Virus record (IMG/VR): IMGVR_UViG_3300007775_000016 | Coordinates: 1-40,738 of that record | Length of the DNA: 40,738 nucleotides | Strand: one strand, 5' to 3' | From: a virus | In this document: in pieces, positions 1 to 40,738 of the stretch | Layout: the number at the start of each line of letters is the position of its first letter | How positions within the stretch are numbered: the first letter of the stretch is position 1 | The notes under the pieces: model-generated | Database searches by the model: none | The model's input: only the letters and a program-made list of their open reading frames with translations | What the model was told of the DNA's origin: nothing | Program-made: the position numbers and the translations under genes

Positions 1-321
1 CATCTGCACAACCTTGGCGCTGCAGTCGACCAGGTCGGCGGTGGCATCGCGGCCGCTGATGGAGATGGAGTGCGACTCTTTGTCATAGCTGACAACCCGT
101 GCATCGACAATACCGGCGATGATCTGCTCGCCATCGATCAACAGGTGGCATAGATCGCCCTTTTTGATCGGCCGGGCGATATCCTGTCCACTCCAGCGAT
201 CGGTGACAGTCAGCTCAAACGATCCACATAGCTCGGTCATCGGGCTGGGAGAGATGCGCATGGCTGTCCAGCCCCCATACAGATCGCCGTTGACCCGTAG
301 CTCCACACCGGCCTCAGACAT
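1..321 (-). CDS. Baseplate hub protein, Mu gp44-like (partial, cut by window edge)
   Basis: This is the N-terminal 107 residues of a gene that runs off the left edge. The protein opens with MSEAGVELRVNGDLYGGW and has a beta-rich pattern (WSGQDIARPIKKGDLCHLLID, then ISGRDATADLVDCSAKV) typical of the Mu gp44 / T4 gp27-type hub that joins the tail tube to the baseplate. Its ATG overlaps the stop of the gp43-like gene by 8 nt (ATGTCTGA), so it is the next gene in the tail operon. The position after tape measure and gp43 matches Mu. The family call rests on gene order and general pattern; the missing C-terminus cannot be judged. Confidence 0.75.
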   Translation of the reverse strand, partial: MSEAGVELRVNGDLYGGWTAMRISPSPMTELCGSFELTVTDRWSGQDIARPIKKGDLCHLLIDGEQIIAGIVDARVVSYDKESHSISISGRDATADLVDCSAKVVQM

Positions 322-1492
322 GGATCACCTCCAGCGGCGTGCCGCCAGGCACAAAGCCGGGATGCCGGATATTGTTGCGGGCCACCAGCTCATCGGCGCG
401 GCCTGCATCGCCGTAGATGCGGTGAGCGATCACCACGGCGGGGAGGGTGGCTTTCGGGGTATGGCTGCTCACCTTCGGCAGCTGGGCGGCGCGATCGGTG
501 AGATCGCGAACCACGGCGACACGCAGATCGACCAGCGCCAGATAGACCGCGTCTGGAGCCGTCTCGGCCTCGGCCTCGAGGCGGTCGGCCAGATCGCTGC
601 GCTTGGCCATCGCAGCACTGCTGCTCTCCGGTGTTGTGGATGCACTCAGGCGAGCCTCTTCGATCAGCGCCACGCGCTTGGTCAGGGCGATCGAGGCGCT
701 CTGGTTGGCGGCCTGTGCCTTGCGGGCGGGGGTGGTGGATGGCGGTGTGTTCAGATCATCGCCGAAGCTTGTCAGCTTGCGCAGGGCCGGCACCGGATCG
801 GAGAAGACCTTGCCGATTCCGCCAATGATGGAGGCCATGCCATTGCCGAGGTCGGCAGGCTTCCTCACCAGCGCATTGAGCGAGCCCTGCAGGGAGGTCA
901 GCGCGCCATAGAAGCCGGTGATCTCGGAGGGGATGGCGGGGATAGCTGCAGCGGCATCGATCGCATCGGCAGCCTTGCCCATCACAGCCACCGCCTCATC
1001 AGCCACCCATCCGGGCTTGCCAATCACATCGAAGGTGTTGGAGAAGTCATCGACACTGGCCGCCACGGCACTGTCGGCAGCTGCATCGACGGCTGATGCC
1101 GTGTCTGCTGTCGCCGATGGGAACTGCTGCTTGCCCGCCTCGGTGAAGGTGAGGGTGAAGATGGCCATGCCACCCTCGCGCGATGATTCGCGCAGATTGT
1201 AGGTTTCGACTTGGATCTGTTTTTGTCCATCCCAAGGATGCACAAGGAGGCCTGGGCCATATTGATCCAGCGCAGCAAGCATGGCATCTCGGCCGGCCAT
1301 GTAGTCAGCGCCGATGATGTGTAGCTCAAGCCTGTCAGTGTTGGCTTTACGACCGAGATCCTCAGCCCACGGTTCATCGCGCCCGGGATACTCATGACGC
1401 GCCACACGACGGCCACCTTCTTTCTCTCTGGACTTGCAGCGGAACGGAACCCCTCGAAAGGACCCCTTCTGCATCTGATCCTGCCAGCGCAT
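314..1492 (-). CDS. DNA circularisation-like tail protein, Mu gp43-like
   Basis: A 392-residue protein. The N-terminal ~130 residues (MRWQDQMQKGSFRGVPF, then GPGLLVHPWDG and FTLTFTEAG) look like the DNA circularisation N-terminal domain found in Mu gp43-type proteins. Despite the name, in contractile phages it is a tail/baseplate component made next to the tape measure. The rest is Ala-rich and helical. The start codon overlaps the tape-measure stop (TGATG), so translation is probably coupled. The family name comes from motif and position; a direct role in DNA circularisation is not implied. Confidence 0.8.
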   Translation of the reverse strand: MRWQDQMQKGSFRGVPFRCKSREKEGGRRVARHEYPGRDEPWAEDLGRKANTDRLELHIIGADYMAGRDAMLAALDQYGPGLLVHPWDGQKQIQVETYNLRESSREGGMAIFTLTFTEAGKQQFPSATADTASAVDAAADSAVAASVDDFSNTFDVIGKPGWVADEAVAVMGKAADAIDAAAAIPAIPSEITGFYGALTSLQGSLNALVRKPADLGNGMASIIGGIGKVFSDPVPALRKLTSFGDDLNTPPSTTPARKAQAANQSASIALTKRVALIEEARLSASTTPESSSAAMAKRSDLADRLEAEAETAPDAVYLALVDLRVAVVRDLTDRAAQLPKVSSHTPKATLPAVVIAHRIYGDAGRADELVARNNIRHPGFVPGGTPLEVIHV

Positions 1493-2949
1493 CAGTTAGC
1501 CCCTGCCAGCATCGGGCCGGTGTCCACATCGATGTTCATGGAACCTTTAGCCTGCAACTGTTTCACCCGCGCCTGTCCGCCAACAAACTCAATCTTGAGC
1601 GTGCCGCCGACCTCCTGCTGTTGCGGATGTAACTTGTCGTAGATCAGGCCACCGAGGGATGTGTTTTTCCCGTCGGTAGATGAAGATACCAGGCTATTGA
1701 TTCCTGAATTGAGCAATGTGCCGATGCCGTATCCGGCTGCACCCGCTGCGCCCACCATGCCAAAGCGACCAGCCAGCGCGCCGATGGATTTCAAGCCACC
1801 CTTTTTCATGGCTCCCGAACTGGCAATATCATAAGCCACTGCGGCAAGTGTTGCGGCCTTCCATGCCTTGCTCAGTGTGCCGAGCGCACCGGCCATACTG
1901 GTGAGCATGGAGCCAGCGCCGACAGCCTTGAGACCGACAAGGGCGGCAATCATGCCGTAGATGGAACGGATAATGGCTCCGATGGTGATGGCGAGCTGTA
2001 GCCCTTTGATGGCAATCATGATGTAAAAGAGGTTTTTCCAGCCGCCAACAAAGTTGGCCATGCCCGATGCCATGCTCACGATACTGCGTGTTACCTCATA
2101 AATGCCTTTCAGTGTGATGAGGATGTTGCTGCCGATCTCTTTTGCCAAAGCTGCCAACTCACCGCTGGCGGCCATGCGATTCAGTTTGCCGAGCAAGTTC
2201 GATAGCTTGTTTTTCATCCAGTCAAACAGCCCTCCACCCATAATGAGCAGTGAGAATCGTTGCCATTGATCAGAAAGCATGGAGACCATGCCGCTCCATG
2301 TGCGTGCCTGTTTAATGTCTGCGCCTTCGGAGAGTTTACCCATCTCCTCGACCAGCATGGCAATGGAATCTCTCCCGAGTTTCCCTTGCGCTGATAGCTT
2401 CATAAGCTGCTGTACGCTTTTGCCCGTCCGGGCAGAGAGAAGATCCCACACCGGGACACCGCGCTCGATCAGCTGCAGCGCTTCCTCTCCCTGTAGTTTC
2501 TGCTTAGTCCATGCCTGCCCGACTGCGAGGACCATGCCTTCAAGCGTCTGGTTACTACCGCCCATCCTCGCATTCATATCCAGTAGTGACTTCATCATGC
2601 CGTTGGTGGGGTCCATGCCAAACGTTTTTAGTTTGACATACGATTCCATGATCTCATCAATGCTTCGGGTTGAATTGTTGGCAATATCAGATACCCAATC
2701 CATCGACTTTTTGGCTTTTTCCGCGCTCCCTTCGATGGACTCCAGCATCACCTGATACTTCTCGAATTTTGCAGCAGTACCATTCAGGTTGCGCAACAGC
2801 AGGCCTGCAGCTGCGCCGCCAACAGCAGTGATCTTTGCCAGCCCTGCAGTCTGGCGTTTCAGTCTATCGACAGATGCATTCATCCGCTTGATCGGAGCAG
2901 TCATGCGATCAATAGCGGATACAATGATTTTGACGTGCTGAGTGCTCAT
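1492..2949 (-). CDS. Tail tape measure protein
   Basis: A 485-residue protein that sets tail length and is threaded through the tube. Residues ~50-200 carry the tape-measure domain pattern (EKYQVMLESIEGSAEKAKK, later GEEALQLIERGVPVWDLLS). The middle holds several hydrophobic, Gly/Ala-rich helices (about residues 290-420), as expected for the part that enters the host membrane. It is short for a myovirus tape measure, which suggests a short tail. It starts 4 nt after the end of the frameshifted chaperone reading frame and is followed by gp43, the normal Mu order. Confidence 0.9.
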   Translation of the reverse strand: MSTQHVKIIVSAIDRMTAPIKRMNASVDRLKRQTAGLAKITAVGGAAAGLLLRNLNGTAAKFEKYQVMLESIEGSAEKAKKSMDWVSDIANNSTRSIDEIMESYVKLKTFGMDPTNGMMKSLLDMNARMGGSNQTLEGMVLAVGQAWTKQKLQGEEALQLIERGVPVWDLLSARTGKSVQQLMKLSAQGKLGRDSIAMLVEEMGKLSEGADIKQARTWSGMVSMLSDQWQRFSLLIMGGGLFDWMKNKLSNLLGKLNRMAASGELAALAKEIGSNILITLKGIYEVTRSIVSMASGMANFVGGWKNLFYIMIAIKGLQLAITIGAIIRSIYGMIAALVGLKAVGAGSMLTSMAGALGTLSKAWKAATLAAVAYDIASSGAMKKGGLKSIGALAGRFGMVGAAGAAGYGIGTLLNSGINSLVSSSTDGKNTSLGGLIYDKLHPQQQEVGGTLKIEFVGGQARVKQLQAKGSMNIDVDTGPMLAGAN

Positions 2950-2952
2950 GCT

Positions 2953-3338
2953 CTACTGCTCCTTACCCTGAATGCGCCTGGCTTGTTCAAACCATTGAAA
3001 AAGCTCTTTGCCTTCCATCTTCATCAACTCGGATGGTTGGAAGTGGAAGAACCATGCGAGATCGGCGGCTATTTCCCGCCAATCGGCAGGGCACTGCCCA
3101 AAAAACCATCCAGCACCTCACCGGCTTTGGCAAAGTCGACAGCATCCATATTGGAGATCACGGACAGAGGAACGCCTGACAAGACAGAGATCATCATTTC
3201 TGCCTTGGCAACATCTCCTTCGATTTCATCCATCTGCTTGAGATGCTTCACCTTCGGGCGTGTTAGGCGAAGCTCATCAATGGTCTCGCTGCCAGCATCG
3301 ACAGGATAATCGAGTTTAATAACGGTTGGCTCACTCAT
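2953..3338 (-). CDS. Tail assembly chaperone, long form made by -1 frameshift
   Basis: The chaperone gene contains T TTT TTG in the correct register near its 3' end. Slipping back one base there avoids the TAG at 3069 and continues in an open frame to a TAG at 2953. The extension reads ...WREIAADLAWFFHFQPSEL..., then ELFQWFEQARRIQ, which fits the P2 GpE family. This mirrors P2 E/E', Mu gp41/41' and lambda G/GT, where a small share of ribosomes make the long form to load the tape measure. The extension has no convincing start of its own upstream of its first residues. The frameshift is inferred, not measured. Confidence 0.75.
3069..3338 (-). CDS. Tail assembly chaperone, short form (Mu gp41-like)
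   Basis: An 89-residue protein beginning MSEPTVIKLDYPV, with the R-L-x-x-P pattern (LRLTRPKVKHLKQMD) typical of Mu gp41 and P2 E-type chaperones. It is expected to coat the tape measure during tail assembly. It lies between tube and tape measure, as in all contractile phages. The ATG overlaps the tube stop codon (ATGA). The last 11 residues follow the slippery heptamer and are replaced in the long form. Confidence 0.88.
   Translation of the reverse strand: MSEPTVIKLDYPVDAGSETIDELRLTRPKVKHLKQMDEIEGDVAKAEMMISVLSGVPLSVISNMDAVDFAKAGEVLDGFLGSALPIGGK
3099..3105 (-). promoter_or_regulatory. Programmed -1 frameshift slippery heptamer (T TTT TTG)
   Basis: On the minus strand the coding sequence is GAT GGT TTT TTG GGC, so the zero frame is exactly X XXY YYZ. 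The -1 frame downstream is open for about 49 codons and encodes a GpE-like segment. I did not identify a definite downstream pseudoknot. Confidence 0.75.
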
Positions 3339-3703
3339 GCTGTCACCTCATCGCATGAGATGCCCTCGAACTTGGCCTTGATCTCGCCGGCGACCAGTGT
3401 CGGAGGCTCGGAGCACCAAGCACCGCGCAACACATGGTGGCTGCCGACATCGGTCTCGAATGAAATATCTTCGTTATTAATGGCGGCGATCGATTTCAGG
3501 CTGACGCCTCCCTTCTGGGTGAAGGTTGCATCGATCGATGGAATGCCGGGCTCAACCGAGTAGCCGGCGACACCCTGATCGTCCGTCTGCCCTGTACGTT
3601 TATCGCCACCGAAATCGAGCGTGGCTCCCTGCTTGGAGCGCAGCACACCGAGAGAGGCTGTTGAGATGGTGGCGCGGCCACCGACTTGGTTTGGATTACT
3701 CAT
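3335..3703 (-). CDS. Tail tube protein (Mu gpM / gp40 family)
   Basis: A 122-residue protein beginning MSNPNQVGGRATIST. It has the tube-protein pattern of short beta segments: a GATLDFGGDKRTGQ loop, then PSIDATFTQKGGVSLKS. It forms the hexameric rings of the inner tube inside the sheath. It sits directly after the sheath gene (13-nt gap) and overlaps the chaperone start by 4 nt. Length matches Mu gp40. Confidence 0.88.
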   Translation of the reverse strand: MSNPNQVGGRATISTASLGVLRSKQGATLDFGGDKRTGQTDDQGVAGYSVEPGIPSIDATFTQKGGVSLKSIAAINNEDISFETDVGSHHVLRGAWCSEPPTLVAGEIKAKFEGISCDEVTA

Positions 3704-3716
3704 GATGATTTACTCC

Positions 3717-5177
3717 TTAAACTTTGAACTGCACCAGGTTGGCGAAGACGCGCATCTGGTTCACAACATTCGGCTGGTCGACCACGTTGACACGGTTCGG
3801 ATTGGCTGGATCGATCTCGACATAGAGCGAGTCGGCATAGGCCTCGAAATCCTCCATGATTCCGGCATCCACTTCGCGCCCATAGACGGCGCGCATGGTG
3901 GAGGCGATATCCTTCGGCCGTGCGATCGCAGCACCCGGCTTCAACGGCTGGCTATCCATGGCCAGCTTGTGGCGTGGATAGCGCAGGGCGATCTCGGAGC
4001 GCACGTTGTAGCGATGCACTTCGAGAGTCTCCGGTGTGTTGACATAGAGGTAGGCAACATCATCAGCGCCGGCATCGTTGGTCTGGTACTGGGTGATGGC
4101 TGCCTCGATGCTGCAGGTGCCGTCCGCTGCCACTTTGTAGGTGGAGATACCATCGAACAGCGCCAGATTGCGCTCGGTATCAGACCAGCGATCGGTGATG
4201 GCGGGAGCCAGCATGCCGGTCAGCTCGAGCGTCTGCAGCGGGCGGGCCGGGTCGTTGGCCAGCGACTGAGAGGCGCGGGCACAGTAGATCGCGGCAATGT
4301 TGCATGGCTCGGTCGGTGAGTTCTGCACACCGAGTACGGATACATGCGCTGAGTTGCGCGCATCGCCGAAGGTGAGGGCTGCCGAGTGGGTGCCCTTGTA
4401 GGCAGAGAAGGCACGACCGCCCATCTGCTGCATCGGGCCGTAGCGCGCATCGAGCTCGGTCTCCAGCGCCACCAGATTGGCGGTGTCGGTGTATGGCATG
4501 GCGATCCAGCGGAACCACTCGGAGGCAATCGCGGTGATGGCGGTGGCAATGTCCGGATTGGATGTGCCGGAAGCCATGCCGACGATGGTGGTGCCGACGC
4601 CGGCCGGTGTCTGCTCGCCGTAGTAGTTCATGCGGACATCGATATCGTTGCCGCACTCGCCTTTGTGGCGGGCGGTGAGGGTGACCGTGCCGGTGACGTT
4701 GGCGGCGGTGACCGGCAGCGTGGTGTTGGCATTGATCGCGGCGGCGATGGCATCGCCGATCACAGTGGCTGAATCACCGGATGCGACTGCAACCTGCACG
4801 CGCTTGCCGCCGATGTAGATATTCAGTGTGCCGGCCTTGGTGGATGGTCCGGTGACGGTGATCGTGCCGGTAGCAGCAGCACCTGCACCATTGTCATCCA
4901 GCGCAACCGCCCATGTCTCTGTCCATGGGTCGATGGCCATGACCAGTGCCAGCATGTTGGCCAGCTGTGAACCACGGCCGAAGTAGGTCTCGGCATTGGC
5001 GGCCGAAGTGATGCGGGTCGGTACGCCGGCAGCGACAGTGCCTGCAGCAAGCCGCTGGCCGATGATCAGGCGCTTGTGGCTGGCTTGTGCCAGACCTGCC
5101 AGTGATGCATCGAACTCGATATAAGCGCCGGGAAGGCGAAGCGCCGCCGGTATTTGTGAGAATGCGATTCCAGTCAT
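3717..5177 (-). CDS. Contractile tail sheath protein (Mu gpL-like)
   Basis: A 486-residue sheath protein. The N-terminus (MTGIAFSQIPAALRLPGAYIE) and the segment LAQASHKRLIIGQR are characteristic of Mu gpL. The middle has a Thr/Ala-rich beta domain, and the C-terminal part (EVHRYNVRSEIALRYPRHKLA, then EIDPANPNRVNVV) is the conserved contractile core. This gene shows that the phage is a myovirus. Its ATG overlaps the DUF2635 stop (ATGA). Confidence 0.95.
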   Translation of the reverse strand: MTGIAFSQIPAALRLPGAYIEFDASLAGLAQASHKRLIIGQRLAAGTVAAGVPTRITSAANAETYFGRGSQLANMLALVMAIDPWTETWAVALDDNGAGAAATGTITVTGPSTKAGTLNIYIGGKRVQVAVASGDSATVIGDAIAAAINANTTLPVTAANVTGTVTLTARHKGECGNDIDVRMNYYGEQTPAGVGTTIVGMASGTSNPDIATAITAIASEWFRWIAMPYTDTANLVALETELDARYGPMQQMGGRAFSAYKGTHSAALTFGDARNSAHVSVLGVQNSPTEPCNIAAIYCARASQSLANDPARPLQTLELTGMLAPAITDRWSDTERNLALFDGISTYKVAADGTCSIEAAITQYQTNDAGADDVAYLYVNTPETLEVHRYNVRSEIALRYPRHKLAMDSQPLKPGAAIARPKDIASTMRAVYGREVDAGIMEDFEAYADSLYVEIDPANPNRVNVVDQPNVVNQMRVFANLVQFKV

Positions 5178-5353
5178 GATGATTTTCCTCCAGATTTAAC
5201 TTGTACGATCTCCACGTCTCCATCATTCAGACGACGGATCCAGTAAGGGTTGCGCGGTTTGCTTTCGCCTTTATTGGCGAGTGGCCGACGTGTCTCGGGA
5301 TCGCGGACGGTCACGGACGGGTCGGTCGGTTTAATTTTGAATGTGTCAGACAT
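5174..5353 (-). CDS. DUF2635 protein (Mu gp38-like, small)
   Basis: A 59-residue protein, MSDTFKIKPTDPSVTVRDPE..., with the motif RPLANKGESKPRNPYWIRRLNDGDV. This matches the DUF2635 family, which sits just before the sheath gene in Mu-like phages. The ATG overlaps the previous stop by 8 nt (ATGTCTGA) and its own stop overlaps the sheath ATG by 4 nt. The molecular role is not known; conservation beside the sheath suggests a tail assembly role. Confidence 0.85.
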   Translation of the reverse strand: MSDTFKIKPTDPSVTVRDPETRRPLANKGESKPRNPYWIRRLNDGDVEIVQVKSGGKSS

Positions 5354-5858
5354 TGAGATTGTCCTCCTCTGAGATCAGTTCGGGTTCAGCATCCGCATCC
5401 AGCTGCGTTTCAGCGTGGAAGGTGACCAAATCGTTCATGGATGCGAGATCGATGGCGAAGTCGAAACATGTGGTGTCGATCACCATGTGGTGCTTGGGGT
5501 GCCAGATCTGGCCGTCCGGATGGACGGTGCCGAGGCTGACGGCGAACACCGCGTTTTTGTTCAGGGCATCGATCACCAGTTTCTGCATCTGGCCGATCTG
5601 CTGCAGGGCGGTGTCGTAGTCATCCTGATAGATGCCGAAGCCGATGCCGACGTTGATCTCATCGGCTGTGGACTCGGTATCCTGTGCCACCAGCATCAGC
5701 AGCGGATACTTATCGGCTCCCATGTGTTTCGGGGCGCGATTGCCGACCATGATTGTCGGAGCGCGCTTAAAGGCCGTGTTGCACCATGCGGCGAGATCGG
5801 TGTCTGCGGCCAGCGCATCTTTCATGGCCAGCATGGCGGCGGTGAAATCGTCAATCAT
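5346..5858 (-). CDS. Putative tail terminator / head-tail joining protein
   Basis: A 170-residue protein (MIDDFTAAMLAMKDALAAD..., YPLLMLVAQDTESTAD) lying between the gp10-like completion protein and DUF2635. In Mu-like gene order this slot holds gp37, a tail-terminator-type protein. The mix of N-terminal helix and central beta strands (INVGIGFGIYQDDYD, HHMVIDTTCFDFAID) is compatible with that. The assignment is mostly by position. It overlaps both neighbours by 4 to 8 nt. Confidence 0.65.
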   Translation of the reverse strand: MIDDFTAAMLAMKDALAADTDLAAWCNTAFKRAPTIMVGNRAPKHMGADKYPLLMLVAQDTESTADEINVGIGFGIYQDDYDTALQQIGQMQKLVIDALNKNAVFAVSLGTVHPDGQIWHPKHHMVIDTTCFDFAIDLASMNDLVTFHAETQLDADAEPELISEEDNLNV

Positions 5859-6286
5859 TGGACTGTCACCCTGCGGATGCCGACCAGCATTCCATTCATG
5901 GCATCGTCGCGGGTATCCTCAACAGCATCAGACTGGAACGGGCGAGGGCCGAAGGCGCGCTGGGTGTGGGTGCCTTCGTGAATAACACCGGCAGCGGCAG
6001 CGGTATTGACAAGGAAACCCTCAAGCGGCCCTGCAGAGAGGCCATGCTTGGATTGTCCCGGCAGGATATAGCTCTCGCTGCGGCGGGTGTTGCCGGTGCG
6101 CACCGGTACGGGATAGCTACCAGGTGCATCACTGTTTGAGCCTGAAAGGTTGGCCTTGGATGCGCGGTGCGCGCGCAGCACCCATCCACGCACGCCTTTT
6201 TCGACAACGCCAAAGACAGCTGGCTCCAACCCTTTCAGGTAGTCCTCAATCTCGCGGGTGTCAGGCCCTTTGACGTTGATATGCAT
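5855..6286 (-). CDS. HK97 gp10-like tail completion protein
   Basis: A 143-residue protein. The central motif YPVPVRTGNTRRSES, followed by VNTAAAAGVIHEGTH and then FGPRPFQSDAVED, is the classic HK97 gp10-like pattern (VRTGxLRRS, then A.xxEFG or IHEG, then RPFLxxA). This protein closes the neck of the tail. It starts at a TGATG overlap with the previous gene. Confidence 0.8.
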   Translation of the reverse strand: MHINVKGPDTREIEDYLKGLEPAVFGVVEKGVRGWVLRAHRASKANLSGSNSDAPGSYPVPVRTGNTRRSESYILPGQSKHGLSAGPLEGFLVNTAAAAGVIHEGTHTQRAFGPRPFQSDAVEDTRDDAMNGMLVGIRRVTVQ

Positions 6287-6738
6287 CAGGTGGCGCTCTT
6301 ATCGAACGGTGAGGATGTCACCGCGCCGAAGCCGGGCGTTGATGTGGATGAGTCGGAGGCGGCTGTTGCCGATGGGATGGCGGCGAACTCGCGCTCGGCA
6401 TCAGCCTCGTACTGCGCCTTGCTGGCACGAATCTCACGGAGCAGAGCGGCGACTGCCGAATCCTCATGGCCGGATGAGGCGCTGTTGTCGATACGATTGA
6501 CACGACGCCGGCATAGCTGTGCACAGGCCAGATAGAGCTCTGCACTCTTCACATGCATGGCAACTACAGGATCGGATGAGGCGTACTGCGTAGCGCCGGC
6601 TCTCTCCTTCACCGTCTCGGTGATGCGATCGAGCAGCGCCTGGCCATACGTGGACCAGTCAGCAGTGGCGGCAGCACCGAACTGCTCGGCGCTGAAGCCT
6701 TCGGCCAGCAGGTCGTCGGGGCCGTTCTTCGTGGCCAT
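6286..6738 (-). CDS. Putative head-tail adaptor protein
   Basis: A 150-residue protein with a mainly helical first two thirds (TADWSTYGQALLDRITETV, DPVVAMHVKSAELYLACAQL) and a flexible Ser/Thr-rich tail. It follows the lysis genes and precedes the gp10-like protein, where Mu has gp36 (DUF1320-type adaptor). I do not see a decisive motif. It is coupled at both ends by TGATG overlaps. Function is by position only. Confidence 0.5.
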   Translation of the reverse strand: MATKNGPDDLLAEGFSAEQFGAAATADWSTYGQALLDRITETVKERAGATQYASSDPVVAMHVKSAELYLACAQLCRRRVNRIDNSASSGHEDSAVAALLREIRASKAQYEADAEREFAAIPSATAASDSSTSTPGFGAVTSSPFDKSAT

Positions 6739-7043
6739 CAGCCGAACCTCTTAACCATGATGTTTTCGATCGCGAACAGGCCGCGCGATCCCATGTGTCC
6801 GGCGATGCCGACAAAAGCGGCTGTGATCAGAGGCTCGAAGTTGCCAGCCTCGCAAAGCCAGAAGGTGATCACGCCACAAAAGGCGGACGTGAACAGCTCA
6901 CCGATCAGCTCAGTGAAGCTCCAGCGTGATACCAGCCCAGTCTTCACCTTCTGGTAGTAACTCACGAAACCACCCATGCCCGCCAGTGCGCTCATCCACA
7001 TATAGGTGATCAGAGAGTAGGTGGCTGGATCCTTCTCAGGCAT
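6738..7043 (-). CDS. Holin, LydA-like (superfamily III type)
   Basis: A 101-residue membrane protein beginning MPEKDPATYSLITYMW. It has three hydrophobic segments (about 10-28, 48-65 and 75-90) and ends in the motif AAFVGIAGHMGSRGLFAIE, which matches the GIaGHmGxR signature of LydA-type holins. I chose the ATG at 7043 because it overlaps the preceding stop by 8 nt (ATGCCTGA). A second holin-type gene precedes it, so one may act as antiholin. Confidence 0.75.
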   Translation of the reverse strand: MPEKDPATYSLITYMWMSALAGMGGFVSYYQKVKTGLVSRWSFTELIGELFTSAFCGVITFWLCEAGNFEPLITAAFVGIAGHMGSRGLFAIENIMVKRFG

Positions 7044-7614
7044 TGCCGCCTCCAATCCTTGAAGCGATGGTAGATAGAAGGCTGGATGGCTTCGATCCGG
7101 CGGCGGTCTGTTTGTCCTGGCTGCGCTTGTGAACAGTGATGCCGAGAACGGCCAGAGCCACGTTCCAGAGCATGGTTAATCCGGCAATGGCATTGATGGC
7201 GGCGGCGGCCTCTGCGGGCTTCCAGAGAATGAGGATCGTGACACCAATCATCTGAACGCCGAATGAGATGGCGACGATATAGCCGAAGGTGGCGCGCCAG
7301 CGGCTGTTGTATGGATCTTTGCTGGAGAGTTCGGCGCGCATGGTCTCGTTCACAGCCACAATTCGCTTGGTGCCCTCCTGCTTATCGACAATCCGCTCCT
7401 CGATCAGCTTCTCCTGCAGCTTGGCGGCAAGTTCAGGGTTTTCGGAGATGGCAATCTGAGCAGCATGAGGGCTGCCGGTGCCTGTGACCTCTTGTGCGAA
7501 ATCGACCACCTGTTCGGCAATTTTCTCGCCGCCATCCCCAAACAGCTTGCCGACAATGGTGGGGGCGACATTGCCGAGGATGGATGCGGCGATTCCGATA
7601 AGCGGTAGCGGCAT
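7036..7614 (-). CDS. 3TM-type holin
   Basis: A 192-residue protein. It starts with an amphipathic stretch (MPLPLIGIAASILGNVAPTI), then a soluble helix, then SSKDPYNSRWRATFGYIVAIS. The R-P/W-region followed by two hydrophobic helices (GVQMIGVTILILW, LTMLWNVALAVLG) is the pattern of the 3TM_holin / gene-transfer-agent holin family. It makes lesions in the inner membrane at lysis. It lies directly downstream of the endolysin gene. Confidence 0.78.
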   Translation of the reverse strand: MPLPLIGIAASILGNVAPTIVGKLFGDGGEKIAEQVVDFAQEVTGTGSPHAAQIAISENPELAAKLQEKLIEERIVDKQEGTKRIVAVNETMRAELSSKDPYNSRWRATFGYIVAISFGVQMIGVTILILWKPAEAAAAINAIAGLTMLWNVALAVLGITVHKRSQDKQTAAGSKPSSLLSTIASRIGGGNA

Positions 7615-7616
7615 GG

Positions 7617-8114
7617 CTATACCTCCAGAAACTCGGCGGCTCGGTTGAGCCAGCCGGCGGCGAACTTCGCCTGTGAGTGATCGTTGCTGATGATCTGACC
7701 GTAGAAGCGGATGCGACGGGAGAGCACGGCGAGATAGATCTCGCCAGCATCACCGCGATTAACTGCGATCAGTGTGACCGGTCCGATCTTCCCGTCAGCG
7801 GTTACCTTCGCAGCCTGCTGCAGCCACTTGGCGGCGCGTGACGGGCCGTGGTTGACACCACAATCGACCACAAGGCCGCGCAGTGGCTCATTCTCAATGC
7901 GATCGAAGTGCGGATCCTTGATGTAGCGCTCTTCGTAGATCATGGCTGCGGTCATCTCGGAGAGGTTCTCGACATCGGCACGGGTAGCAGGGCGACCCAG
8001 ATGCTCGGAGAGCGTCGCCTGTGTGATGCCATGATTTGTGGCGCCGCCCCGGTCGTCCGGGTCGTCCACAAAGCCGCCCTCTCGGCGGATGATGTCGCGA
8101 ATGATCTGCTGCAT
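7617..8114 (-). CDS. Endolysin, GH108 N-acetylmuramidase
   Basis: A 165-residue muramidase. The N-terminal motif REGGFVDDPDDRGGATNHGIT is the diagnostic ExGGxxxDPxDxGGxTNxGIT signature of glycoside hydrolase family 108, with E12 as the likely catalytic acid. The C-terminal half (KVTADGKIGPVTLIAVNR, then RIRFYGQI) is the peptidoglycan-binding type 3 domain. There is no signal peptide, so release depends on the neighbouring holins. The lysis cassette sits unusually between capsid and tail-joining genes. Confidence 0.92.
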   Translation of the reverse strand: MQQIIRDIIRREGGFVDDPDDRGGATNHGITQATLSEHLGRPATRADVENLSEMTAAMIYEERYIKDPHFDRIENEPLRGLVVDCGVNHGPSRAAKWLQQAAKVTADGKIGPVTLIAVNRGDAGEIYLAVLSRRIRFYGQIISNDHSQAKFAAGWLNRAAEFLEV

Positions 8115-8120
8115 GCCCTT

Positions 8121-8381
8121 TTATACCTTCGTGAAATCCACGTAGAACTGATCGCCGACATTTAGCGAGCCGAACAGAGCAGGGTTGGCGATCGTCATCT
8201 GCAGATCGGCAGTTGGCGTGAATCTGGCGAAGGTGTTGTTTTCATCGGAACCGTCGTCCGGATAGCCTTCACTGCGGCTTACGGCGCGGAATGAGACATC
8301 CTCGGAACACTTCTTTTCTTCATGGTCGAGGATCTCTTTCACTCCAGTGACTTCCATCTTGGCTCTCATCAATGCAGACAT
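8121..8381 (-). CDS. Conserved small phage protein of unknown function
   Basis: An 86-residue protein: MSALMRAKMEVTGVKEI..., then ENNTFARFTPTADLQMTIANP and VGDQFYVDFTKV. I recognise the pattern (FxxxTPsAxLxMTIxNPxLxGxxxxGDxFYVDFTP) from many tailed-phage head/lysis regions, where it has no known function. A strong ribosome-binding site (AAAGGAGAATGCC) precedes the ATG. It lies between the CxxCH gene and the endolysin. Confidence 0.75.
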   Translation of the reverse strand: MSALMRAKMEVTGVKEILDHEEKKCSEDVSFRAVSRSEGYPDDGSDENNTFARFTPTADLQMTIANPALFGSLNVGDQFYVDFTKV

Positions 8382-8402
8382 GGCATTCTCCTTTGGTGCT
8401 GA

Positions 8403-8455
8403 CTTCTCGAAACGGGCCTCGGCGCGCTTTGAGAAGCCGCCCGGTTGCCCGGGCG
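8403..8455 (-). other. Tandem stem-loops between CxxCH gene and small phage gene
   Basis: Two inverted repeats sit side by side. CTTCTC at 8403-8408 pairs with GAGAAG at 8431-8436. CGCCCGG at 8438-8444 pairs perfectly with CCGGGCG at 8449-8455 around a 4-nt loop. There is no T-tract on either side, so an RNA stability or attenuation structure is more likely than an intrinsic terminator. There is no gene in this ~90-nt gap. Confidence 0.5.
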
Positions 8456-8471
8456 ACGCTGTCCCGATGAG

Positions 8472-8888
8472 TCAGTGATCAGGAGTTGGTAGGCCGATGG
8501 ATGCGATGGCCACGGCGGTTGAGTGTTTCGACATGCTCTTAAAGTTCTCCGAGCCAGCGCCAATATGCGCAGATCGATCAACTGATGTTTTGCGAGCAGG
8601 ATCGAGAGCGACAGTTTTTGTAAGGTCGCGGATGGAGGGCAGGCCTCCCATCGTTTGGGTGGCGGCCAATGCCATGCCGAAACCTTCATCGGTGTCACTC
8701 ATGGCCAGTCGTGTTGATTCGCCAGTGCTTTTCATCGACATGGAAATGGTGTCTGTCGGGTCACCTGTTGAGTGACAGACGATGCAATCGCCAGCAAGCG
8801 CTGGCTGCGGCGTGCATGCCATGATCGCAACGGCTACAAACAGCAACAGCGTGATCAGTAGTGGCGGATTAAAAAGTGATTTTTTCAA
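8472..8888 (-). CDS. Exported protein with one c-type haem motif (CxxCH)
   Basis: A 138-residue protein with a signal peptide: MKKSLF, a hydrophobic core at residues 9-24, then ACTPQPALAGDC. Cys25 could be a lipid-anchored cysteine (IMAC), or cleavage could follow ALA at 30-32. Straight after comes CIVCHSTG with C35, C38 and H39, the haem attachment motif of c-type cytochromes, and Met50 and Met52 follow as possible axial ligands. The rest is Ser/Thr-rich with no clear fold. The start is TTG with a good ribosome-binding site (AAGGAG, 7 nt away). I know of no standard phage gene with this motif here. It may be a cargo gene, or CxxCH may bind metal instead. Confidence 0.7.
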   Translation of the reverse strand: MKKSLFNPPLLITLLLFVAVAIMACTPQPALAGDCIVCHSTGDPTDTISMSMKSTGESTRLAMSDTDEGFGMALAATQTMGGLPSIRDLTKTVALDPARKTSVDRSAHIGAGSENFKSMSKHSTAVAIASIGLPTPDH

Positions 8889-8922
8889 TGCTTTTCTCCT
8901 TCGATTTTATTTAACAGGGATA

Positions 8923-8944
8923 GGAGCGGCCCGAAGGCCACTCC
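8923..8944 (-). terminator. UUCG-capped hairpin after the capsid gene (weak terminator or stabiliser)
   Basis: On the minus strand GGAGTGGCC and GGCCGCTCC form a 9-bp stem with one wobble or mismatch around a TTCG loop, 13 nt after the capsid stop. The sequence after it (TATCCCTGTTAAAT) has no real T-tract. It may end some transcripts or protect the abundant capsid mRNA 3' end. Confidence 0.5.
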
Positions 8945-8956
8945 GTTTCTCCCCTC

Positions 8957-9916
8957 TTATGCCAGCGCGATCCGGCGTACCTGACCGGAGTCACCGATCA
9001 CGGCATTGTGCTTGCCGCGCCAGTCGTACTCGGTACCACGTACCTTGGCGTTGCGTGCCTCTTCGGCATTCAGCGCTTCCCACTCTGCGGACTGCAGGGT
9101 GTGACCAGGCAACACAACGTAGGTGGATGCAACCTTGCGAGAGATGATGATCTCATCGATATCGGTCATAACCTGCCCGTTGTTGTTGTTTGGATTCTCG
9201 AAACGAGCCGCAAGCGCCTTAGCAACCACACCGCCGTTGATGCGGTTGTTGGTGACGATCTTCATTGGAACACCCTCATCCACGCCCAACTTGTCGCCGA
9301 CTGCCTGCAGGATTGCATCAGCAGCCTTGTCGATGGTCTTCTCAACTGTGGTATCGAAAGCGACATCAATACCAGCGCCCAGTGCAGTAAGCAGACCGTA
9401 GTGGTTGCTCGCTTCAAGGTGCGCGTACTTGCGAACGGCAGATGCGAACAGCTGGTCGATCTTGTAGAACTGGTTGAAGCGCAGCCAGTTGTCTTCGATG
9501 GTCATGCCAGCGGCATATTCAAGGAAACCAACAGAGCTGGTGGCGGTGGTGATTTTGCGAGACTTCGACTCTTCACCCGGCTTGATCTGGGCGAAGGTGA
9601 TGCCGTTGGATACATCCAGCACATCGAAGGTCGGCGCGGCCGAGTCTGTCATGTCAAGATGATCAAACAGGCGACGGAAACCGAAGTCAGGCAGACCTGT
9701 CTCGCCGAGAGACTCGGTAACCAGCACCTTTGATGGCTGGCCTGCCAGGTTCGGATCATACGCATTGCGGATGCTCATCGACGGGCTGCGCAGCTTGTTA
9801 AACTGCTTGTTGACGGCACCGATGAAGAGATTTAACGCTTCCTCGTTGCCTGCGAATGCACCGTCGCGCGCCGCAGCGGCGATATCGATGCCCATTTTAC
9901 CTTTAAACTTTTTCAT
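8957..9916 (-). CDS. Major capsid protein
   Basis: A 319-residue protein placed after protease, scaffold and decoration protein. It begins MKKFKGKMGIDIAAAARDG. Internal segments such as LPDFGFRRLFDHLDM, the E-loop-like KPGEESKSRKITTATSS, and the C-terminal SRKVASTYVVLPGHTLQSAEW fit a Mu/HK97-fold capsid. The following hairpin is consistent with a highly expressed structural gene. Identity comes from order, size and these patterns; I cannot run a fold search. Confidence 0.8.
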   Translation of the reverse strand: MKKFKGKMGIDIAAAARDGAFAGNEEALNLFIGAVNKQFNKLRSPSMSIRNAYDPNLAGQPSKVLVTESLGETGLPDFGFRRLFDHLDMTDSAAPTFDVLDVSNGITFAQIKPGEESKSRKITTATSSVGFLEYAAGMTIEDNWLRFNQFYKIDQLFASAVRKYAHLEASNHYGLLTALGAGIDVAFDTTVEKTIDKAADAILQAVGDKLGVDEGVPMKIVTNNRINGGVVAKALAARFENPNNNNGQVMTDIDEIIISRKVASTYVVLPGHTLQSAEWEALNAEEARNAKVRGTEYDWRGKHNAVIGDSGQVRRIALA

Positions 9917-9931
9917 GATTCTGAACCCTCC

Positions 9932-10279
9932 TTACAGATTCACTTCGTTGGTTAGATGCATCTGCACCACAGTGGCAGCCGAAGCAGCATCTTCAGTGGC
10001 CACACCACACTTGGTGTTGGCCGTAGAGGTCTTGGTCATCACCTTGGCGGTGTTGTCCCAGTAGAGGGTGTCACCGGCGCTGATCACCAGTGGAGCCTCT
10101 TTGGGTGCCTCGATCTCGGCTTCGTGAACGAACACGTTCTCCGCATTAGCGGCGGTAGCATTCAATGCCACCAACACGCGAGCGCGCAGTAGTTCGATCT
10201 GGGTTGCCAACAGCTCTGCTGTATGGGCGAACTTCATGGTTTTCCGGTTCAGGCCGGACGTTACGGTTGCAAGTGCCAT
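9932..10279 (-). CDS. Capsid decoration protein (DUF2190-like)
   Basis: A 115-residue protein. ISAGDTLYWDNTAKVMTKTS followed by KCGVATEDAASAATVVQMHL is the DUF2190 pattern (GDxvYwDxxxxxvTxT...GxaxeaAaaGdtvV.V.L). Proteins of this family trimerise on the outside of the capsid to stabilise it. The gene lies directly before the capsid gene and after protease/scaffold. Confidence 0.82.
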   Translation of the reverse strand: MALATVTSGLNRKTMKFAHTAELLATQIELLRARVLVALNATAANAENVFVHEAEIEAPKEAPLVISAGDTLYWDNTAKVMTKTSTANTKCGVATEDAASAATVVQMHLTNEVNL

Positions 10280-10282
10280 GGT

Positions 10283-10720
10283 TTACTCTCCTTCCTCGTT
10301 GATATATTTGTTTTTGTCTTTGGCTGCCGAATCATCGGCAGTGCCATCAGGTTTCAGCTGATCCTTGGCGTCAGATAGCTTCTTCAGCTGGCTGGCCTCG
10401 GCAGCAAGCTGCTCATCAGAGAAGCCGGCATAGATCGCTTTCGCGGCTGCGACATCATCATCCGAGTCACCGGTCATCTTCAAAGCGCGGCGGGCAGACA
10501 CGATGCTGTCCAGTGCGGCTTCGCGGGCACTCTGGCGGGCGGCCAGAGCGGCCTTGATATCGTCAACAGATGTGTCGCCGATGGCGGCCTTGAGCTGGGT
10601 CAGCTCGGTGTTGGTGGTTTCAAGCTTGGCGACTACGTCGTCGAGCTTGTCCGCCTTGGCCTGAAGTTCATCAATATTTACTCCGGCCTCTTTCAACTGG
10701 GCTTTCAGTTTTTCCAACAT
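10283..10720 (-). CDS. Nested scaffold protein (internal in-frame start)
   Basis: An in-frame ATG inside the protease gene is preceded by AAAAAGGAGG with 8 nt spacing, one of the best ribosome-binding sites in the window. It would give a 145-residue protein starting MLEKLKAQLKEAGVNIDEL, which is exactly the scaffold half. This is the arrangement of lambda C/Nu3 and many ClpP-type head genes, where excess free scaffold is made from an internal start. Confidence 0.75.
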   Translation of the reverse strand: MLEKLKAQLKEAGVNIDELQAKADKLDDVVAKLETTNTELTQLKAAIGDTSVDDIKAALAARQSAREAALDSIVSARRALKMTGDSDDDVAAAKAIYAGFSDEQLAAEASQLKKLSDAKDQLKPDGTADDSAAKDKNKYINEEGE

Positions 10721-11512
10721 GGTTGGTTCCTCCTTTTTGTGCCCTTGATCTCGCTGGCCGGAGCCAACGGAAGTGGTATCGAGCGGAATAAGCAACTCTG
10801 CTGGCTTTCCGTCGATTAACGCTTGTTTCATTGCGGGTGAGATCATCTGGTTATCAGGCCTCTTGCCTGCCTTGAACATTCCCTGAAACTCTTCGGGAAC
10901 ATTTTTAATGCTGTTCATGATGCGATTAGAGAAGCTGTTCTGCGCTGTATCCTGACGGGCAATGAAATCAATACTGTCGGCAAAACCCATCTCCACGGTT
11001 TCTGCGGCGGTGAGCCATGTTGTTGCCGACATCATGGACTCGATCTCGTCGCGCTGGATGCCTGTGCGCGCGGCGTAGGTCGCAACAATAGAGTCACGGT
11101 AGATGTCCATCACATCAGCGGCTTTGCGCATCTCTTCAGCGGTGCCTACTGCGCCCCCCCATGGATCGTGGATCATAAAACGTGCGTTTTCTGCGATGCG
11201 AATGGTATCTCCGGCCATAACAACCACAGTTGCTATTGAAGCGGCGAGTGAATCGACCTCCATGTCGATAGCGGCAGGGTGCTTACGAAAGGCGTTGAAG
11301 ATGGCAATGCCTTCATCGACATAGCCGCCAGGAGAGAATACGCGAACCCTGATGCGTGGAGCATCAATGTTGTTCAGTTGTGCAATCAGCTCTGATGCCC
11401 AAATGCCCCAGCCGCCGATCTCATCATAGATGAAAATCTCCGGCACATCGTCAGCACTATTTTTAATGCTGTACCAGCTACGCTGTTTATTCTTTCCGGC
11501 TGCTTTTGCCAT
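10283..11512 (-). CDS. Capsid maturation protease (ClpP-type) fused to scaffold
   Basis: A 409-residue protein. Residues ~20-200 are a ClpP-like serine protease: SPGGYVDEG at 60-68 (oxyanion loop), catalytic Ser92 in DSLAASIATVV, and His115 in FMIHDPWGG. The C-terminal half (about 265-409) is charged and coiled-coil-like, as in scaffolds. It cleaves scaffold and capsid precursors inside the procapsid. A second start with a very strong ribosome-binding site lies inside the gene at 10720 (see the next entry). It is separated from its neighbours by only a few bases. Confidence 0.9.
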   Translation of the reverse strand: MAKAAGKNKQRSWYSIKNSADDVPEIFIYDEIGGWGIWASELIAQLNNIDAPRIRVRVFSPGGYVDEGIAIFNAFRKHPAAIDMEVDSLAASIATVVVMAGDTIRIAENARFMIHDPWGGAVGTAEEMRKAADVMDIYRDSIVATYAARTGIQRDEIESMMSATTWLTAAETVEMGFADSIDFIARQDTAQNSFSNRIMNSIKNVPEEFQGMFKAGKRPDNQMISPAMKQALIDGKPAELLIPLDTTSVGSGQRDQGHKKEEPTMLEKLKAQLKEAGVNIDELQAKADKLDDVVAKLETTNTELTQLKAAIGDTSVDDIKAALAARQSAREAALDSIVSARRALKMTGDSDDDVAAAKAIYAGFSDEQLAAEASQLKKLSDAKDQLKPDGTADDSAAKDKNKYINEEGE

Positions 11513-11515
11513 GAC

Positions 11516-11974
11516 TTACTTCTTGCCCTTCGCTTCGGCGAGCTCTTCACGCAAGCGCATCACCACGCGAGCATTGGTGACATCGGTCGGGCCGGCTTCG
11601 GCCTCTTCCAGATCCTTCTCGATATCCTTGACGCTGCGCTTGGCGGCGGGCTTGGCCGGTGCTGCTTCTTTCGGAGCATCGGGGTTAAGAATGGCGTTGA
11701 TCGCATCAACTACACCGGAGCGAGTCTTGCCATCCTGCTCTGCCTGTAGAAGCACTTGCAGCTGTTCAGGTGTCTTACCTTTAAGGGCTTTGGTCACCTG
11801 CTTCACGTTGCCATCCAGCGACTTTAGAAGCTCTGTGCGAGCTTCGGCATCTGCATCATTGCTCTGCTCTTCGCTGGTGCCGGTCTCGGGTTCAGAAACA
11901 TCTGTAGAACCTGTTTCGGTTGAGGCTGCTGCCTCTTCGTTGGTGTTCTCTTCGTTCTTCACTTCATCGTTCAT
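11516..11974 (-). CDS. Acidic head-region protein, function unknown
   Basis: A 152-residue protein with a very acidic, Ser/Thr-rich N-terminus (residues 1-48), a helical middle (LLKSLDGNVKQVTKALKGK) and a charged C-terminal helix (KDIEKDLEEAEAG, then MRLREELAEAKGKK). I do not recognise the family. Its place between the portal fusion and the protease suggests a minor head or head-assembly role. There is a ribosome-binding site (AGGAGT) before the ATG. Confidence 0.65.
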   Translation of the reverse strand: MNDEVKNEENTNEEAAASTETGSTDVSEPETGTSEEQSNDADAEARTELLKSLDGNVKQVTKALKGKTPEQLQVLLQAEQDGKTRSGVVDAINAILNPDAPKEAAPAKPAAKRSVKDIEKDLEEAEAGPTDVTNARVVMRLREELAEAKGKK

Positions 11975-11983
11975 GACTTACTC

Positions 11984-14167
11984 CTAAATGTGCGGCGCAA
12001 CATCGCATCGGCATGATGGATGGGTGTTGATCACCGGCCTTGGGGTTTTTTCGAGGGTGCGTGGATTGCCCACGGCTTGGGATTGGCATTGCGGGCAACC
12101 ATCGGGTGCCGGAATAAAATCGAACAGATCATCAATGAGATCGTCGGCGATCTCGGCAAACCATTCGCCGCGCTTGCCATCGTCCCACGCCATGGCGATC
12201 TCGGAGCGGGCGATCTGCTCCCACTTCCATGATGCGCCACCCAGCTCGCGCTTGAGGTTGGCGGCGATATTGATCGGGTTCTCACCGGCAGCGGCGCCAG
12301 CTTCGAGGATGCGGTGGATGCGGCCGGTCAACTTGTTATCGATAAAGGTGGCGAATGATGCCTTTGAGGATTGCAGAAGCTTCTCAACAGCGGCGGCATT
12401 GGAGAGCTCGCCGGCCGGTTCGGTAAGGTTGCTGCGGCTATAGCCATCAATGACGCCCTGTGCCCATGCGCGGACATAGGCCTGCGTCAATGCGCCTTGT
12501 GCCAGCCCGTCATTTTCCATCATGGTGGTGACAAAGGCGGCCAGCTCGGCCGAGATGAGCTGCTTGTCTGCGGAGGTGAAGGTGAAGCCGTCACTGGTCA
12601 TCGCGTTCTGTTCCGGTGCTGATTCGAGACCCAGCGCCCGGACAAGATAGAGTGTCGTTTCATTCCATTCGTCAGAGATTGCTGACAACGCATCACTCTC
12701 GATCTTGTCCAGCGCCGGATTTTCGAGAGGGCGGGTCTCTAGGTTTTTGACAGTGTTGACCATGAATGAGCGAGGAAGCATGGCAGGGAAGTTCATCGTG
12801 GCCTTTGCTCCATCAGATGTCTGACTCTCGATCGCTACAGGCGCGGTGCCTGCTCCTGCACGAACCGCCTCAGCCTGTGCATTCATGAAGTTGGCCCGTG
12901 CCTGTGCCTCCATGTCCGACAGGTTCGGTTTAATGAACTCGACGCGCCATGCCTTGCGCACCCGCTTTTTATGGCCGTTACGCTCGACCTCAATCGTTTC
13001 GTTTGACCAGGTGAAGCCACGGGCACGCAGCATGGCGGCAACAATCCGATCAAGTTCAAGGCGTTCGATCTCGGTGCGGGTGTCGCTCTCCTGCCGAAGC
13101 ATCTCACTTTGAAACTTGGCCAGGCGTTCGGCAGTGGAGAAGTGGAGCCCGAGCATCCATGCAGGCAGCCCTGACTTGGCAACAATCTGCTCCAGCACAT
13201 GACGGGCGGGCATCTCAACCTCAAGGGTCTGGCCGCTGGCGCCGATGATCTCCACCTTCATGTCGCTGTCTTTATCGACGGCGGTGACGAAATCGGCGGA
13301 TTGGCCAGTGCGTTTACTGGTGATGGCCGAGAGAAAGTCCGTTGCAATCTTGGTGCGGCGCTCTTCGAGCACGTCGCTGCTCACACGACCGGCCGCTTTG
13401 TAGCTGACGTGGTAGGATGGATCGCCGAAGCGTTCAAAGGTGTTGCCGATGCTGTTCTGGATGGTCAGTAGAATCTTGGCAACGAAAGGCATGGAGCGGA
13501 ACATCGACACGCCGTAGGGGTCGGCATTCTCGGTGCGGTAGGCCAGATAGACCTTGTTGATCGGGTCAAGCTGCTGATATGAGGCGTTGCTGTTTCTTAA
13601 AACTGTAGAGGAAATGTTGGCGCTGGTACGATCCTGCAGGAGTGCTTCGACGCTCTCCTTGCCTGTGTTGTGGATGCGGTGGCGAAGCGGGGTGCTGGGG
13701 TTATACCACCAGTTCAGTGTTCCAGAGTCGTCGAGGCTGAAGGCGATGCCTTTTGAATCGGCCACGCGCAGGCGGTCGATATCTCTGCCATCATCGGAAA
13801 AGATATACTCACCAATGCCGCAACCCTGCTCATGAACTTCATTGCGCAGCGACATGGAGAAGGCAGAGAGGCCGCGCTGAATATCGTTGACCGTCACATT
13901 TTCCGCCCACTCCGTGGCGGAGGCGACGATCTTCTCGTCCTCTCCGACAATGACCGGCGTGCCATCCACGGTGATGGTTCGATCAATGGCGGCATCGAGC
14001 ACAGGGATTGCTTCGCGCAGCGCTTCATAGAGGCCGGGGGCGACGGTGCGTGCTTTGAGACTGTTGAAAATGTTGGAGTATTGGCCTTGCCCGTTGGCGG
14101 GGCGCGACACAAGCTGGCTCTCCTCCTTATTGGAGGCGCGGGTGATACTGAGTCCGAGCAGCTTCAA
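11984..14167 (-). CDS. Portal protein (DUF935) fused to Mu F-like head morphogenesis domain
   Basis: A 727-residue protein. Residues ~1-430 match Mu gp29-type portal (DUF935): PVLDAAIDRTITVDG, WYNPSTPLRHR, GLPAWMLGLHFSTAERLAKFQ. Residues ~560-725 match the Mu gpF / SPP1 gp7 domain, ending in CPQCQSQAVGNPRT...THPSCRC. In Mu these are two genes. The portal is the DNA gate of the head and the F-domain is a minor internal head protein. The start is uncertain: TTG at 14167 has no clear ribosome-binding site, and the frame stays open upstream without an ATG or GTG. Confidence 0.88.
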   Translation of the reverse strand: MKLLGLSITRASNKEESQLVSRPANGQGQYSNIFNSLKARTVAPGLYEALREAIPVLDAAIDRTITVDGTPVIVGEDEKIVASATEWAENVTVNDIQRGLSAFSMSLRNEVHEQGCGIGEYIFSDDGRDIDRLRVADSKGIAFSLDDSGTLNWWYNPSTPLRHRIHNTGKESVEALLQDRTSANISSTVLRNSNASYQQLDPINKVYLAYRTENADPYGVSMFRSMPFVAKILLTIQNSIGNTFERFGDPSYHVSYKAAGRVSSDVLEERRTKIATDFLSAITSKRTGQSADFVTAVDKDSDMKVEIIGASGQTLEVEMPARHVLEQIVAKSGLPAWMLGLHFSTAERLAKFQSEMLRQESDTRTEIERLELDRIVAAMLRARGFTWSNETIEVERNGHKKRVRKAWRVEFIKPNLSDMEAQARANFMNAQAEAVRAGAGTAPVAIESQTSDGAKATMNFPAMLPRSFMVNTVKNLETRPLENPALDKIESDALSAISDEWNETTLYLVRALGLESAPEQNAMTSDGFTFTSADKQLISAELAAFVTTMMENDGLAQGALTQAYVRAWAQGVIDGYSRSNLTEPAGELSNAAAVEKLLQSSKASFATFIDNKLTGRIHRILEAGAAAGENPINIAANLKRELGGASWKWEQIARSEIAMAWDDGKRGEWFAEIADDLIDDLFDFIPAPDGCPQCQSQAVGNPRTLEKTPRPVINTHPSCRCDVAPHI

Positions 14168-14295
14168 AGGATGAACTGCTTGGTGTTCAGCGGGTAAAGG
14201 TGCGCGAAAATCCCATGCATGGAAGCGCAGAGAATCAGAGATGCCCGTTAATGATAAGGAAAACGCTAACGCCCAATGATGCGCAAGCCGGATAA

Positions 14296-14341
14296 GCCAC
14301 CGGACGGACTACATCAGCGTAGTATTTGTCCGGCCGGTGGC
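14296..14341 (-). other. Long hairpin in the terL-portal gap
   Basis: GCCACCGG-A-CGGAC (14296-14309) pairs with GTCCG-G-CCGGTGGC (14328-14341): 13 bp with a single mismatch. A small inner TAC/GTA stem closes a 6-nt loop. There is no T-tract, so it is not a standard terminator. It sits in the largest gap of the structural operon (14168-14353), which otherwise holds no gene that I can see. It could control read-through, mRNA processing or portal translation, or be a packaging-related site. Confidence 0.6.
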
Positions 14342-14353
14342 TATGTGGTGACG

Positions 14354-16270
14354 TTACCGCCTTTGGCTTCCACACGCAAAGGCATCGTTGCCGCCGATGG
14401 AGTCGGAGAGGATGCGATTGATCATCATGGCGCGATCGGCATCCACGGGGTGGTCGTTTTTGTTCGGGTAGCTCTTCCAGCGTGGCCCCTGCCGATAGAC
14501 CTGCGATGTGTAGATGTTCACCAGCTCCGGATCGAGCGGGTACTGGCCGAGGCGGCGCTGCATGGATTGCAGCAGTAGATCGGAGCCGAGCTCCTTGCCG
14601 TTGCAGCGAAGAGGCTTGTTGGATTTACGATCGAGAATCTGCTCACCATCGAGATCCACAGCATCAAAGGCGGAGCCAAACTGGATCGGCATGATTCGAT
14701 TCTCGAAATCACGATCACGGTAGCGCTCCTCCTTGTGCAGCATGCCGATGACCGTGCGGCCGGCATTGCCGCCATCGATACCCCAGCATGGTCGCTCGGC
14801 ATGCGGATCGATCAGGTGATCGAGAGCGGTGAGAAATTCGGCTTGCATGTGATAGTCGACACCTTTCATGTGGATGCGTGTATGGCGTCGCATGATGCCG
14901 CCGCGCTGCTCGCCGACCATGAGCTCTGTCGGATCCTGTGATTCACCCAGATCGGCGCCGGCCCAGTGATCGCCATCCCGAATATGGCCGAAGGCCTCGA
15001 AGATGATCCGCTCGGCAATGTCGCGCCATGCCTCGTGGCCATCCCAATCAGGCACTGGCTCGGTGCGCTCAAAGATGATCCGCTCACGGCCATCGCCACC
15101 CTCGATCTGTTCAAAGTCACACAGCTCCACCGATATCTCGCGCTCACTGCGGTTGGCGACCACCTTGAGGCGGCGATACTCGACAATGTTGACCAGGCAT
15201 GAAACCAGCGTGACATAGGGGAATACGCAGTTGGCGCGATCGCCATCTCGCCCCAGTACATTCTGCTGATAGCCGGGAGAATCCTCGCCGCCGAAATCCT
15301 TGATGAACTCGCGACGGCGCTCATCCGACCAGAACGGCTCCGGCATCAATGTCTTCGCCCAGTTGAACAGCACGCGTGGTGGTTTACCTTTGCCGGTGAA
15401 TCCATGCGGGTAGCGCTTGCGGAACTCTTCCCATGGCATGGAATCGTTATTGCGTCGGTAAAATTCACAGTCCCTGTCACCATCCGGCACAGAGTAGGTG
15501 CCCCATGTGGCGGTCGGTTTCAGGGCGCGGCGAAACTCGCTCCAGTGTTTGGATGCTTTCAGCAGGGCTGCCTCTTCAAGTAGCCCGAGTGCGTTGACAT
15601 GGATACCACGAAAGGATGCGCCGGCAATGCCACCTGGTCGGAAGTGGAGAATGCCGCGCCCGTCTCCATGGGTGAATGTCATCTTGTGGTAGGGTGCTTT
15701 CTGGTGCCACCCCTTCTTGCACATTCTTTGCAGATGCGGATTCAGCTCAAATTGCTCGCAGATGGCGTCGATGATGTCGGTCAGGTGTCCCTGCAGTGGC
15801 GCACCAACGATCGACTCCACACGGCGCATCGGTTGGCCATGCACATCGAGCAACTCCAGATTGTGCAGGGTGGATGAGCTCCAGAGCAGCTTGGTGATGA
15901 TTTCGCGGGTCTTGCCGACCTCGGCACCATCCTTGTGCTGATAGTCGCCCTGCCGATAGTTGACCGAGGCCAGCTGGTAGCCCCAGAACTCATACGGCTG
16001 CATGGTGTCCGGCTCAATCAGATTGAGGTTGGCCCAGAGGTGAGGGCGGGCATTGGTGAGCATCCATGCGTAGTGTTCAATGTTGAGCTGCTTGCCATCG
16101 GTGCCGTAGTAGTCGCCTCGCAACAGACCTTCGAGATGCAGCCCTTCAGGCGCATCCACCACCTCACCGAATGCATTCACAAAGGCGCGCTGGCGGCTAA
16201 GGGTGGACTCAATGCTTCGCTGCATCAGATCGGTATAGTTGACCAGCTGGGTTGATTTACGCGGCGGCAT
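14354..16270 (-). CDS. Terminase large subunit
   Basis: A 638-residue packaging motor protein. The ATPase half is divergent: a GAEVGKTREIITK segment looks like the Walker A region and LLEEAALL like Walker B. The C-terminal nuclease half is clear, with WAGADLGESQDPTELMVG (first Asp of the RNase H-like site), GIDGGNAGRTVIGML and HPVDADRAMM. I start it at the ATG of MPPRKSTQLVNYTD because AGGAGA lies 4-8 nt upstream. A plus-strand toxin-antitoxin module begins directly upstream, so the two promoters diverge. Confidence 0.85.
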   Translation of the reverse strand: MPPRKSTQLVNYTDLMQRSIESTLSRQRAFVNAFGEVVDAPEGLHLEGLLRGDYYGTDGKQLNIEHYAWMLTNARPHLWANLNLIEPDTMQPYEFWGYQLASVNYRQGDYQHKDGAEVGKTREIITKLLWSSSTLHNLELLDVHGQPMRRVESIVGAPLQGHLTDIIDAICEQFELNPHLQRMCKKGWHQKAPYHKMTFTHGDGRGILHFRPGGIAGASFRGIHVNALGLLEEAALLKASKHWSEFRRALKPTATWGTYSVPDGDRDCEFYRRNNDSMPWEEFRKRYPHGFTGKGKPPRVLFNWAKTLMPEPFWSDERRREFIKDFGGEDSPGYQQNVLGRDGDRANCVFPYVTLVSCLVNIVEYRRLKVVANRSEREISVELCDFEQIEGGDGRERIIFERTEPVPDWDGHEAWRDIAERIIFEAFGHIRDGDHWAGADLGESQDPTELMVGEQRGGIMRRHTRIHMKGVDYHMQAEFLTALDHLIDPHAERPCWGIDGGNAGRTVIGMLHKEERYRDRDFENRIMPIQFGSAFDAVDLDGEQILDRKSNKPLRCNGKELGSDLLLQSMQRRLGQYPLDPELVNIYTSQVYRQGPRWKSYPNKNDHPVDADRAMMINRILSDSIGGNDAFACGSQRR

Positions 16271-16291
16271 ATTTTCTCCTGATAATATTAC

Positions 16292-16319
16292 TTGCGTTGT
16301 GTACCTTATGTGGTACACT
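16292..16319 (+). promoter_or_regulatory. Promoter and operator of the HigBA-like module
   Basis: A -35 box TTGCGT (16292-16297) and a -10 box TACACT (16314-16319), 16 nt apart, lie directly before the toxin ATG. Between and over them is a perfect inverted repeat GTGTACC-ttatgt-GGTACAC (16299-16318), a good candidate operator for the antitoxin. The expected transcript start (about 16326) coincides with the ATG. Confidence 0.6.
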
Positions 16320-16325
16320 CTCCCC

Positions 16326-16676
16326 ATGAACGACGAGATGATCCTTGATGTAGTCTTCTTCCGCACCGAATCCGGCAACGAGCCGGTTCGTGAATGGTTG
16401 CGTGAGATGGCTGCTGCTGATCGCAAGTCGATTGGCGAAGATGTTCAGACCGTGCAGTTCAGATGGCCGCTTGGCATGCCTCTTGTTCGCAAGATGGAGA
16501 CCGGACTGTGGGAAGTGCGTTCCAAGGTTTCTGATGGACGCATCGCTCGCGTGTTTTTCACTGTCATTGACCGTGAAATGGTGTTGTTGCATGGCATCAT
16601 TAAAAAGAGCCAGAAAACGGCGGCGGGAGATTTGGAGCAAGCAAAGGATCGACGCAACAAATGGAGGAGAGGATAA
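16326..16676 (+). CDS. HigB/RelE-type toxin (phage Gp49-like family)
   Basis: A 116-residue protein with the phage Gp49-like/HigB pattern: EWLREMAAADRKSIGEDVQ, WPLGMPLVRKMETGLWEVRSK, then ARVFFTVIDREMVLLHGIIKKS and a C-terminal KDRRNKW. Such toxins are mRNA interferases of the RelE fold. The toxin-first order followed by a HTH antitoxin is the HigBA layout. It has no Shine-Dalgarno sequence and may be read from a leaderless mRNA. As a plus-strand island between terL and the methyltransferase, it looks like an inserted cargo module. Confidence 0.82.
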   Translation: MNDEMILDVVFFRTESGNEPVREWLREMAAADRKSIGEDVQTVQFRWPLGMPLVRKMETGLWEVRSKVSDGRIARVFFTVIDREMVLLHGIIKKSQKTAAGDLEQAKDRRNKWRRG

Positions 16677-16722
16677 AAGACCGATAGGTCTGTGGCTTGA
16701 GAGGCCCAACAGAGGAGACCAC

Positions 16723-17022
16723 ATGAAAATCGAGGCAAGGAAAGAAAACCAATATCGTGGAAGTCGTTTCGATGACTTTCTCGAAGAAGAAGGCATTCTC
16801 GAAGAATGCACTGCTGTAGCTGTAAAAAGAGTGTTTGCGATGGAGATGGCTGACGCCATGAAAAAGGAGCATGTAAACAAAACTGCCATGGCAAAAAAGA
16901 TGCACACCACCCGATCACAACTGGATCGTGTGCTTAGTGCAGATGAAACAGGCACAACAATTGATACGCTGGTTCGTGCTGCAGTAGCACTTGGGAAAAA
17001 ACTGGAGATCAGGCTCGCATAG
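16723..17022 (+). CDS. HigA-like antitoxin (HTH, XRE family)
   Basis: A 99-residue protein. The helix-turn-helix lies at about residues 50-85 (NKTAMAKKMHTTRSQLDRVL, then DTLVRAAVALGKKLEIRL). The N-terminus (SRFDDFLEEEGILEE) is typical of antitoxins paired with Gp49-like toxins. A good ribosome-binding site (AGAGGAG) precedes the ATG, 46 nt after the toxin stop. It is expected to bind the toxin and repress the shared promoter. Confidence 0.82.
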   Translation: MKIEARKENQYRGSRFDDFLEEEGILEECTAVAVKRVFAMEMADAMKKEHVNKTAMAKKMHTTRSQLDRVLSADETGTTIDTLVRAAVALGKKLEIRLA

Positions 17023-17370
17023 GTGCGTGCCTCGTCGGATATACTGGACGAGGCTCGTAACAATACAGACGCCATGCTGTCGGTTATTCTTCTGGATAAC
17101 CCCAGCACGGCCAAAGTGTGTGCAAGCTGGAGACTGGTGAAGGGAATGATGGCGATACCGGATGAAGCGGAATCGCTCGAATCCCTATGGCCGGCGCGGA
17201 TGCCTGAGAAGGTCACCAATGCAATTGCTGGCGCCACCATGTACCAGCCACAACGGGCGCTCACACTGATATCCCAACTTCGGCAGCATGGGCTGATCTT
17301 TCCAGACGGGACCATCCACAAGGCGGCTCGAAACTACCTGTTGAAACTGGCGAAAAACACGCTCGGCTGA
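17023..17370 (+). CDS. Phage protein of unknown function after the toxin-antitoxin pair
   Basis: A 115-residue protein starting with GTG one base after the antitoxin stop; an ATG at 17074 is an alternative. The C-terminal half reads PQRALTLISQLRQHGLIFPDG then TIHKAARNYLLKLAKNT. The IFPDGTI...A..YL pattern is one that I associate with conserved phage and plasmid proteins near terminase genes, with no known role. Its end abuts the stop of the converging ParB-methyltransferase gene. It is probably co-transcribed with the toxin-antitoxin pair. Confidence 0.6.
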   Translation: MRASSDILDEARNNTDAMLSVILLDNPSTAKVCASWRLVKGMMAIPDEAESLESLWPARMPEKVTNAIAGATMYQPQRALTLISQLRQHGLIFPDGTIHKAARNYLLKLAKNTLG

Positions 17371-18723
17371 TCACGTCGTCTCAGCCTCGCGCATGCAGGA
17401 TGGAACATCATCGAACAGACGCCCATCGATGTGCCTTGCCTGACAGCGGGTGAACTGCTGCCACCGCCTGACGATTACATCGGCGAACTTCTCATCCAAC
17501 TCCATCAGCCGCGCATGGCGGCCTGATTTTTCACAACTGATCAGAGTGCTTCCTGAACCACCACAGAAATCGAGCACCTTCTGAGCCGGCCGCGAACTAT
17601 TCTCGATAAACCTCTCCACCAGCTCGACCGGCTTCATTGTCGGGTGGAGTTCGCTGCGTTTCGGTTTGTCGACACTGGTAATGGTCGAAGCCGATATCTC
17701 GACCATTAGGTTGTCGCCGGTGACCCTCAGAATCTCATCACCGCTCTGGATGCTCCATTCGTTCTCTCCGGTCTGGCAGAAGCGGCCGCCGCCGAGATCG
17801 ACGATCGATGTCTGAGCGCGGCCACCATACCAACTATGAGCCGCACCCTGTTTCCAGCCGTAGAGGATCGGCTCGTGGATCCACTGATAGTCAGACCGGG
17901 AGAGGGTGAACTGGTTTTTTCTCCAAATGAGGCATGCGGCAAGCTTGAATCCGGCAGATAGAAAGCTGTTGCGGAATGAAAGGCCGATCTCTCCGCCATC
18001 GGCATGCGCCACATAGATCGGAGCGCCTTCCTTCATGAAGGTGTGGGCGGTGGTGAACATATCCAAGAGCAGCTGGCGGAAATCGGCATCGGCCATGCTG
18101 TCGTTTTTGATCTTGCCGGCGCTGCCTTCATAATCGACATTATAGGGAGGGTCGACAAACACCATATCGACAGGCGTGCCATCGAGAAGCTGCTCCATCT
18201 GTTCAAGGTTGGTTGAATCACCGCACATGATGCGGTGGTTGCCGAGAATCCAGATGTCGCCAGGGCGACTGACGCATTCGGGCTCGACCGGCGGGACATC
18301 ATCCTCATCGGTGTAGTAGGTGGCGTTGTCGGCCTCGAACTCGGCCATCATCTCTGCGAGCTCAGTCTCATCGAAACCGGATAGCAGAAGATCAACATCG
18401 TCCATCTCCGACAGCAGGCGCTTGAGCAGTTCATCGTCCCACTCTCCGGAGATTTTGTTCAGGGCGAGATTGAGCGCCTTCTCCTTGCCATCGTCCAGAT
18501 CAACCCAGTAGACCGGCACGGTGCTGTCGCCACGCTTCTCGGCAGCCTTGATACGCTGATGCCCGCCCACCACATTGCCGTTGCGACGGTTGGCCACCAC
18601 CGGCTGCACAAATCCGAACTCATCAAGACCGAGCGATAGCTTCTCCAGCATCTCATCGCTGATGCTGCGCGGGTTGTATGGCGCGGGGTTAAGCCTGCTG
18701 ATCTCTACATCTTCAATTTTCAT
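17371..18723 (-). CDS. ParB-like nuclease domain fused to DNA methyltransferase
   Basis: A 450-residue protein. Residues 1-~115 are ParB-like (LNPAPYNPRSI, then GGHQRIKAAEKRG). The rest is an amino-methyltransferase: DPPY at 191-194 in VFVDPPYNVDYEG, and the SAM-binding FCGGSGST motif near the C-terminus after HPTMKPVELVE. The order DPPY before FxGxG indicates a beta-type N6-adenine or N4-cytosine enzyme. Such fusions are common beside phage terminases, where they may protect DNA or mark it for packaging. AGGAGA sits before the ATG. Confidence 0.9.
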   Translation of the reverse strand: MKIEDVEISRLNPAPYNPRSISDEMLEKLSLGLDEFGFVQPVVANRRNGNVVGGHQRIKAAEKRGDSTVPVYWVDLDDGKEKALNLALNKISGEWDDELLKRLLSEMDDVDLLLSGFDETELAEMMAEFEADNATYYTDEDDVPPVEPECVSRPGDIWILGNHRIMCGDSTNLEQMEQLLDGTPVDMVFVDPPYNVDYEGSAGKIKNDSMADADFRQLLLDMFTTAHTFMKEGAPIYVAHADGGEIGLSFRNSFLSAGFKLAACLIWRKNQFTLSRSDYQWIHEPILYGWKQGAAHSWYGGRAQTSIVDLGGGRFCQTGENEWSIQSGDEILRVTGDNLMVEISASTITSVDKPKRSELHPTMKPVELVERFIENSSRPAQKVLDFCGGSGSTLISCEKSGRHARLMELDEKFADVIVRRWQQFTRCQARHIDGRLFDDVPSCMREAETT

Positions 18724-18724
18724 C

Positions 18725-18973
18725 TTATTCTCTCCTGATAACCAAAACTGTGACAGCGAAGGCACCGCGACCGGGTGCACGGGCTTCGACAAAGCGGCCT
18801 CGCTTGACGGCGATCAGCTGACGCTGGCGGCGCGGGGTGTATGCATGCCTCCACCAGGTGCGCTTGCAGAAACCAACGCGCCCGGTGAGACGCTGCATCT
18901 CCGCTTCTGTGAAATGCCCCCGCACGACAATGCGGATATCGTTGTGATCCAGCACCTCTCCATCGCGGATCAT
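18725..18973 (-). CDS. Small basic protein, unknown function
   Basis: An 82-residue, Arg-rich protein: MIRDGEVLDHNDIRIVVRGHF..., then FCKRTWWRHAYTPRRQRQL and VKRGRFVEARAPG. I do not recognise a family. The ATG overlaps the nuclease stop by 4 nt and its stop lies in the ribosome-binding region of the methyltransferase, so it is clearly part of the operon. The basic, aromatic composition would suit nucleic acid binding. Confidence 0.65.
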   Translation of the reverse strand: MIRDGEVLDHNDIRIVVRGHFTEAEMQRLTGRVGFCKRTWWRHAYTPRRQRQLIAVKRGRFVEARAPGRGAFAVTVLVIRRE

Positions 18974-19860
18974 TTGAGTGCCTTCTCCAAACGGTCAGCC
19001 AGTGACATAACATCGCTGGAATGAACCCTTGCCATTTTAACCATCTTCTCTGCCATCGACCTCTCAATTGTCTTGACGTTTTCCGCAACCCAGCTAGCGG
19101 CCGTCCAGTTTCTGTATTGAGGATCACCACCTCCAAAATGCAAACACTCACGCATCAGCCTGTCTGGGTTTGACATCCACTCTGGAGGCGACACCCCAGC
19201 CTCTAACATTGCAGAAGAGTAAGCAGCCAAAGCCGATCTTATAGCCATCAATTCATCACTTATTCGCTTCTCTGCGATGGCTTTAGATTTATCTTCTATC
19301 CTGCGATGTATTTCGTCTTCAAACGTCACAGCAATCAGCTCTCCGAGTTCATCACGTGTCATTTTTCTATCGGCATATCGCCAAATTAGATCGGTGTAGA
19401 CATCGCGCTTTGACTGCCGTGCTATTGCTGCAATTTCAGTCATTGTGAAATCACGAGAATCTCTCCACTGCGCTCGTTTTAAGGCTCGGAGCTTTCCGGT
19501 TTTGGTTGGCACCAGTAGCCCACATCCCTCTGGAATCTCATCAGTTTTCGCAATGCCAGGAGAGCAAACGAACCAAAACTCATTACTGACTTCCATCCCC
19601 CACATTCGCTTATGAGGTTGGTTCAGTTCACGCAGAAAGTCAGAGCGTGATACCTTGATCTCAAATGCATATCTTGCATGCCTTTCGCTTGGGTAAAGAT
19701 TCAACACAAAAGCATCAAGTGATCTGGTCTGATTGGGAAACCCTGTTCCGTTGCGAAGCTCAAAAAAGACCGCGAACTTATTCGTTTTTCCGCTATCAGC
19801 ACCGTACCGCTCTGCGATCAACACCTGCAGTTGGTGTGTAGAAAACTCAGGATTCGTCAT
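18970..19860 (-). CDS. MmcB-like PD-(D/E)xK nuclease family protein
   Basis: A 296-residue protein starting MTNPEFSTHQLQVLIAERYG. The signature is LDAFVLNLYP...YAFEIKVSRSDFLREL, with D49, E67 and K69 as a PD-(D/E)xK-type metal site, then SNEFWFVCSPGIAK and IPEGCGLLVP. This resembles MmcB-type DNA repair nucleases. The C-terminal half is helical. The gene overlaps the terminase small subunit-like gene by 14 nt. It may process phage or host DNA before packaging; the substrate is unknown. Confidence 0.65.
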   Translation of the reverse strand: MTNPEFSTHQLQVLIAERYGADSGKTNKFAVFFELRNGTGFPNQTRSLDAFVLNLYPSERHARYAFEIKVSRSDFLRELNQPHKRMWGMEVSNEFWFVCSPGIAKTDEIPEGCGLLVPTKTGKLRALKRAQWRDSRDFTMTEIAAIARQSKRDVYTDLIWRYADRKMTRDELGELIAVTFEDEIHRRIEDKSKAIAEKRISDELMAIRSALAAYSSAMLEAGVSPPEWMSNPDRLMRECLHFGGGDPQYRNWTAASWVAENVKTIERSMAEKMVKMARVHSSDVMSLADRLEKALK

Positions 19861-20563
19861 TTTGCACCACCTCGGCATCGGTGATCTCGGACTCATCGAA
19901 GGCGGGGACTTGCATCTCCTTCGGAATGAGACGGGAGAGCTGACGGGTCAGTTCGGCACCGGTCTGTAGTTCATCATCCTTTTGCACCACCTTCGCCTGA
20001 GATTGTGGCGTAGCGAGAAACTCCTGCAGATTGATGCCGAGCTTCTCCATGATTTTGATCATGGTGTGGATCTGCGGGTTCTCGCGCTCTTTGATGCCGA
20101 CGCGTTTACCTTCGGCGTTGAGAATGTCTTCACTGATCCATGTGCCGCGTGCCTGCACATCAGCAAACATCTGCTGAATGATGGAGATGTTCATGCCCAT
20201 GAGGGTGGCGGCCAAACCCTGAAGCGGGACCATGTCGCCATTCTGGGCAGCAATGATCGCTTCGGTGGATTCTTCAACGGTATTCCAATCACCTACATCG
20301 AGGCACTTGCCACCGGGGCCGGTCTTTTCTGCCAGCACGAAAACACATGACTCAAACTTCGGGCACGTGGACTTGCACGGCTTGCCGACCATCGATGAGC
20401 GGACGGAGGTGGCGGTGTGCCCATGTTTCCATGCGTTCATGGCGCTCTTCTGTTTGCCCTTCTGGGTGACGGGGCCGGTCTTGTTTTTGTTGGCCTCTTT
20501 CGCGGCACTCTTTCGCTGTGCGAGTTCGGCCTCGGAGAGTGGCGATCCTTTTTTGCGGGGCAT
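19847..20563 (-). CDS. Putative terminase small subunit
   Basis: A 238-residue protein with a basic N-terminus (MPRKKGSPLSEAELAQRKSA, then TQKGKQKSAMNAWKHGHTA), a Cys cluster (CKSTCPKFESC ... GGKC), and a helical C-terminus with an acidic end. DNA-binding basic N-termini and this place in the operon suit a small terminase that recognises packaging DNA. The four-Cys cluster could bind zinc. The function is inferred from order; the nuclease and methyltransferase lie between it and terL. Confidence 0.5.
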   Translation of the reverse strand: MPRKKGSPLSEAELAQRKSAAKEANKNKTGPVTQKGKQKSAMNAWKHGHTATSVRSSMVGKPCKSTCPKFESCVFVLAEKTGPGGKCLDVGDWNTVEESTEAIIAAQNGDMVPLQGLAATLMGMNISIIQQMFADVQARGTWISEDILNAEGKRVGIKERENPQIHTMIKIMEKLGINLQEFLATPQSQAKVVQKDDELQTGAELTRQLSRLIPKEMQVPAFDESEITDAEVVQNDES

Positions 20564-20883
20564 CAACACACCTCCCGAGCGACTTTCTGCGAGGCAACGA
20601 TCTGGCGGATGCGGCTTGGATTGAGATCGTACTCCATGGCAAGCTGACTGGTGTTGGTGCCGGTGTGACGATTGCATATCTCTTTGTCGCGGGCGTCGCG
20701 GGCTAGTTTGCGAAAGAAGTTGTTGGCAGATGGAACGTACATCTCGCAGCCACGGGTGCCACCCAGTGTGTTGAGGATATCACTCAGCACCTCAACACCG
20801 TATCGGCGGCCCAGTTGTGCCAGCTCGCTATCTTCCGATGCGGTAGCCAGCAGGGCGGTCATCTCCTCAAGGGTAAAGCTCAT
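20563..20883 (-). CDS. Mor-type transcription activator
   Basis: A 106-residue protein of the Mu Mor/C family. The signature is GGTRGCEMYVPSANNFFRKL followed by RDARDKEICNRHTGTNTSQ, then the HTH LAMEYDLNPSRIRQIVASQK at 81-100. Mor switches on middle transcription in Mu. Here it is encoded directly before the packaging and head operon, so it probably activates late genes. The ATG overlaps the stop of the upstream recombinase (ATGA). It is unusual to find it in a phage with a Cro/repressor switch. Confidence 0.85.
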   Translation of the reverse strand: MSFTLEEMTALLATASEDSELAQLGRRYGVEVLSDILNTLGGTRGCEMYVPSANNFFRKLARDARDKEICNRHTGTNTSQLAMEYDLNPSRIRQIVASQKVAREVC

Positions 20884-21821
20884 GATGTGACCCCCAGCTG
20901 CTTCCAGCGGGATGATGGAATGCGGGCTTTTTGGAGATGTCTCTCCGAGATGGCGATGTAACCCCATGTTGTCTCCTCTTTGGCGTGGCCCATTAAGATG
21001 CGAATCTCGCCGACAGGGATATCGGCGTCGTACAGATCGGTGGCGTAGGTGCTGCGCAGCTTGTGTAGAAAAACATTCTGATCGGACAGACCTACACGGC
21101 GGGCAACGCGTTTGATTACGGAGTGAAGCCCACCATTGCCGAGACCGTGTCCGGATTGTCTGTTCTGATTTCCATGCAGGGCGACGAACAGGCTGGTTGA
21201 AGCTGGGTCTGCATATTTCTGCCGGATGATTAGCCAGGTCTTGAGCGCAGGGACAATCGGCCCCTCAAATGGAACAACGCGGTGCTTCGAGCCCTTGCCG
21301 ATCACATGGATGCGGCCGGTGCGGGCGCCAAGGGCTACACGGTCCAGAGTGAGGTTCGCCATTTCGTTTCGACGAAGGCCGGTGGCATAGAACAACAGCA
21401 CAATGCAGCGATCGCGGAATTCGGTGTCGGTCGGATGTTCGATATCCGAGAAGAGTGCGATCAATTCTGATGGGCTGAACTTCTGTGCGGATTTTCTGCT
21501 GAACTTAGGAGTGGGAACACCGTCGCATGGGTTGGCCTTGAGGTGACCTTTATCCACCATCCAGTTGCAGACCGAGCGCAGCGACGAAAGCCGACTGGCG
21601 CGGGTAGCATTGGAGTGGTTGCCACAGTTGATCGCCAGATGTTTCATCCACTCTTCAACTGTGTCGCGCGTCAATGGCAGCGAATGACTGTACACCCAAC
21701 CGAAAAACAAACCGGCAATGCGGCAATATTTCTCTGCCGCCGTAGTGCTGCAGCCTTTGGTGATCACATGATACTCGGAGAATGCTTTCGCAAGATGGGG
21801 TGTCCAGATACCATCCATCAT
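20880..21821 (-). CDS. Second tyrosine recombinase (XerC/D-like)
   Basis: A 313-residue site-specific recombinase. Catalytic residues are all visible: R150 in ATGLRRNEM, K176 in VIGKGSKHR, H253 and R256 in HKLRSTYAT, H279 in MGHAKEET, and nucleophile Y288 in WGYIAIS. The N-terminal SAM-like core-binding domain is present. I take the ATG at 21821, which overlaps an upstream stop by ATGA; TTG at 21836 is also possible. It is distinct from the integrase beside attP. It could act in resolving phage multimers, or on an unknown second site. Confidence 0.88.
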   Translation of the reverse strand: MMDGIWTPHLAKAFSEYHVITKGCSTTAAEKYCRIAGLFFGWVYSHSLPLTRDTVEEWMKHLAINCGNHSNATRASRLSSLRSVCNWMVDKGHLKANPCDGVPTPKFSRKSAQKFSPSELIALFSDIEHPTDTEFRDRCIVLLFYATGLRRNEMANLTLDRVALGARTGRIHVIGKGSKHRVVPFEGPIVPALKTWLIIRQKYADPASTSLFVALHGNQNRQSGHGLGNGGLHSVIKRVARRVGLSDQNVFLHKLRSTYATDLYDADIPVGEIRILMGHAKEETTWGYIAISERHLQKARIPSSRWKQLGVTS

Positions 21822-22189
21822 ACGGCGAAGCCCCAAAACCGAAACGTGATATCAGCCCGAAAATTTAGCGCCACATAGTGTAGGGGGTGGGGGTCTTGCT
21901 CCTGAGCTTTTGATGGGGGGGTACCCCCTGCAAACACGGTGGAACCACCACGCACCAATAAACCACAGTAAAAACAGCCACTTGCAAGGCTATTTATGCA
22001 ATCGTTCCGGTGGTTCCGATTTCCTTTTTTCGAAACTTGTTGTCCCAGAACCGAAAGGGCGCGACATGGTGTCATCGTACCTTGTTGCGGCAGTAGGTCG
22101 AACCGTAGTTTTTTGCTTATGGTTTGAGCGTAACTACAGAACATCATTACCATTTCGGCTAATTGGACAAAGAGAAAAGGAAGCATCAT
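21818..22189 (-). CDS. Doubtful ORF coupled at both ends, in the dnaC-recombinase gap
   Basis: A 123-codon frame. Its ATG overlaps the helicase-loader stop by ATGA and its stop overlaps the recombinase ATG by ATGA, exactly like the real genes of this operon. The protein itself is odd: many Cys and Met, no clear domain, ending ALNFRADITFRFWGFAV. That C-terminal style recalls Ash/Icd-like phage proteins, but I cannot verify it. If it is not translated, the gap of about 350 nt holds only the palindrome listed below. Confidence 0.35.
   Translation of the reverse strand: MMLPFLFVQLAEMVMMFCSYAQTISKKLRFDLLPQQGTMTPCRALSVLGQQVSKKGNRNHRNDCINSLASGCFYCGLLVRGGSTVFAGGTPPSKAQEQDPHPLHYVALNFRADITFRFWGFAV
21917..21928. 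repeat. Perfect GC palindrome GGGGGTACCCCC
   Basis: A 12-bp perfect palindrome in a run of G and C. It lies 18 nt from a second near-palindrome (GGTGGAACCACC at about 21939). A further related GGTGGTTCC lies at about 22010. The role is unknown: candidates are a regulatory hairpin, a recombinase site or a packaging site. Confidence 0.5.
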
Positions 22190-22887
22190 GCGCCTCTTCT
22201 CCTCGCCGATGGCCAGTCAAACACGACACCTCTGGAAGACTCATTCATCCGGTCGATCACTCGAGGGTGAAGGTTCGACTTCAAGGTGTCCCAATCCTTG
22301 TTTGAAATGATGATCGTCTGCCGGTCAAACTCGATACGCTCGGCCAGAATATCTGACAGGATCTTCTTGTCATACACCGACAGTGGCTCGGTGGCAATCT
22401 CATCAATGACCAGAAGAGGTGATCGAATGAAACGGTTTTTTATCTTCCGAGTGTTTCCAGACTTACAATCGATTGCATCCTTCAGCTCGGTAAAGAGGTG
22501 TGATGCGAGAGAGTACAGTCCAACCTTCCTGTGCACGATCGATGCTTCGTACAATACGATGGCGGCAAGGGTTGTTTTCCCGGTTCCATAACCGGGTTCG
22601 CTCTTGGCTCCGGAAAAAATCAACGTCCGGTATTTTCCATCGAGGAAATCTCTGGCCTGTGCCATGGCATTCTGTTGACCAGGTAGATCCGTCCAATAGT
22701 AATCCATTCTCAAGCAATGGTACTTTGGTGCCAGCCCCATCTCTTTGCATCTGGAGAAAAGTTCATCGCTGGCTTTCTTTCTCTTCAGTTCACACAAATC
22801 ACACTCACACTCTCCCTCTATGTGCGTCCACTCTTCTTCGGTGTCGAGATGCTCAGGGATTTTGAATAGCTCACGAACATTATTCAT
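22186..22887 (-). CDS. DnaC-like helicase loader ATPase
   Basis: A 233-residue AAA+ protein. Walker A is GYGTGKTT at 99-106 and Walker B is LLVIDEI at 158-164; a later NLHPRVIDRM segment resembles the sensor/Arg-finger region of DnaC. The N-terminus carries C27, C29 and C32, a possible zinc site. It loads the host replicative helicase at the phage origin. The gene directly follows the initiator gene with a 4-nt overlap, as in lambda O-P type modules. Confidence 0.85.
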   Translation of the reverse strand: MNNVRELFKIPEHLDTEEEWTHIEGECECDLCELKRKKASDELFSRCKEMGLAPKYHCLRMDYYWTDLPGQQNAMAQARDFLDGKYRTLIFSGAKSEPGYGTGKTTLAAIVLYEASIVHRKVGLYSLASHLFTELKDAIDCKSGNTRKIKNRFIRSPLLVIDEIATEPLSVYDKKILSDILAERIEFDRQTIIISNKDWDTLKSNLHPRVIDRMNESSRGVVFDWPSARRRGA

Positions 22888-23534
22888 CCAACAACCTCCC
22901 TCTCTCTTTCATTAATCTCAGAGGTAGATAGAGAGATAGAGTCTGTATTCTCTGTGTCCTCTGTACCCTCTGTTTCGGGCGCATGCATACCCGCGCGCTC
23001 AGGCATGCGTGTTACGCGCGCGTGAGTTTCGGGAACCGTTCTAAACGGTTTCGGTAACGGTTGGTTAACGGTTTCGGTAACGGTTAGTTTTGTAAGCTTT
23101 TCAAGGGTTGACGCGAAGTAGCTCCTCTCCTGATCAACACTGCTTTGGAAGTCATTCATGATGGATTGTTGAACAGTCGGAGCGACTGATGCCGGCAGGT
23201 TGGATGCGTTTTTCATGGCGCCGATCCAGATGTTTGGATTGGCCGCCTGCATCATTGAGAAACCATGGATGAATAAGATGCTTTTATCTGGCCACCAGCG
23301 AACCATCTGCCCAAGTTCGGAGATCGCTCGATCGACACGTTTGAGTCTCGTTAATCGCATGAACGATCGAAACCCTGCGAGATCCGCCATCCGCTCTCTC
23401 GATGCATAGATGACACCGCAAAGATTTGTCTCGCTGGAAGTATAGATGGCTGCGTAGAGAGCGATTGCATCGGTCGACAGCTGTTGATCCACAGCTCCGA
23501 TCGGAATGCTCCTGAAGCGATATCCGTTGCTCAT
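22884..23534 (-). CDS. Replication initiator (O-like) with internal origin
   Basis: A 216-residue protein. Residues ~1-95 look like a winged-helix initiator (LSTDAIALYAAIYTSSETN, RERMADLAGFRSFMRLTRL). The C-terminal half is low-complexity and ends in an acidic Ser/Thr/Glu tail. Inside the coding sequence lie tandem 23-bp repeats that would be the binding sites for the protein, as in lambda O. Its ATG overlaps the methyltransferase stop and its stop overlaps the loader start. The class is inferred from order, repeats and general fold pattern. Confidence 0.7.
   Translation of the reverse strand: MSNGYRFRSIPIGAVDQQLSTDAIALYAAIYTSSETNLCGVIYASRERMADLAGFRSFMRLTRLKRVDRAISELGQMVRWWPDKSILFIHGFSMMQAANPNIWIGAMKNASNLPASVAPTVQQSIMNDFQSSVDQERSYFASTLEKLTKLTVTETVNQPLPKPFRTVPETHARVTRMPERAGMHAPETEGTEDTENTDSISLSTSEINEREREVVG
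23034..23089. repeat. Iterons: probable origin of replication
   Basis: Two adjacent 23-bp direct repeats (23044-23066 and 23067-23089) differ at one base. Each contains AACGGTT twice. An inverted copy, AACCGTT, lies at 23034-23040, making a palindrome with the first AACGGTT. Repeats inside an initiator gene, next to a helicase loader gene, are the lambda-type origin layout. An AT-rich unwinding segment is not obvious. Confidence 0.7.
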
Positions 23535-25225
23535 GCTGCCTCCATTTTATTGGCTTGTTTGTTGAAGTTCTCGGATACCAGAGCAGCCATCACATCAGGA
23601 CAGACTGAGTTTCCGCACATGCGGACCTGGGCGCTCTTGGTGAGTTTCAACCCCTGTTCGGCGTCATCACCGATGATGTAGTCATCAGGGAACCCCTGCG
23701 CACGGTAGAGCTCACGCGGCTGCAGCATGCGCATGCCGATATCGACGATCTCATACTCTTCACCATGAACAGTGACCAGGCCGAAGCGATCCTTTGTGGT
23801 GACAGTGTGCATTGGATGATCGAGGCGAGGCTTTTGATCGGTTCCGAAGTACTTGATCAGGAATGCACGCACCTCGGCATGGTGTAGACCGCCGGCGCTG
23901 ATGGTGTGCATTGGCTCTCGAATATCATGCCCAACATTAGTGCCGCGCAGCTTGACCATGTTGGATGTGACCAATCCCATCGCATGAGGCGATCCAGCAG
24001 GACGTTTGCTTTCGCCGCCTGCAGTGATCGTGTGGACCGGCTCATCGATCGCAGACCCGACCGAGCCATTTCTGAACTTGGTGATATGGGCCGTGACTAG
24101 GGAATTGTGATCTCTCTGCGTGATGGTTGAAACCGGGTCACCCATACCAGAACACGGCTTGGTGCATCGGCCACCGTAGTGCTTGGCAAGAAAGGCCGAC
24201 ACCAGTGCAGACTTACCCATGCCTCCAGCAGTCACTGAGCCGATAGGTGAATCCACCGGACTCCCGACACTCTTGCCAAACTGGCGAGAGATAAGCGGCT
24301 GCACCAGCAGGTGTTCATTCTTCGATACCACCGTTGTCAGTGGTGTGTTGATGTCATTGGAGTAAGCGCCATTCCCGCCGTTCTGTCCGATCCTGACAAT
24401 GAACGGATCGGCACAGTCCACAACGTAACGCATGAGGCCTTTGGCAATGCGCCGGCACGTTGCCTCGGCTAGAGGTCTTTTGCGCTCAAATATAGACGGG
24501 CAAGGAATGCTCCAATCAATGCACTCGGAAGCTGTATGCCATGGCTTTAATTTGCCGCTCTTCACACCTTCACTGGCAGGATCGCCGTGCGTGATCTCAG
24601 GCCAGACGATCGGTTGACCATCGCGGCGAGCGATCAGAAAGAAGCGGGTCCGGATTGTTTTGGCCCCGTAGTCGCTGGCCTTCAGCTCTTTATACTCTAC
24701 GGTGTACCCGTGACGCTTGATGGCATTGATAAACGACTCAAACTCTCTCCCCTTGCGTTTCGGGCAAGGTCTGGCCATTCCGTCTTCACCAACTACCACC
24801 GGCCCCCATGTGGTAAACTCTCCAACATTCTCAAGTGAAATGATCCGAGGCTTTGTCTTGGCGATCCAGCGAAGCGCAACCCATGCCAGGCCGCGAATCT
24901 TCTTCTCTACCGGAGTGCCACCTTTCGCCCGGGAGAAATGCTTGCAATCAGGTGACAGATGCACCAAACCAACAGGGCGACCGCGCGTGACCTCAAGGGG
25001 ATCAACATCCCAAACAGACTCGCAAAGATGCATGGTGTGAGGGTGGTTTACCGCGTGCATGGCTAACGCTTCCGGATCATGGTTGATGGCGATATCGACC
25101 GGACGCCCGATCGCACGTTCAATGCCGGTGCTGGCGCCACCACCGCCGGCGAAGTTATCGATCACCAATTCGTCGAAGTTTATACGCATCTGCGTTGGTT
25201 TGTGGACTATGTGCAGGCTGGTCAT
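23531..25225 (-). CDS. DNA cytosine-5 methyltransferase with repeated target-recognition segments
   Basis: A 564-residue Dcm-type enzyme. Motif I is DNFAGGGGASTGIERA at 23-38; motif IV is SPDCKHFS with catalytic C94 (Ser-Pro-Asp-Cys rather than Pro-Pro-Cys); motif VI is ENV at 132-134; motif X-like CGNSVCPDV lies near the end. Between residues ~285 and 490 are about five copies of a P-x-x-T-(I/V)-(S/T)-x-G-G type unit followed by LVxAxxxK. It probably protects phage DNA from host restriction. The start is unclear: ATG at 25225 or 25189, neither with a strong ribosome-binding site. Confidence 0.9.
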   Translation of the reverse strand: MTSLHIVHKPTQMRINFDELVIDNFAGGGGASTGIERAIGRPVDIAINHDPEALAMHAVNHPHTMHLCESVWDVDPLEVTRGRPVGLVHLSPDCKHFSRAKGGTPVEKKIRGLAWVALRWIAKTKPRIISLENVGEFTTWGPVVVGEDGMARPCPKRKGREFESFINAIKRHGYTVEYKELKASDYGAKTIRTRFFLIARRDGQPIVWPEITHGDPASEGVKSGKLKPWHTASECIDWSIPCPSIFERKRPLAEATCRRIAKGLMRYVVDCADPFIVRIGQNGGNGAYSNDINTPLTTVVSKNEHLLVQPLISRQFGKSVGSPVDSPIGSVTAGGMGKSALVSAFLAKHYGGRCTKPCSGMGDPVSTITQRDHNSLVTAHITKFRNGSVGSAIDEPVHTITAGGESKRPAGSPHAMGLVTSNMVKLRGTNVGHDIREPMHTISAGGLHHAEVRAFLIKYFGTDQKPRLDHPMHTVTTKDRFGLVTVHGEEYEIVDIGMRMLQPRELYRAQGFPDDYIIGDDAEQGLKLTKSAQVRMCGNSVCPDVMAALVSENFNKQANKMEAA

Positions 25226-25237
25226 GAATATGCCTGC

Positions 25238-25256
25238 TCTGACGTAACTCTGACGT
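25238..25256 (+). repeat. Candidate integrase arm-type sites (left of attP)
   Basis: TCTGACGT occurs twice, at 25238-25245 and 25249-25256, 11 bp apart (one helical turn). A third copy is at 25490-25497, on the other side of the attachment core. Short repeats flanking a tyrosine integrase core are the expected layout of arm-binding sites. Confidence 0.45.
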
Positions 25257-25362
25257 GGGCAATAAAGCCGAATGCAGGAAATAAACGGTTTTTGTTTGTT
25301 GTTGATTGGCGTAGGGGCCGCAAAAACTCAGCAAAACCAACGTGTTTGATATAGACAATAAA

Positions 25363-25408
<46 letters not shown>

Positions 25409-25438
25409 GAAAGAAGCTTGTGAAAACAAGCGTTTAGG

Positions 25439-25468
25439 AGAGCCAGTGTAATAGCTGGCTCTTTTTTT
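25439..25468 (+). terminator. Intrinsic terminator just after attP
   Basis: AGAGCCAG (25439-25446) pairs with CTGGCTCT (25455-25462) around an 8-nt loop, followed by a T run. The orientation is plus, so it would stop the host tRNA transcript after integration and keep it from running antisense into the integrase gene. Confidence 0.85.
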
Positions 25469-25489
25469 GTTTTGGCACTCTGCCTTGAT

Positions 25490-25497
25490 TCTGACGT
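25490..25497 (+). repeat. Candidate integrase arm-type site (right of attP)
   Basis: Third copy of TCTGACGT, located between the terminator and the 3' end of the integrase gene, in the same orientation as the two left copies. Confidence 0.4.
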
Positions 25498-25502
25498 GAC
25501 TC

Positions 25503-26543
25503 TCATTTTACCACCTTCAATATCGGCTTGTTTTTGGCTACCAGTTCGCTGAACTGGGCCAGGTGTTCGGTGCAGAAATGGGCGTAGCGCATCACCATCT
25601 CCATCGATCGCCAACCGCCCAGCACCTTCAGCTGTTCCAGCGGGCAGCCGCTCATCACCATCCACGTGGCCCACGTGTGGCGCAGATCGTGCCAGTGGAA
25701 ATCCTCGATGCCGGCGCGGACCAGCGCCTTGCGCCATGCTGAGTTGTTGAAGCGGGAGAGAGGCTTGCCCCGGAACGTGAACACGTAGACCGGATGGGTG
25801 CCTTTCCGTCGCTCCAAGATCGCCAGCGCATCGCTGTTCAGTGGTGTGCCCAGTGGCCGGCCGTTTTTGGTCTTGTAGAGATACATGGCATTGGTCTGGA
25901 AGTTGATCTGTGACCACTTCAGGTTGCGGACGTTGGCATCCCTCAGTCCGGTGTTGAGCGTGAACTCCATCGCATCGGCCAGGTGCGGTGCATTTTTTGC
26001 CAGCTCCGCCTGCAGCGTCGCCGCCTCCTCTTCCGAGAGATAGCGCACACGGCTGTCGGCCTCCATGCGCATGCGGATCTTCGGTACTGAGTCGATCCAG
26101 TTCCATTCGTCCTTGGCCATGCGCATGATGGAGCGGATCAGGGCCGCATGCCTGTTCACCGTAACGTTCGAGGCCTCTCTCTCTTTCTTCTTGAGAATCT
26201 GCTCGATGGCTTCCCGATCGATCACATCCAGATAGACATCCTTCAGGTGTGGCCACAGCCAGCGCAACATGCCGCGATCGTTTTCGATGGTTTTCTTGTG
26301 AGACTTCTCCTCCAGCCATTTCAGGACTGCTTCGTTCCATGTCCGTCGGGGCTTGTCGCCGAGCTTTGCTTGTCGCCAGAGGTCGGCACGCCGTTGGTCG
26401 TGATACTCCTGAGCGAGCCTCTTCGCATCTTTGTCGGTTGATTTAATCCCAGTGCTCTCTCGCAATCGCTCGCAGCCCGGGATGGTGATGTCGATGTAGG
26501 CAGTTTTCGAGCCGCCTTTGTTTTTTGTCCAGTAGATTGACAT
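25503..26543 (-). CDS. int: Phage integrase, tyrosine recombinase
   Basis: A 346-residue integrase. Catalytic residues are R201 (TGLRDANV), K226 (YLYKTKNGRP), H285 and R288 (HWHDLRHTWATW), W311 (LGGWRS) and nucleophile Y320 (MRYAHF). A core-binding domain lies at about 65-155. The N-terminal ~60 residues form a small arm-binding domain. The gene ends 95 bp from a tRNA-like attP core. It follows an AlpA/excisionase-like gene, the usual xis-int pairing. Confidence 0.95.
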   Translation of the reverse strand: MSIYWTKNKGGSKTAYIDITIPGCERLRESTGIKSTDKDAKRLAQEYHDQRRADLWRQAKLGDKPRRTWNEAVLKWLEEKSHKKTIENDRGMLRWLWPHLKDVYLDVIDREAIEQILKKKEREASNVTVNRHAALIRSIMRMAKDEWNWIDSVPKIRMRMEADSRVRYLSEEEAATLQAELAKNAPHLADAMEFTLNTGLRDANVRNLKWSQINFQTNAMYLYKTKNGRPLGTPLNSDALAILERRKGTHPVYVFTFRGKPLSRFNNSAWRKALVRAGIEDFHWHDLRHTWATWMVMSGCPLEQLKVLGGWRSMEMVMRYAHFCTEHLAQFSELVAKNKPILKVVK

Positions 26544-26749
26544 GGTACCACCTCATCATTTGTGCATGGCTCTTTCGATTCAAGCCACTCATTCAGTTTT
26601 GACAGAAAGAATTTCCACGTTCCGATATTGCTGCCAGGTATCTCTCCGGCCTTCGCCTTACGGCGGAGGGTCTCTTCACTCATACCGAGATGCGCCGCCG
26701 CCTCACTCAGGCTGACCGGCCTCTCGAACACTTGCTCTGCTGTTTGCAT
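26321..26749 (-). CDS. AlpA/excisionase-like HTH protein
   Basis: The N-terminal ~65 residues (MQTAEQVFERPVSLSEAAAHL..., then MSEETLRRKAKAGEIPGS and WKFFLSKLNEWL) form a MerR-type winged helix of the HTH_17/excisionase family. The ATG overlaps the carrier protein stop (TAATG). The frame does not stop at the integrase start but runs about 220 nt into it; the tail is basic, Ser/Thr-rich and domain-free. It may be a true long tail or a lost stop. It is expected to direct excision and possibly to regulate int. Confidence 0.75.
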   Translation of the reverse strand: MQTAEQVFERPVSLSEAAAHLGMSEETLRRKAKAGEIPGSNIGTWKFFLSKLNEWLESKEPCTNDEVVPCQSTGQKTKAARKLPTSTSPSRAASDCERALGLNQPTKMRRGSLRSITTNGVPTSGDKQSSATSPDGHGTKQS

Positions 26750-27024
26750 TATTGAACCTCCTGCCATGGATCGTTGGTCATGTGCTCCATGACGTAGCCG
26801 ATGATGTGATCGACAGTGGACATGCTCTCCATGGCACTGTCGGCGATGGAGATGCCGAACTTCTCCTCCAGATCAAGCTCGAGCATGACAATATCGAGCG
26901 AATCGAAGAAGAGGTCCTCGACCAGGTGGTGATCCTTCCTGATGTCTTCCGCACGCTCGCCGTAGATGCACAAGATGGCGACCGCCTCCTTCACCCGCTG
27001 TTCGATCGTGATTAGTTCAGGCAT
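26749..27024 (-). CDS. Acyl carrier protein (free-standing)
   Basis: A 91-residue carrier protein. The core DHHLVEDLFFDSLDIVMLEL has Ser42 in DSL, where the 4'-phosphopantetheine arm attaches, followed by DLEEKFGISIADSAMESMST and VDHIIGYVMEHM. This is the full four-helix ACP pattern. The start at 27024 overlaps the previous stop by 8 nt (ATGCCTGA). There is no ketosynthase, ligase or phosphopantetheinyl transferase gene in the window, so it would need host enzymes. ACPs are not normal phage early genes. Confidence 0.88.
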   Translation of the reverse strand: MPELITIEQRVKEAVAILCIYGERAEDIRKDHHLVEDLFFDSLDIVMLELDLEEKFGISIADSAMESMSTVDHIIGYVMEHMTNDPWQEVQ

Positions 27025-27619
27025 TGTCTTCTGCCTCCTTCCACTCGGGATAGGCGACAGCGCATGCATGCAGTATTTGACTCTGATGGCACAACACCTT
27101 GTCCCCTTCTCCTAGGTCCTCACTAATAGCCTTGGCGCTCTTTCTGATCCGCGAAATCTGCTGGTGTACGTTTTCAACATACTTACGCACCGGCTCGGCA
27201 CCGTGCCAGTTGCCGGGCTCGCCGGTTTTACCGCTGATCAGCTGATAGATTTCTGCGATGGTGGCATTGGCGGTTCTGGCTTCCTGCGCATGGATACCCG
27301 CTTCCTGCTGCAGTCGACTGTTCAGATCGCGGGCGGCATCAAGATCGAGAGCCAGGCGGCTGATCAAGGAATAGGCGCGCATGATGTGCGCGTCGAAGGC
27401 TTTGGCATTGTTGTTGAGTCCGGAGATCACCGCATCGAGCTCGCAATCATTCGCACAGTCGAACTCGCCATGCACCAGCGCCCCGCCACAGCACGGGCAT
27501 GTCTGATGACCGAGCAACACCAATACATGAGAGGTGAGCGCATCCTGCTGGTGGTCGCATTCTCCTGAGCAACCATCGATGCTTGAGCAGCCGTTGCCGC
27601 AAATCGTTTGATCAACCAT
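27017..27619 (-). CDS. Cys-rich and coiled-coil protein, unknown function
   Basis: A 200-residue protein. The first ~60 residues hold nine or more Cys (ICGNGCSSIDGCSGECDHQQ, then TCPCCGGALVHGEFDC), suggesting one or two zinc sites. Residues ~75-150 are a heptad-like helix (SRLALDLDAARDLNSRLQQE). The start overlaps the previous gene by 8 nt (ATGGTTGA) and it is coupled to the carrier protein downstream. I do not recognise the family. The Zn-head/coiled-coil layout suggests an adaptor. Confidence 0.7.
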   Translation of the reverse strand: MVDQTICGNGCSSIDGCSGECDHQQDALTSHVLVLLGHQTCPCCGGALVHGEFDCANDCELDAVISGLNNNAKAFDAHIMRAYSLISRLALDLDAARDLNSRLQQEAGIHAQEARTANATIAEIYQLISGKTGEPGNWHGAEPVRKYVENVHQQISRIRKSAKAISEDLGEGDKVLCHQSQILHACAVAYPEWKEAEDNA

Positions 27620-27977
27620 TTGGATAATCCTTCTTATCTACCCTGACCGGCTCGCCATGTTCCTCACAGCTCCATACTGGATACTTCTCAACAAACACCT
27701 TAACGAACTTATCGAAGGCCTCCTTGATTTCCGGCGGCGGCGAAGTTTCTCCCTCTGGATTGTATTCCTCGTCAATACACTCCATCATATAATCAAAGCA
27801 GTGGCTAAAGGAGTTATGGGTTTCCTTCAGCTCCAGACGAACATAACCCTGAACCATCACGTGATCGGGCGCTTCATCCGGGAATATATCCTCAAGAAAC
27901 TCTTCCACAGCCTCCTCAACCGTAGTTGCGTTCAGATGCTCTTTATCACCTACTGCATAAAAATCTGGTTCAGGCAT
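27612..27977 (-). CDS. Acidic conserved phage protein, unknown function
   Basis: A 121-residue acidic protein beginning MPEPDFYAVGDKEHLNATTV, with VEEAVEEFLEDIFPDEAPD and ending around VFVEKYPVWSCEEHGEPV. The combination of an E/D-rich N-terminal helix and a KYPVWSCE-type end recalls small hypothetical proteins of other tailed phages. No function is known. It starts at an 8-nt ATGCCTGA overlap and shares its MPEP start with the zinc-ribbon mini-proteins nearby. Confidence 0.7.
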   Translation of the reverse strand: MPEPDFYAVGDKEHLNATTVEEAVEEFLEDIFPDEAPDHVMVQGYVRLELKETHNSFSHCFDYMMECIDEEYNPEGETSPPPEIKEAFDKFVKVFVEKYPVWSCEEHGEPVRVDKKDYPNG

Positions 27978-28143
27978 GGCATGCCTCCTTGATTCCAGCG
28001 GCCTCGAAATCGAGGGCTGTCATTTTTCTCTCATGGCCACAGCGCCCTTTGCATCTGCGCGTCACCGATTCGTCCGTATGGACCACATAGGTCACGGGGC
28101 CTGCGCAGTACGGGCACGTGGTTGGGTAGGTTGGTTCAGGCAT
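27970..28143 (-). CDS. Zinc-ribbon mini-protein, copy 2
   Basis: A 57-residue protein: MPEPTYPTTCPYCAGPVTYV, then HTDESVTRRCKGRCGHERKM and TALDFEAAGIKEACHA. CPYC and CKGRC give a four-Cys zinc ribbon. It is nearly identical to the protein at 29286-29462 (differences mainly at residues 5, 9, 16, 18 and the C-terminus). It follows the carrier-Gp37/68 fusion with an 8-nt overlap. It may bind nucleic acid or act as a small adaptor. Confidence 0.85.
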   Translation of the reverse strand: MPEPTYPTTCPYCAGPVTYVVHTDESVTRRCKGRCGHERKMTALDFEAAGIKEACHA

Positions 28144-29293
28144 TGGGCCACTCTTTATGCTCAACGCCATCGAGCAGGCATCCGGCGGCTTTTTTGCCGA
28201 CTCTATACATGCTTTGAGTGCCTTCGATGCAACTACACCCAAGAATCCACTCATGAGGGTTTTCGTGAAACTCTCCGCAGAGAATGTCTTCATCATCTGA
28301 CTCATCAGGAGACCATTCACCCCACTGTTTGAAGAAAAACGGCACGCCAGAGGCCTTGCACTGGTCGCGCAGGCTTCGCGCCCAATCCGGATGCATCGGC
28401 CTTGCCTTCGGGCCTGATTCGCCTCCAACGACAACCCAATTAAGGCGTTGATCGCCTGTAACCCCTCGTAGATATGACCGACAGTGATATTTACCATCAT
28501 AGGCACTTGGTTCACTTGATGATTCTCCGCCGGACACATCGTTTTGTAGCGTTATATGTCCAAGCAGCGGCTCTGCACTGATCCACCGCACGGATGCCGG
28601 TGTTTGAAGTAGCAGCGGAATCCGCTCATCGGCTGTTGCCTGATCTTCGACCGATACGCCAAGCCAGACGTTTGGAACAACCGGAAGTTGAGATAGTAGG
28701 CTGTGCATTCTTTTAGGTCGTTTTGTCAGCACTTGAAACGTGTGTTGGGAAGCGTTGTTCATAATCGAAAAAACCAATATGATAAACTCATCCGGCACAT
28801 CCTCATGGAACAGGTCGGACATGGAGTTGACGAACACCATGCGTGGACGCTTCCACCTTAAAGGCTGCTCCAATCGCTCTGGATGGCACTGTACGTCCGT
28901 GAAACCTCTACCGAAGGCCACATGCTTCGGGTTGGCCGACAGACGCGGCCAGATACGCTCGGCATAGCAGTGCTTGCAGCCCTGCGAAACCTTTGTGCAG
29001 CCAGTGACCGGATTCCATGTCTCATCTGTCCATTCGATCTTTGATTTGCTCATGTTCTCCATGATGTAGCCGATGACGTGGTCGACGGTCTCCATCTTAC
29101 GGATATCGCTATCGGCGATGCGCAGAGAGAAACGCTCTTCCAGATCCAGCTCCAGCATGGTGAAGTCGAGCGAATCAAAACCGAGATCATCAACCAGGTG
29201 ATGATCCTTCCTGACATCCTCCGCGCGACCACCATGGATACACTCGGCAACCGACTCCTTCACCCGCTGTTCGATCGTCAATACATCAGCCAT
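28136..29293 (-). CDS. Acyl carrier domain fused to Gp37/Gp68 (DUF5131) protein
   Basis: A 385-residue protein. Residues 1-80 are an acyl carrier domain: HHLVDDLGFDSLDFTMLELD with Ser41 in DSL, then LEERFSLRIADSDIRKMETV and VDHVIGYIMEN. Residue 81 is the Met that would start a normal Gp37/Gp68 protein (MSKSKIEWTDETWNPVTGC). This second part carries the three-Cys motif C-x6-C-x2-C (CTKVSQGCKHC), then MVFVNSMSDLFHEDV, PNVWLGVSVEDQATADER and GGESGPKARPMHPDWAR. There is no stop or shift between the domains. GGAG lies only 3 nt before the internal ATG, so separate internal initiation is possible. Confidence 0.88.
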   Translation of the reverse strand: MADVLTIEQRVKESVAECIHGGRAEDVRKDHHLVDDLGFDSLDFTMLELDLEERFSLRIADSDIRKMETVDHVIGYIMENMSKSKIEWTDETWNPVTGCTKVSQGCKHCYAERIWPRLSANPKHVAFGRGFTDVQCHPERLEQPLRWKRPRMVFVNSMSDLFHEDVPDEFIILVFSIMNNASQHTFQVLTKRPKRMHSLLSQLPVVPNVWLGVSVEDQATADERIPLLLQTPASVRWISAEPLLGHITLQNDVSGGESSSEPSAYDGKYHCRSYLRGVTGDQRLNWVVVGGESGPKARPMHPDWARSLRDQCKASGVPFFFKQWGEWSPDESDDEDILCGEFHENPHEWILGCSCIEGTQSMYRVGKKAAGCLLDGVEHKEWPNA

Positions 29294-29462
29294 GGGCGGC
29301 CTCCCCTTTGATTCCAGCAGCCTCGAAATCGAGGGCTGTCATTTTTCTCTGATGGCCGCACCGGCCTTCGCACCGGCGGGTCACCGATTCGTCGGAATGG
29401 ACCACGTATCGCACGCTGCCCGCGCAGTATGGGCACTTCGTTGGATAGGATGGTTCAGGCAT
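29286..29462 (-). CDS. Zinc-ribbon mini-protein, copy 1
   Basis: A 58-residue protein: MPEPSYPTKCPYCAGSVRYV, then HSDESVTRRCEGRCGHQRKM and TALDFEAAGIKGEAAHG. It is a near copy of the protein at 27970-28143. The start overlaps the HTH gene stop by 8 nt (ATGCCTGA) and the stop overlaps the carrier fusion start by 8 nt (ATGGCTGA). CPYC plus CEGRC suggests a zinc ribbon. Confidence 0.85.
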   Translation of the reverse strand: MPEPSYPTKCPYCAGSVRYVVHSDESVTRRCEGRCGHQRKMTALDFEAAGIKGEAAHG

Positions 29463-29787
29463 TGAGCTGCCCTCTCACGAACACCTTAAACACTTCGCTG
29501 TAGCGCTTGCTCGGATGTGTCCATTCGTATTTTTTAATTGTCTTCCCTGAGTAGCCAATAAGCGTACCAAGCTGTTTTCTCGTTAGCCCGAGCCTCTCTC
29601 TGACAACCATCAGACACCTGCCCCATCCGTTGTCATAAAACATGGCGCCGCACGTATCACATGACTCACCAACCCAATCAACGAACAGCGTCTCGCGACC
29701 ACACACCGGACACGTCGACGGCGGGAACTCTTCACAGCCCGCACGCAACGATTCATTCGTGGTGATATGGAGGCCGCTGACGCTCAT
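29455..29787 (-). CDS. Zinc-ribbon plus HTH regulator (MqsA-like layout)
   Basis: A 110-residue protein. C26, C29, C43 and C46 (TCPVCGRETLF ... ESCDTCGAMF) form an N-terminal zinc ribbon. Residues ~62-95 (RERLGLTRKQLGTLIGYSG, then KTIKKYEWTHPSKRY) form a helix-turn-helix. This is the domain order of MqsA-type regulators, but no MqsR-type toxin is beside it. It may regulate the early operon. It is coupled to the DUF1643 gene by an ATGA overlap. Confidence 0.78.
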   Translation of the reverse strand: MSVSGLHITTNESLRAGCEEFPPSTCPVCGRETLFVDWVGESCDTCGAMFYDNGWGRCLMVVRERLGLTRKQLGTLIGYSGKTIKKYEWTHPSKRYSEVFKVFVRGQLNA

Positions 29788-30305
29788 TCCACCCGCCCTA
29801 CGGGCCAGAGCACGGGAACTCGATCATAAGGCTGATAGAGGGGGTGTGCCGGTTCGCCTGACTTAGAGATGTTAAGTGCATGCAAAGTGATGTTGTGGAG
29901 CCCCAGAATCGCCCGTACACGCTCGGAGCGATTCAGGTGAATACCATGATTGCCCCATGCGCAGACGATCATGGCGGCGCCCCTGCTCTCTTCGATGATC
30001 ACGGCATCATTATCAGGGCCGACAGGGTCATCCTGTGCCTTCATGTCGGCCGGCTGAGTAGCCCTGAAGGCAAACAGGTTGCAGACCACCAGCCCGCCAT
30101 ATCCCATCGATCGAGCGCGCCGCTCGCAGCGTTCCACGGTCGGATCGTTTTGCAGCTCATCGGCCGTGGATGGGTTGAGCATCAGAAACATGCAGATGCC
30201 TTTCGACTTATCCCACACCCGCCACAGCTTGTAGCGGTAGCGCTCACAGTCCGAGAATGTGGCGCCGGTAGTTCCGGTCAGGGTGTTATGCTCGCGGGTG
30301 ATCAC
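29784..30305 (-). CDS. DUF1643 family protein
   Basis: A 173-residue protein with the DUF1643 pattern: CERYRYKLWRVWDKSKG, FLMLNPSTADELQNDPTVER, RARSMGYGGLVVCNLFAFRA, then VCAWGNHG. The biochemical role is unknown; it often travels with phage and island cargo. I choose GTG at 30305, which overlaps the Gp37/68 stop by GTGA with GGAG upstream. An in-frame GTG at 30323 is the alternative. Confidence 0.85.
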   Translation of the reverse strand: MITREHNTLTGTTGATFSDCERYRYKLWRVWDKSKGICMFLMLNPSTADELQNDPTVERCERRARSMGYGGLVVCNLFAFRATQPADMKAQDDPVGPDNDAVIIEESRGAAMIVCAWGNHGIHLNRSERVRAILGLHNITLHALNISKSGEPAHPLYQPYDRVPVLWPVGRVE

Positions 30306-31339
30306 GCCTGAATCTCCGGCCACGCTTTATGCTCAACACCATCGAGCAGGCTGTAGCCGAATGACTTCTTGCCTGCCCTCACCATATTGTTGTTGACGTT
30401 TACGATATCTGCGCCGTTTTCGTAGAACTTTCCACCAGACCACGCGCCGATGCGACCATGGTGTCCACTTGATACAGGGAACCACTCACCCCACTGCTTG
30501 AAGAAAAACGGCACACCAGCGGCTTCGCACTGATCGCGCAGTAACCGCGCCCAATCGGGATGCATCGGCCTAGCCCTCGGGCCGGATTCGCCGCCGACGA
30601 CGACCCAATCGAGACCCAGTTCATCAGATGTGCCTGTTCCGTAACAATGCGGACATCCATTCGCACCGGTGTCGTATTCGTAATATTCACCTTCAGCACA
30701 GCGGGAGCATTCTGAGTACGCCAACCCATCAAGTGTAAGATCAATTCCACCAAGCAGCGGCTCAGCACTGATCCAGCGCACAGCGGCGGGTGTCTGTAGC
30801 AACAACGGAATGCGCTCATCGGCTGTTGCCTGATCCTCGACGGATACGCCAAGCCAAACATTTGGCAGCGGAAAAGAAACAGGCCAAACTCTTTCTCTAT
30901 CAAAGTGCGTAATGAAATCCAGCATCCTATCTGGCCGTTTAGTTAAAACCTGAAAGGTGTGGCTTGGAGAGTCAGCCATCACATCGAAAACCCGCTCAAT
31001 GAAATCGAACGACACATCCTCATGGAATAGATCGCTCATGGAGTTGACGAATACCATACGTGGACGCTTCCAGCGTAGCGGATGCTCAAGACGCTCTGGG
31101 TGGCACTGTACGTCTGTGAACTTGCGTTTGCACGTCCAATGTCCAGTAACATCTTTCGGTCTGATGTATTCATGGGGAATGCAATCAGCTTCAGGGGTTG
31201 GAACGCAAACCTCCTGCTTACCATAAAACCGAGGCCAGATGCGCTCGGCATAGCAGTGCTTGCATCCTTGGCTGACTTTGGTGCAGCCGGTGACCGGGTT
31301 CCAGACTTCGTCAGTCCATTCGATCTTTGATTTTGTCAT
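30302..31339 (-). CDS. Gp37/Gp68 family (DUF5131) protein, free-standing copy
   Basis: A 345-residue protein starting MTKSKIEWTDEVWNPVTGC. C19, C26 and C29 (CTKVSQGCKHC) make the three-Cys motif that resembles an iron-sulphur or radical-SAM-type site. Shared blocks with the fused copy include MVFVNSMSDLFHEDV, HTFQVLTKRP, PNVWLGVSVEDQATADER and GVPFFFKQWGEW. Unlike that copy it has a CxxC...CxxC insertion (CSRCAEGEYYEY ... CPHCYGTG), a possible zinc finger. It is preceded by the repeated 74-bp leader and a ribosome-binding site (GGAGGGG). Confidence 0.88.
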   Translation of the reverse strand: MTKSKIEWTDEVWNPVTGCTKVSQGCKHCYAERIWPRFYGKQEVCVPTPEADCIPHEYIRPKDVTGHWTCKRKFTDVQCHPERLEHPLRWKRPRMVFVNSMSDLFHEDVSFDFIERVFDVMADSPSHTFQVLTKRPDRMLDFITHFDRERVWPVSFPLPNVWLGVSVEDQATADERIPLLLQTPAAVRWISAEPLLGGIDLTLDGLAYSECSRCAEGEYYEYDTGANGCPHCYGTGTSDELGLDWVVVGGESGPRARPMHPDWARLLRDQCEAAGVPFFFKQWGEWFPVSSGHHGRIGAWSGGKFYENGADIVNVNNNMVRAGKKSFGYSLLDGVEHKAWPEIQA

Positions 31340-31410
31340 CTCGCCCCTCCATGGTCTCGACCCGTCCGGGCGGGGGACCGTGCAATTTCTCTGTCCTGAT
31401 AAATTGTCAT
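31337..31410 (-). repeat. 74-bp repeated leader, copy B (before Gp37/Gp68)
   Basis: The segment from the start codon of the Gp37/Gp68 gene upstream is a close copy of 33017-33090. Shared parts are CTCGACCC(A/G)TCCGGGCGGGGGACCGTGCAA, the ribosome-binding site GGAGG-n-GCGAG, and an AT-rich inverted repeat (CAATTT/AAATTG, 31383-31406). The GC part can form CCCG/CGGG hairpins. It may be a promoter-operator or an mRNA leader that controls translation. Confidence 0.75.
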
Positions 31411-31414
31411 CACC

Positions 31415-31771
31415 TCAATCCCACCGGATCAGGACGCCATGGAACGGGAAGCCATACTCTCCTTTGAAAAAGTCACGGAACGCTTCAACCGTTTTGAAGC
31501 CGTCATCCAGTGCCAGCTTTTGGATATGGCCAACACCGAGCGCCACACCGTCCAGCTTCATGCCTGCCTCTGTCATCCGCACTTCCTGCGTGTATTCGCA
31601 GACAGCATCGCGCAGCTTCCTGCATGATTTCGTGCGCATGCCGGTATAGAGCTGCAGCGCCTCTCCCGGTCGTGGCTTTCGCTTATCCTTGCGAACAGCG
31701 CGGATCGTCTGGCGCTTCCGCCCTGACTCCACATCATCAGCGAAACAGGCTTTGAAGTTGTAGGCGGTCAT
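31415..31771 (-). CDS. ASCH-like domain phage protein
   Basis: A 118-residue protein: MTAYNFKACFADDVESGRKR, QTIRAVRKDKRKPRPGEALQ, LYTGMRTKSCRKLRDAV, ending FFKGEYGFPFHGVLIRWD. The order K-x-T-I-R...PGexlqLYtGmRtk.c.kL...FpFhG.liRWd is that of small phage proteins with the PUA-like ASCH fold, thought to bind RNA or modified bases. It is coupled to the previous gene (ATGA). The leader repeat follows it. Confidence 0.72.
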   Translation of the reverse strand: MTAYNFKACFADDVESGRKRQTIRAVRKDKRKPRPGEALQLYTGMRTKSCRKLRDAVCEYTQEVRMTEAGMKLDGVALGVGHIQKLALDDGFKTVEAFRDFFKGEYGFPFHGVLIRWD

Positions 31772-32202
31772 TTCATCACCTCACCATTGCTATTGGCATT
31801 GCATTTGACGATATGCTCTGAGCTAAGGAGGTTGCCCCACCATCCGCGATAGTGTGCGCCGCCAATGTGTCCAGAGCCGTTAACAGCGATCTTGTCATCA
31901 AGGATGTCGGTTACTATTGCGTGGAATGGCTCATACCTCCGCCCATGGTTGTAGCGGATGATCCGGTCGCCTTTTTGAAGCTCGACATCATTACCATTTT
32001 CGTCTTTAACGATCTTTGGCCCATTTCCCCAGGCATATTGTGCAGCCTTGTCGCGGCGTACCTGAGCCTTATGGTCATCGATAGCGCGACCTAGTGATTC
32101 TCGCAGCTCTTTCGCTGCATTGATGGTGAACTTCTGGTCTCCAATATGAATCGGAAACTGAGTATCGCTATGCACAAAAACTGCTTGGGTTCCTATACTC
32201 AT
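31768..32202 (-). CDS. Hypothetical early protein
   Basis: A 144-residue protein, MSIGTQAVFVHSDTQFPIHI... It has a charged helix (AKELRESLGRAIDDHKAQVR) and a beta-rich C-terminal half (KGDRIIRYNHGRRYEPFHAI, GGAHYRGWWGNL). I do not recognise it. A ribosome-binding site (AGGGGTGG) precedes the ATG at 32202, and the previous gene ends 2 nt upstream. Confidence 0.65.
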   Translation of the reverse strand: MSIGTQAVFVHSDTQFPIHIGDQKFTINAAKELRESLGRAIDDHKAQVRRDKAAQYAWGNGPKIVKDENGNDVELQKGDRIIRYNHGRRYEPFHAIVTDILDDKIAVNGSGHIGGAHYRGWWGNLLSSEHIVKCNANSNGEVMK

Positions 32203-32203
32203 A

Positions 32204-32467
32204 TCACCACCCCTGAAACTCTGGCAGAGCATTGATCTCATTCCTTGTCATCCAGACCTTTTGAAACTCGTATTTTTCCCCGGCTTCAAGATCGCGCAGC
32301 GTGTCCAGAGCATCGCCAACCTCCATGACACACCACTGATCATCGAAACAAAGTTTCGCCATCTCCATCCGCTCGGTGTTCGTAGCGCAATTCACATGGT
32401 GTCCGTGTTTGTGGTCATCCATGTCGATCGCCGCCATCTCGGTGCAATTACATTCGACAGATATCAC
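32204..32467 (-). CDS. Hypothetical early protein with His/Cys N-terminus
   Basis: An 87-residue protein that I start at GTG 32467, because GGAGGTG lies 5 nt upstream and the GTG overlaps the previous stop (GTGA). It reads VISVECNCTEMAAIDMDDHK, HGHHVNCATNTERMEMAKLC and ends VWMTRNEINALPEFQGW. The NALPEFQGW-type end is common among small phage proteins. The C/H pattern in the first 35 residues suggests metal binding. Function unknown. Confidence 0.65.
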   Translation of the reverse strand: MISVECNCTEMAAIDMDDHKHGHHVNCATNTERMEMAKLCFDDQWCVMEVGDALDTLRDLEAGEKYEFQKVWMTRNEINALPEFQGW

Positions 32468-32706
32468 CTCACCACCTCCAGTAGCGGCAGTCGTTCGACG
32501 GTGACGGCGTGGCCATGCGCGGAGGCATCGGCCATCGCTTCCACTTCGATGTTCGGATCGACTGCCTTGTAGTCTTTGCATCGGCCGCGAAACGGGCACT
32601 CGCATGTCAGGCATGCCTGCAGCGGGATCCGGTGCTGATAGTTGTTGCCGAAGCGGCGAGGGCCGCCTTTGCCGCATGAGATCATGGTGTGACTACGCAT
32701 GGGCAT
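32464..32706 (-). CDS. Cys-rich early protein
   Basis: An 80-residue protein (in-frame ATGs at 32706, 32700 and 32685 are all possible starts). ACLTCECPFRGRCKDYK carries four Cys in a tight CxxCxCxxxxxC arrangement, and another Cys lies upstream (ISCGKGG). It probably binds a metal. The C-terminal half is acidic and helical. Function unknown. It overlaps both neighbours, as is usual in this operon. Confidence 0.6.
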   Translation of the reverse strand: MPMRSHTMISCGKGGPRRFGNNYQHRIPLQACLTCECPFRGRCKDYKAVDPNIEVEAMADASAHGHAVTVERLPLLEVVR

Positions 32707-33019
32707 AGATCGTCTGCTTGGCCCGCTCGAGGCGCTTGATCAGAAGCTGGATGCGCGACGATGCAACAACGCTGTGCACCTCTGCGCTCTCCGGATGTTC
32801 AAGAATGTTGAAGGCCTTCTGGATTTCGATCTCGGCGAACTCAAGATCGGCATGTATCTGCGCGCGCTTCCACATCCGCTCCCGCGCGATAAACAGATCA
32901 AGCTCGATTTCCAACCGATCGAACCTTGCCTCTATAGATGGGCTGCACTCCCACTTGGATATGTTGTCACGGACTGAGGTGCGGGAAAGGGCGGGGTTGG
33001 CTTGGGGCGCTGTGTTCAT
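32693..33019 (-). CDS. Hypothetical helical early protein
   Basis: A 108-residue, mostly helical protein: IEARFDRLEIELDLFIARER, DLEFAEIEIQKAFNILEHP, SRIQLLIKRLERAKQTIY. Two or three long charged helices suggest a coiled coil or helical bundle. I do not recognise the family. It is preceded by copy A of the 74-bp repeated leader, so it may be expressed or controlled like the Gp37/Gp68 gene. Confidence 0.65.
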   Translation of the reverse strand: MNTAPQANPALSRTSVRDNISKWECSPSIEARFDRLEIELDLFIARERMWKRAQIHADLEFAEIEIQKAFNILEHPESAEVHSVVASSRIQLLIKRLERAKQTIYAHA

Positions 33020-33090
33020 CTCGCACCTCCGTGTGCTCGACCCATCCGGGCGGGGGACCGTGCAAATTTACTATCCTGTAAATTTGTCAT
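33017..33090 (-). repeat. 74-bp repeated leader, copy A
   Basis: Exactly the same length as copy B (31337-31410) and about four fifths identical by eye. It contains the perfect inverted repeat CAAATTTA (33063-33070) / TAAATTTG (33079-33086) next to the conserved block CTCGACCC-n-TCCGGGCGGGGGACCGTGCAA and the ribosome-binding site. Base changes between the copies keep the GC stem (CCCG with CGGG or TGGG). Confidence 0.75.
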
Positions 33091-33242
33091 CCCTGAGCCC
33101 CGTCAACCATACGTCGAACTTCGGCACTGTCGTGCTCGCTGAGTGTCCGGGCATTGCACCAGGTGGCGACAAAGAGTCTGCCTAGCCAACCGATCAGCAG
33201 GAGCAGGAATAGCCCTGCGAGAATGTAGAGTGTTAGGAGCAT
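33087..33242 (-). CDS. Small single-pass membrane protein
   Basis: A 51-residue protein, MLLTLYILAGLFLLLLIGWL, then GRLFVATWCNARTLSEHDS and AEVRRMVDGAQG. The first 20 residues are one membrane helix and the rest is charged and cytoplasmic (positive-inside near GR). It starts 4 nt after the previous stop with TAGGAG nearby. Possible roles are superinfection exclusion or membrane anchoring; nothing is specific. Confidence 0.65.
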   Translation of the reverse strand: MLLTLYILAGLFLLLLIGWLGRLFVATWCNARTLSEHDSAEVRRMVDGAQG

Positions 33243-33245
33243 GGT

Positions 33246-33533
33246 TTAGCCCTCCTGTGCATCGCTGGCGATATCGCCGACTGTTGTTTGTGGTGTCATG
33301 AATCGGTTGTGTGCCCACATCGAGGCGGTGATGCCGAGCGGGCCTGCAATGAGATATGCAGTGCATGCCAGCAGACCGCCGTCCGGCAGCGCCTTGTAGA
33401 GCACTAGGTGCGTGCCGCCGATAAAGAAACTGGTGATCGCCGCCGCGCCGTACTGTCCGGTGTTGACGTTCCGGCTCTGAAAACCGAGCGCGAACACCGT
33501 TGCGAAGGTGGCGAGGAATATCCAGAGGGCCAT
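33246..33533 (-). CDS. Membrane protein, three predicted helices
   Basis: A 95-residue protein: MALWIFLATFATVFALGFQ, GAAAITSFFIGGTHLVLYKA and LLACTAYLIAGPLGITASMW are three hydrophobic segments, followed by a polar tail. I do not recognise the family. The start overlaps the previous stop (ATGA). Together with the next small membrane gene it forms a membrane pair in the early operon, where exclusion proteins are often found. Confidence 0.65.
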   Translation of the reverse strand: MALWIFLATFATVFALGFQSRNVNTGQYGAAAITSFFIGGTHLVLYKALPDGGLLACTAYLIAGPLGITASMWAHNRFMTPQTTVGDIASDAQEG

Positions 33534-34009
33534 CACCCTTCCCCCTCAACCACAGCGAGCATAACGCAGACTTCGGTGATCATTTCGCGCAGCTCAACGG
33601 CGATCCGTTGGCGCTCTTTTGAGGATAGCTCCTTCCCCTTCTCTGAATCATCTCGGGTGGACTCAAACACTTCGCGCATCACATCGCCGACCATTTCGGC
33701 GTCCGGCAGCTCTGCCGGCAGCGTGAACACCATGCGCCCGAGCTCATGCTCCAGCGTATCGAGCGAGGCCTTGTCCATACCATCCATCAGATTGCATATC
33801 CACGACTCAAGGAATGGTCGCTCCTGCTGATTCGGGTCGATCCGTTTATGGAAATCCTTCGGCTTCATGCCTGCAGACTCGGCTGCCAGCTCGAGGGTCA
33901 TCGGCTTGATCTTGCGACCGCACCCAGCGAAGCGGGCGCCACCTTTCACATGCACCACCGAATCGTGGTAGTGAGCCAGCACCCGATGCTTGGCGCGTTT
34001 GGTTTTCAT
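33533..34009 (-). CDS. Possible CII/CP76-like regulatory protein
   Basis: A 158-residue protein with a basic N-terminus (MKTKRAKHRVLAHYHDSVVH) and a segment LELAAESAGMKPKDFHKRID-PNQQERPF that resembles the CP76/CII-like HTH (LA-x2-xGM-x-P-x2-x-x-K-x-xP). The C-terminal half is acidic and helical. It starts 2 nt after the serine recombinase stop. It may regulate lysogeny. The family match is weak, and a different role is possible. Confidence 0.5.
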   Translation of the reverse strand: MKTKRAKHRVLAHYHDSVVHVKGGARFAGCGRKIKPMTLELAAESAGMKPKDFHKRIDPNQQERPFLESWICNLMDGMDKASLDTLEHELGRMVFTLPAELPDAEMVGDVMREVFESTRDDSEKGKELSSKERQRIAVELREMITEVCVMLAVVEGEG

Positions 34010-34010
34010 A

Positions 34011-34817
34011 TTACTGCACATGGAAATCCTCCGCTCCATTACCCGTTGTTGAGGATGTACATGCAGAAGCAGAATGCTCTGCATGGATTTGCAGCTCCTC
34101 TTCTTCCCACTGCTCAAAGAGCTCCGCATTGACGGGGTTATTGAGAATGGCGCTGACGGTCGACGGCGCCCATACCTTCTTGCCGCCACGGGTTTTGTGA
34201 ACGGTGCCGCCCAGCGCATCGGCGATGGCTGTCGGACCAAGACCCTTGCGACGCGCCTCCCAGATAAACCGCATGGCCAGCTGCTCGCCGACATTCGGCA
34301 GACGCTTGCCATCCTCATAGCGCCAGCCGTAGGGCGCTTCGGCCGAGTGCTGTTCGCCGCGCGATCGTTTCAGATCGATCGAATCCTTCACCCGCTCGCC
34401 GATGCGCATGCTCTCGAAGGTCGCCTGACCGGCTGCGATGGTGAAGATGTAGAGACCCATGGCTGTGGAGGTGTCGACGCTGCCGCCACCGATATCGATA
34501 ATGTGCAGGGCGCTGCCCATCTTGCGAATAAGCTCTTCGGTCTGCAGCGCTTCAACGGTGTTGCGGAAGATGCGATCCATCTTGGTGGTGACCAGTACAG
34601 CGCCTTCGGTTCTCTTCACCTTGTCCAACGCCGTCTGCAATCCCTCCCGATGCTCCATGCTGCGGCCGGTGACGCCCTCATCACTACACATCAGATGCAG
34701 ATCCAGCCCGTAGAGTTTGCAGTAGAGCGTGATCCGCTCCTGTTGCGCCTCAAGGCTGTCGCCGTCGACCTGCTTGTCGGTCGATACGCGGATGTATCCG
34801 ATGGCTGGGCGAGTCAT
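34011..34817 (-). CDS. Serine recombinase (resolvase/invertase type)
   Basis: A 268-residue protein. The resolvase catalytic domain is clear: AIGYIRVSTDKQVDGDSLEA with nucleophile Ser12, then SDEGVTGRSMEHREGLQTAL and VTTKMDRIFRNTVEA. A Recombinase domain (about 160-240) follows: APYGWRYEDGKRLPNV, then GLGPTAIADALGG. It lacks the zinc-ribbon/coiled-coil tail of large serine integrases. The ATG overlaps the previous stop (ATGA). The target is unknown; no inverted-repeat pair for a DNA switch was seen near the fibre genes. Confidence 0.9.
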   Translation of the reverse strand: MTRPAIGYIRVSTDKQVDGDSLEAQQERITLYCKLYGLDLHLMCSDEGVTGRSMEHREGLQTALDKVKRTEGAVLVTTKMDRIFRNTVEALQTEELIRKMGSALHIIDIGGGSVDTSTAMGLYIFTIAAGQATFESMRIGERVKDSIDLKRSRGEQHSAEAPYGWRYEDGKRLPNVGEQLAMRFIWEARRKGLGPTAIADALGGTVHKTRGGKKVWAPSTVSAILNNPVNAELFEQWEEEELQIHAEHSASACTSSTTGNGAEDFHVQ

Positions 34818-34975
34818 GTTCTCACCTCGCGAGCTGTCGCCTCTTCCAGAATCATTGGGCCAAGACATTCTGAACAGCATGGGCACCCATCTTCTTTGGC
34901 TTCCTCTAGCTGTTTGTCAGTCAGCACTTCGATATGATCACACACAACACACCTGCACTTGAGTTTAACGGTCAT
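34814..34975 (-). CDS. Zinc-finger mini-protein
   Basis: A 53-residue protein: MTVKLKCRCVVCDHIEVLTD, KQLEEAKEDGCPCCSECLG, PMILEEATAREVRT. C7, C9, C12 and the later CPCCSEC make a compact zinc ribbon. Its ATG and stop overlap the neighbours by 4 nt each. It is like the small Com-type or zinc-ribbon proteins of early phage operons; the function is unknown. Confidence 0.75.
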   Translation of the reverse strand: MTVKLKCRCVVCDHIEVLTDKQLEEAKEDGCPCCSECLGPMILEEATAREVRT

Positions 34976-35238
34976 TGCATCGCACCTGTGGACAGTAATT
35001 GGGTGCCCGCCACATCTCTCTCGTCACGCACGGGGCGGGCGGGCTTACCACCACGCGGACAAAGCTCAATTTCCTTCTTTGGCGATGGCTGCATGGCGCA
35101 GGGCTCATCCTTTCTTTGGAGTTTCGGTTGTTTGCCAAACGGAGGTCGTCCAGCGCGACGACACCAGTGGCAGCTATCTGCTGAAAACTGTGATCTGTGA
35201 AGGTGACCACGTGAACAGATGTATTTATATGTGCTCAT
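34972..35238 (-). CDS. Zinc-ribbon-like early protein
   Basis: An 88-residue protein, MSTYKYICSRGHLHRSQFSA, DSCHWCRRAGRPPFGKQPK, with a basic remainder. C8 and H12/H14 with CHWC at 23-26 could bind zinc. The rest contains another Cys pair and looks disordered. ATGA overlap with the previous gene. Function unknown. Confidence 0.65.
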   Translation of the reverse strand: MSTYKYICSRGHLHRSQFSADSCHWCRRAGRPPFGKQPKLQRKDEPCAMQPSPKKEIELCPRGGKPARPVRDERDVAGTQLLSTGAMQ

Positions 35239-35444
35239 GCAGCGACCTCGCCCGAATTTACCTGCTGCCAGGCGCGAAGATTGTTCTCGGCGATGTGCAG
35301 ATTGCGGCGGGCATTCATATATGCCTGTGGGTCGCGCCTTTTGGTGCAGCGCATGATGGTTTTATGATGACGGACTGCCGCCTCGGCTTTCTCGATACAG
35401 TCGGAGACGCCGACGGTGTGTGGAACTCTATGTGCAAGTGGCAT
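35235..35444 (-). CDS. Small helical early protein
   Basis: A 69-residue protein: MPLAHRVPHTVGVSDCIEKA, EAAVRHHKTIMRCTKRRDP, QAYMNARRNLHIAENNLRAW. It has a strong ribosome-binding site (AAAGGAGG) and overlaps the next gene by ATGA. Basic helices suggest nucleic acid binding; the family is not recognised. Confidence 0.65.
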   Translation of the reverse strand: MPLAHRVPHTVGVSDCIEKAEAAVRHHKTIMRCTKRRDPQAYMNARRNLHIAENNLRAWQQVNSGEVAA

Positions 35445-35447
35445 GGT

Positions 35448-35642
35448 TTAATCCTCCTTTCTGATGGCAGCAGCGTCGGCGGAGTGCACTTCCAACACTC
35501 CGCCTTGCTTCCTTCTGCTGTTGGAACTTGCTGCGGGCGTTCTGCCCATCGAAATAGGGTGGAGCACCGACCCATGGTGGTGGGTGGCCGGTGCTCCGAC
35601 ACGACCGGGCAGGGAGGGGAAGGGAAGGGGTTGCCCGATCAT
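35448..35642 (-). CDS. Small Pro-rich early protein (possible)
   Basis: A 64-residue frame starting MIGQPLPFPSLPGRVGAPAT, with a HHHGSV segment and a basic end. The ATG overlaps the previous stop by ATGA, the normal junction in this operon, and without it a ~190-nt gap would interrupt an otherwise gapless array. No domain is visible. Confidence 0.5.
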   Translation of the reverse strand: MIGQPLPFPSLPGRVGAPATHHHGSVLHPISMGRTPAASSNSRRKQGGVLEVHSADAAAIRKED

Positions 35643-35818
35643 GATTTGATCTCGTCTTTTGTCTGTTTGTCGAATGCCGCTGTGAATGAAGGCTTGCCAC
35701 GGTATGCATCGCATCCTTCGCGCCAGCAGACTTTCGATGATGGAAAATGCCTCCAGTCGTGCCTGCCGAAAAAGCAGCGCAGCCAACCGAGTATGGATGA
35801 TCCCCTTCCCTTACTCAT
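35639..35818 (-). CDS. Small DUF1660-like zinc protein
   Basis: A 59-residue protein: MSKGRGSSILGWLRCFFGRH, DWRHFPSSKVCWREGCDAYR, then a basic tail. The LxCxxxxHxW...CxxxxC layout resembles DUF1660 prophage proteins, which probably bind zinc. The ATG lies 1 nt after the Cro-like gene stop. Confidence 0.6.
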   Translation of the reverse strand: MSKGRGSSILGWLRCFFGRHDWRHFPSSKVCWREGCDAYRGKPSFTAAFDKQTKDEIKS

Positions 35819-35819
35819 G

Positions 35820-36089
35820 TCAGGCCGCCTCTTGGTCTGGTCGCTGCATGTACTGACCGGCACCGGGGCAAATCTCGATGGGGTTTATCTCTTCGCCGGT
35901 GTATGCCTTGATTAACTCACAGATAACGGCCACAACCGATGTTTCCCCAGTCCATTCGGACGCTGGGAATTTTCCGCGAGCTTGCCAATTGCATATTCTG
36001 GCAACGGAGAAGTTCATGCCTCTGTATCGGCATGCCTTTGATATTGCCGCCGCACCACCCGCCTTTTCGATTGCTGTTTTGATATCCAT
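35820..36089 (-). CDS. Cro-like repressor (YdaS/Cro type)
   Basis: An 89-residue HTH protein: MDIKTAIEKAGGAAAISKAC, then FSVARICNWQARGKFPASEW. This is the YdaS/Cro pattern (A-x2-AGG-x3-xa-xx-x...V..W...G.iPa). It is the first gene of the early minus operon, divergent from the repressor, the standard immunity layout. I prefer the ATG at 36089; an in-frame ATG 39 nt upstream lies inside the promoter-operator region. Confidence 0.82.
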   Translation of the reverse strand: MDIKTAIEKAGGAAAISKACRYRGMNFSVARICNWQARGKFPASEWTGETSVVAVICELIKAYTGEEINPIEICPGAGQYMQRPDQEAA

Positions 36090-36096
36090 GGCCGAG

Positions 36097-36138
36097 AAGG
36101 TACAGAATATGTGTACCCGTGTCAACACAATATTGACT
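36097..36138. promoter_or_regulatory. Immunity region: divergent promoters and two operators
   Basis: Two 17-bp inverted repeats share a 5-7-5 layout: GTACA-n7-TGTAC (36100-36116) and GTCAA-n7-TTGAC (36121-36137). Their centres are 21 bp apart, two helical turns. On the minus strand a consensus TTGACA (36120-36125) with 17-nt spacing to TACCTT (36097-36102) makes an early promoter for cro. On the plus strand TTGACT (36133-36138) is a possible repressor -35 box with a poor -10 box. Confidence 0.65.
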
Positions 36139-36170
36139 TACGAAGTAAATGGAAAATGTACCCTTCACAA

Positions 36171-36944
36171 ATGAAACATTTGAATGCGGTGGATAGAATG
36201 CTTGATTGCATGAATGAGAAGCACATTCGTGATGTTGATCTATACACGGCCATTGGGGTGAGCAAACAACGGTTTGGGGGATGGAAGACCCGTGGATCAA
36301 TCCCAAAAGATATGCTCGAACCGGTTGCTAAGACATTAAATGTTTCACTCGAATGGTTAATGACTGGCAAAGACCCGAAGCGCAGCCTATCCGTGAAGCA
36401 GCGCCGGGTATCGGACATGATGAAACGCAACGGCATCCACGCCGAGGATCTGGAACTACTCACCCGTGGCAAGGTGAGTGCGGCGACCATTGAGCAGTGG
36501 CTATCAGGCTCCAGCGAACCGACCGATGCCGAGCTGAGTGCCGTCGCACCGCATCTCGGCATGCCACCGGACTACTTCCGCACCGGCGTGACCACCATCA
36601 AACATCACGGCGGGCCGGACCGGCGCGTGGTCGAGATGCCTGAAGGGTACGATCTGGCCACACCAGCGGCCCGTAAGCTGGCCGAGACGATCATCCGCAT
36701 GTCAGCAGTCGGAAGCCTTGACGATAAGCAGCTGGCGGCGATTTCGCAGCTTCTGGACGTGCCGCACCGTGATGAGGATGCGCGTATCCGCGAGATGGCC
36801 GAGATGACACTGGCCGATCGCGAAGTTAATATTCCGGAAGCGGATCGCCTGAAGGGGGCGGAACGCAAAGTGTGGATCGACCGGATGGTGCACGATTACA
36901 AGATCGAGATCGCGAAGGAACCGGAGAAGCGCAAAGCGGTATAA
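36171..36944 (+). CDS. Phage repressor with two HTH domains, no peptidase domain
   Basis: A 257-residue protein. Residues 1-66 are the phage CI-type HTH: YTAIGVSKQRFGGWKTRGSI, then LNVSLEWLMTG. Residues ~74-140 look like a second HTH (KVSAATIEQWLSGSSEPTDA, LGMPPDYFRTG). The rest is acidic/basic helix (RIREMAEMTLADREVNIPEA). There is no S24 LexA-like Ser/Lys protease, so induction cannot be by the usual RecA self-cleavage. Several in-frame ATGs (36156, 36171, 36198) exist; I use 36171 because it keeps the whole HTH. Confidence 0.8.
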   Translation: MKHLNAVDRMLDCMNEKHIRDVDLYTAIGVSKQRFGGWKTRGSIPKDMLEPVAKTLNVSLEWLMTGKDPKRSLSVKQRRVSDMMKRNGIHAEDLELLTRGKVSAATIEQWLSGSSEPTDAELSAVAPHLGMPPDYFRTGVTTIKHHGGPDRRVVEMPEGYDLATPAARKLAETIIRMSAVGSLDDKQLAAISQLLDVPHRDEDARIREMAEMTLADREVNIPEADRLKGAERKVWIDRMVHDYKIEIAKEPEKRKAV

Positions 36945-36958
36945 ACAGGGGGAAGGGG

Positions 36959-37300
36959 ATGAAACGAATTTTACTATCTATCATGGCAGCGGGTGTGATG
37001 TCCGGCTGTTCAGCCGAGCCGCCAGATTGTTCTGATGCCAGGACAACCAAGCTGGTTACAGATATCGCCATGAAAGAGATCAAGAAAGAGCCGCGATGGA
37101 CACCTGCAGAGTTGAAGAAGATTGTCTTGTCACTCGACATGATCCGAACCACCGACATCAACAAGGATACAGGCATGAAATCGTGCGCGGCTGATCTCGT
37201 GTTTACTTACGAATCAAAAAACATGAACACGTCGATCACCTATACATCAGAGATGACGGATGACGAGCAACAGCAGGTCGTCACCGTGTATGGGTTGTGA
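36959..37300 (+). CDS. Lipoprotein, probable lysogenic cargo gene
   Basis: A 113-residue protein with a lipoprotein signal: MKRILLSIMAAGVMSGC with Cys17 as the lipidated residue. The mature part is charged (CSDARTTKLVTDIAMKEIKK, WTPAELKKIVLSLDMIRT) with a beta-like end. It follows the repressor in the same direction, 14 nt after its stop, with GGGGGAAGGGG before the ATG, and is followed by a strong terminator. So it should be expressed in lysogens. A role in superinfection exclusion or host envelope change is plausible but not shown. Confidence 0.75.
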   Translation: MKRILLSIMAAGVMSGCSAEPPDCSDARTTKLVTDIAMKEIKKEPRWTPAELKKIVLSLDMIRTTDINKDTGMKSCAADLVFTYESKNMNTSITYTSEMTDDEQQQVVTVYGL

Positions 37301-37333
37301 TGACATATAAAGAAGTGTGCTACACCTGCTAGG

Positions 37334-37528
37334 TTAGCTATTCCCCACTGCAAAATCGGCCTGTCTGACCATCTGCGTCAGGCGGGCCTTTGTTTTTCTG
37401 GTCTCGGCATAGCCTGCCAGATCACCGGCCGCTCTGTGTTGTGACATCGATCCGGACGCCTCCTCATATCGCTCCGATATGATTTGATCCAGCACCCGAT
37501 CCATCGTTGCAAACTCTCTCTCCCGCAT
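37334..37528 (-). CDS. Small ORF over the lysogenic terminator (doubtful)
   Basis: A 64-codon frame, MREREFATMDRVLDQIISER, YEEASGSMSQHRAAGDLAGY, helical and charged, with AGGGGGC a few bases upstream of the ATG. It fits a protein well by composition, but its last codons overlap the plus-strand terminator hairpin. No family recognised. Confidence 0.35.
   Translation of the reverse strand: MREREFATMDRVLDQIISERYEEASGSMSQHRAAGDLAGYAETRKTKARLTQMVRQADFAVGNS
37358..37397 (+). terminator. Strong intrinsic terminator of the repressor-lipoprotein operon
   Basis: GGCCTGTCTGA (37358-37368) pairs with TCAGGCGGGCC (37378-37388), 11 bp with two G-T pairs, 9-nt loop, then TTTGTTTTT. It ends plus-strand transcription of the lysogeny operon before the next regulator gene. 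Confidence 0.85.
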
Positions 37529-37684
37529 TGCTGCCCCCTTTTATCGATCCCCATCGAATTTGAACCGGGCATTCTATCGTCTGAAAAACTCCTGTGCAGG
37601 GAGACTTCTCCTCAAAGTTTCCCCGCATAAATATGCGACCCCTTTTTGTGGTATAGATTATGCTAGTGTTCTGTGCATCGGGAA

Positions 37685-37705
37685 GGGCGAATAGGAGTTT
37701 CGCCC
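37685..37705 (+). promoter_or_regulatory. Hairpin that holds the ribosome-binding site of the CP76-like gene
   Basis: GGGCGAA (37685-37691) and TTCGCCC (37699-37705) form a perfect 7-bp stem. The 7-nt loop is TAGGAGT, i.e. the Shine-Dalgarno sequence, and the stem ends one base before the ATG. Ribosome access could be limited by the stem or regulated by a protein or temperature. An upstream palindrome GCATA-AA-TATGC (about 37626-37637) may be an operator. Confidence 0.65.
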
Positions 37706-38017
37706 ATGGACGGCAATGAAGCCTTGTCGAAATGCATCACATGTTTTCTCAGGCGCGGCGGTGATATCAAAACAGTCTGCACGGCACTGGACATCTCAGA
37801 GCGCAAACTGCGCAAGAAACGATACCATGAAGATGGCGAGCGCTTCACGCTGGCCGAGGCCGAGATCATCACCCGCGTCACCGGCTGTCCGGAATATGCC
37901 AACTACATCCGATCGCTGCTGACGGATCAGGAAGGTGATCTGTCGGAGAGGATCCACAGCGTCATTGAAGAGCTGGAGGATATCAAAGCGGAGATGTCAC
38001 GCTCTGATGACGCATAA
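37706..38017 (+). CDS. CP76/CII-like phage regulatory protein
   Basis: A 103-residue protein: MDGNEALSKCITCFLRRGGD, IKTVCTALDISERKLRKKRY, FTLAEAEIITRVTGCPEYAN. The pattern (L-x3-i-x-x-f-x2-x-GG-x-K-x2-x-A-LdiS-x3-L-x-KKy..., LtlaEaexI...TG) is the CP76 family of CII-like phage activators. The C-terminal third is an acidic helix. It stands alone on the plus strand with its own leader and converges on the tail-fibre operon, sharing a terminator region. Confidence 0.72.
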   Translation: MDGNEALSKCITCFLRRGGDIKTVCTALDISERKLRKKRYHEDGERFTLAEAEIITRVTGCPEYANYIRSLLTDQEGDLSERIHSVIEELEDIKAEMSRSDDA

Positions 38018-38043
38018 AAAAGGGAGCGCATCGCTGCACTCCC
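38016..38043 (-). terminator. Terminator of the tail operon (possibly two-way)
   Basis: On the minus strand GGGAG-n-GCA and its complement (38022-38043) form a stem with one mismatch and a 4-nt loop, followed by TTTTTT (38021-38016). It lies 6 nt after the last tail-operon gene and directly beyond the convergent CP76-like gene. Confidence 0.75.
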
Positions 38044-38049
38044 TCTCTT

Positions 38050-38364
38050 CTACTCCCCGAACTCATTCTCGTATGACTGCTTGCAGTGTCCGGATCCGAA
38101 CAGCAGGTCGATCACCCTCTCGAACATGGCTGCGTAGCGATTGCCGCGCGATCGCAGCCAGTAGGTGCGGCTGGAGACCGTCCAGTCCGGCTCGCCATAG
38201 AGCACGGCACCACCGAGCTGATCCAGCCCGATGGCGATATCCCACCAGAGATCAGAGAGCGACCGCGCTGTGAACATGTGTCGAATGATCTGCCCGATGG
38301 TTGCCGGGATGATCAGCAGCACGGTCAGAACAATGGCGACAAGCATCAGAGCGAAGGCGCGCAT
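38050..38364 (-). CDS. Conserved phage membrane protein, unknown function
   Basis: A 104-residue protein. An N-terminal membrane helix (MRAFALMLVAIVLTVLLIIP) is followed by LDQLGGAVLYGEPDWTVSSR, TYWLRSRGNRYAAMFERVID and LFGSGHCKQSY. The LDQ...GxPDxTvSSR...RGNR...iD.lFG.gHC pattern is one that I know from many phage hypothetical proteins near the fibre or lysis genes. The start is placed after the previous TAA; a longer frame upstream overlaps the fibre-assembly gene and is not needed. Confidence 0.75.
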   Translation of the reverse strand: MRAFALMLVAIVLTVLLIIPATIGQIIRHMFTARSLSDLWWDIAIGLDQLGGAVLYGEPDWTVSSRTYWLRSRGNRYAAMFERVIDLLFGSGHCKQSYENEFGE

Positions 38365-38365
38365 T

Positions 38366-38890
38366 TTAGATCGCCTGCAGGGCGGCGATAGCCGTATCCT
38401 TGGCCGCTTCGGCCGCTGTCCTGTCAGCTGCGACATTGATGGTGCCGACTGACCCGGTCGCGCCCAGGCGCTCCGCCTCGATCTGACTGGCGATCGTTAG
38501 CCATGCATCGCGGGTGGTGATGATCAGGTCGGCGACAGCCTTTGCCGTTGCTCCTGATATACCCACCTCGGCTGCAACCATCGGATAGGCCGTTGTGTCG
38601 GCCGGATATCCATCCGCCTTGTAGGCATCCGCCTGAGCCGCTTTGATCACATAGACGGCAGCCTGCCCTGAACCGCCGGTGATGTAGCGTAGGCGGGCGG
38701 CTTCCGCCTCGTCATCGACTTCGGCGCAAAGCCCTTCTTTTATGGATTTGAGAGAAGTGGTGGGCGGCCATTGACCGGTGACCTCCACCCAGCCTGCATC
38801 GACGACGCCTTGCGTCAGAGGCATAAATGCTTCATCGCCGACCGCATATCCGGTCACTTCTCCACTATTAATGTTTTTAAAATGCCTCAT
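38366..38890 (-). CDS. Tail fibre assembly-like protein
   Basis: A 174-residue protein beginning MRHFKNINSGEVTGYAVGDE; GAGGAGG lies 7 nt before this ATG, and the ATG overlaps the fibre stop (ATGA). The N-terminal part is like short fibre-assembly proteins. The C-terminal half (AEVGISGATAKAVADLIITT, RDAWLTIASQIEAER) resembles a DUF4376-type helical segment. Its place after the fibre gene supports a fibre chaperone role. Confidence 0.65.
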   Translation of the reverse strand: MRHFKNINSGEVTGYAVGDEAFMPLTQGVVDAGWVEVTGQWPPTTSLKSIKEGLCAEVDDEAEAARLRYITGGSGQAAVYVIKAAQADAYKADGYPADTTAYPMVAAEVGISGATAKAVADLIITTRDAWLTIASQIEAERLGATGSVGTINVAADRTAAEAAKDTAIAALQAI

Positions 38891-39744
38891 GGCAGAACCT
38901 CCTCGGTCCATTGTATAATTGTTGCAGACGATGCTTGCATTTTATAGTAAGCAAAAGGTGGTATCGGAACGCAGATGTTGCCGGTTACCTGGCTGCCGTT
39001 GCTGTTGCTCATGCTTCCTACCGCGACAGCCGGCGGATTCACGCTGTCAACGTAAAGCGTGGCTGTGTTAGCGCTCGGCATCGACATCGAGATCGATAGA
39101 AAAATGGTATGGCTCTTGGTGTTTTGATAAATAGTGTTGATAGCCCGGCTAGCAGAAAGATCCTGAAGGGCGGTGCGCTTCAGCTCATAAAGGGAATCTG
39201 CAACGGCCTGGCTAAGTGCCTGCGATGGTACCGATGTTGTGATCATCCACTTTGAGCTCGCCGCATCGTAGACGGCCGTGATGATGCTACCGGCCGGCAT
39301 GTCGCCAGCCGCCACCGCGCCGCCCTGATCGTTGACGATGGTCACCGCGCCCCCACCTGCATCGAGTGTAGGGGTGGCGGTAGCGTTGGCGTTCAACACC
39401 TTGAAACGCACCACCATGCCATCGGTGTAAGCGGTGATCACAGGATCGAGCGCGATCACGTATGCATCGGCCGCGCCGGTGTCGAGAGCATAGTTTCCGG
39501 ATTGAGCATCGATCATCGACTGAATGGCAGTTGAGAGCTGTGTCAGATCGGTATCGTCGGGAGTCAGGCCTGCGTCGGTTATGACCTTGCGCAGCTCCTC
39601 GGTAATCATGTGGTGCCACCATGCACCCGGAAGGCTTGCGGGTGTGCCTACACCCGGATCACCGGGAGTCGGGTAGTCGTTTGTGGCCGTTGGCGGGATG
39701 GTCGGCGGCGTTGCCGAACCACCCGATTTTATATGTCTGTCCAT
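38887..39744 (-). CDS. Tail fibre protein
   Basis: A 285-residue protein. The N-terminal ~60 residues (TATNDYPTPGDPGVGTPAS, GAWWHHMITEELRKVITDAG) are the baseplate-attachment part seen in many fibre proteins. The middle has repeated beta segments (DGMVVRFKVLNANATATPTL, AGGGAVTIVNDQGGAV) and the C-terminal ~90 residues are probably the receptor-binding tip. It is short for a fibre. No invertible segment was found next to it. Confidence 0.82.
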   Translation of the reverse strand: MDRHIKSGGSATPPTIPPTATNDYPTPGDPGVGTPASLPGAWWHHMITEELRKVITDAGLTPDDTDLTQLSTAIQSMIDAQSGNYALDTGAADAYVIALDPVITAYTDGMVVRFKVLNANATATPTLDAGGGAVTIVNDQGGAVAAGDMPAGSIITAVYDAASSKWMITTSVPSQALSQAVADSLYELKRTALQDLSASRAINTIYQNTKSHTIFLSISMSMPSANTATLYVDSVNPPAVAVGSMSNSNGSQVTGNICVPIPPFAYYKMQASSATIIQWTEEVLP

Positions 39745-39755
39745 GTTATCTCTCC

Positions 39756-40322
39756 TTATCCGTAAGCGTAAATCACGCCGGTGTGTGCCGGCTTGTCCTC
39801 ATTGATAGCCGCCTCGAGCTCGTCATTTCCCCATGAGCGCAGCGGCGTCTCGACATCATCATTCACAGAAAATTCGCGCACTGTTTCCGCCGGGGCATTG
39901 ATCTGAAACCAGAAGCGCCAGACCTCATCGTTGAGCGGCGTCTCGACTGTCGACTCGACGGTGTGCACTTCAAATTCGGTGATGGTGACGGTGAACCCGA
40001 GGGCGGCAGCCAGATCGATGAAGTATTGAATGGATTGCCCGCCGCGCTCGGTTATCTTGGCGTGTACAGCTGCGCGCCGCGCTTCCAGCGTTCCGCTGCT
40101 TGTCAATCCGCATGTGTTCTCCCAATTGATCAGAAGGTCGTAGGCTGTGCGAGGATCTGCCTCTTCAAGCAGTGAGATGCCGGCGGCATCGCTTCTTGCC
40201 AGCTCCTGAGCGAAGGCATCAAGCAGCGTGTGCAGGGTTGAGCCCTCCGATCTATCCAGCGCGACTGCGGGCGGCAGCAGTGCAAGTAGCTGCTCGCGGT
40301 ATGCTTCAAACCCTACGACCAT
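39756..40322 (-). CDS. Baseplate/tail protein, Mu gp48-like (DUF2313, YmfQ)
   Basis: A 188-residue protein: FEAYREQLLALLPPAVALDR, LDAFAQELARSDAAGISLLEE, then ADPRTAYDLLINWENTCGL. This is the YmfQ/DUF2313 pattern (L.aLLPpg.aw....gs.l..LL.a.a.el.r...r...Ll.E.dPrTa.elL.dWEr..GL). It lies between baseplate J and fibre, as in Mu. It overlaps the J stop by 10 nt. Confidence 0.88.
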   Translation of the reverse strand: MVVGFEAYREQLLALLPPAVALDRSEGSTLHTLLDAFAQELARSDAAGISLLEEADPRTAYDLLINWENTCGLTSSGTLEARRAAVHAKITERGGQSIQYFIDLAAALGFTVTITEFEVHTVESTVETPLNDEVWRFWFQINAPAETVREFSVNDDVETPLRSWGNDELEAAINEDKPAHTGVIYAYG

Positions 40323-40738
40323 GTGATGGTTCCAGGCACGGCGATGTGGCCGGTGGTGTGGGTGACATCAGCGGCCGGCACTGTGAGATCGTGATCGGTC
40401 TCGCCGGCCGCGATCGAGATCGCTTCGCGCAGATGGCTGAGCAGGATGGTGCCACCCGGTTCGGCTTCACGTCTGATCAGGTCGGCAATCTCTGCCTCCA
40501 CGGCTGCCTTCACCGTGGCGTCATTCGGGGTGAGGGCGATGGTCATATCCAGCGTATCGGCGACAGGTGCCACCACTGTGACATCGGCGGTTACAGGGCG
40601 AACGCTGTCGATATGATCCTGCACCTCGGTCACCTTGGCAGCATCGGGGATCAGGCCACCCGGATCATCATCCACCACAAAGCGGACGGTGACGGTACCG
40701 ATGCCGAGCTCCTGCGGGTAGACCCATGCACGGGTGAC
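40313..40738 (-). CDS. Baseplate protein J-like (Mu gp47), C-terminal part, cut by window edge
   Basis: The C-terminal 141 residues of a baseplate J-family wedge protein; the frame is open to the window end. The sequence VTRAWVYPQELGIGTVTVRF, then DDDPGGLIPDAAKVTEVQDH and RPVTADVTVVAPVADTLDMT, is the conserved C-terminal core of the J family. It belongs to the same operon as the gp48-like and fibre genes. The missing N-terminus, together with gp45- and gp46-like genes, should lie between the two window ends if the genome is circular. Confidence 0.88.
   Translation of the reverse strand, partial: VTRAWVYPQELGIGTVTVRFVVDDDPGGLIPDAAKVTEVQDHIDSVRPVTADVTVVAPVADTLDMTIALTPNDATVKAAVEAEIADLIRREAEPGGTILLSHLREAISIAAGETDHDLTVPAADVTHTTGHIAVPGTITWS

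Follow-up and report, generated by a model that had tools for sequence, protein, structure and literature searches.

A predicted envelope protein encoded beside the lysis genes of a temperate phage, with a CxxCH motif that its only detected relative lacks

The window, that is the whole stretch of 40,738 nucleotides analysed here (IMG/VR record IMGVR_UViG_3300007775_000016), encodes a 138-aa protein at 8472-8888 on the minus strand. Our preferred reading, which is held tentatively, is that of a small exported envelope protein, most likely lipidated on C25, which would be made late from the first gene of an inserted lysis cassette and would act at lysis, its CxxCH motif being incidental. Observed directly were selection on the coding sequence, the position of the gene, the conservation of its start codon, ribosome-binding site and hairpins, and the lack of the motif in the relative.

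Genomic position, relative and expression signals

The window, a virus record, belongs to a temperate, contractile-tailed phage; its genes include those for a sheath, tape measure, baseplate hub, portal, head protease, integrase and CI-like repressor. In the order of transcription the region of interest encodes the head protease (10283-11512), a decoration protein (9932-10279) and then, all on the minus strand, a 319-aa capsid-position protein (8957-9916), the 138-aa protein (TTG start, stop codon at 8472-8474), an 86-aa protein (8121-8381), an endolysin with GH108 and PG_binding_3 domain matches (7617-8114), a holin-like protein with a GTA_holin_3TM match (7036-7614), a LydA-type holin (Phage_holin_3_3 match, 6738-7055) and a neck/connector-like protein (6286-6738). 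The capsid label of 8957-9916 was given because the gene is located after those for the head protease and decoration protein; its product matched only a PHROG of unknown function, and no solved structure matching it was found. The sole match of the 86-aa protein was to the C-terminal part of phrog_6978 (284 aa). In Microcystis phage MACPNOA1 and in five relatives that are more distant, the connector lies directly behind the capsid gene; the gene order therefore indicates that the 138-aa gene, the holins and the endolysin are one inserted cassette, which separates the capsid gene from the next head gene. A location flanked by the capsid-position and lysis genes agreed with the preliminary description of this DNA, which gave no strand, and so did the view that the product is not a standard head protein.

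Several other features of the window were recorded. A 690-aa protein in the terminase position (14354-16426, minus strand) has a Walker-A-like GAEVGKT and an AGADLG motif, lacks a PHROG or Pfam match and is likely to be a divergent large terminase. Two DUF5131 (phrog_2045) proteins are encoded on the minus strand at 28136-29293 and 30302-31339, the first of which has a fused N-terminal acyl-carrier/phosphopantetheine-like domain (PF00550, 4e-5; phrog_5934). Directly behind the CI-like repressor gene, on the plus strand at 36959-37300, is a 113-aa lipoprotein-like ORF (starting MKRILLSIMAAGVMSGCSAEPPDC, lipobox MSGC) which had no match in Pfam or PADLOC and is a candidate lysogeny-stage exclusion lipoprotein.

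Only one relative of the 138-aa protein was found, a 125-aa ORF at L005:1235-1612 in IMGVR_UViG_3300009506_001867 (labels L005, L008 and L016). This ORF is also directly behind a capsid-position gene, occupies the same slot and shares the TTG start, the type of Shine-Dalgarno sequence and the presence of hairpins on both sides. The two proteins were 39% identical (BLASTP, E 4e-22), and their mature parts alone scored 13 standard deviations above shuffles; the capsid-position proteins were 91% identical. A pattern of the conserved C-terminal block matched only two contigs in IMG/VR, those of the window's DNA and of L005, and two more protein scans added none. IMGVR_UViG_3300026196_000025 was the same DNA as the window in the fetched stretches (100%, ~11 kb) and provides no independent evidence. 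In L005 the gene is followed by an M15 endolysin gene without the 86-aa gene; the endolysins are swapped in the same place, a GH108 muramidase (window 7617-8114) for an M15 peptidase (L005:1757-2140), with a homologous LydA-type holin retained.

Over 115 aligned codons the two genes differed by 29 synonymous and 60 non-synonymous changes, giving a dN/dS of ~0.28 with dS near saturation (Nei-Gojobori), and codon changes at positions 1, 2 and 3 numbered 51, 40 and 70 respectively. This concentration at third positions indicates that both copies encode a selected protein and that the gene is real, beyond chance. The LydA holin and connector genes show about as much divergence as the 138-aa gene, unlike the capsid-position gene (dN 0.05, dS 0.52), which suggests that a recombination boundary probably lies just behind the capsid-position gene; as its divergence matches the lysis side, the 138-aa gene would share the history of that side rather than being a fresh arrival.

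A TTG start with a good ribosome-binding site had been described previously, and both were borne out: the Shine-Dalgarno sequence AAGGAG (8896-8901, minus strand) is located 7 nt upstream of the TTG, and both elements are conserved in L005. Hairpins, also described previously, flank the gene on both sides, and likewise in L005. The hairpin between the capsid-position gene and the 138-aa gene (8916-8954, minus strand; z -2.95 for the stretch) recurs in L005, where the main stem keeps its pairs (9/9), one pair has changed on both sides in a compensatory way and one G-C pair has become G-U; this covariation, from two sequences and one two-sided pair, is suggestive rather than proof. The hairpin after the gene (8436-8457, minus strand; z -3.76) has a 9-bp GC stem and its L005 counterpart a 10-bp GC stem of unrelated sequence, with z below -3.7 in both. 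Neither window hairpin qualifies as a consensus intrinsic terminator, there being no consensus U-tract; a search for a sigma-70-like promoter found none and Rfam gave no match. It is plausible, as proposed in the preliminary description, that the hairpins could set the level of the 138-aa gene apart from that of the capsid.

Sequence features and the haem motif

The 138-aa protein starts with MKKSLFNPPLLITLLLFVAVAIMACTPQPALAGDCIVCHSTG and has a predicted signal sequence at residues 1-24 (MKKSLFNPPLLITLLLFVAVAIMA; 8817-8888, minus strand), within which residues 8-24 form a strongly hydrophobic, signal-type stretch. In the AF2 model (pLDDT 42.5) only a helix at residues 8-25 was confident; since the conserved capsid-position protein also modelled badly (pLDDT 32.7), this low confidence is no evidence of disorder. 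The candidate lipidation cysteine, C25 (8814-8816, minus strand), ends the sequence AIMAC in the window protein and AMVAC in the L005 protein, and is followed in both by an identical TPQPALAG. AIMAC25 matches a broad lipobox pattern and not the strict [LVI][ASTVI][GAS]C, from which each of the two proteins is one residue off. A secreted or lipid-anchored product, as previously predicted, is consistent with these features, lipidation being only probable. The hydrophobic maximum of the protein is its N-terminal signal, and there is no C-terminal segment of membrane length.

Conserved in the L005 protein were the lipobox cysteine, ACTPQPALAG, C35, H39 and a C-terminal AHIGAGS block (residues 107-123, AHIGAGS...KS.S..S; 8520-8570, minus strand). 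C25, the following eight residues and C35 are invariant and the hydrophobic core drifts; the invariance of ACTPQPALAG.C behind a drifting core would be best explained if the mature protein began with a lipidated C25.

Searches with the 138-aa protein gave no match in Pfam, PHROGs, NCBIfam, PADLOC or the PDB, and no cytochrome, spanin or other family was recovered; tblastn in phages and plasmids gave nothing. A PDB match to the two-copy profile (E 1.1) was attributed to chance. One genome contig match (L003) was spurious, being a rhodanese-like ORF which matched through the peptide KKSLFNPP; the contig scan used exact peptides of the 138-aa protein alone, and a relative as distant as L005 would escape it.

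The motif that had attracted attention is CIVCH, at residues 35-39 (8772-8786, minus strand). A CxxCH is carried by 3 of the 388 window ORFs of at least 40 aa and arose by chance in 0.13% of shuffles of the 138-aa protein. The BLASTP alignment is free of gaps from residue 7 to 47 and sets DCIVCH against SCTAFH in the L005 protein, in which C35 and H39 are retained and C38 is lost, and no further CxxCH was found elsewhere in the L005 protein. The change of residue 38 from Cys to Phe (TGT to TTC) takes two base changes and is therefore not a single sequencing error. The preliminary description had held that homologues without the motif would mark it as accidental, and the only relative found (n = 1) is of this type: the homology search recovered a protein that keeps C35 and H39 without the second haem cysteine, and the c-type haem motif, while present, is not conserved. 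The suggestion of a redox cargo protein loses its basis with CTAFH in the relative and no cytochrome family match in Pfam (even at E<=10), NCBIfam or the PDB.

With holocytochrome c synthase, replacement of the second haem cysteine leads to little or no haem attachment (PMC4158909). Recognition by Ccm is essentially of the CXXCH motif, and in most circumstances haem is attached by E. coli Ccm to proteins with CXXCH (PMC4158909); CcsBA is stricter still (PMC8112865). As the L005 protein reads CTAFH, the relative should carry no covalent haem. The 138-aa protein itself could still receive haem, since most CXXCH proteins reaching the periplasm are substrates of Ccm. The CxxCH probably arises incidentally, from C35 and H39 being conserved and residue 38 variable.

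The L005 gene has a 7-residue insert next to a short repeat. The sequence GGGCAGGATGCC occurs twice in L005, one copy adjoining the changed codon and the other following closely after the gene, with no further exact copy in the L005 contig or in the window. The longer unit, GGGCAGGATGCC(C/A)GAATGCCG, at L005:1349-1400 and L005:1680-1700, inside and just behind the homologous gene, resembles a small interspersed repeat beside the seven-codon insert.

Candidate functions

Under the preferred reading, the protein would be produced late from the structural operon, the timing following from gene order, and would be exported and then lipidated on C25, as its N-terminal sequence predicts. It would act in the periplasm or at the outer membrane at cell lysis, and may fill the role of the outer-membrane component which the cassette otherwise lacks. 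Among the proteins of this phage, the 138-aa protein appears to be the strongest candidate for the envelope step of lysis, being the product of the first gene of the lysis insert and the only protein with a likely lipobox detected in the late region. The spanin-like role at lysis raised in the preliminary description may hold: the gene is part of the inserted lysis cassette, but no inner-membrane spanin partner was seen. The outer-membrane spanin subunits lambda Rz1, P2 LysC and T4 PseT.2 are small lipobox proteins encoded at the lysis cassette with a further conserved cysteine, as the 138-aa protein probably is, but its gene differs in being separate and before the endolysin, rather than behind or inside an i-spanin gene, with no partner and no family match. 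By published criteria (PMC6139136) it was placed neither among the o-spanins, no partner with an N-terminal membrane segment having been found, nor among the u-spanins, the C-terminal membrane segment of that class being absent.

The main rival is a receptor-blocking lipoprotein of the T5 Llp/Cor type, which would be produced during infection, reside in the outer membrane and stop superinfection and the loss of new virions to cell debris; we consider this a minor possibility. T5 jams FhuA with Llp, a small periplasmic outer-membrane lipoprotein (PMC9586334), and the 138-aa protein resembles Llp and the Cor family as a small exported, lipoprotein-like protein with a likely lipobox, no recognisable catalytic domain and no i-spanin partner. 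It differs from them in heading a lysis cassette, whereas llp adjoins the receptor-binding gene, and in having no sequence similarity to any known family; moreover, the other lipoprotein-like ORF of the window, beside the repressor (36959-37300), is better suited to a lysogeny-stage role. A true o-spanin whose inner-membrane partner is a host protein or is encoded elsewhere is unlikely. The probable lipobox, the further conserved cysteine and the place in the lysis cassette would fit, periplasmic cysteines are usual in two-component spanins (PMC6139136), and phage L020, which has a similar LydA holin, carries an Rz-like i-spanin in its cassette. No i-spanin candidate with an N-terminal transmembrane segment was found in or overlapping the cassette of either the window or L005, however, and the conserved cysteine is near the N-terminus, away from the C-terminal contact site. 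Distinctly unlikely is an unlipidated periplasmic or virion-linked protein secreted through signal peptidase I. The PALA/G33 site satisfies the -3,-1 rule and is conserved in L005, yet a CTPQPALAG that is invariant while the core drifts is better explained as part of a mature protein behind C25.

That the protein is a phage single-haem c-type cytochrome, or another haem-carrying envelope protein, whose relative lost the site secondarily, is very unlikely. The 138-aa protein is like such cytochromes in having one CxxCH directly behind a signal sequence, a motif seldom reached by shuffling, and might be open to haem attachment by Ccm; M52, a methionine aligned in both proteins, is a possible second ligand, cytochromes have been reported in a putative prophage (PMC4914508), and because the GGGCAGGATGCC repeat adjoins the changed codon, the loss of the second haem cysteine in L005 could be secondary. 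It is unlike them in the loss of the motif in its relative, a change which in the system tested leaves little or no haem (PMC4158909), and in the lack of a family match. A combined reading, a haem-carrying lipoprotein of the lysis cassette matured by the host Ccm, with the site lost from the relative after insertion of the adjacent repeat, is highly improbable.

The 138-aa protein is new as a sequence and ordinary as a kind, an orphan phage protein that probably belongs to the envelope. For phage proteins with a lone CxxCH, relatives should be checked before a cytochrome or a metabolic gene is called. A recognisable outer-membrane lysis protein is missing from many phage genomes (91/677; PMC6139136), and under the preferred reading a lysis cassette of this type would gain a conserved, orphan envelope protein.

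Follow-up and report, generated by a model that had tools for sequence, protein, structure and literature searches.

An acyl carrier protein domain fused in frame to a DUF5131 domain of predicted radical SAM fold in one virus record

Results

The window is the whole stretch of DNA analysed here, a single virus record of 40,738 bases that may be a fragment. An ACP-DUF5131 fusion gene, recognized by its open frame and its Pfam domains, occupies 28136–29293 of the minus strand with its stop codon included. The frame runs from the ATG at 29293 to the stop at 28136 with 385 codons and no break, and in frame 1 of the plus strand this stretch contains 12 stops. The 385-aa product carries an acyl carrier protein (ACP) domain in residues 1–80 (29054–29293, minus strand), whose Ser41 codon is 29171–29173, and a DUF5131 domain in residues 81–385 (28139–29053, minus strand), which starts at Met81.

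The first-pass annotation had described one uninterrupted frame without naming its strand, and the frame is confirmed on the minus strand. It had also taken Met81 as the normal DUF5131 start. This agrees with the free-standing copy nearby, which begins with MTKSKIEW where the fused half has MSKSKIEW. The junction lies behind the last helix of the ACP and the Met of DUF5131 is retained, so both domains are whole.

The fusion gene sits in a tight array. A 58-aa Cys-rich protein gene (29286–29462, minus strand; CPYC...CEGRC) overlaps the fusion start by 8 nt, and its 57-aa paralogue (27970–28143, minus strand; 84% aa identity) overlaps the 3′ end of the fusion by 8 nt. At E ≤ 0.01, the 58-aa protein is matched by no model of Pfam, NCBIfam or PHROG. 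An HTH protein with Cys pairs (29455–29787, minus strand) weakly resembles MqsA-type antitoxins (TIGR03830, 30 bits against a cut-off of 61.8). A DUF1643 protein (29784–30323, minus strand; 157.6 bits) lies between the two DUF5131 genes. Several adjacent genes in the array overlap by a few bases, so an in-frame join through a small deletion would be easy.

Free-standing copies of both halves are close by. The free DUF5131 gene (30302–31339, minus strand) encodes 345 aa. The free ACP gene (26749–27024, minus strand) encodes 91 aa and its listed frame has another in-frame ATG upstream at 27069; it is the second ACP that had been noted 1.1 kb downstream, and it indeed lies there, further along the minus strand. 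In protein sequence, the fused and free ACPs are 69% identical (dN 0.23, dS 0.83), the two DUF5131 copies are 68% identical (dN 0.26, dS 1.68) and the Cys-rich pair is 84% identical (dN 0.096, dS 0.59).

These counts indicate that the paralogue pairs are old and constrained, while dS differs among the pairs. They cover the paralogues as a whole and do not isolate the time since the fusion, so selection on the fused state is not shown by them. In a tree of 72 rows, made of the two window copies and the best 70 of 147 dereplicated relatives, the DUF5131 copies are sisters (support 98/94) with branch lengths of 0.55 for the fused and 0.59 for the free copy. By sequence comparison, both fusion halves are diverged paralogues of nearby free genes.

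The ACP half is recognized in several ways. PF00550 (PP-binding) matches fusion residues 24–77 with 24.2 bits against the curated cut-off of 20.8. NCBIfam ACP models match with up to 53.7 bits, each under its own cut-off, and the PHROG ACP family phrog_5934 matches too. The half is 42% identical to E. coli AcpP, and its FDSLD motif with Ser41 aligns to the free ACP and to AcpP. A sequence search for relatives of solved structure gave ACPs in the 60 listed of 110 matches, the best being 7e42 (E 1.1e-10).

An AlphaFold2 model of residues 1–81 alone, from an alignment of 3 rows, has a mean pLDDT of 64 and shows the ACP helix order. Its best VIA-align match is holo-AcpP 7pdi (Z 10.7, rmsd 2.3 Å, 76 aligned), and each of the 50 PDB entries listed is a carrier protein or a complex or module that includes one. 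The Z of 10.7 alone is weak for a helical bundle, and together with the sequence matches the model is consistent with an ACP. Ser41 is the predicted phosphopantetheine site. The complete ACP domain with a DSL motif at Ser41, as first annotated, is borne out by Pfam, by the motif and by the helix order of the model.

The DUF5131 half is a full-length family member. PF07505 (DUF5131) matches residues 83–383 over profile positions 1–243 of 243 with 341.6 bits against a cut-off of 28.9, and the PHROG family phrog_2045 matches as well. Cys99, Cys106 and Cys109 form a CX6CX2C motif (28997–28999, 28976–28978 and 28967–28969, minus strand) that is invariant in 78 aligned rows, namely 76 of 147 dereplicated relatives and the two window copies. 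The description as a three-Cys Gp37/Gp68 protein is upheld by this full-length match and these cysteines.

Conservation reaches 93% or more in 60 columns across the 76 other rows, and the fused copy has kept all 60. One of them is changed in the free copy, and 1.04 on average in the 76 rows. Hence, the enzyme part of the fusion is not decaying. The phage Gp37/Gp68 proteins (PF07505; phrog_2045) share the same three Cys and the same start and are matched over their full length, but the relatives examined lack the 80-residue N-terminal ACP, which the fusion alone has.

The AlphaFold2 model of the whole fusion was built on 78 aligned proteins in an alignment without ACP rows. Its block pLDDT is at least 89 for residues 91–250, 281–330 and 361–385, and 32–71 for the ACP part. 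The best Foldseek match of the DUF5131 model in the PDB is spore photoproduct lyase 4fhg (E 3.8e-4). In VIA-align, spore photoproduct lyase scores Z 13.8 (rmsd 3.7 Å, 215 aligned, 10–13% identity), followed by RlmN with 11.1, viperin with 10.9 and lipoyl synthase with 10.3 among others.

Rows 1–31 of the VIA-align output, with Z from 13.8 to 8.0, are radical SAM enzymes, most of them so titled. From row 32 (Z 8.0) other barrels appear, with Elp3 and Cfr among them; Elp3 is found at rows 34 and 50. The spore photoproduct lyase alignment nominally begins in the ACP part (residues 8–10), to which we give no weight. The nearest folds of the model include DNA-acting (spore photoproduct lyase) and RNA-acting (RlmN) enzymes.

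Radical SAM enzymes bind their cluster after the first strand, and the three Cys are placed between strand 91–93 and helix 110–120 of the model. The canonical CX3CX2C spacing is absent, with CX6CX2C in its place, and PF04055 has no match at E ≤ 0.01 in the protein. These two features may explain why the family remains a DUF. From the model, DUF5131 likely has a radical SAM fold and the chemistry of the superfamily while standing outside the canonical Pfam family. This predicted fold is new here, and the DUF5131 half would bind a [4Fe-4S] cluster and SAM. As to spore photoproduct lyase, we claim only that the DUF5131 model folds like it.

Other models match the DUF5131 part too. One for protein A of the radical SAM mobile pair (TIGR04471) matches residues 93–244 with E 1e-15 and 57.8 bits, far under its cut-off of 355. 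TcmP (TIGR04474), the three-Cys-motif partner of DUF5131, has no match within the 40.7-kb record, itself maybe a fragment. Component B of the candidate defence systems PDC-M41 and PDC-M30 in PADLOC matches the DUF5131 part with E 2.4e-88 and 1.7e-87, and the matches listed for the eight window proteins scanned include no further PDC component. In mycobacteriophage records, some DUF5131 relatives carry the annotation RNA methyltransferase.

The predicted ribosome sites favor the fused product. The fusion start before the ACP has a strong ribosome-binding site, AGGGGAGGC (29299–29307, minus strand), at 5 nt spacing with −11.2 kcal/mol to the 16S tail. Met81 has GGAGA at 2 nt spacing with −6.4 kcal/mol, a poorly spaced site, and ahead of the free DUF5131 gene stands GGAGGG with a spacing of 5 nt and −9.8 kcal/mol. 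No stop lies between the halves, so a ribosome starting at the ACP must make the fusion. With the strong site before the ACP and the poorly spaced one at Met81, the fusion protein is probably the main product. As to which product is made, the ACP start is thus the stronger, but some initiation may also take place internally at Met81 (29053).

A terminator-like hairpin within the ACP part (29207–29184, minus strand; 9 pairs, 3 of them G-C) came from a consensus search and is graded as weak. Terminator-like sites number 13 in 8 kb versus 5.2 in shuffles, and promoter-like sites 1 versus 5.4. Rfam has no match within the window.

We asked if the open frame or the join could be artefactual. A chance open frame is excluded by the sequence, because two full domains share the single frame, are 69% and 68% identical to their paralogues on the same contig and show dN below dS. 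A one-base loss within the AACA before Met81 would let the ACP stop at the TGA of ATGAGC and give an ATGA overlap. However, the junction has no homopolymer and the longest exact repeat spanning it is 10 nt, so a slip in sequencing and a misjoin through repeats are both unlikely. Moreover, the fused and free ACPs match in frame through the last helix, to GYIMENM/GYVMEHM. The stop suspected to be hidden near 29053 is argued against by all three of these features.

This virus has another record (L164), which is identical to window positions 1–19916 and ends short of the fusion, so the fusion site rests on one contig. Judged on the junction, the ACP-DUF5131 join looks real, in one virus and on that one contig.

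The pairing was searched for elsewhere in large collections. A scan of IMG/VR with the whole fusion gave 233 relatives, and among the best 80 the matches begin at query residue 54 at the earliest. A scan of GTDB contigs gave 137 relatives, and among the best 80 they begin at residue 41 (L157), 45, 47, 51 or later. The best 80 viral and best 80 cellular relatives made up 160 close DUF5131 loci. No ACP-like frame was found in their flanks (≤6 kb) by an ACP profile search at E ≤ 1 with no filters over 25,515 frames of at least 40 aa, which did find the two ACPs of the window.

The frames ahead of DUF5131 in 14 early-match loci (including L004) have no ACP-like sequence. PF00550 is absent from 80 DUF5131-carrying viral records, some of them near-duplicates and many of them short fragments. 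A degenerate junction pattern, matched exactly, had 0 matches in IMG/VR, where records near the window's own were perhaps omitted. Region DNA searches gave, among the matches listed, pieces of at most 8–9% of the query at DUF5131 genes.

Among 50,697 phage records searched by tblastn, 160 match the fusion at E ≤ 1e-5, and none of the 40 listed matches starts before residue 62. With the ACP part as the query, these records give 5 matches (E ≤ 1e-3), of which two Acinetobacter contigs and one Salmonella record resemble host acpP. A more usual phage ACP as the query has 100 matches in the same records, and the free ACP has 6 matches in 72,556 plasmid records. In two class samples, DUF5131 (E ≤ 1e-25) occurs in 25/369 and 41/385 genomes, and none of these 66 positive genomes has the fusion, the earliest listed match starting at residue 57.

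The free ACP alone and the Cys-rich protein have no relative in IMG/VR, and a search with an alignment of the two ACPs found one distant phage ACP (L163). At E ≤ 1e-3, the 160 loci contain no homologue of the genes at 27017–27619 and 27612–27977 or of the Cys-rich and HTH genes, and DUF1643 homologues occur in 3 of the loci.

Approached from the other side, 15 ACP-carrying records include one with DUF5131. It is that of Erythrobacter phage R6L, chosen since its paper reports both genes, and the count is 0/14 without it. These 14 are the record of L163 and 13 picked from 65 listed matches, out of the 5 and 100 records matched by the two phage queries. PF04055 is found in 4 of the same 15 at E ≤ 1e-3 and over cut-off in 1, with no pattern. 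In R6L, the ACP and DUF5131 genes are 10 kb apart on opposite strands. On a Rhodocyclales contig with DUF5131 and ACP 22 kb apart, the ACP is by its translations the housekeeping acpP between fabG and fabF, and we rejected this candidate.

Phage ACPs occur in varied settings, for example flanked by gyrB and gyrA in phiXF1 or in the neighborhood of a Mom-like gene in ICP1. A general link between ACP and DUF5131 is so far not borne out, with no fusion or close pair in the other genomes searched. The refuting condition of the first-pass annotation, that no other genome links the two, thus turned out mostly against such a link. A second genome that holds both does exist in R6L, but there they are far from adjacent. 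In the data searched, the fusion is a sequence singleton.

Discussion

Both halves of the fusion belong to known families by the criteria tested, and their fused combination appears new. Each half has been met before in phages. In the available part of the R6L paper, both ACP and DUF5131 genes are reported, the ACP is classed with the auxiliary metabolic genes and phage ACPs are said to have an unclear function (PMC5463345). The part available of a Rhodobacteraceae prophage survey gives acpP in 8 prophages (PMC8224337). DUF5131 genes are frequent in phages and on mobile DNA. No described DUF5131 function was found in the literature searched, by terms other than the slash spelling 'Gp37/Gp68'.

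The free phage ACPs (phrog_5934), such as ICP1 ORF97 and those of Serratia phiMAM1, Brevundimonas Bajun and Erythrobacter R6L (ORF32), are of the AcpP kind like the fused ACP. Unlike it, the ACPs of ICP1, phiMAM1, Bajun and R6L are free proteins. TIGR04471, the radical SAM mobile pair A, is akin to the DUF5131 half by a sub-cut-off sequence match.

The reading that we find most likely, at rather less than an even chance, is that the ACP delivers a thioester-bound group to the radical SAM domain tethered to it. A duplicated phage ACP gene would have been joined to a duplicated DUF5131 gene at the DUF5131 start codon, and the fused gene would make a single two-domain protein. A host phosphopantetheinyl transferase would prime Ser41, and the ACP would then hold a thioester-bound acyl or aminoacyl group. 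The tethered ACP would present the carried group to the DUF5131 domain.

The DUF5131 domain would act as a radical SAM enzyme like spore photoproduct lyase in fold, its [4Fe-4S] cluster being held by Cys99, Cys106 and Cys109. The 5′-deoxyadenosyl radical would act on the carried group or employ it in modifying a second substrate. In this scheme we infer the phosphopantetheine on Ser41, the binding of cluster and SAM, and what the cargo, reaction and target are.

This delivery of a carried group is favored by the single frame, by both Pfam domains being over their cut-offs, by the predicted radical SAM fold with its invariant three Cys, by the intact conserved columns of the enzyme part, by the strong ACP start, by the constrained ACP pair and by the like branch lengths of the fused and free DUF5131. 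Against it, every relative examined has DUF5131 without a fused ACP, and the singleton status, the CX6CX2C motif, the lack of a PF04055 match and the hairpin inside the ACP part also count. Moreover, PF01648, the one phosphopantetheinyl transferase model used, is absent from the window. No acyl-loading or -releasing enzyme is among the 30 window proteins scanned with Pfam, mostly from 16–36 kb. Hence, the host would have to supply both the transferase and the loading and releasing enzymes.

Known enzymes offer a likeness of working for it. The nosiheptide pathway has a radical SAM enzyme, NosN, that works on a substrate bound to the carrier protein NosJ as a thioester, with a KD of 4.2 nM (available part of PMC5585349). 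The likeness is not one of descent. NosN and NosJ are separate proteins, NosN is a class C methylase, and a loader NosI and a release enzyme NosK serve them; none such is among the window proteins scanned.

Two further comparisons come from the fold matches. Spore photoproduct lyase has the closest solved fold to the DUF5131 part, yet it has no carrier domain and another Cys spacing, the canonical CX3CX2C. Lipoyl synthase acts on a carrier-bound acyl chain, and H-protein complexes are among the titles of its matches to the model. Its system has a lipoyl arm and separate proteins, whereas the fusion has a predicted phosphopantetheine arm. Action on a phosphopantetheine-bound group, raised as an idea in the first-pass annotation, thus gains from the predicted radical SAM fold and the NosN/NosJ precedent. 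The modification of nucleic acid raised there too would be a possibility only, with DNA-acting and RNA-acting enzymes among the nearest folds.

A meaningless accident is nearly as likely as the delivery. A small deletion would have joined ACP and DUF5131 copies in frame, the tether would mean nothing and the separate jobs would be kept, the ACP acting as an ordinary moron-type phage ACP and DUF5131 as in its relatives. Both genes are already duplicated within a few kb, free copies of both are present and the genes of the array overlap by a few bases. In the records searched, ACP accompanies DUF5131 elsewhere only in R6L, free ACPs occur in unrelated phages, the scanned proteins include no loading enzyme and other DUF5131 proteins do without an ACP.

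Nevertheless, an accident has to face that both halves are intact, the junction after the last ACP helix leaving the domains whole. As a general rule, domain fusions are often retained between working partners.

A more specific form of the delivery is modeled on Elp3, which uses acetyl-CoA. The fused ACP would load a host acyl or aminoacyl thioester, and the radical SAM domain would move or rearrange the group onto a nucleic acid or nucleotide. We regard this as unlikely. In such a scheme, acyl-ACP replaces acetyl-CoA, and the free ACP and free DUF5131 are a second, unfused pair.

Less likely than either the delivery or the accident is a docking role, to which we give a slim chance. Instead of carrying a substrate, the ACP would mimic or compete with host AcpP and so bring the radical SAM domain to a partner of the host ACP, or it would recruit the Fe-S assembly machinery that fills the cluster. 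ACPs bind Fe-S assembly proteins, and ACP is used in bacterial Fe-S assembly. By their titles, the matches of the ACP model include the ACP in human NFS1-ISD11 or Fe-S biosynthesis complexes (5usr, 8tvt and 8pk8), and the fused DUF5131 part is a predicted Fe-S protein. However, these complexes are mitochondrial and the other DUF5131 proteins manage without an ACP.

Least likely of all, and also behind the delivery and the accident, two separate genes may lie here with a one-base error or local variant hiding their overlap and two proteins made: the TGA one base away, the commonness of small overlaps and the lack of a second copy of the site in L164 leave some room for it, but the junction sequence, the conserved ACP frame and the poor ribosome site of Met81 oppose it.

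In summary, one virus has joined an ACP to a DUF5131 protein in what looks to be a real gene fusion. If the fusion is accidental, it is a curiosity of this virus. If it marks a working partnership, delivery of a carried group raises the question of radical SAM action on a carrier-bound group, and the Elp3-like form of it, if true, would give a function to both DUF5131 and the phage ACPs. The predicted radical SAM fold alone gives DUF5131 a concrete and testable chemistry.

Start-associated repeat and terminator-like sites

A 76-nt element occurs in two copies of 84% identity at 31336-31411 and 33016-33091, both on the minus strand. One copy covers the start codon of the free-standing DUF5131 gene and the bases just ahead of it, and the other is placed in the same way at the ORF that begins at 33019. 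The element is a start-associated repeat; Rfam has no family that matches it, and its predicted folding is not significant.

Terminator-like sites are in excess between 26000 and 34000, where 13 are counted versus 5.2 in shuffles. Two of them are identical palindromes (28002-28015 and 29321-29334), one inside each of the paralogous Cys-rich genes that flank and overlap the ACP-DUF5131 fusion gene.

Other genes of the phage record

Three minus-strand genes of this single phage record (20880-21836, 25503-26543 and 34011-34886) belong to integrase or resolvase families, two of them to the tyrosine integrases and one to the serine resolvases. The minus strand also encodes, at 20563-20967, a transcription activator of the Mor family, which is a Mu-like trait. 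A toxin-type gene of the Gp49-like (DUF891) kind runs opposite to the main strand at 16239-16676 (plus), and is overlapped by a longer plus-strand frame at 16390-17022, within which its antitoxin may lie.

A second record of this virus (IMGVR_UViG_3300026196_000025) matches window positions 1-19916 at 100% identity, and its fetched part extends about 1 kb beyond window base 1 with sequence that has no match to the remainder of the window.

ACP genes in other genomes

Free ACPs are found in varied surroundings in other phages and viral contigs. In phiXF1 the gene is flanked by those for gyrase B and gyrase A, and in ICP1 a Mom-like DNA modification gene follows it by about 2.7 kb. On a further viral contig (L163:6004-6237) it lies within a series of small genes, after one with a GxxxxGKT-type motif.

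In a Rhodocyclales genome (contig JACPEH010000016.1), a DUF5131 gene with 62% identity to the fused DUF5131 half is located 22 kb away from the housekeeping fab operon with acpP. This arrangement is a possible clue to how a phage might acquire an ACP.
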